Shown in pieces: positions 1 to 41,597 of a stretch of DNA of 41,597 nt (its first letter is position 1; each line of letters starts with the position of its first letter). Below the pieces are notes generated by a model. That model ran no database searches. It was not told the DNA's origin and was given only the letters and a program-made list of their open reading frames with translations. Source of the DNA: a virus; IMG/VR virus record IMGVR_UViG_3300032164_000028, positions 1 through 41,597 of that record, one strand, 5' to 3'. A program made the position numbers and the translations under genes.

Positions 1-98
1 CGGGCGGCCAGACGATCGACGGAGCTCTTGTAAAGGACATTGCAACGTTTGAGGCACTACACGTCGTTAGTAACGCTACGAACTGGGAGATAATTTAA
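1..98 (+). CDS. C-terminal end of a probable tail-fibre protein (partial)
   Basis: An open frame enters from the left edge (first full codon at base 3) and ends at TAA 96-98. About 31 residues are visible, ending in Asn-Trp-Glu-Ile-Ile. The Gly-Gly-Gln-Thr-Ile-Asp-Gly start of the fragment resembles the module that often precedes fibre domains in phage tail proteins. The tail-collar gene starts one base after the stop, so the two are probably co-translated. Function is inferred mainly from position; the start lies outside the window. Confidence 0.5.
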   Translation, partial: GGQTIDGALVKDIATFEALHVVSNATNWEII

Positions 99-99
99 G

Positions 100-1845
100 A
101 TGTCATACTTAGGTTTTTGCCCTCCCGCAGTTATTTTCCCATATGCAGCCGCAACGCCTCCAGCAGGCTGGCTCTTGTGTGACGGCTCGACGATTTCACG
201 AACTACCTATGCAGCACTCTTCGCAATTATTGGCACGTCCTGGGGAACAGGAAACGGCAGTACGACGTTTCATTTACCAGACTTCAGAGGCAGATTTTTA
301 CGCGGCGTCGATGGAGCTGCAGGCAGAGATCCGAACGCTGCGACTCGAACAGCTTCGAATGCTGGCGGTAATACCGGCAACGCAGTGGGCTCAGTGCAAG
401 CGAATGCCACAGCTGTGAACGGTTTGGCAAATGCAAGTTCGGTGCTTACGGCTAGCTCCGGCTCAGTAGATCTGGCCCACACCCACGCAGCTACGGGGCT
501 GACAAACGCTGCCAGTGCGGTGACAGGTGTCACAGGCACTAACATCGCAAGCGCCGTGACAGGTGTCACAGGCACTAACATCGCAAGCGCCGTGACAGGT
601 GTCACAGGCACTAACATCGCAAGCGCCGTGACAGGTGTCACCGGAACCAACGTGGCCAGCGCAGTGACAGGTGTCACAGGCACTAACATCGCAAGCGCCG
701 TGACAGGTGTCACCGGAACCAACGTGGCCAGCGCAGTGAGCGGTACGACCAATATTGGCCACACCCATGCGTCATCTACTGTCACTGGAACGACCACTAT
801 CGACCACACTCACGCTGCGTCTGCAGTTAGTGGAACGACTAATATCGCTCACAGTCATGGGACGTCCGTCGTTACTGGAACGACCAGTATCGACCACACA
901 CATGGGACGTCTGTGGTTACTGGTACTACCAATATTGGCCACACCCACACGTCGTCTACAGTTACAGGGGTAACTGGATCTAACACGGGGAATTCTATCG
1001 CTAGTAGTGGATCGCATGGTCATCCTGGAAGTAATACCCCAATCCAACTTTCAGCTTCAAACGCAGGTAATACATCAAGTGCAGGTGCAGGAAATGGTAC
1101 AGGTGGCACTACAAACTTCGGAGTAAACATAGGAGGCACTGGTGATCACACGCACTCCGTCCCCGCACAAGTATGGGCGTACGACGCGTCATCAGGATCT
1201 GCAGCGGGTCAGACACTGGGAGCGACTAACGTAGCCCTAGCGAGTGGCGTCGCTGCAGGCCAAACCTTAACTGTTGCAGCCGTAGCTCTAGCGAGCGGCG
1301 TAGCAGCAGGCCAGACTCTTGGGCTGACTGACGTATCTCTAGCGAGTGGCGTCGCTGCAGGCCAAACCTTAACTGTTGCAGCCGTAGCTCTAGCGAGCGG
1401 CTCGGCAGCAGGTCAGACACTGGGAGTGACTAACGTAGCCCTAGCGAGTGGCTCAGCAGTAGGGCAAGTTTGGTCACAGACTGGATCCGGATCCGCTGCT
1501 GCTCAAACCTGGGGTCAAACAGGATCTGGCAGTGCCGCCGCACAGATTTGGTCACAGACTGGATCCGGATCCGCTGCTGCTCAAACCTGGGGTCAAACAG
1601 GATCTGGCAGTGCCGCCGCACAGATTTGGTCCCAGTCAGGATCTGGCAGTGCCGCCGCACAGGTCTGGTCTCAGACTGCTACGGGTTCAGCCGCCGCACA
1701 GGTTATCTCAGGCTCTACAGCAGCAGCATCGGTGAGTATGGCACATACCCACACGGTGTCGGGCTCAGCCGCAGCGCAGGTACTTTCCGGGGATGCAGAA
1801 ACGCGGCCGATAAATGCGAACGTCAACTACATAATTAAGACTTGA
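100..1845 (+). CDS. Repetitive tail-collar (tail fibre tip) protein
   Basis: 581 residues. The first ~75 residues match the phage tail-collar domain: a proline-rich start, PAGWLLCDGS near residue 21, TFHLPDFRGRFLRG near residue 56. The extreme C-terminus (ETRPINANVNYIIKT) is the usual ending of such proteins. Between them the normal short His-rich insert has grown into four kinds of tandem repeat: six 12-residue SAVTGVTGTNIA-type units, a block with HTH triplets (residues ~220-290), an ASGVAAGQTL block (~365-450), and a GSGSAAAQ(T/I)W block (~455-540). Collar domains sit at fibre tips and contact the host surface. GGGAG at 85-89 precedes the ATG by 10 bases. The repeats keep several other frames open; those are shadows. 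The collar assignment is firm; receptor binding is inferred. Confidence 0.88.
   Translation: MSYLGFCPPAVIFPYAAATPPAGWLLCDGSTISRTTYAALFAIIGTSWGTGNGSTTFHLPDFRGRFLRGVDGAAGRDPNAATRTASNAGGNTGNAVGSVQANATAVNGLANASSVLTASSGSVDLAHTHAATGLTNAASAVTGVTGTNIASAVTGVTGTNIASAVTGVTGTNIASAVTGVTGTNVASAVTGVTGTNIASAVTGVTGTNVASAVSGTTNIGHTHASSTVTGTTTIDHTHAASAVSGTTNIAHSHGTSVVTGTTSIDHTHGTSVVTGTTNIGHTHTSSTVTGVTGSNTGNSIASSGSHGHPGSNTPIQLSASNAGNTSSAGAGNGTGGTTNFGVNIGGTGDHTHSVPAQVWAYDASSGSAAGQTLGATNVALASGVAAGQTLTVAAVALASGVAAGQTLGLTDVSLASGVAAGQTLTVAAVALASGSAAGQTLGVTNVALASGSAVGQVWSQTGSGSAAAQTWGQTGSGSAAAQIWSQTGSGSAAAQTWGQTGSGSAAAQIWSQSGSGSAAAQVWSQTATGSAAAQVISGSTAAASVSMAHTHTVSGSAAAQVLSGDAETRPINANVNYIIKT
520..735 (+). repeat. Six tandem 36-bp units in the tail-collar gene
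   Basis: Units start at 520, 556, 592, 628, 664 and 700. Copies 1, 2, 3 and 5 are near identical. Copies 4 and 6 share a second version, with ACCGGAACCAACGTGGCC in the middle. Each unit encodes 12 residues and contains the inverted repeat GTGACA-GG-TGTCAC. The alternation of two unit types suggests past duplication of larger blocks. Confidence 0.93.
1471..1626 (+). repeat. Exact 78-bp tandem duplication in the tail-collar gene
   Basis: Bases 1471-1548 are repeated exactly at 1549-1626, in frame (26 residues). The unit itself contains two related GS(G/A)SAAAQ modules. Exact identity over 78 bp implies a recent duplication or active repeat homogenisation. Confidence 0.93.
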
Positions 1846-1898
1846 TATGTGGTATGGCTCTCACTGTAATTCCAGTGTAACACCCAAAGGAGAACCCT

Positions 1899-2846
1899 AT
1901 GCGCCTTTTATATTTTTTCGGCCTGCTGATGGCCCTTACCCTGGTCTTTGGTGGCTGCCGTAAGAATAAGAAGGCCGACCCGGCTCCTGGCACGGACGAG
2001 CTGCTGGAGACGCTTCGGCCCAAGTTTGACCTTTACCGGCAGCTGGTGGCAAGCAAGCAGGATGTCAACGGGTTTATCGGCTACGATGCCTGCGACTCTC
2101 TGCTCTTCAGCTCCCTTATCGGGGCTGGCGGGCTACCCGTCGCTGTGGAGACGGCAAGGGATTCTAACGGCGCCTGGTTTAGAAGACCGCTCAGCTATGA
2201 GCCGTGTTTCCCTAACAATTCTGCCTCCACCATCTCCAAGGACATGTTTTTAGGCCTATTCTTTTACATCTGGCACAATAAGCGTCGAGAGTTGGCCGAG
2301 CAGATTTATAGCTACGGGCAAGATAACAACTGGAAAATGGGCGAGGGCGCCTTTACGCGCGTTGTGCTCTCCCCAGGCCTTCAGGCTACACTCGCTGAAA
2401 TCATTGCTAGACTTGGCGGCAAGGACCATAAAGCAACGCGCGCTATCCCAATACTCTTTACCGATCGTAATAGGGGCTTCGCAGCACACCTCGATGTGCT
2501 GCACATCCTTTTGCGCGGTGAGATGCTAGGCTCAGTTGGGCAGGAGAGCCTGAGAATCGTTAACTCGCACCTCTCTAGAAATGCCCAGAACGGCTTTTTT
2601 GCGTATGTATCCCATAAGTTTAGCGACGGGGACCAGAGCCAGGCGGTGAGCGTTCTCCTTGACCCGGGCCTTTTTCCTAACGATCGCCTGCCGACAAATC
2701 AGGACCATAAGGAGCCTTATCTCTGGCAGCGTGAGCTTGGCGACGACTGGCTGCCCTCCACAGAACCTTTGGCAGAGCACCCTGGGGCGGACTTTTACTT
2801 CCTAGCCTCACAGCTATTTGGCCACCATCAAGTGCTCGTTGACTAG
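1899..2846 (+). CDS. Phage-encoded lipoprotein, unknown function
   Basis: 315 residues. AAAGGAG lies six bases before the ATG. The N-terminus is a classic lipoprotein signal peptide: Arg at residue 2, a hydrophobic core LLYFFGLLMALTLVF, then the lipobox GGC, with Cys about residue 21 as the likely lipidated residue, followed by a charged stretch. The mature part looks helical, with conserved-looking motifs: GYDACDSLLF, STISKDMFLGLFFYIW, NNWKMGEG, AHLDVLHILLRGE, and a Trp/Asp-rich end with GDDWLPS and HPGADFYF. I have an impression of similar proteins next to phage fibre genes but cannot name a family. The product should be exported and membrane-anchored in the host. Possible roles are surface modification, superinfection exclusion or a glycan-active enzyme; none is shown by the sequence. 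Confidence 0.8.
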   Translation: MRLLYFFGLLMALTLVFGGCRKNKKADPAPGTDELLETLRPKFDLYRQLVASKQDVNGFIGYDACDSLLFSSLIGAGGLPVAVETARDSNGAWFRRPLSYEPCFPNNSASTISKDMFLGLFFYIWHNKRRELAEQIYSYGQDNNWKMGEGAFTRVVLSPGLQATLAEIIARLGGKDHKATRAIPILFTDRNRGFAAHLDVLHILLRGEMLGSVGQESLRIVNSHLSRNAQNGFFAYVSHKFSDGDQSQAVSVLLDPGLFPNDRLPTNQDHKEPYLWQRELGDDWLPSTEPLAEHPGADFYFLASQLFGHHQVLVD

Positions 2847-2897
2847 CCTCACCCTCGGTGGCAGAGTAGCCATGAACCCCTCATAGCGGAGAAATAC

Positions 2898-3200
2898 ATG
2901 GCTCTACCAGAAAGCTACGGTGCTGCAATCTACGACCTCGAAACCAACAGTGAGATGGTGTACCAAAACATTGTGCAAGACGGCCTGATTACCATTCTTG
3001 AGGAGACCATCAAGGCGGACAAGACGCCCGGTGAGTCGGTGATTCGCACACTTCCCTACCGCTTTCTCTCCCTCAAAGACGGCACTCGCATTGAGTATCC
3101 TATGGACCGCTACCGCACGGTCTTCAATAGCGACCGCACGCTGGTTGTGAACGAAGCTATCCGCCTCAAGAAACTATCTGAGTCATCCTCTGTAAGCTAA
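2898..3200 (+). CDS. Hypothetical small protein (100 aa)
   Basis: GCGGAG lies about seven bases before the ATG. The protein is soluble and mixed alpha/beta, with an acidic N-terminal half and a basic segment (RLKK) near the C-terminus. It has no signal peptide, membrane segment or motif that I recognise. It follows the lipoprotein gene by 51 bases and is followed directly by a hairpin with a U-rich tail, so it is probably the last gene of that transcript. Confidence 0.7.
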   Translation: MALPESYGAAIYDLETNSEMVYQNIVQDGLITILEETIKADKTPGESVIRTLPYRFLSLKDGTRIEYPMDRYRTVFNSDRTLVVNEAIRLKKLSESSSVS

Positions 3201-3207
3201 TATCCCT

Positions 3208-3233
3208 CCTCGTCCTTCAGGACGAGGTTTCCT
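3208..3233 (+). terminator. Probable rho-independent terminator
   Basis: CCTCGTCC (3208-3215), loop TTCA, GGACGAGG (3220-3227): a perfect 8-bp GC-rich stem with a UUCA tetraloop, followed by TTTCCTTT. It begins 8 bases after the stop codon at 3200. Confidence 0.75.
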
Positions 3234-3247
3234 TTGGAGAAAAATCG

Positions 3248-3562
3248 ATGCCTGCTGCACCTGTAATTGCGACCGGTTGCGTTGAAACCACAGAAGCTCT
3301 GATCGCGGCGAACGAGCTGACCCTTTTTCTAGTCGGCCGTTTCGCCGACGGCATTGGCTTTGACGATATCATCGCATGCTGGAGGAAGTATCAGGACGAC
3401 GCCGAGTTCCTGGCAAAGTTGGGCGCTGCCTATGAGGGCTGGTCTAAGATCTCCGGTGAGATTGCGGACATGGATATCTCTGAGTCGCTGCGCCTCGTGT
3501 CGCTACAACTGGCTTATGTGCCTAAGCTCATGACGGTTATGAGACAGCAGCCAAAGAAGTAG
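3248..3562 (+). CDS. Hypothetical small protein (104 aa)
   Basis: GGAG lies about eight bases before the ATG. The protein is mostly helical, with a DGIGFDDIIACWRKYQDD segment and a basic C-terminus (RQQPKK). The pattern of a helical core with hydrophobic heptads fits a small virion-associated or regulatory protein. I do not recognise a family. It lies just after a terminator-like hairpin, so it depends on read-through or on an unseen promoter. Confidence 0.65.
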   Translation: MPAAPVIATGCVETTEALIAANELTLFLVGRFADGIGFDDIIACWRKYQDDAEFLAKLGAAYEGWSKISGEIADMDISESLRLVSLQLAYVPKLMTVMRQQPKK

Positions 3563-3706
3563 CCGGCTGCGCCACCCACCCAACCTCTAGACTCCGCCCT
3601 GTTGCCAGGGCTGAGTCAAAGCATGAAGTCAGTTTCCTTTCCTCATGCCAACCTCTCTAGAGGCAGGCAGTTGACGGCCAGCCCTATTTTGCTTTTTTTA
3701 TACACA
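3563..3706. other. Structured intergenic region with hairpins
   Basis: Non-coding between the gene ending at 3562 and that starting at 3861. A hairpin at 3591-3616 pairs ACTC-GCCCTG with CAGGGC-GAGT around a TTGC loop with one mismatch; it has no U-run. GCATGA/TCATGC form a wider inverted repeat at about 3623-3648, and CCTCT-CT-AGAGG follows. CCAACCTCT occurs twice (near 3580 and 3650). The region may attenuate or process the transcript. Confidence 0.5.
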
Positions 3707-3722
3707 AAATCGCGTAGAATAA
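3707..3722 (+). promoter_or_regulatory. Promoter-like motif, copy 1 (with TAGAAT -10-like box)
   Basis: AAATCGCGTAGAATAA. TAGAAT (3715-3720) is a good -10 match. No convincing -35 lies at 17 bases; TTGACG at 3671 is too far upstream. The same 16-mer with two changes occurs at 38790-38805, upstream of the terminase, there with a perfect TATAAT. It would drive the long operon beginning at 3861. Confidence 0.45.
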
Positions 3723-3860
3723 AACCAGATTAAAGCAAGAAAAAGAAAGAGCTGCGGCAGGTCTCATAGGCGAGAAATCCGGTCGATAACGCTATAACCG
3801 AGGCCCAGCAGCACAAAGCTGAAGATGTGATCGAGGACTTGATCAGAAGGAGTGAAGAGG

Positions 3861-4331
3861 ATGCCAATACCCGCAAACGCTGACGGTAACGTGCCGTTCC
3901 TTGCGAACCGAGCCCGGTACAGTATCTTGAATACCAGCCCGACTTGGGTCTATCACTGGATGAACCCAGCCTCGGTGATGCTGGGCGAGGCCCCACGGAC
4001 CCCTACGAGCAACGAAGCCAGTTTGGACCCGACGGTTTCTGCCGGTCGCGCTGACTATGGAAAAGTCAATCCAGCCACCGGAATGGTCGAAACTCTCTCA
4101 AAAGGAGGGCTTTTTACCCAGCTCGGGCGCTATAAACGGGCAATGATGGTCGAAGCGAGCGATTTATCCGGCGGTGTTACAGTTACACTTGTGGATAGCC
4201 TAGGCGCGCTAATCCGAACACTTCCTACGCTTCCTGCGCAGATAGCGCCAGGCGAGTACATTAAAGCGGTCGGAGCGGTAGGCACGCATGCTGGGTTCCT
4301 CGTGCGCCTCGCTGGGGAGAAAATCTGGTGA
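3861..4331 (+). CDS. Hypothetical virion/tail-associated protein
   Basis: 156 residues from ATG 3861. AAGGAG (3847-3852) is 8 bases upstream; the in-frame GTG at 3852 overlaps that ribosome site and is less likely. The N-terminal half is Pro/Asn/Ser rich and the C-terminal half is beta-rich (GGVTVTLVDSLGALIRTLP, then GEYIKAVGAVGTHAGFLVRL). This resembles small beta-sandwich adhesin or decoration domains, but I recognise no family. Its stop overlaps the GTG start of the next gene, so the two are translationally coupled. It is the first gene of a run to 18793. Confidence 0.7.
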   Translation: MPIPANADGNVPFLANRARYSILNTSPTWVYHWMNPASVMLGEAPRTPTSNEASLDPTVSAGRADYGKVNPATGMVETLSKGGLFTQLGRYKRAMMVEASDLSGGVTVTLVDSLGALIRTLPTLPAQIAPGEYIKAVGAVGTHAGFLVRLAGEKIW

Positions 4332-4933
4332 GTGCCTTCCAAGGGAAACAGAAAGACCTTACCTTTAGACTGCTGTCTGGCGTTCTGCCCGTTACCAACG
4401 TGCTCTTCTCCGCCGTCACCCTCTTGCTTCGAAAAAATGGGGAGCCGGCTTTCGTAGCCCGCGTGGTTCTTACGGCCGAATGGGTGAACCTCGCAAACGG
4501 CTACTATGCTCTGCGCTTTACTGCGGACGACTTTGATACTATTGGCGATTTTCGCTACGTAATCTCCGGCGGTGCGTTTGATACCGTGACCGGGGCATTT
4601 GATGTGGAGCCCGCGCCGATCTCCTTTCTCGCCGAGGCGCCATCCTGCGTTGTCTCTGGAAATATCGTTGATATCGGTGGGGTAGGGATGCGGCTGCAGC
4701 CCATTACGTTCAGACCTCGATTTGTACCGGGCATCGCTGGAGCTTCCCTCATCGCGGCAGGGCTTATTCAGACGAGCACAGACGCCTACGGGAACTTCTC
4801 TGTAGCGCTCATCCGCGGCAGCAAGGTTCTTGTCGAGATCCAGGCGGCGGCCATTCGGTATGAGATAACTGTACCAGATGCCCCCTCTGCTGATTTGCTG
4901 GCTCTTTTACCGCCCTTCCCACCAGCGCCCTGA
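4328..4933 (+). CDS. Two-domain beta-sandwich tail/adhesin protein
   Basis: 201 residues with a GTG start overlapping the previous stop (GTGA). Residues ~1-95 look like the N-terminal beta domain of baseplate/fibre proteins (a BppU-like pattern: FRLL-VLPVTNVLF, LLLRKNG, NGYYALRFTADDFDTIGDF). Residues ~105-190 resemble a carboxypeptidase-regulatory-like beta domain (CVVSGNIVDIGG, then TDAYGNFSVALIRGSKVLVE). The same second module recurs at the end of the protein at 15392-16231, suggesting domain shuffling among tail genes. The domain calls are by pattern, not by alignment. Confidence 0.7.
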   Translation: MSAFQGKQKDLTFRLLSGVLPVTNVLFSAVTLLLRKNGEPAFVARVVLTAEWVNLANGYYALRFTADDFDTIGDFRYVISGGAFDTVTGAFDVEPAPISFLAEAPSCVVSGNIVDIGGVGMRLQPITFRPRFVPGIAGASLIAAGLIQTSTDAYGNFSVALIRGSKVLVEIQAAAIRYEITVPDAPSADLLALLPPFPPAP

Positions 4934-4956
4934 ATGGGCATTTTAGGAGTTAGGAA

Positions 4957-6039
4957 ATGCTCAAGATTGCTAATCAGATTCTCGATGTTTACGACGATGT
5001 GGATCTTGTGGGTGTACGAAAGCTGGCAAGCCTAAATCCCAATGCTCAGGTCATGAGCCCCGAGCAGCGCGCGGCCCTTGACGATCGCGACTTTGCATTG
5101 TCGGTGATTACAAAAAAGGCTCACAAGGTCAATAAATTCCCCATACACTGCGCTAGCGACACCTGGCTCTCCAATCAGTACTTCGAGATGAACTCCCACA
5201 AGCTCCCCGACGGAGCGCAGAAGGTTGCTGCCTCCCACATAAAAAAAGCCTGTGAGAAATTCAAAATTCGGCCAACCCGTGCGGTCGAACTCTTCGCCAA
5301 GACGGCCGCCTCGAACATCTTCTACGAGGACGACTCGCTCAAGCCTCGGCAAGCAATGGTCACGCCCGATCTGACTAAGATTGCTGCTGTGGACGATATC
5401 TGCAATAACTCGACCCATGCGCAGTATGCGTTTGCGACCCCTGCACATGTGAAGGTCGCTTGTGAGTACTTTGAGCAAAACGGTGAGAAGATGCCGGTAT
5501 CTTCCAGACATAAGTATGCGGCCGCTGTGCAGCTGCGTGCAAAAGAACTTGGGATGCCTACGCAGGCGGGCCTTGTCGGAAAATATGCGAGCGATCACTA
5601 CAGCCCCATGGTCGATGCGCACCTTTCGGCCAGAGCTGACATCCTGCAGAGTGCGGAGCCTGAGATCAGGGGCACGCTTCAAAAGCTGGCTTCACTCAAG
5701 ACTTCCTTGCCGCCCCATCAATTCGCTCAAGCGCTCCATGCCTTTGATAAGCGGGCAAAGCTCACTCGCTACTACGGCAGTCACCTGACCGACCCCTATC
5801 TCGCAACGTTTGGCAAAGAGCCGGACGCATATGCTGGGTATCGTCACAAGGCGGCTTCGGGGACTGAGCTGACGAGTGAGGAGCTGCGCAAGATTATCGG
5901 CGGGCACTACGATAAAATATCCGAGTACTTCGGGCGTCAGGTAGCAGAAGAGATGAAGAAGGAGCCTATGGCCATCTTCGATTCACTTCCAAACGATGCG
6001 AAAGAAATGATTGTGAGCTTTGGCGATGGCACGCTTTGA
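4957..6039 (+). CDS. Hypothetical helical virion-associated protein (360 aa)
   Basis: Start ATG 4957 with AGGAG upstream. The protein is soluble and mainly helical, with three similar segments in which a His/Pro motif precedes a Tyr-Phe and a lysine-rich helix: FPIHCASDTWLSNQYFE, then KVAASHIKKACEKF; and FATPAHVKVACEYFE, then HKYAAAVQLRAKELG. This looks like an internal duplication of a roughly 100-residue unit. I cannot name the family. Its position inside the tail/virion operon suggests a structural or assembly role. The next gene starts inside its last codons. Confidence 0.7.
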   Translation: MLKIANQILDVYDDVDLVGVRKLASLNPNAQVMSPEQRAALDDRDFALSVITKKAHKVNKFPIHCASDTWLSNQYFEMNSHKLPDGAQKVAASHIKKACEKFKIRPTRAVELFAKTAASNIFYEDDSLKPRQAMVTPDLTKIAAVDDICNNSTHAQYAFATPAHVKVACEYFEQNGEKMPVSSRHKYAAAVQLRAKELGMPTQAGLVGKYASDHYSPMVDAHLSARADILQSAEPEIRGTLQKLASLKTSLPPHQFAQALHAFDKRAKLTRYYGSHLTDPYLATFGKEPDAYAGYRHKAASGTELTSEELRKIIGGHYDKISEYFGRQVAEEMKKEPMAIFDSLPNDAKEMIVSFGDGTL

Positions 6040-6778
6040 TAAACTGACCCTAGAGTTCATGGAAAAGATCGCGAGTGACAGCAAGGAGCCCGCGCTGGAA
6101 GGTGGCGGCGTCAATACCCTTCGCAATGTGAAAAGCGTACTGAAGTCGCTCAGTGATCCGCAAAAAGCCTTGGGCAAAGCCCTGGTTTCCGGGCTGACTA
6201 TGCAGTCGTTGAGAGACAAAGAAGCATCCCTTTCAGTGCTCAAGATCTACAGCATCCTAAACGATGCCTATGATAAAGAGTGGTGGCACTGGGAGCCAGA
6301 GACGCTCTGGCAGACGCTGACCATGGAGCACTCCATCACGAGCGATGACGATCTTAAGAATCTCGTTATGGCCCTCCAGCTTTGCGTGACGACGAACCAG
6401 CCGTTTGAAAGCTGGCATATCTTTGAGAAAGTTGGGCATGCGTTCAACTTCAACACTGTGGACTTTCAAACTGTCCAGCCCCTAGAGCCCCAAGAGGCTG
6501 CGCTGGCCATAAAAATCCTGCGAACCATCCGCCCCAAAGAGCCGTTTGCTCCTGAGGTTTCGGCTTACCTAGCGGCGACTGCAAAAAATGCAGGGCTTGT
6601 CTACTTATCCCCTGAACAATTTACGGAAGAGGCGCAGGCGTTCCTTGATGGGATGGGCAACGCCATAGATCTCAAAGATGCCGTCATAAACAAGAAAAAT
6701 GACGGCAGCGCCGCCTATGCGATTCAAATAGCCCGGGTTCAAGAAATCGCCGCATACGTAAGCAAAGGGGTGAGCTGA
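6026..6778 (+). CDS. Hypothetical helical protein (250 aa)
   Basis: Start ATG 6026 overlaps the previous gene by 14 bases; a TTG at 6020 is possible but less likely. The ribosome site is weak, which suits coupling. The sequence is almost wholly helical and charged, with no membrane segment. It has Trp-rich KEWWHWEPETLW around residue 90. No family recognised. Its stop overlaps the next start (ATGA). With the preceding gene it forms a helical pair among beta-rich tail genes, so it could be an assembly partner or chaperone; this is inference. Confidence 0.68.
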   Translation: MARFDKLTLEFMEKIASDSKEPALEGGGVNTLRNVKSVLKSLSDPQKALGKALVSGLTMQSLRDKEASLSVLKIYSILNDAYDKEWWHWEPETLWQTLTMEHSITSDDDLKNLVMALQLCVTTNQPFESWHIFEKVGHAFNFNTVDFQTVQPLEPQEAALAIKILRTIRPKEPFAPEVSAYLAATAKNAGLVYLSPEQFTEEAQAFLDGMGNAIDLKDAVINKKNDGSAAYAIQIARVQEIAAYVSKGVS

Positions 6779-7044
6779 TGATAGCAACATCACAGCCGCG
6801 CGGGCGGCTTAAGGCAGGGCTTATTACAGCGGCGACGTTTACGGGGAGCCCAAGGAAGGCAACCGTGACGTTTGCGTCCGCGTACCCTGCTGCCACATAC
6901 GCAATCGGGATTACCGGGAGCGATGGGCGCAGCTGGATCTTCGAGTCTGTTACGGCGTCGGGATTTGTGATAAATTCACAGGCCAATGGGGCTCTGAGCG
7001 GAGACGTTCACTGGCAAACCCAATACCAAGGTGAGACGCTCTAA
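6778..7044 (+). CDS. Small fibre-tip or lectin-like domain protein (88 aa)
   Basis: ATG 6778 overlaps the previous TGA; AAGGGG lies about eight bases upstream. The whole protein looks like one beta domain ending in GDVHWQTQYQGET, a pattern seen at the C-termini of phage tail fibres (H-type lectin-like or fibre-tip domains). A free-standing copy could trimerise at a fibre or act as a small adhesin. The stop overlaps the next start. Moderate confidence in the fold class, low in the role. Confidence 0.7.
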   Translation: MIATSQPRGRLKAGLITAATFTGSPRKATVTFASAYPAATYAIGITGSDGRSWIFESVTASGFVINSQANGALSGDVHWQTQYQGETL

Positions 7045-7787
7045 TGCCAATGATTATCGACAGCATGCAGGTTGAGGGCGCGCTATCCGCACAACGGATC
7101 ACGACTGCCTTCAGCACACAGGCTACAGCCAATAGCACACTCACACTGCTCGTCACAAGCTCTCAGACTCAGGCTTTCACGGGTACAGTCGCGGGCCAGA
7201 TCGTGCAGCTGCCAAGCGGACTGACGCTTGTCGCGGGGCAGCCCTTTGAAATCATCAACCTCTCCACCCAGCCCGTCACCGTTCAAAACGGAGCGGGATC
7301 GCCGGTTATCCTAGGGAGAATCAGTCAAAATACTCGGGCCCGCTTCCGGTTGATAGACGCCTCGACTGCAGGCGGCGTTTGGGATATGGATAACGACGCG
7401 TATGGTGCGAATGCGCAGTACGCGCAAAACCTTGTTTTGGCGACCAACACCTCAAACGCTGCATACGTCGCCCACACGACTCTGACTCCGACAAACCCCC
7501 TTCCCCTTGGCAACTATCTCTTGCGCGCAAGTTTCCTAATGGGCGTAACAACGGCCAACCGTATATTTCAGGTCCGCGTAACGCAGGCTACGGTGGAGCT
7601 GCCGCTCTCAAATTCAGAGGGGCTTGCTGTGGATATTGACGAGACTATAAGGGTCTCTCTGGCTCTCCGCCTTGCAGGTATCTCCGGCTCACCTGCGTTT
7701 GCAACCGAGTTTAAGGTGTCGGCAGGTGCTGGCGGCACAACTGCAAACTGCTTCGAGTCCAGCCTTCAGCTACTTAGGGAGTCTTAA
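7044..7787 (+). CDS. Probable tail/fibre structural protein (247 aa)
   Basis: ATG 7044 overlaps the preceding stop by one base. The N-terminal ~110 residues show repeated short beta strands with GLTLVAGQPFEIINLSTQP and NTRARFRLID, a pattern common in phage fibre proteins. The rest (YLLRASFLMGVTTANRIFQVRVT and similar) looks like a jelly-roll or sandwich domain. Cysteine is rare and there is no signal peptide. It sits in a run of coupled beta-rich genes, which fits a fibre or adhesin assembly. Confidence 0.68.
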   Translation: MPMIIDSMQVEGALSAQRITTAFSTQATANSTLTLLVTSSQTQAFTGTVAGQIVQLPSGLTLVAGQPFEIINLSTQPVTVQNGAGSPVILGRISQNTRARFRLIDASTAGGVWDMDNDAYGANAQYAQNLVLATNTSNAAYVAHTTLTPTNPLPLGNYLLRASFLMGVTTANRIFQVRVTQATVELPLSNSEGLAVDIDETIRVSLALRLAGISGSPAFATEFKVSAGAGGTTANCFESSLQLLRES

Positions 7788-7789
7788 AC

Positions 7790-8551
7790 ATGCTCTACCC
7801 ATACGCTTACGTAAAATCTGTGAACACCTCGCGCCTGGACGTGGAAATTCGGACGTCCGCGATCGCGGCGGCTCTGGACCACATTGTCACTGCGGGCACT
7901 GCGGTTACGATATATTTTAAGGCCGCTCTTTCACTGGACGACACCGCGGCCCTTTCTGCTCTTGTTGCAGCGCACGTCAACACTCCTCTGCCCTACGCGA
8001 CGCCTCCTTCCGACAACGAGGATGCGCCGCTCGTTCGCCTTAAAGCAGCAGCTCCTGGTTGGTATTTCCAGATCCATTCGGTCGAGTTCACGACAGGCAA
8101 ATATGGCGGCCTCTACAGTAAGAAGGTCGACTCGGCTACTGGTGTGGAGACGGATACCGGATTTTGCACCCACAAAATCTACGACGCAGCGGGTGCTGAG
8201 ATCACCTCTGGAGCTCTCGAAGGCAACGCCGTCCATACTCGGCTGGATTGGCAAGTCAGCCACGACATGGAAATTAGGGGCTCAATGTTTACACAGGCCG
8301 TGAGGCCTACTGTGGATTGTCGTCTGTGGGCTTTTGCTGCGCCTGGTATCGTGAACATACCCTTCACCCAAGGCGGGCTCAATCTCAGATATTTGCCGAG
8401 TGAGGAGGCATTCACAGCTGAGGGCGGAACGGCAAAATTTCTGAGTGCTACTGTCCCTATGCCAGGCATCAATAAGTTTCGGCTGCTTTTAAAACACCCT
8501 GTTGGCCTTCAGCATACGGCGCAGGTTCACTTTATGTTGTACAAGGCATGA
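7790..8551 (+). CDS. Probable tail/fibre structural protein (253 aa)
   Basis: GGGAG lies about nine bases before ATG 7790. The sequence is beta-rich with an N-terminal ~65-residue helix/strand module (LDDTAALSALVAAHVNT), then a larger beta domain with GWYFQIHSVEFTTGKYGGLYSK cut by several Gly turns and a Cys in DTGFCTHKIYD. No recognised family. The stop overlaps the next start (ATGA). Like its neighbour, it is likely a structural component of a host-binding apparatus. Confidence 0.66.
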   Translation: MLYPYAYVKSVNTSRLDVEIRTSAIAAALDHIVTAGTAVTIYFKAALSLDDTAALSALVAAHVNTPLPYATPPSDNEDAPLVRLKAAAPGWYFQIHSVEFTTGKYGGLYSKKVDSATGVETDTGFCTHKIYDAAGAEITSGALEGNAVHTRLDWQVSHDMEIRGSMFTQAVRPTVDCRLWAFAAPGIVNIPFTQGGLNLRYLPSEEAFTAEGGTAKFLSATVPMPGINKFRLLLKHPVGLQHTAQVHFMLYKA

Positions 8552-9033
8552 TAAAAATACTGTACTCCAGAAACCGACTGCCCTTCTCTCAGCTCATCTG
8601 CTGGGCTACCAAAAAGCCTGTGAGCCATGTTGTTGTCGTATTTGACGATAGAATCGTCTACCACTCCAATCCTATGGGCGTGCATCTTAATAGCTACCCA
8701 TGGTTTTTAAAACACAACACAGTGGTTTATGAAAAGAGGATCGAGAGAAGTCTTGAGGAAGAGGAAGCGGCTTACCTCGCCATCGCACTTATCGAAGGCA
8801 GCCTCTACGATTTTGGTAGCATTATCTATTACGGATGCCGCCTTATTTTGCTCGGCCTGTTTGGAAAGCCGCTACCAAAGAAGAATCTCTGGGCCTCAGG
8901 CAAAGCGTACAGCTGCGTCGAAGTCCTGGGCGAACTGCCTCCCTGGATCTGGCCGGATTCCAAGCCGCCGGGTAACCCGCTGGCCACCTATGAACCTTAC
9001 GAACTCGCGAAATATATGGGGGCCACTGCATGA
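8548..9033 (+). CDS. Permuted papain-fold (NlpC/P60-like, YiiX-type) hydrolase
   Basis: 161 residues. The order of motifs is that of circularly permuted NlpC/P60-like enzymes: a His in KPVSHVVVVFDD (His27) precedes the nucleophile Cys in KAYSCVEVL (Cys123). WPDSK...P..L follows. The family cleaves or transfers acyl or amide groups; members in phage tail operons are often proposed to act on cell-wall peptides or as tail-assembly proteases. A hydrophobic patch (YYGCRLILLGLFG, ~95-107) sits between the catalytic residues. ATGA overlaps on both sides couple it to its neighbours. The fold is likely; the substrate is unknown. Confidence 0.72.
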   Translation: MIKILYSRNRLPFSQLICWATKKPVSHVVVVFDDRIVYHSNPMGVHLNSYPWFLKHNTVVYEKRIERSLEEEEAAYLAIALIEGSLYDFGSIIYYGCRLILLGLFGKPLPKKNLWASGKAYSCVEVLGELPPWIWPDSKPPGNPLATYEPYELAKYMGATA

Positions 9034-12000
9034 GCCTAATTAGTGTTGGCGCAACGTTGCCTCTTGGCTACCAGCTCCACGATGGGGCAACGGGAAAGTT
9101 CGTCCGGGCCCACGTCCGGGACCAAGCAAATGCTGCTGTCACGGGGTCTCCTTTTGCCCTGACTCATGTTGCGCAAGGGTTCTATTCGAACACCGCCTAC
9201 ACGGTGCTTATAGCCAACACGAAACTCAAGGCCACATATATTGTTTTCGATGACGCAGGTTTCACGATTGAGTCCGTATTCCATACGAGGGGCGCCGCTG
9301 AAACAGATGTGGAGACGCAGGTAGAGGTCGCGAGAACCGATGTCTTGACCAGACTGGGAACCCCTGCTGGTGCATCAGTATCAGCTGACATTGCGGCTGT
9401 GAAAGCTGATTCAGGCACACTGATTACGCGGCTCACAGCTGGTCGCGCAACGAACCTTGATAACCTTGACGCTACCGTGGGCTCACGCTCCACGCAAACT
9501 TCCGTCAACTCGATTCAAGCGGATACAGACGACATCCAGCTGAAGATTGGGACTCCAGTCGTAACGCTCGCAGCGGACATTGCCGGTGTGCAAACGACTG
9601 TCAACACCATCAACACCAGAGTCGGGTCCCCCGTCGGCGCTTCAATCTCTGCAGATATAGCTGCTGTGCAGACCACGGCGAATGCAGTCAACACTAAACT
9701 TGGAACTCCAGCAGGAGCTTCGGTATCCGCGGATATCGCCGCGATCAAAGCCGACTCCGGTACGCTGGTTACACGCCTGACAGCAGGTCGGGCTAGTAAC
9801 CTTGACTTTCTCGATGTGCTTTTATCCACGAGATCGACGCAGACTTCGGTCGATGCATTGCAGACCACTGCCAATACCATCAATACCAGGATCGGCGCCC
9901 CTGTCGGTGCATCCATCTCAGCAGACATTGCAGCAGTGCAGACCACGGCCAATACTATCGACACCAGGATCGGTGCCCCAGTCGGCGCATCAATCTCTGC
10001 CGACATCGCTGCTGTGCAGACAACTGCCAGTGCAATCAACACCAAACTTGGAACCCCAGTTGGGGCTTCGGTCTCCATCGACATTGCCGCTGTGCAAACC
10101 ACAGCTACTGCGATCAATACCAAGCTCGGCACTCCAGCGGGTGCTTCCGTCTCTGCAGATATCGCGGCAGTGAAGTCCGATACTGCTACCTTGACCTCGC
10201 GCCTTACTTCCGGTCGCGCGAGCAACCTTGACTTCCTTGATGTGCTCTTATCGACGAGAGCAACGCAAACTTCGGTTAACTCGGTTCAGGCCGATACGGA
10301 CGATATCCAAGTGAAGATCGGGACTCCGGTTGGGGCTTCGCTCTCCGTAGATATCGCAGCCGTGCAAACGACTGCAAACGCAATCAACACCAAACTTGGA
10401 ACTCCCGCAGGAGCTTCCGTCTCTGCAGATATCGCGGCAGTGAAGTCTGATTCCGGTACACTCATTACGCGCTTGACCTCGGGTCGGGCGAGCAACCTTG
10501 ACTTCCTCGATGTGCTGCTATCGACGAGAGCTACGCAGACTTCAGTCGACGCAGTCCAGGCCGACACAGATGATATTCAAGTGAAGATCGGGACTCCGGT
10601 TGGGGCTTCGCTCTCCGTAGATATCGCAGCCGTGCAAACGACTGCCAGTGCAGTCAATACCAAGCTCGGCACTCCTGCTGGAGCTTCGGTCTCGGCGGAT
10701 ATTGCAGCGGTCTTCTCGCGCATCGGTGCTCCTGTCGGCGCCTCGATCTCCGCAGACATCGCGGCAGTCAAGACGCAGCTCAATAGCATCGAAACCAAAG
10801 TAGACGACCTCAGCAGTGCTTCGGATAGTGCAATCAGCATACCGTCGACCTTCCTAGTGCCTACAACCGGGACCAACATCTTCCGCATCTACTGGCGGCA
10901 CTTTGCTGCAGGGATTCCGGACAATCCATTCTCTGGTCCAGACATCAACATAGAAAGGTCGAACGGAACCGATATCGTGGCGTCCACGGCGATGACCCTG
11001 GAAGTGACTGGCGTCTACTACTACGACTACTCGGTACCCGATACTGCAGATAATGGGATTCAGGTGATCGTTAAAGTCGACTACGTGAACGACTCCGGCG
11101 GACCGACGTTCCAAGCGATTGCTACCGCTAACCAAACCAGCTCGGCCAGTGCCATCGACGATATTCTTACTATCCTCGGCACACCAGCAGGCGTCTCTGT
11201 GTCGGCGGATATCGCGGCACTGCAGACTACGTCCAACACTATTAACACGAAAATCGGAACTCCTGCTGGGGCTTCGTTATCTGCAGACGTTGCAGCAATC
11301 TTCTCGCGCATCGGCGCTCCTGCCGGAGCATCAGTCTCAGCAGATATTGCAGCCGTCAAGGCTGATACCGCTACCCTGACTTCACGACTCACTTCGGGCC
11401 GTGCAACAAACCTCGATAATCTGAATGCTACGGTTTCCAGCCGTTCTACCCAAACTTCGGTCGATGCTATTCAAGCAGATACCGATGACATTCAGGCGAA
11501 GATCGGCACTCCAGTTGCCACTCTTGCTACCGATATTGCAGGCGTACAGACCACGGCGAATGCAATCAATACCAAACTTGGAACTCCTGCTGGAGCCTCG
11601 GTTTCGGCAGACATTGCGGCTGTGAAAGCTGATACTGCTACCTTGACTTCGCGTCTGACCTCTGGTCGCGCTAGCAACCTCGACTTCCTTGATGTGCTCT
11701 TATCGACGAGAGCTTCGCAGACTTCGGTCAACGGGATCCAGTCAGACATCGACACGCTTGAGCCGACGATTGCGGGAATCGCCTCGGATACAGCAACCTT
11801 GATCCTGCGCCTCACAGCAGGTCGCGCCAGCAACCTTGACTTTCTCAACGTCTCGGTTTCAAGCCGCGCGACACAGACTTCGGTCGATGCAGTGCAGACC
11901 ACGGCAAATACTATCAACACCAAGCTCGGCACTCCTGCTGGGGCCTCTGTCTCAGCAGACATCGCTGCAGTTAAAGCCGATACCGCGGCCATCCTCGATG

Positions 12001-14972
12001 ACACTGGAATATCTGGTGTGCTCGTGGCCTCAGCAGAAAAAGATAGTATCGTGGACCGCGTGTGGGATGAGCTCCAGTCAGGGCATACTGTAGCGGGAAC
12101 CTTCGGCAAGCGTCTCGACGCTGACATGACCACCCGTGAGTCTGAAAGCTCGGCACTCTCTCGCTTTAACACGACGTCCTCGGCTCTTGCGGCACTCCAG
12201 CTGGATACCGACGATATCCAGTCTAAAATCGGAACCCCAGTCGTCAGTGTCTCCGCAGATATCGCAGCCAATCGAGTGGATCTTTTGGCAGTTCGCGCCC
12301 AAACGGACCTCATCAGCTTTGATGGCGGAAACCGCGTGAATGTGCACGTGATCCTCAACGATGATAAGTCCAACTATGCTCTGTCAACAGGGTCACGTGC
12401 CCTGGTCGCGGACGACGTGTGGGACGAAATCCTCAGCGGTCACTTGATCCCATTCTCTGCGGGCGCTGCGCTCAACAACATCTCAGGCTTCACGCTGGCC
12501 ACTGTCGCAGCAGCAGTTTGGGACGAGCAGGCTCTTCCGCACAGTATCGCTGGGAGTTTCGGGATACTCACTCAGGTCATCCACCAATCGAGCCTCGTTA
12601 CAACAGGCCAGCTGACTAACGGATCCTTCGGCCTTGCTGCGCTGTCGGCGACGATCACTAACTCCACGGCTGCAACAACAGCAGCAGTAGTCGCACAGAA
12701 TCCGAACATTGCTGCGATCATCCCGGCAGTCAACGCAAGCAAAATTGCCGTCATCGCCGAGATAGACCAAAACCAGATCCTTCTGGAAGCTCTTGCAATC
12801 CAGCTTACTGCCGCAGAGGCAGATATCATCGCAGACATAGCTGTCGTCAGCGGGAAGGTCGATGCTGTCAGCGCCCAGGTTGGTGCGATCCAGAACAACA
12901 CAACCGTGCGGTTCATCGTGCCTGAGCGCATTTCCAAGCCGCTCGCCGGCAACAAGAACTACCAAATCCACCTGCGGCTCTACGACGATGTGGGCTTCCC
13001 AGAAGCGCCTGACTCGGCACCAACCATTCGCATCCGCCGGCTGGATACCAATGTCGATGTTGTGCTGAATGTGGCCATGACCCAGGACGGGGTCAAGGTC
13101 GGCGCGTACTTCTATAACCTTGTGATCTCGGCGGGCTCAGATATCTACCCCGCGCTTGTTGAGGCCACTGTTGTTGAAAACGGCGCCACTCGCTACGTCC
13201 CTGCTGTCACCGAGATTACCGAGTTCGACTCCGATCTGGACGCGATCCAAGCTCAGCTCACTGCGGTGCAGAATACTGTCGATGCCACCCAGCTGTCTGT
13301 GGATAGCGGTGTCTATGGCCTCGCAGCTCTCAAAACTGGCCAGACAGGCATCGTGACCGAGATCAATCAAAACGAGACTCTGATAAATCTCGTCAAAGCC
13401 AAGACGGATACCATCCCTGTCGACCCAGCGACCCTGACTTCGGTGGCTGCGGTAAATGCTACAGTACTGACTCGGCCAGACATTACGGCTATCCAGACCC
13501 GTTTGGATCTTCTCCGTGATGCAATCCGTGGGACTGCAAATAGAACCAACACCCAGGTCTACGATAAGATCGACTTCACAGGCGTTATGCAGACAAGCGA
13601 CCCAAGGCTCAACTTCCTGGATGCCGCGGTTTCCTCACGCAGCACTCTGGACGCGGCTACGGTCTGGGCATACGCAACACGCACCCTGACCGCTTCGACC
13701 CTTTCGGCGGCCTCGATCCAGGCTATCTGGGATTTCCTGACCTCGGCTGCGACGGTCCCTGGCTCCTTTGGGCTCCGCATCGGAACCAACCTGGACGCAA
13801 CAGTATCGAGCCGCGCCACAGCTGGCCAGGTAACTTCCCTGCTCGTCGGCGTAGCACAAGAGGCAAGCCTCGGCGCCCTCAGCACTCTCGTCAGCACAGA
13901 AGCCAACGAGAACGAAGCCAAGCTCAATGCCCTTCAGGCAGATGTCACGCTTATAAAAGCCAAGACAACGAACCTCCCTGCCGACCCATCTTCCGCATCG
14001 GCAATGTCAGCCGGCTTTAACGCCAACACCATTGCGGTAGCGAATGTGGCTCTCAATGTCACCGGAATCAAAACTAAGACTGACAATCTGCCAGTCGACC
14101 CCGCAAAAGAGAGCTCGGTCCTTGCACGGCCGACTAACCCTGTTCTGACCAGCGACATTCGCCTGAACAGGCTCGACGTCAATGTCTCCACGCGAAGCAC
14201 GCTGACCACTGGTGACTTGGCTCTGCTTGCTACCACCGCACAATTGAGTGCAGGAAACGCGGCGCTTACAACCGAGATCAACGCCAATCAGGTGGATATC
14301 GCCGCTGTGCAAACAACGGCAAACTTGATCAAGGCTAAGACAGACCAGCTGGTCTACACCTCAGGACGGGTGGATGCGGTTATCTCGGGTGCACAAGAGG
14401 ATGCGATTGTCGACAAGGTTTGGAACGAGCTGAACGCCTCTCACGTCGCAGTCGGGTCGATGGGTGAGAGTCTTAGCGATGCTGCTGGCGGGGCGTCGCC
14501 GTCCGTAATTGCCGCAGCAGTATGGGATGAGGCCACTGCTGGTCATGTTACAGCGAGCACTTTCGGCAAGCTGGCTGCCGATATCAAGGTCGATACTGGC
14601 GCAATCAACACGAAGATTGGCACTCCAGCAGGTGCGTCGGTCTCCGCAGATATCGCTGCAATTACCGAGTCGCACAGAACCTGCCGCATGTCGACAACCA
14701 TGAACTCCGCTGGCACCGATCAGGAGGTGATTGTCTGGGCCGAGGAAGCTGGTGAACGAATCACAGTATCCAGCGCCTGCACTATCACTATCAAGACGGC
14801 TATCGGGGCAACGGTATGGACAGCAACGCTGGCGAGTCCGAACGCGGATGGCGTCTTCCGCTTTACAAATGCGTTTGTCGCCGTGGCTGACGTCAGCTAC
14901 TACATTCTGATGTCGATTACTGTCGCGGGCCAACCGGTCGTAACTCAGCAGGCGTTTATAACCGTGGGGTGA
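9030..14972 (+). CDS. Giant repetitive tail-fibre/adhesin protein (1980 aa)
   Basis: GGGGG lies eight bases before the ATG. Residues ~1-95 form a BppU-like beta domain. Then come many copies of a helical linker with consensus IGTPAGASVSADIAAV plus TANAINTKLG, interleaved with TLTSRLTSGRASNLDFLD, STRATQTSVDAVQADTDDIQ: long trimeric coiled-coil-like repeats (~100-600 and ~700-1000). Two Ig-like beta domains interrupt at ~603-700 and ~1293-1395. From ~1008 on, a motif VWDE-x7-H-x3-GTFG recurs about five to six times (near bases 12054, 12412, 12515, 13724, 14417, 14517). A beta domain closes the protein (~1884-1980). Such repeats are common in phage fibres. A tape-measure role is less likely because of the beta domains and neighbours. 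Confidence 0.82.
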   Translation: MSLISVGATLPLGYQLHDGATGKFVRAHVRDQANAAVTGSPFALTHVAQGFYSNTAYTVLIANTKLKATYIVFDDAGFTIESVFHTRGAAETDVETQVEVARTDVLTRLGTPAGASVSADIAAVKADSGTLITRLTAGRATNLDNLDATVGSRSTQTSVNSIQADTDDIQLKIGTPVVTLAADIAGVQTTVNTINTRVGSPVGASISADIAAVQTTANAVNTKLGTPAGASVSADIAAIKADSGTLVTRLTAGRASNLDFLDVLLSTRSTQTSVDALQTTANTINTRIGAPVGASISADIAAVQTTANTIDTRIGAPVGASISADIAAVQTTASAINTKLGTPVGASVSIDIAAVQTTATAINTKLGTPAGASVSADIAAVKSDTATLTSRLTSGRASNLDFLDVLLSTRATQTSVNSVQADTDDIQVKIGTPVGASLSVDIAAVQTTANAINTKLGTPAGASVSADIAAVKSDSGTLITRLTSGRASNLDFLDVLLSTRATQTSVDAVQADTDDIQVKIGTPVGASLSVDIAAVQTTASAVNTKLGTPAGASVSADIAAVFSRIGAPVGASISADIAAVKTQLNSIETKVDDLSSASDSAISIPSTFLVPTTGTNIFRIYWRHFAAGIPDNPFSGPDINIERSNGTDIVASTAMTLEVTGVYYYDYSVPDTADNGIQVIVKVDYVNDSGGPTFQAIATANQTSSASAIDDILTILGTPAGVSVSADIAALQTTSNTINTKIGTPAGASLSADVAAIFSRIGAPAGASVSADIAAVKADTATLTSRLTSGRATNLDNLNATVSSRSTQTSVDAIQADTDDIQAKIGTPVATLATDIAGVQTTANAINTKLGTPAGASVSADIAAVKADTATLTSRLTSGRASNLDFLDVLLSTRASQTSVNGIQSDIDTLEPTIAGIASDTATLILRLTAGRASNLDFLNVSVSSRATQTSVDAVQTTANTINTKLGTPAGASVSADIAAVKADTAAILDDTGISGVLVASAEKDSIVDRVWDELQSGHTVAGTFGKRLDADMTTRESESSALSRFNTTSSALAALQLDTDDIQSKIGTPVVSVSADIAANRVDLLAVRAQTDLISFDGGNRVNVHVILNDDKSNYALSTGSRALVADDVWDEILSGHLIPFSAGAALNNISGFTLATVAAAVWDEQALPHSIAGSFGILTQVIHQSSLVTTGQLTNGSFGLAALSATITNSTAATTAAVVAQNPNIAAIIPAVNASKIAVIAEIDQNQILLEALAIQLTAAEADIIADIAVVSGKVDAVSAQVGAIQNNTTVRFIVPERISKPLAGNKNYQIHLRLYDDVGFPEAPDSAPTIRIRRLDTNVDVVLNVAMTQDGVKVGAYFYNLVISAGSDIYPALVEATVVENGATRYVPAVTEITEFDSDLDAIQAQLTAVQNTVDATQLSVDSGVYGLAALKTGQTGIVTEINQNETLINLVKAKTDTIPVDPATLTSVAAVNATVLTRPDITAIQTRLDLLRDAIRGTANRTNTQVYDKIDFTGVMQTSDPRLNFLDAAVSSRSTLDAATVWAYATRTLTASTLSAASIQAIWDFLTSAATVPGSFGLRIGTNLDATVSSRATAGQVTSLLVGVAQEASLGALSTLVSTEANENEAKLNALQADVTLIKAKTTNLPADPSSASAMSAGFNANTIAVANVALNVTGIKTKTDNLPVDPAKESSVLARPTNPVLTSDIRLNRLDVNVSTRSTLTTGDLALLATTAQLSAGNAALTTEINANQVDIAAVQTTANLIKAKTDQLVYTSGRVDAVISGAQEDAIVDKVWNELNASHVAVGSMGESLSDAAGGASPSVIAAAVWDEATAGHVTASTFGKLAADIKVDTGAINTKIGTPAGASVSADIAAITESHRTCRMSTTMNSAGTDQEVIVWAEEAGERITVSSACTITIKTAIGATVWTATLASPNADGVFRFTNAFVAVADVSYYILMSITVAGQPVVTQQAFITVG

Positions 14973-14975
14973 TGG

Positions 14976-15233
14976 ATGGATCTTTCAGGTCAGATAGGAA
15001 TTATAAGCCGTTACTCGGTTAACGAGATATCTGGCATCCTGACCATCACACTCCGTGACAGCCAGGATACTACGACGCTCGGCACTATTGAGATTGAGGA
15101 CGTTAAGATGCGGGCTATCTTCGAGGCGTGGACGCGCATCGCAGAAGCTCGCTGGCCTAACAACCTGGCGAGAACAGGTCACCGCACTGTCTACACTCTT
15201 CGCACGGACGAAGGCAAGACGGAGTTCGCATGA
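14976..15233 (+). CDS. Hypothetical small protein (85 aa)
   Basis: ATG 14976 is 3 bases after the fibre stop, within GGGGTGATGGATGG. The protein has a beta-rich first half (ISGILTITLRDSQDTTTLG) and a helical segment with two Trp. No family recognised. Its stop overlaps the start of the next small gene (ATGA at 15230), supporting expression as part of the tail operon. Confidence 0.65.
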   Translation: MDLSGQIGIISRYSVNEISGILTITLRDSQDTTTLGTIEIEDVKMRAIFEAWTRIAEARWPNNLARTGHRTVYTLRTDEGKTEFA

Positions 15234-15391
15234 AAATTCTACCATTTGGGGTTATCCCCATGTTTGTTGATGGTGCAGGGATTGGCGATAACTTCGGGTC
15301 GATCGGCGCCCAGATTCGCTACTTTGATGTTTTTTATGTAAACCCTCCTGTGGTTGGCTTTCAGGTCACAGGCTCGCCGGAGGAACCTTGA
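15230..15391 (+). CDS. Very small protein (53 aa) between tail genes
   Basis: ATG 15230 overlaps the preceding TGA as ATGA, and the frame is open to TGA 15389-15391, filling exactly the gap to the next gene. The product begins Met-Lys-Ile-Leu-Pro-Phe-Gly and contains alternating Gly/aromatic residues; it looks beta-rich. It is real by packing and coupling; no function can be assigned. Its end contains the GGAGG that serves the next gene. Confidence 0.6.
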   Translation: MKILPFGVIPMFVDGAGIGDNFGSIGAQIRYFDVFYVNPPVVGFQVTGSPEEP

Positions 15392-16231
15392 TTGAACATT
15401 CTCAAGTTCGCACCGTTTCCCTCTTCGGATGTGGCCCACTACCGTATCTATAGAAGCATCATTGGCTTCACCGCCACCAATGCGCTTCCCGCAACGGTCG
15501 CAGGCAAGACGCTTCAGTTAAAGATGAATGGCACCGCACTCCAAACGATTACGTTTTCCGGCGTGGCTACCGTTCCCGACCAGATCAATCTTGTGCTCGT
15601 TGGCGGCCGCGCCTACCCGAATACTGCTGACCTGGGGGCGACTTTCCTCCTCCGAAGCGATGTCAGGCAAGCGCCAGGATCTGTGGAAATTGTAGGGGGC
15701 TCGTCCCTAGTCGACCTCGGTACGACAGCACGCGTTATAACGGAAACCTCTGAGGATGAGATTATCGCAACTATACCGGCACTCATCGACCCAGAGGAGC
15801 TGGTGGAGTTTGAGGATCTCGATGGCGCGCTGCAGGATTTCTATGCGATCCAGACCATAGACAGTTTTGGCAACCTTAGCTTCAAAACTGGCTACAGGCA
15901 GGCTATTCAGTACACAGGGAATATCTGCGTCGTCGAAGGAATTGTTACAGATCTCCAGGGGGTTCGCTACGTAGATGCGGAGGTCAAGGCGAGGCTCATT
16001 AAGTTCCCGCACTCCCCGGAAAAGGCTTCCCAAGTCACTCTTGGTGAAATAATCACTCGCACAGGGCCTGACGGTCGCTTTTCACTCCCCCTTCTGCAGG
16101 GTGCGCTGGTACAGTTCGAGATACGCGCCGTAGGCTTTAACCGAAGCATAACTGTGCCGCTCAAAGCGTACGAGTTCATAACGGATATCCTTGTTGACCT
16201 CGACTATCGCTACCCGCTGGAGTTTGTCTGA
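15392..16231 (+). CDS. Tail/adhesin protein with C-terminal regulatory-like beta domain (279 aa)
   Basis: TTG start directly after the upstream TGA. GGAGGA (15379-15384) is seven bases before it, and no better ATG is near, so the TTG start is well supported. Residues ~1-165 are beta-rich with an extended fibronectin-like pattern (VAHYRIYRSIIGF at the start, DFYAIQTIDSFGNLS at ~150). Residues ~175-279 repeat the carboxypeptidase-regulatory-like module seen at 4328-4933 (VVEGIVTDLQGV, TGPDGRFSLPLLQGA). The shared module suggests recombination among the tail genes. The stop overlaps the portal start. Confidence 0.68.
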   Translation: MNILKFAPFPSSDVAHYRIYRSIIGFTATNALPATVAGKTLQLKMNGTALQTITFSGVATVPDQINLVLVGGRAYPNTADLGATFLLRSDVRQAPGSVEIVGGSSLVDLGTTARVITETSEDEIIATIPALIDPEELVEFEDLDGALQDFYAIQTIDSFGNLSFKTGYRQAIQYTGNICVVEGIVTDLQGVRYVDAEVKARLIKFPHSPEKASQVTLGEIITRTGPDGRFSLPLLQGALVQFEIRAVGFNRSITVPLKAYEFITDILVDLDYRYPLEFV

Positions 16232-18180
16232 TGCCCCCAAACATAGAGCCAAGTCTGTCTCTGAGCGACTCCCGAAGCCAAAGATACCCTAACCAGTTCT
16301 TTGACCTTGCGCAGCAGTACATGCCGCCTACGATCAAAGAGCTTTTCAGGTGGTGCACATTCTATTTTTATAACTCGCCCCTAATCGGCTCGGCGATGAA
16401 GAAGGTCAGCCGCTATCCGATTACGGACCTAATATTCGAGGATGGGCTCGAGGCTAATCGGAGCGTATGGAATACCATACTGCTGACAGACCTCAAGATG
16501 AAAGACAGAATGATGGAGGTGAACCTGGACTACCACGTCTACGGCAACGCCTTTGTCTCACTGCATTTCCCTTTCATTAGGTTTCTCATTTGCCAATCGT
16601 GCAAGTTCCGCGCGCCTATCAAAAATTGGGATTGGCAGTTTCGGGGCAGCGACTATAACTTCGCTGGAACCTGCAGCCAGTGCGGTAGCAACGGCGCGGT
16701 TGAGGTCAAGGATGTGCCCTATAAGAACAGGAAAGAGCTGCGGCTTATCCGCTGGAATCCTGAGAACATCCACATAAAATTCAACGAGTATACCGGCCGC
16801 TACATCTACATGTACTCCGTGCCAGGCAAGCTCAGAAATATGATCCAGCGCGGTGACAAAGACATCCTTGAGGATCTGCCGATCATCGTCCTTGAGGCCC
16901 TCAAAAAGCGCCGGATGATTCGCTTCAGCTCTGACAGTCTCAAGCATCTAAAGCAGCCGACCCTTGCAGAGCAGGATCAGGGCTGGGGCAAGCCTGCGAT
17001 TCTTCATGTGCTCAAAGACATGTTCTACCTCTACACCCTTCGGCGGGCGCAGGAGGCTATCGCGCTCGAGCACATTGTCCCATTCGATTTGATCTACCCA
17101 CTGCCCAATGCGCAGCAGGATCCATATATCCATACTGACCTATCTAGCTGGCGAATTCAGATCGAAACGGTGATCAACAAGCACCGACGCGATCCGAACT
17201 TCAAGGCTGTAATACCTATACCCATTGGCTTTGGTCGGCTTGGCGGCGACGGCAAGGCTCTGCTGCTCGCGCCTGAGATTAACTACCTCACGCAGACCAT
17301 AGTAGGCGGACTTGGCTTACCTCAAGAGTTCCTTTTTGGCGGGCTCAATTGGACGGGGTCGAGTGTTTCCCTGCGAACCCTCGAGAACGATTTTATCCAA
17401 AACCGCAGTCAGATGCTGGATTTGACGATTTGGATCAAAGACAAAATCCGCATTTGGCTGACCCTTCCCGACATCAAGACCATCCGCATGTCTGACTTCC
17501 GGATGGCTGATGACATTCAAAAGAATCAGCAGCTCATTGGGCTTAACGCTCAGCGCAAGGTTTCCGATCAGACTCTTCTCACAGAACTTGGCTACGACTA
17601 CGACCAGGAAGTCAAGAAGATGATCGAGGAGCAGCACGTTCAAAACTACCTGACCGACCTGCAGACAAAAAGCAGCGCGCGGAGTCAGGGCGAGGCCATG
17701 CTTATCCAGTCCAACTACCAGCGGACTCTGCAGGAGAATGTGGAGAAGGCTCAACTGGCTACGCAGGAGCGGGCTTCGCGGTTGGGCATCACGATGCCAG
17801 GGCAGCCGGGGATGGACCCTAATGCGGCGGCAGCCCAAGGCGATCCTGGTATGGATCCTTCGGGCGGCGGGCAGCAGCCTGAGCAACCTATGGACGAGCT
17901 GGTTATGGCGAAGGTCGATAGTTGGGCAAGTCAGCTGGCAAAGATGGATCCAGGGCAAGCGGCTATGACCCTCTCCGAGATAAAAACTAAGATGCCGGAG
18001 ATCGGCATCCAGATTGAGCAGCGAATGAGCGAACTGCAAGCCGGATCCACAGGCGGGCAGGCACCGGCAGCTCAAGTTCCTCAGACCCAGATTGCCGCGC
18101 CTTCCGGAGAGCCACCGGCTGGCATTAACATGAACCCTTTGCCTGAGCGGTCAGCCCCAAGAAGGCAGGGAGCTGTTTAA
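16231..18180 (+). CDS. Portal protein
   Basis: 649 residues. It starts at ATG 16231, overlapping the previous stop; GGAG is 9 bases upstream. The N-terminal two thirds have portal hallmarks: an early helical region, VNLDYHVYGNAFVSLHFPF (~97-115), RLIRWNPENIHI, and GLGLPQEFLFGGLNW-T-GSS, then a long helix. Portal dodecamers form the DNA-entry vertex and dock the terminase. A Cys4 pair (Cys121, Cys124, Cys148, Cys151) forms a zinc-ribbon-like insert. The C-terminal ~120 residues are Gly/Gln/Pro rich and probably disordered. It lies about 21 kb before the large terminase, with the polymerase between. Confidence 0.86.
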   Translation: MPPNIEPSLSLSDSRSQRYPNQFFDLAQQYMPPTIKELFRWCTFYFYNSPLIGSAMKKVSRYPITDLIFEDGLEANRSVWNTILLTDLKMKDRMMEVNLDYHVYGNAFVSLHFPFIRFLICQSCKFRAPIKNWDWQFRGSDYNFAGTCSQCGSNGAVEVKDVPYKNRKELRLIRWNPENIHIKFNEYTGRYIYMYSVPGKLRNMIQRGDKDILEDLPIIVLEALKKRRMIRFSSDSLKHLKQPTLAEQDQGWGKPAILHVLKDMFYLYTLRRAQEAIALEHIVPFDLIYPLPNAQQDPYIHTDLSSWRIQIETVINKHRRDPNFKAVIPIPIGFGRLGGDGKALLLAPEINYLTQTIVGGLGLPQEFLFGGLNWTGSSVSLRTLENDFIQNRSQMLDLTIWIKDKIRIWLTLPDIKTIRMSDFRMADDIQKNQQLIGLNAQRKVSDQTLLTELGYDYDQEVKKMIEEQHVQNYLTDLQTKSSARSQGEAMLIQSNYQRTLQENVEKAQLATQERASRLGITMPGQPGMDPNAAAAQGDPGMDPSGGGQQPEQPMDELVMAKVDSWASQLAKMDPGQAAMTLSEIKTKMPEIGIQIEQRMSELQAGSTGGQAPAAQVPQTQIAAPSGEPPAGINMNPLPERSAPRRQGAV

Positions 18181-18395
18181 TGTTCACGACGCGGAACAAG
18201 ACGGCCCAATTCGATATGAACACCGAGAGAGATCTCGCCGCGTATGATGCGATTCTAAATAACCCTCTGGCGTTTATAGTCCGCGAGATCAAGGAAAAAC
18301 TTGTGGATAAGCATTTTGACGAAGAGGGTAACTTTACTGGACAAACTGAACGCCTTGTATTGGTGGTAACATGGCAAACGAAAGTGCTGTCGTAA
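18180..18395 (+). CDS. Hypothetical small protein (71 aa)
   Basis: ATG 18180 overlaps the last base of the portal stop. The product is charged and helical, with FIVREIKEKLVDKHF near the middle and a hydrophobic end. It overlaps the next start by 25 bases. No family recognised; the position just after a portal gene is a common place for small head-completion or scaffolding-related proteins, but nothing in the sequence shows this. Confidence 0.6.
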   Translation: MFTTRNKTAQFDMNTERDLAAYDAILNNPLAFIVREIKEKLVDKHFDEEGNFTGQTERLVLVVTWQTKVLS

Positions 18396-18793
18396 GAGGT
18401 TTCCTAGCAAAGCACGCAAGTGTTGCGAGTGGCGTGATGGCCGCAAGGCGCGCGGGAATAAAGGCTATGAGTAGCAGCCCGGGTACGGCTGTCAGGCGAG
18501 CGCTTACTACGCGAGCCGAGAACACCGCGGGTACTGCTGCCGCCGCTGCTAATGCTGCAAGCACGGCTGCTGGTGCGCCTGCCCGTGCCGCTTCGGAGGC
18601 CGGCAAGGGCCTTATGATGCCTTTGCACTGGTACAAGAAAACCCAACAGAGTCCCCTGTTTCAGCTAAAGCAGACGGCAGCTATTGGCGCTGGGGCGCTT
18701 GGTGCGGGGGCCTACGGTCTCGGCAAGATTACCGAGGCGCCGGAAGCCAAGCGCATTGACGCCGGTGCCGCTCCTGTGGGCGGGTATTACTGA
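18371..18793 (+). CDS. Ala-rich hypothetical protein with FxGF-like N-terminus
   Basis: 140 residues. GGTGG precedes the ATG. The N-terminus has VVRGFLAKHA (residues ~7-16), similar to LRGFLKQA at the start of the helicase and to the FW-x-GF motif of other proteins here. A low-complexity Ala/Thr/Arg stretch follows, then a glycine/alanine-rich hydrophobic segment (AAIGAGALGAGAYGLG, ~112-127) that could be a membrane helix. It ends just before the leftward terminator. It may be a minor head protein; not recognised. Confidence 0.6.
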   Translation: MANESAVVRGFLAKHASVASGVMAARRAGIKAMSSSPGTAVRRALTTRAENTAGTAAAAANAASTAAGAPARAASEAGKGLMMPLHWYKKTQQSPLFQLKQTAAIGAGALGAGAYGLGKITEAPEAKRIDAGAAPVGGYY

Positions 18794-18798
18794 TGGCT

Positions 18799-18826
18799 AA
18801 AAAAACCCGAGCAGCTGGGCTCGGGC
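18799..18826 (-). terminator. Rho-independent terminator for the leftward gene
   Basis: Stem CCCGAGC (18806-18812) with GCTCGGG (18819-18825), loop of six. On the minus strand the hairpin is followed by TTTTTT (complement of the A-run from about 18799), the classic layout. It lies 37 bases past the stop of the leftward gene. The plus strand has no U-run after it. Confidence 0.8.
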
Positions 18827-18862
18827 CAAAACTAGCGGCCAGAAGGCCGCCGGTTTACCGCA

Positions 18863-19342
18863 TCACTGTCTCCAATTGCCTGGCGTGTTTGGGCGATTAG
18901 GAGAGGATGGTGCGGGCTGTGTGAACTCGTTACCTCGGTACGTGGGGGCTGCAGCAAAACCGTTGTTGAACCCGGCGCTTGGTCCACCATGGGGTACATG
19001 GGGATAGGCACTGGGTTGTGGCGCAGACGGTTGTGTCTGTCTTTTAAACCTAGGGTCCCCCGTTTCTGCGCTGGTTTGCAAAAACCGCCCACCGAAAGAG
19101 TACAGGATCGCGCTAACAGCATCACGTAGCGCGTTCTTGATCAGACCAACCCAGAACTGAGGAGATAGGAGCTGCCCGACAACTTCCTTGCTGAAGCCTA
19201 CAATCGACCTCCAGACGCGAGCCGGTAAGGAGGGCTTTACTACAGCCAGTGGCTGCCGGTTGCTATCATCATCAGAAAAAGAGAAAGGGTTTTGTAGTTT
19301 TTTCTCGCCGCTAGCTACGCTTGTAGAATGGAGTTCTGACAT
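18863..19342 (-). CDS. Hypothetical virion/accessory protein with helical core (159 aa)
   Basis: Leftward gene. ATG is at 19342-19340 with AGGAAGG five bases upstream; a GTG at 19411 gives a longer frame but has a poorer site. Layout: Ser-rich start, a basic helical core (about residues 40-95: VKPSLPARVWRSIVGFS, FWVGLIKNALRDAVSAILYS), and a Pro/Asn/Gly/Tyr-rich tail likely to be disordered. Small phage proteins with an amphipathic helix and a disordered tail of this type are known, but I cannot name the family. It has its own terminator and starts a leftward unit divergent from the polymerase gene. Confidence 0.62.
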   Translation of the reverse strand: MSELHSTSVASGEKKLQNPFSFSDDDSNRQPLAVVKPSLPARVWRSIVGFSKEVVGQLLSPQFWVGLIKNALRDAVSAILYSFGGRFLQTSAETGDPRFKRQTQPSAPQPSAYPHVPHGGPSAGFNNGFAAAPTYRGNEFTQPAPSSPNRPNTPGNWRQ

Positions 19343-19492
19343 CGGTGCCTTCCTGGAACGGGTCCGCTTGGTTGTGCTAGAATACTTGGTAAAGACTGGG
19401 TGATTTGTCACAAGTTATCTTCTACATTAGTGCGATGACACCCCCTTTCTCTTAAATGTAAACGCCATACTAAAAGGCTTATACCACTACAT
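19343..19492. promoter_or_regulatory. Divergent control region between leftward gene and RNA polymerase
   Basis: 150 bases without a credible gene. On the minus strand, ATCGCACTAATGTAGAAGAT (19436 down to 19417), followed by AACTTGTG, partly resembles the promoter-like motif at 38790 (ATCGC...AATAACTT). On the plus strand, AAACGCCATACTAAAAGG near 19460 is a weaker relative. The polymerase start lacks a good ribosome site: AAAGG ends 15 bases before ATG 19493. Promoters are expected here but none is certain. Confidence 0.4.
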
Positions 19493-22400
19493 ATGAGAAA
19501 TTTTGACGCCACCCAGCAATCGCAATCAGTAAAGACATCGGCCGTGGATGCGGTTAAAAGCATCTTTCCTGTGGTCGGTAAGATCCGCACAATGCAGCTC
19601 GATAATGTGTGGGTAGAGGAAAAGGCTGATCTAAACGACTACGCCGCCCAGGCAAAGACGAAGACCCAGGAAGGCACTTGGGGTGTCCCTGTGTATGCAA
19701 GCCTCTCGCTTATTGAGAACCAGAGTGGCAAGGTGGTCGACAAAGCCCCGAGAATTAGGTTGTTCCTTTTGCCTATGGTCACGGATCGCTCCAGCTACAT
19801 CGTAGCTGGCAACGAATATCAAGTTAATAACCAACTGAGACTCAAGACCGGGGTTTACACGGTCAGGAAGCAAAACGGTGAGCTCAAAACTCAGGTTAAC
19901 CTGGCGAAAGGGAAAAACTTTGACCTCGGATTTAATGAGGCAAGTGGTGTCTTCACCCTACAAAAGGTCGGCGGCGGCCAAACGAACATTCCTCTTTATC
20001 CTATTCTTACTCATCTGGGTATATCTCCTTCTCTCATTGCACAAACCTGGGGGTCTAAACTGGAGGCTGTGAACCAGCGTGGCGACCCAAAGTCGGTTGC
20101 GCGTGCGGAAACAGCTTTTGGGGCGCAGAAAGCTGGGCTCTCTGAGTACTTCAAGAAGACCGAGATCTCCAGTGCGACAACCAAAATGGTGCTGGGAACA
20201 GGATACGATAAAGTGGACGGGCCTATGCTCTTGGCCTGCTCAAAAAACCTCCTGGAAGTGCAGCTCGGAAAGAAGGATGCCGTCGACCGCGACTCCCTCG
20301 CTTTCAAGGAGCTCCATAGCATCGAGGACTTTATCAAAGAGCGGCTTGAGAAGAATAAGAAGGACCTGGCCTATAAGATTCAGCGGCAGATTGATTCCTT
20401 GCGCCGAACCAAGGTGACCCAAATCGTCAACCCTGGGCTCTTTAGCGGAGTCGTGCAAAGTTTCTTTACGCAGGATGATAAATCATCCACTCCCGAGCAG
20501 ACTAATCCTTTGGAAATGCTCTCCGGGGCGTACAGGGCTAGCTTCATGGGTTCTGGCGGGATCACCTCGCAACACGGAATCAAAGACGAGACGCGGCAGA
20601 TCCATCCTTCGCACTACGGGTTCATTGACCCAGTTCATACGCCAGAATGCTACGACGAGGAGACCGAAGTTTTTACTAGAGAGGGTTGGGCTTACTGGAA
20701 AGATGTGACACCCGCAACTGGGTTTGCATGTCTCATTGATGACCGCCTTGATTTCTGTTCAGCAGAAAAGCTCCACCAGAGCCATTTCAAAGGGGAGATG
20801 TATGGTGTCGAGAACGGTAAACTGAACTACTTAGTGACGGCAAATCACCGGATGCTTGTAAGGCCGCTCGACTCTGCTCCTGATAGTTGGAGAATCGAAA
20901 CTGCAGAAAAGACGCACGGCCGACCACGCACTTTCAGGGTAAGCCACAAGGCTTACAAAGGAAAGCAAGAGTCAGTAGCCCGCCTTGAGCACGTGAAGGG
21001 GAGCAATGCCTCCATCAATATTGAGTCCGTACCCATCGGCGACTGGTGTGAGCTTTGGGGTTGGTTTTTGTCTGAAGGGTCTGTGTCCTTCAATGAAGCG
21101 AACTCAGCGTACTTCGTCCGAATCCATCAGAACGATGCGGCGAACCCCGAGAAGTGCCGACGCATAGAGTCTCTACTGGACACGCTGCCGTGGAGCTGGT
21201 GCCAGGACAAAGAGAAGACAACCTACACTCTAAGCACCAAGCAGCTAGCTTGGCATTTTGAATCGCAGGGAACACAGGAGCGCCGTTTCATTCCTACTGA
21301 GCTATTTGATGCCCCCGTTAGCGCACGTCAACGGATGCTTGACGCAATGCTGCTTGGCGACGGCAGAACGTACAGCAATCGCCCTAAAGGGGCCTCTTAC
21401 CCTCAACGGGTCTACTGCACGTCTAGCCCAAAACTTGCTAGAGATTTCGATAGGCTCGCTATCAGCTTAGGTTACTCGACGACCACGGCTTGTTACGAGG
21501 ATAGGCGGAAAGAGTCCTACCATGACATATTCGAGATTCGGATCCTTCGCAGCACCGTGCGCTCAGCACGTAAATTCAACCACCGTTCAGGGAAGAGTGA
21601 TTACGTTAAAGTAGATTACGATGGAAGGATTTACTGCGCTACGGTCCCCGGAGGCCTTCTGCTAGTAAGGCGGAAAGGAGGGGTCGCCTTTTGGTGCGGT
21701 AACAGCGATAAAATCGGTGTAAACCTGCATTTACCGATGGGTGTGGTGAAAGACGGCAAGGACCTAAGAGTCCAATTGGATAACGCCAAGTCTGGTAAAA
21801 GAGAGCTTTTAACCCCTGTCGAAAGCTGGGAGAAGTACGTGGCCTTTCCTGGGCAGACAGGCGATTCGCTAAAGGTCATGCACCAAGGCGCAATCCAAAC
21901 TGTGCCCCGCTCAAAGGTGGATTTTTACACACCGAGCGCCACCATGCTGTTCTCGCCATCGACCAACCTCGTCCCCTTTCTGCCGGCGAATCAAGGCAAT
22001 CGGGCTATGATGGCTTCCAAAATGCTCGAGCAAGCGATAGGTCTCAAGCATCGTGAGGCCCCGCTTGTTCAAGTAGGTGTCGCCCCCGATGTCTCCATGG
22101 AGCAGCTGGTAGGGAAGAATATTGCGGCACATGCGCCGGATGCGGGGACCGTTAAGAAAGTGACTGCAGACGGTATCCTGCTTGCGACAGCCAAGGGCGA
22201 CGTCAAGGTCAACCTCTACAACAATTTCACGCTAAATAGGAAGTCGTTTCTTAACCATACCGCACTCGTCAAAGAAGGCGATACGGTAGCCAAAGACCAG
22301 CTTCTAGCTGAGAGTAACTTTACTAAAGACGGCACTCTTGCGTTGGGCATAAACCTCCGCACAGCCTACATCCCTTATAAGGGCTACAACTTTGAGGACG

Positions 22401-25400
22401 GAATCGTCATCTCACAGTCCGCCTCTGAAAAGCTGACAAGCGAGCACATCTATAAGAAAACCTACGAGATTTCCAAGAACTCCATAATGAAGCTACCTTC
22501 GTTCAGGGCGTTCTACCCCAACGCAATCACTGCCGCAAATGCGGCCAAGCTCGATTCGGATGGGGTTATAAAGAAGGGCCAGCGCGTTAAAACAGGTGAT
22601 GTGATCATCGCCGCTCTGCAAAAAAGGAACCCAGACGCACGCATCGCGGTCATCAGCAAGACACTTTCAGAAAGGCCAAAAGATGCCAGTATCTACTGGA
22701 CTGCTGAGGACGAAGGGACTGTCACAGAGGTTCAAAGAGGGACTGGTTCGGTCTCCGTTTTCATAAAAACTGAAGAAGCTGCGAGAATTGGCGATAAGCT
22801 CTCTGGCCGGATGGGCAACAAAGGGATCATTACTAAGATCCTTCCTGATGACCAGACGCCCCGCGATGGGAGCGGAAAGCCGGTCGATATCCTACTCAAC
22901 CCTCATGGTGTCATCGGCCGGATCAATATCGGGCAAATCTATGAGTCAGCCGCCGGAAAAGCCGCACTTAAAAACGGTGCCCCCTACAAAGTCGAGAACT
23001 TCACAGGGCAAAATTACCTTGGGACAACTCGAAAGTTTCTCAAGCAGTCAGGCGTTAAGGATAAAGAAGAGCTCTTCGACCCTGAAACAGGTAAGAGTCT
23101 CGGCGATGTCCACGTTGGAAACCCATATATACTTAAGCTCTTTAAGCAATCCGCAGGCAACTTTTCAGCTCGGCAAGGGGGACCTGGATCTACCTACGAC
23201 GCCAATATGCAGCCCGTTAAAGCTGGAGGAGAAGAAGGCTCAAAAAGTCTAGATCTTCTGACGATGTACTCCATGCTCTCGCACGGGGCAAGGGCTAACC
23301 TGCAAGAGATGTCTACGCTTAAAAGCAACAAGAACGATGAGTACTGGACCGCTCTGCGTGGGGGCCAGCAGCTGCCGCCGCCTAAAGCGCCCTTCATCTA
23401 CGATAAGTTCATCGCCTACTTAAAAGGCGCTGGTATAGACGTTACCAAAGACGGCACCAAGTCCACACTTGGGCCGCTTACCGACAGTCACGCACTTGAG
23501 ATGTCTTCGGGTGCGGTTCAAAAGCCTCACTTTTATCATGCAAAAGATTTTCAGCCGGTTAAGGGCGGGTTTTTTGATACCAGGACTTTTCAGCCGGTTA
23601 AGGGCGGGTTTTTTGATACCAGGACTTTTGGTGGTCTTGCTGGTAAAAAATGGGGGCATCTGGACCTGAAGGAGCCGGTAGTCAATCCAGTCTTTGAGGA
23701 CGCTGCCCGAAACCTTCTTGGCCTTGCTGGTAAGTTTGACGAAGTCGTCGGCGGGAAGCTCTTTGTGCAAAAAGATGGCTCCCTTACCAAAGGCAGTGCT
23801 GGCGGCCTGACTGCTGGTGCCGGTATTGAGCGCCTATTAAAGAACGTTGATGTCGATACGCAGCTGGAGAGCCTGACAAAGAAAGCCGCGGGCTTTACTG
23901 GCACAAAGCTGAATGATGCCAACAAAAAACTTCGCTACCTGACTGCGCTCAAGACACTGAATATGAAACCCCACGAGGCGTATATCCGCCGCAATGTGGC
24001 TGTGCTTCCGCCCATCTATCGCCCTGTCTACCCGCTTCCCGATGGGAGCATGGCCAGCTCGGATGTGAATACCCTCTATCAGAAACTGGGCGTCGTCAAT
24101 TCGATGATGCAGCTTCCTGTCATGTCCCTTCTCCCCGAAGAGGAAAAGGCCAATATCCGGCAGGACCTCTACAATCATGTGAAAGGTGTAGCGGGCCTGA
24201 TGGACGTGACCACAAAGGGCAAGGTAAAGGACGGTCTCATCGCGCAGATTAAGGGCGGCACGGGCGGTCAGCCCAAAGAGGGCCTTTTCATTAGTAAGCT
24301 CTTGAGCAAACAGCAGGATTTTGTGGGGCGCGGCACTATTATTCCCGAGCCCTCCCTTGGCATCGACGAGATGGCGATGCCTGAGGAGATGGCCTGGAAA
24401 CTCTTTGAGCCATTTGTCGTCCGTGAGCTTAAAAGCATGGGAAAAAATCCGCTGCAGGCAAAAGAGGAGATCAAAAAGAAATCAGCGCTTGCCAAGCGAG
24501 CTCTGCAAATAGTCATGAGCACGCGGCACGTTCTTCTGAACAGGGCGCCGTCACTTCATAAGTTTTCGATCATGGCGTTTAAGCCGAAGATCACCGATGG
24601 CAAGGCACTCAAGATCCCACCGCTGATAGTGAAGGGATTTAATGCAGATTTCAATGGGGATTCCATTGATATTACTACCATTATTAACGTCAGGTATAAT
24701 AAAAATGAGTTGACTCAAGAGCCCCTTTGGGTTTATCACTCTCTTGTTGCCGGCAATCTTTTTGAAATGGTCACGGGTAAAACTATCGACGAGATGGTGG
24801 CTGAGGCCCGTGGTTTTACAGCGATCTACGAGATTGCTGGGGGGAGGTTGCAGACAATGTCAATGATAGATGGAAGCCCAGAATGGACCGATGTTCAGCG
24901 CCTTACTGTCCACACGTCTCACGGGCCTTGCTATGAGGTACTGACTCATACAGGAACCCGCGTGATCACGACCGAGCACCACAACTTCAGCTATATCAAT
25001 GAGGCGTTCGATCTGTGCTGCATAAAAACCGAGGTGATGCGGCCTGGGGTGCTGCTGCCGAAAGCATTGCCCAACATAGGCTCTAGCAACATCCAAACTC
25101 TAAAGATCTCGAACGTCACGCATCGACTTGACGAGGAGATGGCGTGGGTTCTTGGCTTTTACGCAGGAGACGGGTCCGCGTCGGACGCGACGGTTTCTTT
25201 CTGCGACACGGACCCAGTCGTCATGAAGCATATCTGCGGCATTCTGCGTCGCCGCTTTAATTTCGGAACAAAGCTCCAAGGTACAAAGCTCCATAAGGAT
25301 TGCATTGCGAGGCTCTATAGCAAAGAGCTTTGCAACTGGTTTACGGAAAACTGCGGTGCTGGGTTTGCCGACGTAAAAATTCCGACGGAAATCTTCAACA

Positions 25401-28054
25401 GCCCACACGCAGTCAGGCTCGCCTACGTACGCGGAGTATTTCAGGCGGAAGGCAGCGTTGGCCCAGACGCGTACGGTAACTACCAAGCTCGGCTTGAGAT
25501 GTGTAACTTCCCATATGTCGAGTCCCTTCGCTACCTCATGTCTTCCGTTGGCCTTGACGCGTACCTCGCTGAATGCCTCCACGAAGGCCGGCAGACCGGC
25601 CACCTTCTGAGGCTGCGAAAGTCCTGTATGGCTACACTCCAGCCGGTCCTAAGCAAAAAACAGGAAAAGTTGGCTGAGGCGGTGCGGGTGAAAGATAGCC
25701 GCCGGCACCGGGACGGTTACGATATTGTGCCGTTCTCAAAAGCACTGCTCGACGAAGTCGTCGCCATAGGCCATAGGCACAAAAGCCTTTCAAAAACTGA
25801 TAAAGCAGCAGTCGCCGAATGGAGGGCGAAAAACCCTGGCAGGAAAATCTCCGCCATGGATCATTTTAAAGGTAACCAAGAGTTTGTCTCGCGCCATATA
25901 GCTTTTGATGTCATCCATACTTACGGAGCTCTGGCCTCACCCTACTTTTTGAAGTGGGCGGGTCTTGTCAAGGACGAGCGTCTTCGCTGGGAACAGGTGC
26001 TGAGCATCACGGAGGTTCCGAGGAAAGAGGTTATGTTTGACTTTACGGTCCCGCGTGGCGAGATGTTTCTCGTGCAGAATGGGCTTTTCACCCACAATAC
26101 CATGACTGTGCACGTCCCTGTCGGCGAGGAAGCCAACAAGGAGGCCGCTCGGCTTTTGCCTTCTAGAAACCTGTTTCAACCCGGCACAGGCTCGCTCATG
26201 ATCCAGCCTTCGCAGGAAGCTCAGATCGGGCTTTTCTACCTCTCGCAGACCCCAGCGGGCAGGCAGAAGATAAATGCTCTTCTGCCCGATAAGTATAAGA
26301 TTTCGGCCATGCTGGATAAGAAAGCTACGAACACGCTGACGATGGCGCTGGCGAAGGAATTGCCCGCAAATCAATACGGCACTATCGTTGCGGCGCTTAA
26401 GGCTGAGGGTGAGAAGCACGCTTTTGAGCGGGGCTTTACACTCGGCATGGATGATATCGCTCAGTTCGGTGCTATGCGAGATCGCATCGTCGACGCTGCC
26501 GATAAGGCTGCGAAGAAGGCCAAGACCCCAGAAGAGCTGATGTCGATCAACAAGCGCGCGTCCTCCCTCATTGATAAGATGATCGACCATAAGCTCGTTG
26601 GGAAAGACAACCCTCTCTACGATATGGTGCAATCTGGTGCGCGCGGCAACAGCAGTCAGCTGCGGCAGATCATTGCCTCTCCGCTATTCATGTCTGATGA
26701 GAAGGGGCGGATTGTCCCGACAGCGATCAAGAAGTCTTACGCCGAGGGGCTGGATATCGGGGATTATTGGATCTCGATGTACGGGGCTCGTCGCGGAATG
26801 ATGGATCGCGCAATTCAGACTTCGCTGCCCGGCGCATTCTCCAAAGACATCATGGCGACCACGATCAACAACGTGGTTTCCATGGAAGACTGCGGAACCC
26901 ATGAGGGGGTCACCCATAAACTAGACGACAAGGATGTGTTCGATCGGTACATGGCCGGCGACCAGGGCGGCTACTCGCACAATACGCTAGTGGACACGCG
27001 TGTCCTCTCGGATCTAAAAAAACACGGGCTCTTGCAAGTGAAGGTGCGAAGTCCGCTGCGTTGCCTGGCACCAAAGGGCACTTGCGCCAAATGCTACGGC
27101 ATAGACGAGCATGGCGGAGCGCCGCCGGTTGGCGACAATATCGGTTCGAAGGCGGGGCAGACGATGTCCGAGCCATTAATACAGATGGTCATGCGGACAT
27201 TTCATACTGGCGGGGCTGCGGGTACAGGCGCTGATGCTCAAGGCTATGCGCGAGTCAACCAGCTGCTGCAGATGCCGAAAATTGTGGTGGGCGCTGCACC
27301 TCTTGCGGCCAAGGATGGCAAGGTCTCGAAGATCACCAAGGGCCTCGGCGGTGGATTTGATGTGACGCTTGAGGGCTCTGTCTACCATGTGCCTGCAGGT
27401 AAACCGCTCAAAGTTTCTGTGGGCAGCAGGGTAGCTATCGGCGATCCGCTCTCAGAGGGTGTGGTGAAGCCGCAGGACCTCGTGAAACTCAAGGGGATGG
27501 ACGCGGCACAGGACTATATTGCGAGCGAGCTGCAGAAGTCTTACGCGGGGCAGGGCATTCATTTGCACAGGAAGATCTTTGAGACGGTCGTGCGCTCGCT
27601 GGGTAACACGACCCAGGTTCAGAACAACCCTAAGGACACGGCCTATCTACCGGGGGACATCATCCCTTACACCGTAGCTCAGGACTACAACCGTAATCTT
27701 GAAGTTACAAAAACCCCAGATGACGCGGTCGGCTATAAGCTCAGTAAGGCAACGGAGGGCATGCGCGAAGGCCATACCGTAACGCAGGCCGATGCTGATG
27801 TTATGAGGGCTCGTGGCATTAAAGAGCTCACGATTAAAAAAGACCCATTGATCCATGCACCTCTGCTAAAATCCCTCAAAACGCTGCCGCTCCTGAGTAA
27901 GGATTGGATGGGCTCGCTTGGCTACCAGCAGCTTCAGAAGGCGCTAACGCTCGGGGCAGGGCAGGGCTGGTCAACGGATACGTCGGGCTATCACCCTATT
28001 CCTGCTTTTGCGCAGGGCGTGGCATTCGGTAAAGGAAAGGATGGTAAGTATTGA
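19493..28054 (+). CDS. Fused beta/beta-prime DNA-dependent RNA polymerase with two inteins
   Basis: 2853 residues, about 2022 after splicing. Beta part: SSYIVAGNEYQVNNQLRLK-TGVY (~105), GGITSQHG and YGFIDPVHTPE (~355-385), INLRTAYIPYKGYNFEDG (~960), GDKLSGRMGNKG, ILLNPHGVIGRINIGQI. Beta-prime part: PVKGGFFDTRTFGG with WGHLDL (~1355-1395; the usual N-terminal zinc finger is missing), LPPIYRPVYPL, HVLLNRAPSLHKFS, NADFNGD (1717-1723), then after the intein TMTVHVPVGEE, YGARRGMMDRAIQT (bridge helix/trigger loop), EDCGTHEG and CLAPKGTCAKCYG (zinc site), MVMRTFHTGGAAG. It is very bacteria-like. No alpha, omega or sigma is visible. The middle catalytic Asp is Asn1721. It leads the operon to 31735. 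Confidence 0.95.
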   Translation: MRNFDATQQSQSVKTSAVDAVKSIFPVVGKIRTMQLDNVWVEEKADLNDYAAQAKTKTQEGTWGVPVYASLSLIENQSGKVVDKAPRIRLFLLPMVTDRSSYIVAGNEYQVNNQLRLKTGVYTVRKQNGELKTQVNLAKGKNFDLGFNEASGVFTLQKVGGGQTNIPLYPILTHLGISPSLIAQTWGSKLEAVNQRGDPKSVARAETAFGAQKAGLSEYFKKTEISSATTKMVLGTGYDKVDGPMLLACSKNLLEVQLGKKDAVDRDSLAFKELHSIEDFIKERLEKNKKDLAYKIQRQIDSLRRTKVTQIVNPGLFSGVVQSFFTQDDKSSTPEQTNPLEMLSGAYRASFMGSGGITSQHGIKDETRQIHPSHYGFIDPVHTPECYDEETEVFTREGWAYWKDVTPATGFACLIDDRLDFCSAEKLHQSHFKGEMYGVENGKLNYLVTANHRMLVRPLDSAPDSWRIETAEKTHGRPRTFRVSHKAYKGKQESVARLEHVKGSNASINIESVPIGDWCELWGWFLSEGSVSFNEANSAYFVRIHQNDAANPEKCRRIESLLDTLPWSWCQDKEKTTYTLSTKQLAWHFESQGTQERRFIPTELFDAPVSARQRMLDAMLLGDGRTYSNRPKGASYPQRVYCTSSPKLARDFDRLAISLGYSTTTACYEDRRKESYHDIFEIRILRSTVRSARKFNHRSGKSDYVKVDYDGRIYCATVPGGLLLVRRKGGVAFWCGNSDKIGVNLHLPMGVVKDGKDLRVQLDNAKSGKRELLTPVESWEKYVAFPGQTGDSLKVMHQGAIQTVPRSKVDFYTPSATMLFSPSTNLVPFLPANQGNRAMMASKMLEQAIGLKHREAPLVQVGVAPDVSMEQLVGKNIAAHAPDAGTVKKVTADGILLATAKGDVKVNLYNNFTLNRKSFLNHTALVKEGDTVAKDQLLAESNFTKDGTLALGINLRTAYIPYKGYNFEDGIVISQSASEKLTSEHIYKKTYEISKNSIMKLPSFRAFYPNAITAANAAKLDSDGVIKKGQRVKTGDVIIAALQKRNPDARIAVISKTLSERPKDASIYWTAEDEGTVTEVQRGTGSVSVFIKTEEAARIGDKLSGRMGNKGIITKILPDDQTPRDGSGKPVDILLNPHGVIGRINIGQIYESAAGKAALKNGAPYKVENFTGQNYLGTTRKFLKQSGVKDKEELFDPETGKSLGDVHVGNPYILKLFKQSAGNFSARQGGPGSTYDANMQPVKAGGEEGSKSLDLLTMYSMLSHGARANLQEMSTLKSNKNDEYWTALRGGQQLPPPKAPFIYDKFIAYLKGAGIDVTKDGTKSTLGPLTDSHALEMSSGAVQKPHFYHAKDFQPVKGGFFDTRTFQPVKGGFFDTRTFGGLAGKKWGHLDLKEPVVNPVFEDAARNLLGLAGKFDEVVGGKLFVQKDGSLTKGSAGGLTAGAGIERLLKNVDVDTQLESLTKKAAGFTGTKLNDANKKLRYLTALKTLNMKPHEAYIRRNVAVLPPIYRPVYPLPDGSMASSDVNTLYQKLGVVNSMMQLPVMSLLPEEEKANIRQDLYNHVKGVAGLMDVTTKGKVKDGLIAQIKGGTGGQPKEGLFISKLLSKQQDFVGRGTIIPEPSLGIDEMAMPEEMAWKLFEPFVVRELKSMGKNPLQAKEEIKKKSALAKRALQIVMSTRHVLLNRAPSLHKFSIMAFKPKITDGKALKIPPLIVKGFNADFNGDSIDITTIINVRYNKNELTQEPLWVYHSLVAGNLFEMVTGKTIDEMVAEARGFTAIYEIAGGRLQTMSMIDGSPEWTDVQRLTVHTSHGPCYEVLTHTGTRVITTEHHNFSYINEAFDLCCIKTEVMRPGVLLPKALPNIGSSNIQTLKISNVTHRLDEEMAWVLGFYAGDGSASDATVSFCDTDPVVMKHICGILRRRFNFGTKLQGTKLHKDCIARLYSKELCNWFTENCGAGFADVKIPTEIFNSPHAVRLAYVRGVFQAEGSVGPDAYGNYQARLEMCNFPYVESLRYLMSSVGLDAYLAECLHEGRQTGHLLRLRKSCMATLQPVLSKKQEKLAEAVRVKDSRRHRDGYDIVPFSKALLDEVVAIGHRHKSLSKTDKAAVAEWRAKNPGRKISAMDHFKGNQEFVSRHIAFDVIHTYGALASPYFLKWAGLVKDERLRWEQVLSITEVPRKEVMFDFTVPRGEMFLVQNGLFTHNTMTVHVPVGEEANKEAARLLPSRNLFQPGTGSLMIQPSQEAQIGLFYLSQTPAGRQKINALLPDKYKISAMLDKKATNTLTMALAKELPANQYGTIVAALKAEGEKHAFERGFTLGMDDIAQFGAMRDRIVDAADKAAKKAKTPEELMSINKRASSLIDKMIDHKLVGKDNPLYDMVQSGARGNSSQLRQIIASPLFMSDEKGRIVPTAIKKSYAEGLDIGDYWISMYGARRGMMDRAIQTSLPGAFSKDIMATTINNVVSMEDCGTHEGVTHKLDDKDVFDRYMAGDQGGYSHNTLVDTRVLSDLKKHGLLQVKVRSPLRCLAPKGTCAKCYGIDEHGGAPPVGDNIGSKAGQTMSEPLIQMVMRTFHTGGAAGTGADAQGYARVNQLLQMPKIVVGAAPLAAKDGKVSKITKGLGGGFDVTLEGSVYHVPAGKPLKVSVGSRVAIGDPLSEGVVKPQDLVKLKGMDAAQDYIASELQKSYAGQGIHLHRKIFETVVRSLGNTTQVQNNPKDTAYLPGDIIPYTVAQDYNRNLEVTKTPDDAVGYKLSKATEGMREGHTVTQADADVMRARGIKELTIKKDPLIHAPLLKSLKTLPLLSKDWMGSLGYQQLQKALTLGAGQGWSTDTSGYHPIPAFAQGVAFGKGKDGKY
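20648..21703 (+). mobile_element. Intein 1 in the beta part, with LAGLIDADG endonuclease
   Basis: Residues 386-737 (352 aa). It interrupts the beta motif HTPE/SDKIGVNLHLP, which is continuous once removed. N-terminal Cys386 starts the splicing block CYDEETEVFTREGW; TANHRM is block B (TxxH type). LWGWFLSEGS (521-530) and MLDAMLLGDG (615-624) are the two dodecapeptide motifs of a LAGLIDADG homing endonuclease. The C-terminal blocks are CATVPGGLLLVRR and FWCGN, followed by Ser738. The penultimate residue is Gly, not the usual His; some active inteins tolerate this. The acidic residues of both endonuclease motifs are present. Confidence 0.93.
23552..23629 (+). repeat. Exact 39-bp tandem duplication at the beta/beta-prime junction
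   Basis: 23552-23590 is repeated exactly at 23591-23629, encoding QPVKGGFFDTRTF twice (residues 1354-1366 and 1367-1379). The segment is the beta-prime motif related to GGLFCERIFG. The duplication is in frame. Confidence 0.95.
24662..26098 (+). mobile_element. Intein 2 inside the catalytic motif, with LAGLIDADG endonuclease
   Basis: Residues 1724-2202 (479 aa). It lies directly after NADFNGD; joining the flanks gives NADFNGD-TMTVHVPV, matching the catalytic loop of bacterial beta-prime. Ser1724 is the first residue, block B is VITTEHHNF, the endonuclease motifs are LGFYAGDGS (1887-1895) and VRGVFQAEGS (~1979-1988), and the C-terminus is FDFTVPRGEMFLVQNGLFTHN, split here as FDFTVPRGEMFLVQ and NGLFTHN, then Thr+1. 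Polymerase activity therefore needs splicing. Catalytic residues differ from intein 1 (Ser/His-Asn/Thr against Cys/Gly-Asn/Ser), so the two were probably acquired independently. Confidence 0.93.
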
Positions 28055-28395
28055 TGGACTATGTAATTTTTTACCATGGCACCTGGTCTGAGGCCTCGCG
28101 CAGCATGAAGCAAAAGCTGGACAGGCACAAGGGCGCCGATAGTGTTGAGGTTCGGGAAGTCGACGTAGATAAGGCCACAACGCCTCCGACGTATGATGGC
28201 CAGCTTATCCGCTCTCTCCCCTTTTTGGTGCGGCACGAGAACGGACGTCCTGTCGATCACCTCGTGGGTGACGTTCCTGAGGGTGCGGTGCGCCGCTTCG
28301 TTGCCAGAACTCGGACAAAGACGGCTTTCTGGGTTGGTTTTGATAAGGCTGCTGTGCACCATAAACACCCCGAGCTGAAAGAGGAAGTTTTATGA
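28054..28395 (+). CDS. Thioredoxin-fold protein without CxxC, with C-terminal FW-x-GF tag
   Basis: 113 residues from ATG 28054, overlapping the polymerase stop. Start VIFYHGTWSEASRSMKQKL has the thioredoxin beta1-alpha1 layout, but the active-site Cys pair is replaced by GTWSEAS. The cis-Pro segment (RSLPFLVRHENGRPVDHLVG) is in the usual place. A short tail carries KTAFWVGFDKAA (~88-99), the motif found at other positions in nearby proteins. Without cysteines it cannot be a normal redox enzyme; a binding or scaffold role is more likely. The stop overlaps the helicase start (ATGA). Confidence 0.7.
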   Translation: MDYVIFYHGTWSEASRSMKQKLDRHKGADSVEVREVDVDKATTPPTYDGQLIRSLPFLVRHENGRPVDHLVGDVPEGAVRRFVARTRTKTAFWVGFDKAAVHHKHPELKEEVL

Positions 28396-29822
28396 GCGCC
28401 TTTTTGCGAGGCTTTCTGAAGCAGGCAAAACTCCGTGAATCCACGAAACTAGAGCCGCACCAAGTCAGGGTTCAAGAGCGACTGAAGAAGACGCCAGGGC
28501 TCCTCCTCTATCATGGTCTAGGCAGCGGCAAGAGCCTCTCAGGAATTGCGGCTTCACAGGGCGAAAAAACGGACGTCGTTGTGCCTGCCAGCCTTCGCGG
28601 CAATTTTCAGAAGGAAGTGCAGAAGCACACGACCGGCTACAAGCCTAATATCATGAGCTACGATAAGGCGGTCAAGACTCCTGCAAGGGGCGATACTCTG
28701 ATCGTAGATGAGGCCCATATGCTCGGCACGCCTGGCTCGATGAGAAGCCAGGAGATGCTTAGAAAAGCCCCTGAGTATAAAAAGCGGATACTGCTGACAG
28801 GTACCCCAATCCGCAACCACCCTTATGAGATCGCCCCTCTGCTGAGGATGGTGCGCGGCGACGAGGCGGTGCCGACTGACCCAAAGGCGTTCAACGAGCA
28901 ATTCATACGCGAGCAGAAGATAAGCCCCGGATTCCTAGCCAGGATTCTCCACGGAGCCAAGAACGGGATCGAGTACAAGATTAAGAACCCTGATAAATTC
29001 TCTTCTCTGGTCCACGGCTATGTCGACTATCATGCGCCCGCCAAAGAGAGTTTTCCCGCGGTCACCCACGAGAGCATTAGCGTCCCTATGAGCGGTGAGC
29101 AGATGAAGTACTATGACTTTGTCATGGAAAAGGCAGGACCGGCGCTCAGATATAAGATCCGGCGCGGCCTCCCTCCATCGAAAGCCGAAGCTACCCAACT
29201 GAACACGTTTTTATCCGGCGTGAGACAGGTATCCAACAGCACCAAATCCTTTGGCGGAACGGAGACCTCTCCTAAGATCCAGAGGGCGGTGACGGCTCTT
29301 CAAGATCTGAACGCTAAAGACAAGAACTTCAGGGGGCTCGTCTATTCGAACTATCTCGATGCCGGTGTCCGAGAATACGCCAGTCAACTCAAGTCGTCTG
29401 GAGTCTCTCACGCAATCTTTGATGGGAGTCTCTCCGATTCCAAGCGGAAGGCAATGATTGCCGACTACAACACTGGCAAGGTGAAAGTCTTGCTTATCTC
29501 CGGCGCAGGGTCCCAGGGCCTGGATCTGAAAGGGACTAAACTCATCCAATTGCTCGAACCGCACTGGAACAATGCAAGACTCGAGCAGGCCGAGGGTCGG
29601 GGAATTCGCTATAAGAGCCATGACCATCTTCCAGAGGACGAGCGACATGTCCTGGTGCAAAGATTCCAGTCGACCATACCCAAGTCATTTACCCAAAAGA
29701 TTCTGGGTCAAGATCCTGATATGGGAGTCGACCAATATCTCAGCATGCTCTCCGGCAAGAAGGATGCGCTGAATGCGCAGTTTCTGAATATTCTAAAACA
29801 GCAGGGCAGCGCGCCCGTATAG
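28392..29822 (+). CDS. SNF2/superfamily-2-like DNA helicase/translocase
   Basis: 476 residues. Motifs: Walker A HGLGSGKS (41-48), DEAH box LIVDEAHM (103-110), motif III LLTGTPIRN (~134), then the second RecA-like domain with GLVYSNYLDAGV, VLLISGAGSQGLDL and motif VI QAEGRGIRYKSHDH (~420). This is the order of SNF2-type ATP-dependent DNA translocases, similar in compactness to viral D6/NPH-I-type transcription helicases (family comparison is inference). It begins MSAFLRGFLKQAK, a copy of the recurrent tag. It follows the polymerase gene directly, so it may assist transcription or DNA ejection. Confidence 0.88.
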   Translation: MSAFLRGFLKQAKLRESTKLEPHQVRVQERLKKTPGLLLYHGLGSGKSLSGIAASQGEKTDVVVPASLRGNFQKEVQKHTTGYKPNIMSYDKAVKTPARGDTLIVDEAHMLGTPGSMRSQEMLRKAPEYKKRILLTGTPIRNHPYEIAPLLRMVRGDEAVPTDPKAFNEQFIREQKISPGFLARILHGAKNGIEYKIKNPDKFSSLVHGYVDYHAPAKESFPAVTHESISVPMSGEQMKYYDFVMEKAGPALRYKIRRGLPPSKAEATQLNTFLSGVRQVSNSTKSFGGTETSPKIQRAVTALQDLNAKDKNFRGLVYSNYLDAGVREYASQLKSSGVSHAIFDGSLSDSKRKAMIADYNTGKVKVLLISGAGSQGLDLKGTKLIQLLEPHWNNARLEQAEGRGIRYKSHDHLPEDERHVLVQRFQSTIPKSFTQKILGQDPDMGVDQYLSMLSGKKDALNAQFLNILKQQGSAPV

Positions 29823-29831
29823 GAGACCGTG

Positions 29832-30629
29832 ATGAGCCCCTTTCTAGTTGGCTTTATGAAAAGAGCGAAAAAAGAGAAAGAGAGAGAGCCTTTAAACATC
29901 TGGGGCCGATCGGCAAATGCCCTTGGTACAATTGCGACTGGGAGCCTCTTTGAGTACCTGGGCGCCGTAGGTGCAGTGGGCGCGATGAAGCAATTAGAAA
30001 AGCTCGACTCACGGCTCTCACCAGAAGAGGCGGAGAGCTTTATGAAGAATGTTAGCCGCGACAAGGGGCTTAGCACTACATGGCAAACAAGCCCTCATAC
30101 TGGTGGTGAGTTCAACATGCTCACAAACACCATTACAACAACCCCCAATCCGACTGCTGGAACACTCGCTCACGAGTTGGGGCATGCTACCTCTATGCGC
30201 GGTTTCGTTGGAGGTAATTCGCCCCTAGAGTCGCTCCAAGGTAAAGGATGGGCCGAACTGGCCCCTGCAGAAAAGAAACGTGTGCGGTCTGCGATGCTCA
30301 AGCTCGGACCTATGCTCGCAGGGAGGCGCTTTATGGTTCCTGCGCAGGCTGGGTTGCTCCTCGCTAATAGCGAGACTGGGGACAAGATAGCCCCGTATGT
30401 GCCGTTTGCTCTGCATGCACCGAACCTTATCGAAGAGGGCGGGGCTTCGTTACGGGCTCTCGGGACGCTGGCAAAGCACAGGGGCGGGGCTAAGGCCGCA
30501 CTCCGGGCTGCGCCAGGTCTTGCTGCCGCATTTGGGAGCTACGCGGCTGCACCACTAGCGATGACCCTGGCCACGGCTGGGTACTTGAATTTGAAAAAGA
30601 GCCGCCTGGAAAGGGAAAAAACGCGATGA
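29832..30629 (+). CDS. Membrane-associated HELGH zinc metalloprotease
   Basis: 265 residues from ATG 29832; AGGAG is six bases upstream and overlaps the helicase stop. The zincin motif LAHELGHATS has zinc ligands His114 and His118 and general base Glu115. A later LIEEGGASLRAL (Glu201/202) fits a third gluzincin-like ligand. Two hydrophobic segments, LGTIATGSLFEYLGAVGAVGA (in two parts, ~31-51) and a C-terminal Ala-rich stretch ~225-248, suggest membrane contact. N-terminus MSPFLVGFMKRAK matches the recurrent tag. Possible roles: virion maturation or cleavage during entry. The catalytic assignment is by motif; the substrate is unknown. Confidence 0.74.
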   Translation: MSPFLVGFMKRAKKEKEREPLNIWGRSANALGTIATGSLFEYLGAVGAVGAMKQLEKLDSRLSPEEAESFMKNVSRDKGLSTTWQTSPHTGGEFNMLTNTITTTPNPTAGTLAHELGHATSMRGFVGGNSPLESLQGKGWAELAPAEKKRVRSAMLKLGPMLAGRRFMVPAQAGLLLANSETGDKIAPYVPFALHAPNLIEEGGASLRALGTLAKHRGGAKAALRAAPGLAAAFGSYAAAPLAMTLATAGYLNLKKSRLEREKTR

Positions 30630-31735
30630 CTGAACCAAGCAAATCCGATCTGAAAGCCCTCTTGCAAAAGCACGAAGACCGGGAAACACCCGAGCAGGAG
30701 AAGGCTGAGTCCGAAGAAGAGCAGAAAGAGGAGAGGGCTGCCGGCCTGCACGAGAAGAGCGCGTTTTGGGATGGCTTCGAGAAAAGAGCGCTCAACCTCG
30801 CGACGGCTCGCGCAGCTATGGGGAGGTTTAAGGACAAACTTATCAGACGGGCCCCGAAACTCAACACAGAGTCCGTTAACGCGCACATAGAGGGTAGGAC
30901 ACCGAAGGAAAAATTTATAAGTCTTAGTAAAGACAAGCTAAGCGCTGGGGGCGATCCGCTCCGGAGGGCGGGGCATATGATGAATGTTCAAGGCACGGTA
31001 TCTTCACACCCACAGGCGAATCTAAAAACTTTCGCCAAAGGCGACATGCTTGAGGTACTTGCACCCGGAATGAAATTGCCTGCTGCTTGGAACCCGAAAA
31101 ATAGAGAGATGACGAACCGGATAATGCATCTACATGAGCAGGCAGAGAGGAAAAGTTTTGGCAAAGCCAAAACCCTGTGGGCAGGTAGTCATACCGATCC
31201 TAGAGTTATTCTAGAGGAGAGTAATGCACTGGCATCTCTCCCAAAAAAGGGGTACAGCCCAACAAAGAGGCTGTTCCATGGACTGCGTGAGGCGGACAAT
31301 ACGAAGCACCTCCTGGAACATGCAGTACCTAAATTCCGGTACGGTAAAATGAGACTAAGCAGACATGGTGTTAAGCACATGCGCAGGATTCTGGAGGAGA
31401 AAAATATGCAGGCGATACCCTTCCCGGGCACAGAAATCAAAAAAGTTGCGTTTTGGGATGGGTTTTTTAGCGGCGGCGAGAAAAAGAAGGAGAAGGGGCA
31501 TACCGAGGCGCTTTCCACGTTCGATCGGACTGTTGAGGAATATAACGCCTTTGCCCCGATGCCGAAAGCGAGAGTACGCCAGTGGCGTTCGGAGATGAAC
31601 AAGGACTCCCATCAAGGCCCGTCGGCAGGGCATAACCATTTCGCGGATAAGTTCAATCCCTGGCTTCATACCCCAGAGGGATCTGCATGGAACAGTCGGC
31701 AGGCGGACGCCTACAACAAGAAACGACTTACTTGA
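30626..31735 (+). CDS. Charged hypothetical protein with two FW-x-GF motifs (369 aa)
   Basis: ATGA couples it to the protease gene. The first ~40 residues are very acidic/Glu-Lys-rich (coiled-coil-like). SAFWDGFEKRA (bases 30758-30790) and VAFWDGFFSGG (31445-31477) are two copies of the recurrent tag. A middle domain has MLEVLAPGMKLP, LFHGLREADN and a His/Arg-rich segment RLSRHGVKHMRRI. Lysine-rich KKKEKGH follows the second tag. It could be a fusion of two tagged proteins. Function unknown. It ends overlapping the convergent leftward gene by 8 bases. Confidence 0.7.
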   Translation: MTEPSKSDLKALLQKHEDRETPEQEKAESEEEQKEERAAGLHEKSAFWDGFEKRALNLATARAAMGRFKDKLIRRAPKLNTESVNAHIEGRTPKEKFISLSKDKLSAGGDPLRRAGHMMNVQGTVSSHPQANLKTFAKGDMLEVLAPGMKLPAAWNPKNREMTNRIMHLHEQAERKSFGKAKTLWAGSHTDPRVILEESNALASLPKKGYSPTKRLFHGLREADNTKHLLEHAVPKFRYGKMRLSRHGVKHMRRILEEKNMQAIPFPGTEIKKVAFWDGFFSGGEKKKEKGHTEALSTFDRTVEEYNAFAPMPKARVRQWRSEMNKDSHQGPSAGHNHFADKFNPWLHTPEGSAWNSRQADAYNKKRLT

Positions 31736-32117
31736 TGCCAGGTGGCAGCTGTATCGGCTGCAAAGGATGCCAGAGTGTTACCGCCTGCTGCTCGGGGGGA
31801 GATGCGTTGGCAGACTGCACAATCAGGGAGACGCGATCGCCGAATACTGCTTTGCGTGCGTAGGCCACATCCATAAATGAGGGCGGTCCAGGAGTCTTCT
31901 TGACGACAAGGCAGATCCAGCGAGAGTCCTTGTCGCTATCTATGAGGCTGACAGTCAGCGTGGTGAGCTTGCCTCCGTGCCTGAGATCGAAGAGAAGACT
32001 TCCCTCTACGCCCACTACGGCCCTAAACCCGTAGTGCTCGGGGTAGCACCCCATCTCGACGAGCATAGCCTCAATCGGAAGCGGCTCTCTTTGCAAATCA
32101 CCTATCAGTCTTACCAT
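31728..32117 (-). CDS. Hypothetical leftward protein (129 aa)
   Basis: ATG at 32117-32115 with GGGAGG five bases upstream. The start is chosen by that site; a longer frame reaching 32381 overlaps the preceding small gene and has no good signal. Mixed alpha/beta with VRLIGDLQREPLPIEAML at the start and a Pro/Gln-rich C-terminus (QPIQLPPG). No family recognised. Last gene of the SSB-HU leftward unit; its stop codon overlaps the stop of the rightward gene. Confidence 0.62.
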   Translation of the reverse strand: MVRLIGDLQREPLPIEAMLVEMGCYPEHYGFRAVVGVEGSLLFDLRHGGKLTTLTVSLIDSDKDSRWICLVVKKTPGPPSFMDVAYARKAVFGDRVSLIVQSANASPPEQQAVTLWHPLQPIQLPPGIK

Positions 32118-32340
32118 GTGCGCCTCCCTGCTTTTCGGAGGTGTACCGAACTGAAAGGCAGCGGCAGCAGATTTCGATTCTCTTAACGACCTCCAGGGGC
32201 ACTGCGGTTTTAGCCCATTCGTCCTCGTCAGGGCCTCCGAGGCGTTGCCAGTCGTGGGAGGTGAGGCGGCACCAGTAGTGCCGCGTGGCCTTACCGATTT
32301 GGCTGCCAGCGGCCCTGAGCCTTCTTGCAACTTCAAGCAT
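32098..32340 (-). CDS. Small Cys-containing, possibly zinc-binding protein (80 aa)
   Basis: ATG at 32340 with GGGAGG about five bases upstream. Residues include HYWCRLTSHDWQRLGG (~22-37) and ICCRCLSVRY (~57-66). The CxRL...HxW...CxxC layout is like small phage/prophage treble-clef or zinc-ribbon proteins. It overlaps the next gene by 20 bases, fitting a compact leftward operon with HU and SSB. The zinc site is inferred and lacks a clear fourth ligand beyond the His. Confidence 0.55.
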   Translation of the reverse strand: MLEVARRLRAAGSQIGKATRHYWCRLTSHDWQRLGGPDEDEWAKTAVPLEVVKRIEICCRCLSVRYTSEKQGGAHGKTDR

Positions 32341-32493
32341 ATCGCCTCCCGTAAATAGACTACCTGCCCGCTTGTTCGCATGGCCGAACTTCGTATGGAG
32401 ATGTGCTCTTATTCAGCATACCGCTGGAGGCAGGATCGTTCTACTGCAATCGGGCCGAAGATTCGCCGGGCAAGCTGGGCCCGGCTTTCAGGA
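32341..32493. other. Intergenic hairpin downstream of HU
   Basis: 153 bases between HU and the small Cys protein. GCCGGGC (32465-32471), loop of seven, GCCCGGC (32479-32485) form a strong 7-bp GC stem. No U-run follows on the minus strand, so it may pause or process the leftward transcript. I see no supported gene here; rightward frames are antisense to HU. Confidence 0.5.
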
Positions 32494-32787
32494 TCACTTG
32501 CGCTTTTTAGGAGGAGTTCGGACGAGGTCTCTAAACTCTTTTCCGGCCTTGAACCGAGGCACAGTCGCTGCCGGAATCTTGACCTCGCCCCCTGTTTGGG
32601 GATTACGTCCAATGCGGGCTTGGCGAACGGTCGGATGAAACGAGCCAAAACCCACCAGGGAGACCCTCCCGCCGTGAACGACTTCCAGTTGAATGGCTTG
32701 GGTAGTCAGCTTGATAATCTCCCGGACAGTGGCCTTGGAGATGCCTGCACCTTCGGCGACAATTGAGGTTAGCTCTGCGAGATTCAT
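32494..32787 (-). CDS. HU/IHF-family DNA-binding protein
   Basis: 97 residues from ATG 32787 (AAGGGA upstream). The family pattern is clear: an N-terminal two-helix dimerisation region (LTSIVAEGAGISKATVREII), the strand GGRVSLVGFGSFHPTVRQARIGRNPQTG, and the C-terminal helix VPRFKAGKEFRDLV with a basic tail. HU-family proteins dimerise and bend DNA. In a phage it may act in replication, transcription or packaging. Residues 1-13 of a longer frame (from 32820) are probably untranslated. It lies 80 bases downstream of SSB on the same strand, likely one operon. Confidence 0.92.
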   Translation of the reverse strand: MNLAELTSIVAEGAGISKATVREIIKLTTQAIQLEVVHGGRVSLVGFGSFHPTVRQARIGRNPQTGGEVKIPAATVPRFKAGKEFRDLVRTPPKKRK

Positions 32788-32867
32788 GCGATTCCCTTTC
32801 TTTGGGTAAAAGACAAACACTATTGAGTGCCTGTGAAAATTGCAAGGGCCAGTGTTTACAGCTGGAC

Positions 32868-33380
32868 CTAAAACGGTATATCGTCCAATGAAGCATCGAA
32901 TTGAGCCGTGCTGTTGGGTTTTGCTGCGGTGTTCGGCTTTATTACGGGCCCTTTGCCCACTGCTCTTGGCGCGGCCTGCTCCCTGGGCGCTGGCTGGCTA
33001 GCCTCTTCAGCTACTTGCCCTATCACACTCTTTTCCGTTTCGCCGTAACCATCGAGGTACTTCAGTCCAAAGGGGTCTACCTGGATCTGCTTTTCCGCGC
33101 GCTCTTCGCCGGCAGTTGTCGTGTACTTTCGGGTTTTCGTTCTTCCCTCGATGTAGACTGTACTGCCCTTGCTGAGATACTTGGCCGCGTTCTCTGCAAC
33201 CTTTTCCCATACGATGGCTTTGTGCCACTCCACCTCTTTATGCCGCTCCCCGCTATGGGACGTCCACTCCTCGTTGGTAGCCACGCTTAACACGCAGTAA
33301 GCCTTGCCTTCGGTGGTATGGCGCAGCTCAGGGTCCTGCCCGAGATTACCCACGATAATAGCCTTGTTTACGGACGCCAT
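32868..33380 (-). CDS. ssb: Single-stranded DNA-binding protein
   Basis: 170 residues. ATG at 33380 with TAGGAG six bases upstream. The OB-fold pattern is complete: MASVNKAIIVGNLGQDPELR, then SVATNEEW, EVEWHKAIVWEKVAENAAKYLSKGS (given here in two parts: EVEWHKAIVWEKVAEN, AAKYLSKGS), VYIEGRTKTRKYT. A Pro/Ala-rich linker follows, and the C-terminal tip DDIPF matches the acidic peptide that recruits replication partners. It protects ssDNA in replication and recombination. First gene of the leftward SSB-HU unit, divergent from the baseplate spike gene. Confidence 0.95.
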   Translation of the reverse strand: MASVNKAIIVGNLGQDPELRHTTEGKAYCVLSVATNEEWTSHSGERHKEVEWHKAIVWEKVAENAAKYLSKGSTVYIEGRTKTRKYTTTAGEERAEKQIQVDPFGLKYLDGYGETEKSVIGQVAEEASQPAPREQAAPRAVGKGPVIKPNTAAKPNSTAQFDASLDDIPF

Positions 33381-33447
33381 GAATGCTCCTATATTGCCAG
33401 TGTATACTCAGCCCAACTACACTCTTCACCACTGCCGGAGGCCCAAG
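33381..33447. promoter_or_regulatory. Divergent promoter region between SSB and baseplate spike
   Basis: 67 bases. On the minus strand TATACA occurs about 24 bases before the SSB ATG, with TAGTTG-like sequence upstream. Plus-strand GGAGG (33437-33441) is six bases before ATG 33448. Promoters are inferred from divergence; box matches are modest. Confidence 0.35.
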
Positions 33448-34749
33448 ATGTTCAGGGACCGCTCGCTTTACGAAATGGATCACCCCAACCGCATTGAGCA
33501 GGCTTTTGGCATCGCCTTCGGACGCGTTGTCGACGTCGACGCTAAAGCGCGCACATGCACAGTTGTGACTTTTCACGGTAAGGGTACTCTTGATGACCAA
33601 TATATACCGGATGCGCAGTGGATCAACATGGATTCCAATCCTGAGGGGGATGAGAGCACATCTATTCCTAGACCTAATTCACTCGGGTTAGTTTTTTGGG
33701 TGCAAGGCGAGGCTTTTATCTTTGGCTACTTCAAACCAATGTCACGAAATGGGTCGCTGGTCACAGGCAAAGAGCCGACGAAACTCATTGCAGGCGATAA
33801 GATTATCGCAACTGTTGCGGGCAACAGAATCACGGTCAAGGCCAGCGGTGCCATCGAGATTTACTCTGCGACCACGCTGCAGCGCATCATGATCCCAAAA
33901 GGCGGTGCCATTTTTGATCTGTGCCAACGCTACCAGCTGAAGGCTGACGGTGGTTTTAAGGACTGGAGAATTGACCCGCTTACTCAGTTTACCTCCCACA
34001 AAGCCGAGTACAGAAGAGACCTGATCCGCTCGGTCGTGATGACAGAAACCCATGGAGGCGTGGATCTGACTACGATCTACAAGTGCCAGGTGGGGCCGGG
34101 CATACCCGGTGTCGAGGGGGTCACGCTTCCGTCCTACACAAAAACAATATCCAATCTTGGCGTTGTGGAGACCCACGTTACGCCGCCATTGCCACTGGGC
34201 AGCCCTATCGGTGTCCACACCAAAACCGGCCCAGATGGCTCATACAGTTTTAAATCTGGCCCTCTCCCTAACTTTGAGCTTGATATTTCCCCCACAGGTG
34301 CGGCTAAAGTAAGCGTAAATAAGTTAATCACAATCGAGCTCAGTGCTGCAGGCGCGTTTACTTTTAAGAATCCGACGATAGATATCAGTGCGTCGGTGAC
34401 CGGGGATTTCCAGCTTAAGAATCCTTTGGTAAAAGTGGATGTGAAGGCGACAGGGGCTATCATCTTGGAGGGACCGGGGGGGACCGTTTCGATCTCGAAC
34501 TCCGGTGATATGAAGTTCACCGCACTTACCAAGATCACGCTTGATGCCAAAGCCGGCGTCGATATCAAATCCATGGGTCCAGTTAAGATCGAAGCTCTCG
34601 GCCCGGTCGACATTAAAGCAAAGGGTGCGGTTAATATTGATGCGGGTCCAGGAGCAACCGATAACGTGCTCTGCTACCCCACTACCCTCTCCCCTTTCAC
34701 GGGAGCGCCCCTTGTCCCCTTCTCCACAACCGTAAAGGTATCAAAATAA
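33448..34749 (+). CDS. Baseplate spike protein (gp5/gpV-like)
   Basis: 433 residues from ATG 33448 (GGAGG at the right distance; an upstream frame start at 33304 lies inside ssb and is unlikely). Residues ~15-110 fit an OB-fold: FGRVVDVDAKARTCTVV, YIPDAQWI, GLVFWVQGEAFIFGYF. The middle has GNRITVKASGAIEIYSAT. From ~260 on, short strands repeat every ~10-15 residues (IDISASVTGDFQL, VKVDVKATGAIILEG, VSISNSGDMKFTA, VDIKAKGAVNID), typical of a triple-stranded beta-helix spike. The spike pierces the outer membrane in contractile tails. No lysozyme domain is seen. Confidence 0.82.
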   Translation: MFRDRSLYEMDHPNRIEQAFGIAFGRVVDVDAKARTCTVVTFHGKGTLDDQYIPDAQWINMDSNPEGDESTSIPRPNSLGLVFWVQGEAFIFGYFKPMSRNGSLVTGKEPTKLIAGDKIIATVAGNRITVKASGAIEIYSATTLQRIMIPKGGAIFDLCQRYQLKADGGFKDWRIDPLTQFTSHKAEYRRDLIRSVVMTETHGGVDLTTIYKCQVGPGIPGVEGVTLPSYTKTISNLGVVETHVTPPLPLGSPIGVHTKTGPDGSYSFKSGPLPNFELDISPTGAAKVSVNKLITIELSAAGAFTFKNPTIDISASVTGDFQLKNPLVKVDVKATGAIILEGPGGTVSISNSGDMKFTALTKITLDAKAGVDIKSMGPVKIEALGPVDIKAKGAVNIDAGPGATDNVLCYPTTLSPFTGAPLVPFSTTVKVSK

Positions 34750-35435
34750 TGCCGGCACCCAGTGGAGCACTTCTGGCAAAGCAAGCTGTCGCGGCCTATG
34801 GGATGCCGCTAGGCCCCGAGGCGCTTAAGTTTGTTGAGGACTTGATGAAAGCCGTGGAGAAAGCCTGGAAGACCTGGCAAGACTCCATTCAGTTCGGAAC
34901 ACTTGTGCTGAGCGGCGCCGGGGTCGGTGCGTGGGTAGGTATCGGAGGCGGCGGGATCATGACTGGCGGGCCGTTCGTGCTAGAGGCCCCAAAGGTAGGC
35001 AAGGATTCCCCCGAACTAAAGCAGTTTGTCGCAGGCTTGACCTCCACGCTGTCGACTAAATTTGGTGCCTGGCCGCCGACCTACAAATTCTCTGCTCTCA
35101 ACTACACCGGCACGAGCGGGGCCACCCCAGTGACGCCAGGACCAGTCTCGGCTCAGAATATCCCAACGCAGCTGGCGGCCGCCGGGGCCGGCGGGCCTAT
35201 CTCTGGCATTGCGGATATGTGGGCATTGACCCTGACTCCGCCGGCCTGGAAACTGGACGACCCCATGGCCAAATCCAAGCCGCTAATTAAATCCATTTCC
35301 AAGGCGATAGAGACTGCGTTCCAATCCACATGGCTCGCCACGACCATGGCCAATGGCAGTGCGATCGCCACAGTCGGGGCTCCGGGCGGCGTTGTGGCTG
35401 GTATTCCTAGTCAACCCGGCGGCAAACTAGTATGA
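34749..35435 (+). CDS. Probable baseplate/tail protein (228 aa)
   Basis: ATG 34749 overlaps the spike stop by one base. A helical N-terminus (ALKFVEDLMKAVEKAWKTW) precedes a glycine-rich segment GAGVGAWVGIGGGGIMTGG (~57-75), and a Pro/Thr/Ala-rich centre. The C-terminus again contains SKAIETAFQSTWLATTM and Gly/Pro-rich ends. Coupling to the spike gene suggests a tail-tip or baseplate part. Not recognised. Confidence 0.66.
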   Translation: MPAPSGALLAKQAVAAYGMPLGPEALKFVEDLMKAVEKAWKTWQDSIQFGTLVLSGAGVGAWVGIGGGGIMTGGPFVLEAPKVGKDSPELKQFVAGLTSTLSTKFGAWPPTYKFSALNYTGTSGATPVTPGPVSAQNIPTQLAAAGAGGPISGIADMWALTLTPPAWKLDDPMAKSKPLIKSISKAIETAFQSTWLATTMANGSAIATVGAPGGVVAGIPSQPGGKLV

Positions 35436-35468
35436 TTAAAAAGAATTTCATGTAATGGAGATCAACTC

Positions 35469-37454
35469 ATGGTTATGCCTGCAAACCTGTTCATAGATGC
35501 GCCAGACGTCCAGGATGTTTCCCTCTCTCAGCTATCCAATGAGATGGAGGTCTGGCCCGAGGAGATCATCCAGAAGTTCAAGGAGCGGATCCCCGAGTCG
35601 ACCGACTTGAACATTATGGTCAAGTTTATGAAGAAGGACGAAGAGAACGGGACGGCAACCGGCTCGATCATCGTCAACGGCGCAGACCGTGCCGCGGTCA
35701 TTCCGCTCATAATCAAAGACTTTATGCTGTTCCCACTCGATGTGATGATTGCAAAAGGCAGGCTCTTGCCGCTTACGCCTACTTTCTTTGCGGCCATCTT
35801 CCAAAAGGGCGAGCTCTTTCAAGCAATCGAAGAGTACCCCACCTACGGCGGCCTCGGTCGTTTCGAAGATGCGAACCTATGGAACGCCACCTATCCGCCA
35901 TCACTGGGCCGCTACGCCTATGCGAGTGCCAACTACCCGATCCTTGACTCCATAGCCGACACTATCAAGAACGCCTCCGAACTTAAGACCTGGCTTGTGG
36001 CTAACCCGAACCACTACGTTGCTTTCCGCAAGAACGGGCACGTCGACCTTTTGCAAAAGCTCGGAAATCTGCAGGCCGTAAATATGAGCGAGTACGCCCA
36101 GGGCAAGGAAAGTCTGATCCCTAGGAATATCGCGGTCCTGCGAAGGGAGGGTCCTGACAAGTACACGATCCTCCGTAACTCAGATACGGTGTTCAGTCCG
36201 GCCATTACCCCCGACGTCAGCTACCACGACTGCATGAGCTTTGTCTCCAAGCTCACAGGGAGCGTCGGTGACGCGATGAACGAGGTCGACCGCAACGGCG
36301 AGAAATTGCTTATGCTGCCCGCACCAAAGGACAACGTGGTCCTCGCGCGAACAGACTCTGAGATTGCAGAAAGCGCCGACTCCTTTGACAGCTATGCGGT
36401 CATGTCCAATACCGGCGTAACCGTTCTAGGGCAAGTGATTCCCAAGGTTATTGACTTTGACCAAAAGACGGTAAACCTGAAAATATTCCTTGGTAAGACC
36501 ATGCAGACCATGCAGCCTGACATCTGGGGCGTGCGGTTGAAAAATGGACCAGTCAAGATTCACGGATCGCTGCCTGCGATTGGTCAGACGGGGACTTTTG
36601 TCTACCAGCCCGAGGACAGTCACGCACTTTGCACGATCCCAGTCACCGTTGTAATGGCCTCCTCGCACGGACCGTGCGGGCTCACGCTGAAGGTCACAGA
36701 CCTTATGGGACGGCCTTTGCGGCTTCGCACCTCTCGCGAGATGGATGTGCACCGTATCGCACTGTTAAACGGTGAGTACATCCTGCCTGGTGGAATGAAG
36801 TGGGTGCCCATGAGCGGCTTCTCTCCAGTCAGTTCTTCTGCGGAGTCCTACGCTGTGAAAATAGCCGGGGCCAAGATTACCGATCGTCCCGTGAGTCTTC
36901 TGTCCACAGGGTTTGGCCAGTTCTCGATGAAGGGTGTGGACAAGTATGCGTCGGCGTTGGGCTGGGACCGCACGAATCTACACAGCTACCAAGCAAAGTT
37001 TCTTCTCGCGTCCTTAGGGTGCGGTGAGAAGCAGATCCTCGGTGTGATCAAACACGCCCAGGTGCAGGGTAAGGCCGAGCTGCACAATCTCAACTTTCCG
37101 CCGCTCATGGCCGAGAAAATTGCAGAAAAGTTGCCCACCGCCGAGAAGCTCGTGAAGCTGGCAAAGCTCTTGCGGCACAACCTCTTCAAGGAAGCCAGCT
37201 ACATTGATAATGCGCAGACCGTGGATGCCCTGCTCGCTTTGAACTTTGTAAATCCCGACAACATTGCTAAGTTCATAGGAAAGATCCCGCAACTGAAGTC
37301 CGCAATCTCTACGCTCGCCAGCTGTGTTCTTGCGAGTCGAGTCGGGATGAAAGAGATTCCCGAGGAGGCGGCCTCGACTGCGATGCACCGCTTGATCGAA
37401 GTTGTAGAAGGCCTTGAAAAACTGCGCGCCGCGAAAGAGATTGCTCCGAGCTGA
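35469..37454 (+). CDS. Large probable virion protein (661 aa)
   Basis: ATG 35469 with GGAG eight bases upstream. The protein has no signal peptide. N-terminal ~150 residues: acidic MEVWPEEIIQKFKERIPES, strands and VIPLIIKDFMLFPLDVMIAK. Central beta region ~270-470 (TVLGQVIPKVIDFDQKTVN, VMASSHGPCGLTLKVTD). C-terminal ~150 residues are helical with KLVKLAKLLRHNLFKEASY and VEGLEKLRAAKEIA. No family recognised; size and place fit a structural or virion-packaged protein. A thioredoxin-fold gene follows within 11 bases. Confidence 0.72.
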   Translation: MVMPANLFIDAPDVQDVSLSQLSNEMEVWPEEIIQKFKERIPESTDLNIMVKFMKKDEENGTATGSIIVNGADRAAVIPLIIKDFMLFPLDVMIAKGRLLPLTPTFFAAIFQKGELFQAIEEYPTYGGLGRFEDANLWNATYPPSLGRYAYASANYPILDSIADTIKNASELKTWLVANPNHYVAFRKNGHVDLLQKLGNLQAVNMSEYAQGKESLIPRNIAVLRREGPDKYTILRNSDTVFSPAITPDVSYHDCMSFVSKLTGSVGDAMNEVDRNGEKLLMLPAPKDNVVLARTDSEIAESADSFDSYAVMSNTGVTVLGQVIPKVIDFDQKTVNLKIFLGKTMQTMQPDIWGVRLKNGPVKIHGSLPAIGQTGTFVYQPEDSHALCTIPVTVVMASSHGPCGLTLKVTDLMGRPLRLRTSREMDVHRIALLNGEYILPGGMKWVPMSGFSPVSSSAESYAVKIAGAKITDRPVSLLSTGFGQFSMKGVDKYASALGWDRTNLHSYQAKFLLASLGCGEKQILGVIKHAQVQGKAELHNLNFPPLMAEKIAEKLPTAEKLVKLAKLLRHNLFKEASYIDNAQTVDALLALNFVNPDNIAKFIGKIPQLKSAISTLASCVLASRVGMKEIPEEAASTAMHRLIEVVEGLEKLRAAKEIAPS

Positions 37455-37464
37455 GGTTGAGGGT

Positions 37465-37788
37465 ATGCGGTATTTTTGGCAAGGCTTTCGCAATAAGACG
37501 TCTGCTGCCGTGCAGTTTAAAAAGCACGTGCTGGTTCTCTACTGGGAGAAATCAGATGCGCGCAGCGAGCAAGCGAAGGGAACTATGGGCCGTCTTGCCA
37601 AGAGATACCCTACCGTCAGGGTGAAACTCATCGAAGTCCGGAAGGATCCGCTGAAGCCTGTAAGGCATGGGGTGTCTGCGTTTCCTACCGTGGTTTTGCT
37701 GAAAGACGGTCGCGAAGTGGACAGACTTGCTGCCGAGACGGATGGCGCTACGCTTCTCGAGCAGCTTTTTCGAAAAGCGCAGACGTGA
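37465..37788 (+). CDS. Second thioredoxin-fold protein without CxxC, N-terminal FW-x-GF tag
   Basis: 107 residues from ATG 37465; GAGG (37453-37456) is eight bases upstream. A longer frame starting within the previous gene lacks a signal. Begins MRYFWQGFRNK, the recurrent motif. Then VLVLYWEKSDARSEQAKGTM replaces the CxxC region with SDARS; VSAFPTVVLLKDGREVDRL holds the cis-Pro. Like the protein at 28054, it keeps the fold but lacks redox cysteines. The tag is at the opposite end from that paralogue-like protein. Confidence 0.72.
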   Translation: MRYFWQGFRNKTSAAVQFKKHVLVLYWEKSDARSEQAKGTMGRLAKRYPTVRVKLIEVRKDPLKPVRHGVSAFPTVVLLKDGREVDRLAAETDGATLLEQLFRKAQT

Positions 37789-37794
37789 CAGGCA

Positions 37795-38664
37795 ATGGCA
37801 TTACCTTATGACAACTACATCCGGTTCTTAGCAACAAAAGGTCATGTGGATCTCGACGAAGTCAATGAGTTGCTAGGGAACTTCTCGCTGCCGCCAATCA
37901 AACAGGCGACCCTTGACGATCAGTGGGCCTTGATCCACTCCTCTTTGCCTCTGGGGGTCAAGTCTCAGCTGGAGAACAGAAGCCAGGGCGGTGATGAGTT
38001 CCTTCGCTGGATGAGCTTTCTGGAGGTTCAGCACTACTGGCTGGCAGAGAAGCCCTACGCAACTGCCGAGCGGAGGTCAGCGGTGCGGGTCATGGAGAGC
38101 ATCCATGACGACCAGATGCTGCGGCTGGCCATCAACGCGCTTTTTATCAAAGGGGTCCAGCCCAAGGAGATGCTGCAGTCCCTATCGGCAAAGTACCCGA
38201 CACCTCTGCGTGACAATCACCTGGAATCTTACCGGGACATGTTTTGGAACACTAGGCGCATGCACCGCCGCGACTGGAAATCGTATTTGGGCCTCGTTAG
38301 CACGCGCGAACAGTCCGTGTACTTCCTCGCCCTGACGGACACTTTGGATGTTGTTAAGACCGAGCTGGAGCTACCCTCGAGCGTATCGGTCAGCAATATG
38401 CTGCAGTGGCTTCTCTCCAAATCTTTCCAAAAAGCCAAGACGCTGATCGACGTCAACTCCCCGGATGCCGCCAAGGAGGCGCGACTGTGGATCGACAAGG
38501 CGATCGTTCTGGCGGACAAGTACGAGAAGTACAGGTCCACGGACCAGGCCGATCTGTCGCAGTCCCTGCAAATGGAATTCGATTTCGTGGATACCGAGTT
38601 TGCGGCCCCGGACGATGAGACGCTCCGCGAAGTCACCGAGCGGATAAAAGCCAAGACCACATGA
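37795..38664 (+). CDS. Candidate small terminase subunit (289 aa)
   Basis: ATG 37795, weak AGG site, 6 bases after the previous stop. All helical. A central segment MLRLAINALFIKGVQPKEMLQ is helix-turn-helix-like, and the C-terminus has DAAKEARLWIDKAIVLADKY and an acidic region. It is the gene before the large terminase, as small terminases usually are. Its TGA overlaps the ATG of the small frame at 38661 that appears to be the original terminase start. The role is inferred from position and the HTH-like segment. Confidence 0.5.
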   Translation: MALPYDNYIRFLATKGHVDLDEVNELLGNFSLPPIKQATLDDQWALIHSSLPLGVKSQLENRSQGGDEFLRWMSFLEVQHYWLAEKPYATAERRSAVRVMESIHDDQMLRLAINALFIKGVQPKEMLQSLSAKYPTPLRDNHLESYRDMFWNTRRMHRRDWKSYLGLVSTREQSVYFLALTDTLDVVKTELELPSSVSVSNMLQWLLSKSFQKAKTLIDVNSPDAAKEARLWIDKAIVLADKYEKYRSTDQADLSQSLQMEFDFVDTEFAAPDDETLREVTERIKAKTT

Positions 38665-38739
38665 GCCATATGAACGCGCCGTGCAGCCCCTTTTGGACTG
38701 AGGGGACCGGTTACTTGCGAGAAGCCCGTTACAGATGGG

Positions 38740-38755
38740 TTTCAAACTGTACCAC
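38740..38755 (+). repeat. 16-bp direct repeat, copy 1
   Basis: TTTCAAACTGTACCAC. The second copy is at 39134-39149, offset 394 bases. Neither copy extends further. Both are read in the same codon phase, as SNCTT. Confidence 0.95.
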
Positions 38756-38789
38756 TTCTGTACCGCTCCGGCAAAGTTCTGAAGGGGGT

Positions 38790-38805
38790 AAATCGCCTAT
38801 AATAA
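38790..38805 (+). promoter_or_regulatory. Promoter-like motif, copy 2 (with TATAAT)
   Basis: AAATCGCCTATAATAA; TATAAT at 38798-38803 is a perfect -10 hexamer. It matches 14 of 16 bases of the motif at 3707-3722, with the -10 boxes aligned. It would drive the terminase gene from inside the AT-rich segment. No clear -35. Confidence 0.55.
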
Positions 38806-38833
38806 TAATAACTTAGTCTTAAGAAGTCAGTTG

Positions 38834-39064
38834 TTGTTACATTTTTACAATTGTTACAGCGAAAACTAGTCTCATATACGAGAAAAATATTTCTTCTCAT
38901 CTGCCCATGTGCCATAGCGACACCACGAGAAGCGTGTTTTTTTCGTATACATGTCTCTGATTTTCACAATTCTCTGTAACTTGTAACATTTGCCTGCAAA
39001 CCCATGGTACCAAAGGTGTTCAGCTGTTACTGAAATGAAACGTCAAAAAAACAATTTGTAACAA
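38834..39064. promoter_or_regulatory. Cluster of TTGTTACA/TGTAACAA sites
   Basis: TTGTTACA at 38834-38841 and 38851-38858 (17 bases apart), inverted TGTAAC at 38975-38980, TGTAACA at 38982-38988 and TGTAACAA at 39057-39064; TGTTAC also at about 39025. The segment is AT-rich and has no gene. Other features: GAGAA/TTCTC around an AT-rich loop near 38880-38898, and a short CACG/CGTG hairpin followed by a T-run near 38922-38943. Could be operators, origin iterons or a packaging site. Confidence 0.5.
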
Positions 39065-39120
39065 TTATTTTGGCGTAGACGGTAACGTATTGTAATAGTA
39101 AATAAATTAGGAGAGGCACT

Positions 39121-40923
39121 GTGAAAAGTGAGATTTCAAACTGTACCACCGAGGGCGAAGAAGAGGACGAAGAGGCGGCCTACCACGACAGTCCGGCGCT
39201 ACCAGACGAAAAATCAGTCGCATGCGTCACAAGGGCAGTCAATAAGAACGGAACTCTGCGGGAAATCTTCAAGGCCAAAAAGTCGGACTTCGTCAGAAAC
39301 CTCATTTTCTTGGATGGCGCCAAATTCGACTTCACCGGAAGAGGTTACCTGCGGCCTCTCTACGACTCGAACCACAAGCGGGTCCTGCTCAAAACGGCGC
39401 GTCAGGTGGAGAAGACAACGTACCTCGCTAACAACCTGACGATCACCTCTGTCGTCACCCCGTACAACAAGAGCCTCTATGTCTCCCCGTCCCACACCCA
39501 GACGAGGCAGTTCAGCAACGAGAAGCTCAGACCATCCATAGAGCGCAGCCCCTACATTAAGAAGTACTTCCAGGATAGCTCTGTCTCTACGCAGGTGTTC
39601 GAGAAGGGTTTCACCAACGGCAGCTACATCTTCCTTCGGTCAGCATTCAGGTCTGCGGATAGAACTCGCGGGATTTCAGCCCGGGTGTTGGCTTTGGACG
39701 AGGTTCAGGATTTTCTGACGACAGAGATCCCCGTTATCATGGAGTGTACCTCCCACTTTCCGGATGCTTCCAACCTGATGGCCGGAACTCCCAAGTCCCA
39801 CGACAACCCGATCGAGCTCTACTGGGCCTCGACAACCCAGAACGAGTGGATGGTGCCTTGCCAGAGCTGCGGGAAGTGGAACTTCCTGGACGAGACTAAC
39901 GTCGCCCCCACGGAGCTCTACACCGCCTACAAGCTGCCACCAGGTCCGGTCTGCAAGCGTTGCGCAAAACCGATTCACCCGCCACTAGGGCAGTGGGTCT
40001 CCTTTCAGAAGGGTCAAGCCATTCAGGGATACCGCATACCCCAGCTCATGGTGCCCTGGATCACGGGCATCGACGCCCAATGGCAGAAGCTGCTCTGGAA
40101 GCGGGACAACTACCCATTCGGCCAATTTAACAACGAAGTCCTGGGCCTATCCTTTGATAGCGCGAGTAAGCCAATAACGCGCGACGAGCTGATGGAGGTC
40201 TGCGGTGACTACGGACTTTGGGACCTGAGAACCCAGGCCGGAACCGAGCATGCCATCCACGATGCCGGAAGATACGCTCTGACGGGCGGGGTCGATTGGG
40301 GTGAGGGAAACGATGGCGCCGAGAAAAGCCCCTCTGGAAAGGTCAGGAACGCGTCCTACACGGTGCATACAATTGGCGGGTATGTGAATCAGAAGAAGTG
40401 GAAGGTCCTCTACATTCGGAAATACGAGGGGCGCGATATTGACCCTGACTTCGTCGTTCGGGACATTGCCAGGGTCACAAACCTCCTGGGTGTCAAGGTG
40501 ACAGGCGTAGACTGGGGCCATGGCTGGGGTGTGAACAACGTGCTCGTCCGTATGCTCGGCGTCAGCCGGGTCGCCCAATTTCAGTACCTGCCTAAGCTCA
40601 AACAACGGCTCAAGTGGGACTCGCTCGGGCAGCGGTTCCATCTGCAGAGAAACTTTATGCTATCCGAGCTCTTCTTTGACATCAAGCACGGGCTCGTAGA
40701 ATTCCCGAGATGGAAAGACTTCGAGTACTTTGCCAGGGACATTCTCGGCATCTACACCGAATACATCGAGTATCGGCGCGAGGTGAAGTACGACCACCGG
40801 CCCTCGGATCCGGACGACTTCTTCCACTCTTTGCATTATGCAAAGCTGATGTCCGATATCTATGCCGGTAAAAGTCGTCGGTACACCATTGATGCCGTCG
40901 ACGTCGGCGGCGGTTACTCCTAG
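39121..40923 (+). CDS. terL: Terminase large subunit
   Basis: 600 residues from GTG 39121; AGGAG lies in AGGAGAGGCACT just upstream. ATPase: KTARQVEKTT (91-100; Glu replaces the Gly before Lys of the classic Walker A), Walker B VLALDEVQ (Asp193 Glu194), coupling motif MAGTPKS (~220). A zinc-ribbon-like Cys4 (Cys247, Cys250, Cys278, Cys281) lies between. RNase-H-like nuclease: GGVDWGEGND (Asp392), VTGVDWGHGWG (Asp464), SDPDDFFHS (Asp565/566). It cuts concatemers and pumps DNA into the head through the portal. The N-terminus appears truncated and re-started (see the repeat at 38740). Acidic EEEDEEAA lies near residues 13-20. Confidence 0.93.
   Translation: MKSEISNCTTEGEEEDEEAAYHDSPALPDEKSVACVTRAVNKNGTLREIFKAKKSDFVRNLIFLDGAKFDFTGRGYLRPLYDSNHKRVLLKTARQVEKTTYLANNLTITSVVTPYNKSLYVSPSHTQTRQFSNEKLRPSIERSPYIKKYFQDSSVSTQVFEKGFTNGSYIFLRSAFRSADRTRGISARVLALDEVQDFLTTEIPVIMECTSHFPDASNLMAGTPKSHDNPIELYWASTTQNEWMVPCQSCGKWNFLDETNVAPTELYTAYKLPPGPVCKRCAKPIHPPLGQWVSFQKGQAIQGYRIPQLMVPWITGIDAQWQKLLWKRDNYPFGQFNNEVLGLSFDSASKPITRDELMEVCGDYGLWDLRTQAGTEHAIHDAGRYALTGGVDWGEGNDGAEKSPSGKVRNASYTVHTIGGYVNQKKWKVLYIRKYEGRDIDPDFVVRDIARVTNLLGVKVTGVDWGHGWGVNNVLVRMLGVSRVAQFQYLPKLKQRLKWDSLGQRFHLQRNFMLSELFFDIKHGLVEFPRWKDFEYFARDILGIYTEYIEYRREVKYDHRPSDPDDFFHSLHYAKLMSDIYAGKSRRYTIDAVDVGGGYS
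39134..39149 (+). repeat. 16-bp direct repeat, copy 2 (inside the terminase start)
   Basis: TTTCAAACTGTACCAC, identical to 38740-38755. It covers codons 5-10 of the current terminase frame. Confidence 0.95.
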
Positions 40924-40956
40924 TGGTCCTGGGAGGCATCGCGCGGGTTCATGGTT

Positions 40957-40984
40957 TCTCCAAGCGCATCAAGGCGCTTGGAGA
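40957..40984 (+). terminator. Strong hairpin after the terminase gene
   Basis: TCTCCAAGCGC (40957-40967), loop ATCAAG, GCGCTTGGAGA (40974-40984): 11 perfect base pairs. Outer GGTT (40953) and AACC (40990) can extend it. No U-run follows, so it may be a factor-dependent terminator or an RNA-processing/stability element. The next ~90 bases are AT-rich with GTAAAT/ATTTAC (41019-41043). Confidence 0.5.
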
Positions 40985-41077
40985 TCTCTAACCACCGCAA
41001 ATTTCTGCTGAAGTCATCGTAAATTACTGCTAATGGTATTTACAGCGCCTGGAATAATTTACTTAAGTGGGGTTGAC

Positions 41078-41485
41078 GTGAGCATCGAAGCCATAGCCGC
41101 TAAAAGAAAGGCTCGCTATGAGAGGACGAAGGCTGAGGTCAGAAAGAAAGCAAGGGCATACTACCTTGCCAACAGGGAGCGGCTCTGCGCTCAAAGCAGA
41201 GAGTACGGCCGAAAGCACCGAGTTAGTAAAGCCGTTAAGACAAAGACGTATAACGAAGAAAACAAGGACCACATCCGGACAAGGAGTAGACACTGCAAGA
41301 CGAACAGGGAAGAGATAGCTGCACGGCGCGAGGGTTCCGCAGAGAGAAGAACCGAATACCAAAAAGAGTATTACAAGAAAAACAAAGATCGGCTAATGGC
41401 CACTCAGAAATTGAGGCGGGATAAGGAAGCACATGACAAAAGAGAAAAGGCGCGTTTGGGATCAGACGTACAAGGAAAAGCATAA
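41078..41485 (+). CDS. Probable HNH homing-endonuclease-type gene, N-terminal part (frame-broken)
   Basis: 135 residues if started at GTG 41078 (GGGG five bases upstream); an ATG frame from 41033 has no good signal. The sequence is built of short basic helical repeats: KARAYYLANRERLCAQ, SREYGRKHRVSKAV, KTYNEENKDHIRTRS, KEYYKKNKDRLMATQ. This Tyr/Asn-Lys/Arg pattern is typical of the repetitive N-terminal arm of phage HNH homing endonucleases (family comparison from memory). The frame stops at 41485 although the same repeat pattern goes on in the +1 frame from 41433. Confidence 0.6.
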   Translation: MSIEAIAAKRKARYERTKAEVRKKARAYYLANRERLCAQSREYGRKHRVSKAVKTKTYNEENKDHIRTRSRHCKTNREEIAARREGSAERRTEYQKEYYKKNKDRLMATQKLRRDKEAHDKREKARLGSDVQGKA

Positions 41486-41597
41486 AGACACAGCGGCTGC
41501 AGATCGGGAGGCCTATAATGAGAAGAACAAAGAGGTTCTAGCTGCCTACCAGCGCGCGTACTACCAAAAGAATAAGGAGAGGAAAATTGCGTACAGC
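41433..41597 (+). CDS. Continuation of the repetitive HNH-type gene in another frame (partial)
   Basis: ATG 41433, open to the window edge (55 codons). KNKEVLAAYQRAYYQKNKER continues the repeat pattern of the upstream frame. Overlap with that frame is 53 bases. Either a frameshift, a programmed shift or a sequencing error splits one gene, or two related small genes overlap. The catalytic HNH domain, if any, lies beyond the window. Confidence 0.5.
   Translation, partial: MTKEKRRVWDQTYKEKHKDTAAADREAYNEKNKEVLAAYQRAYYQKNKERKIAYS

Follow-up and report, generated by a model that had tools for sequence, protein, structure and literature searches.

The spacer ahead of a phage terminase gene looks like duplicated operon-control DNA rather than an interrupted gene

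The gene for the large terminase subunit (terL) of the phage studied here starts at the end of an AT-rich block bounded by an exact 16-bp repeat, which raises the question of whether the gene was interrupted by an inserted segment or whether the block is of another nature. The window, meaning the whole stretch of DNA that was analyzed, comprises 41,597 nucleotides (positions 1 to 41,597 of the IMG/VR virus record IMGVR_UViG_3300032164_000028). The exact 16-mer TTTCAAACTGTACCAC was confirmed at 38740–38755 and 39134–39149, in direct orientation and 394 bp apart, and the peptide SNCTT was read from both copies in the same codon phase, 79 nt past the ATG at 38661 and 13 nt past the GTG at 39121. 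The GC content drops from about 0.56 to 0.34–0.40 in the block, and both TATAAT at 38798 and AGGAG ahead of the GTG at 39121 are present by direct reading. No 16-mer direct repeat arose when 3000 sequences, each 486 bp long and matched in dinucleotide composition, were simulated, and TTTCAAACTGTACCAC with up to three mismatches had four matches in the window compared with 0.19 expected. The genes and signals concerned are as follows.

37795–38664, plus strand: 289-aa gene before the terminase, a small-terminase candidate by position only (open reading frame; homologues in outgroups).
38661–38816, plus strand: 51-aa open frame, the proposed lost N-terminus of the terminase; not a conserved gene by comparison with the relative L004.
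38740–38755, plus strand: left copy of TTTCAAACTGTACCAC (direct reading).
39109–39123, plus strand: Shine-Dalgarno-like AGGAG and GTG start of the terminase (direct reading; conserved in L004 and L005).
39121–40923, plus strand: terminase large subunit, complete (PHROG 675, E=1e-53; Pfam GpA_ATPase, E=1.7e-20; outgroup N-termini of similar length).

An earlier note had proposed that a 394-bp segment split the terminase gene, so that its removal would restore a single frame. The full-length terminase was found at 98–100% protein identity in five viral contigs, three of which represent the window's own strain, and the DNA identity to the window over this stretch was 89% for L004 and 92% for L005. 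L004 has a spacer of 455 bp, compared with 456 bp in the window, between the same two genes, and its terminase has the same GTG start, with KTEISNCNTEGE. The counterpart of the 38661 frame in L004 has ATAG in place of ATGA, leaving no ATG, as well as a 1-nt deletion ahead of the repeat, and its left copy reads CTAAAAACTGTAACAA, with 11 contiguous bases in common with the right copy. The identity between the window and L004 was only 62% at 38665–38767, compared with 89% in the adjacent coding DNA at the end of the 289-aa gene, which is what non-coding DNA would be expected to show. In the outgroups L008, L009, L015, and L016 (about 40% protein identity), the terminase N-terminus before the conserved KSD was similar or slightly longer, and therefore the window terminase is complete, with nothing missing. 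Apart from SNCTT being read in the same phase on both sides, the evidence thus goes against a split gene: L004 has the same block but the 38661 frame is not conserved in it, and the outgroup terminases carry no extra N-terminal exon. The minimal intron proposed in the same context had no Rfam family match up to E=5, and its upstream exon frame is not conserved in L004, while the interpretation of the repeat as a 16-bp target-site duplication conflicts with the dissimilar left flank of the block in L004. A terminase split by an insertion or intron is largely refuted by L004, and we regard it as extremely improbable.

The 289-aa gene had no Pfam or PHROG match, but homologues of it immediately precede terL in L009 (E=8e-15) and L015 (E=1e-9). 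All four outgroup contigs lack the spacer, and their terminase starts within the end of this homologous upstream gene, the overlap with the stop of the 296-aa gene being TAATG in L015 and GTGATG in L009; some upstream open frame also reaches or crosses the terminase start in L010, L012, L018, and L019. Because of this overlap in the outgroups, the spacer of about 456 bp is, as judged from these comparisons, lineage-specific, and the tight coupling of terL seems to be ancestral and the spacer derived, a polarity that we infer. The idea that a segment with expression signals entered this locus accordingly survives in part: a lineage-specific spacer that recurs in a relative probably did enter, and its place was between two genes rather than within the terminase gene.

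The two 16-mers do not stand alone: each contains one box, and further boxes of the CTGTAAC/CTGTACC family occur in the spacer. The box groups are located as follows.

38728–38764, plus strand: left box group, with an inverted GTTACA at 38728 and direct CTGTACC at 38747 and 38758; holds the left 16-mer.
38836–38858, minus strand: inverted TGTAAC boxes at 38836 and 38853 (three in L004).
38975–39062, plus strand: direct TGTAAC boxes at 38975, 38982, and 39057.

Counted on either strand, TGTAAC occurs 6 times in the window region, 10 times in that of L004, and 7 times in each of two copies, A and B, found in the contig G005 (see below), compared with 0.4–0.6 expected, and the observed counts were never reached in 5000 simulations for each region. 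Within the window, TGTAAC/GTTACA was found 6 times in the 440-bp spacer compared with 10 times in the remaining 41 kb, and the sequence of G002–G005 that was examined contained no further cluster of this kind. The left box group of L004 consists of GTTACA, CTGTAAC, and CTGTAAC with the same spacing as in the window. Three direct boxes bracket the block, at 38747, 38758, and 39141, all of which read CTGTACC in the window but CTGTAAC in L004; the right bracketing box is CTGTAAC in both G005 copies, and the inner boxes remain TGTAAC. Such a parallel AAC/ACC change at three boxes would be expected if one protein reads all three, and in the few sequences at hand it is suggestive of a single binding protein. 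The TATAAT at 38798 has no partner hexamer, and a promoter scan of the same strand gave nothing above chance; likewise, the scan of the block revealed no sigma-70-type promoter or terminator above chance, and the 451-nt spacer folded as DNA no better than its shuffles (z=-0.8).

A search for the block elsewhere in relatives, as the earlier note had advised, was successful, since its right part recurs in inverted orientation in G005, an 82,248-bp contig and the parent of L005. The G005 sequence matches the window from 38839 onwards starting at its first base, and 38839–39149 is matched again, inverted, at its last base. Counted from the contig ends, copies A and B are identical for exactly 127 nt, 94% identical over the next 110 nt, and 56% identical over the following 54 nt, after which GATTTCAAACTGTAACAC, the AAC form of an 18-mer, is again identical at 18 of 18 positions, and both copies end at this 18-mer. 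The duplicated module in the window can be delimited as follows.

38796–39150, plus strand: copy A of the proposed duplicated control module (left edge probable; right edge from comparison with G005 copy B).
39132–39149, plus strand: 18-mer GATTTCAAACTGTACCAC, the right edge of the module, which holds the right 16-mer at 39134–39149 (comparison of the G005 copies).

The contig G002 stops at 38796, immediately ahead of TATAATAATAATAACTTAGTC, at which point the window becomes strongly conserved with L004; judged from this contig end and the conservation, the left edge of the module is probably located near 38796 instead of at the left 16-mer (38740). An exact shared run of 127 nt at both contig ends is what a 127-mer assembler leaves at a branch, and therefore the true repeat continues beyond the G005 contig. 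The contig G001, from the window's own strain, ends at 38840, which suggests that this strain also has a second copy. The positions 38839/38840 were considered as termini of the phage genome and rejected, because the G005 ends share exactly the assembler k-mer size and because the window, L003, and L004 run straight through. The inverted copies at the ends of G005 (L027:1–127 and L031, reversed, 1–127) are identical over at least 127 nt, and the strains differ by 10% there; the module copies of G005 may have been homogenized by recombination.

According to simple ORF calling, the genes after copy A, beginning with terL, run rightward for about 16 kb, and those after copy B, which lies about 82 kb from the terminase, run mostly leftward for about 26 kb. 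Copy B adjoins a frame of 602 aa that weakly matches RecF/SMC and AAA_23 (E of about 1e-5, below the curated cut-offs), whose probable start is MLASIRIENVRGL (MLASIRIE) after the 18-mer. Both copies thus lie directly upstream of a gene, terL or the SMC/AAA_23-type ATPase, in the same relative orientation. The 18-mer is thus conserved as DNA between the two copies, serving as codons in A and, if MLASIRIE is the start, probably as part of an untranslated leader in B, and this invariance supports a control module. Copy B was seen in one relative only, G005, with its left flank beyond the contig end, and searches yielded no more loci with further copies or with this flank. Nor did any of 50,697 named phage records match the module. 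One motif match, in L043, lay inside an unrelated coding region and was taken as chance.

Taken together, the spacer looks like duplicated operon-control DNA rather than a gene interrupted by an insertion. On balance, we lean towards the view that it is promoter/operator DNA copied to the head of the terminase gene run, where it would uncouple terL and give it its own start signals. Two features expected of an operator module were found, namely more than one copy upstream of operons in the same relative orientation (G005 A and B) and statistically enriched repeated boxes. Speaking against this reading are the absence of any sigma-70-type promoter or terminator above chance and the presence of copy B in a single relative. 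In the proposed sequence of events, the module would have been copied to the head of the run and would have separated terL from the upstream gene to which it was formerly translationally coupled, so that terL would gain both a transcription and a translation start from the module. The boxes would be occupied by a DNA-binding protein that co-regulates the two operons; candidates are a regulator of the phage and the multi-subunit RNA polymerase that the phage encodes. The 16-bp repeat would then represent two boxes flanking the module, the sequences of which became identical in the window strain.

The main rival of the promoter/operator reading is that the module is a replication origin, in which the boxes within AT-rich DNA would act like iterons, or a packaging start beside the terminase, the second copy being a second origin or site. 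The AT-rich sequence with many repeated boxes in both orientations, the position beside the terminase, and the two inverted copies within one genome (G005) would all suit this explanation, and the duplicated box arrays could equally be origins. However, both copies are oriented alike to the next gene and end at most about 40 nt from its likely start, which suits a leader or promoter better; same-orientation copies heading gene runs favor a promoter/operator, since such an arrangement is dispensable for an origin or a packaging site, and copy B lies far from the terminase, beside the SMC-like ATPase gene. We consider an origin or packaging site the less probable interpretation. A more modest explanation holds that recombination or gene conversion made the two repeats identical over 16 bp, with no regulatory meaning, the spacer being otherwise ordinary intergenic DNA. 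This is compatible with the L004 copies having only 11 contiguous bases in common and with the long identity of the inverted G005 copies, but it leaves the box array, the conserved stretch 38798–38843, and the duplication unexplained, and it appears unlikely.

Slightly more improbable still is that the block is a small transposon of the IS1 family, or a MITE, with TTTCAAACTGTACCAC as the inner part of the terminal repeat TTTCAAACTGTACCACTACC. In a scan with the 16-mer and one additional base, the 20-mer TTTCAAACTGTACCACTACC was found in 37 genome stretches from at least seven phyla, where it bounds elements and short derivatives with 8-bp target duplications and a transposase matching DDE_Tnp_IS1, and the terminal-repeat match amounted to 18/22 and 19/22 for the window copies and 20/22 for G005-B, compared with best background values of 14–17. 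However, the terminal TACC is absent, as the right copy continues with CGAG and the left one with TTCT while real elements end in CACTACC. The window copies are direct and have no inverted partner; an 8-bp target duplication is absent, with differing flanks, compared with 13 real elements with exact duplications and one with a near-exact one; and the shared module probably does not begin at the left 16-mer. The relatives, moreover, all carry the AAC form, which did not turn up in other viral contigs or as a terminal repeat when 583 genomes from two phyla were searched, and two phylum-wide pattern searches returned only the ACC form, in genomes already known. Since the window fails each defining feature, namely the TACC end, the inverted partner, and the 8-bp duplication, a mobile element was rejected and a transposon is not demonstrable here. 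IS1-family elements with GGTAGTGGTACAGTTTGAAA have 16 bp in common with the window, whose block differs from them in lacking the TACC end, inverted partner, target duplication, and transposase, and the match to the IS1-type terminal repeat is unexplained and possibly coincidental. As a separate observation, it is the CTGTACC form (38747, 38758, and 39141; compared with L004 and L005) that makes both window 16-mers identical to the IS1-type terminal-repeat core. The IS1-family group with GGTAGTGGTACAGTTTGAAA and 8-bp target duplications (L049–L109, for example L072:1406–4956, L083:3003–5995, and L104:4699–8115) itself occurs in many phyla and in viral contigs, and includes passenger genes as well as very short derivatives (33–370 bp).

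Several other genes were recorded in passing. At 19493–28054 of the window lies a 2853-aa frame with RNA polymerase beta and beta' domains and with intein splicing and LAGLIDADG signatures, and a second intein-like insert is apparent by eye in its beta part. In distant relatives, the terminase large subunit at L013:1444–4410, and by sequence also that of L014 and L017, is interrupted by a LAGLIDADG intein, which in L013 sits just past the CGRQVEK motif of the ATPase domain. The window further contains a gene pair for an HU-like DNA-binding protein and SSB on the minus strand within a mostly plus-strand run (32494–33380), a 1980-aa frame of SVSADIAAVK-type repeats with many alternative alignments to one G004 region (9030–14972), and lysine-rich, repeat-built small proteins of the KEKIAAQRKAYRE type at 41033–41485, which were also found in G005 at 3953–4576, 28073–28504, and 28546–29076.

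Repeated control boxes at phage gene starts are already a known kind of element, and the module itself is without a match in named phages. Stoperators are scattered over the genome, whereas the boxes described here are, in the sequence available, confined to the module copies. The stoperators of mycobacteriophage L5 and cluster A are likewise repeated boxes, 13 bp long and operator-like, that take part in regulating transcription (PMC3203893). The Start-Associated Sequences (SAS) of cluster K mycobacteriophages are one 13-bp motif located at translation starts, with a partial potential for ribosome pairing (PMC3203893). The present case resembles SAS in having a short, repeated, phage-specific motif at gene starts at several genome positions, and differs in being a module of about 350 bp in which about ten boxes are arranged in two orientations and the last box lies inside the terminase frame. 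With its beta and beta' domains and its terminase, the window phage fits the Caudovirales that encode a multi-subunit RNA polymerase (PMC7481178) and is likely of the same kind, although in the window a single 2853-aa frame with intein signatures carries both the beta and the beta' domains. That paper, which does not use the term "promoter", reports no promoter module (PMC7481178), and only analogies to the present module came to light in the literature.

A bolder picture, which we put forward as speculation with a rather small chance of being right, is that a region of about 82 kb in an RNA polymerase-encoding phage is bracketed by a large inverted duplicate control module. The duplicates would be kept identical by recombination, which could flip the segment, and would be read by the phage polymerase, while the insertion would have uncoupled terL and the bracketing boxes would co-evolve with the binding protein.

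The analysis removes a false lead, namely that of a split gene, an intron, or a new mobile element. If the promoter/operator reading is true, the module would be a concrete promoter/operator candidate for uncultured phages with their own multi-subunit RNA polymerase, a group for which we found no described promoter, and it would mean that the tight coupling of packaging genes, as present in relatives, can give way to separate control.
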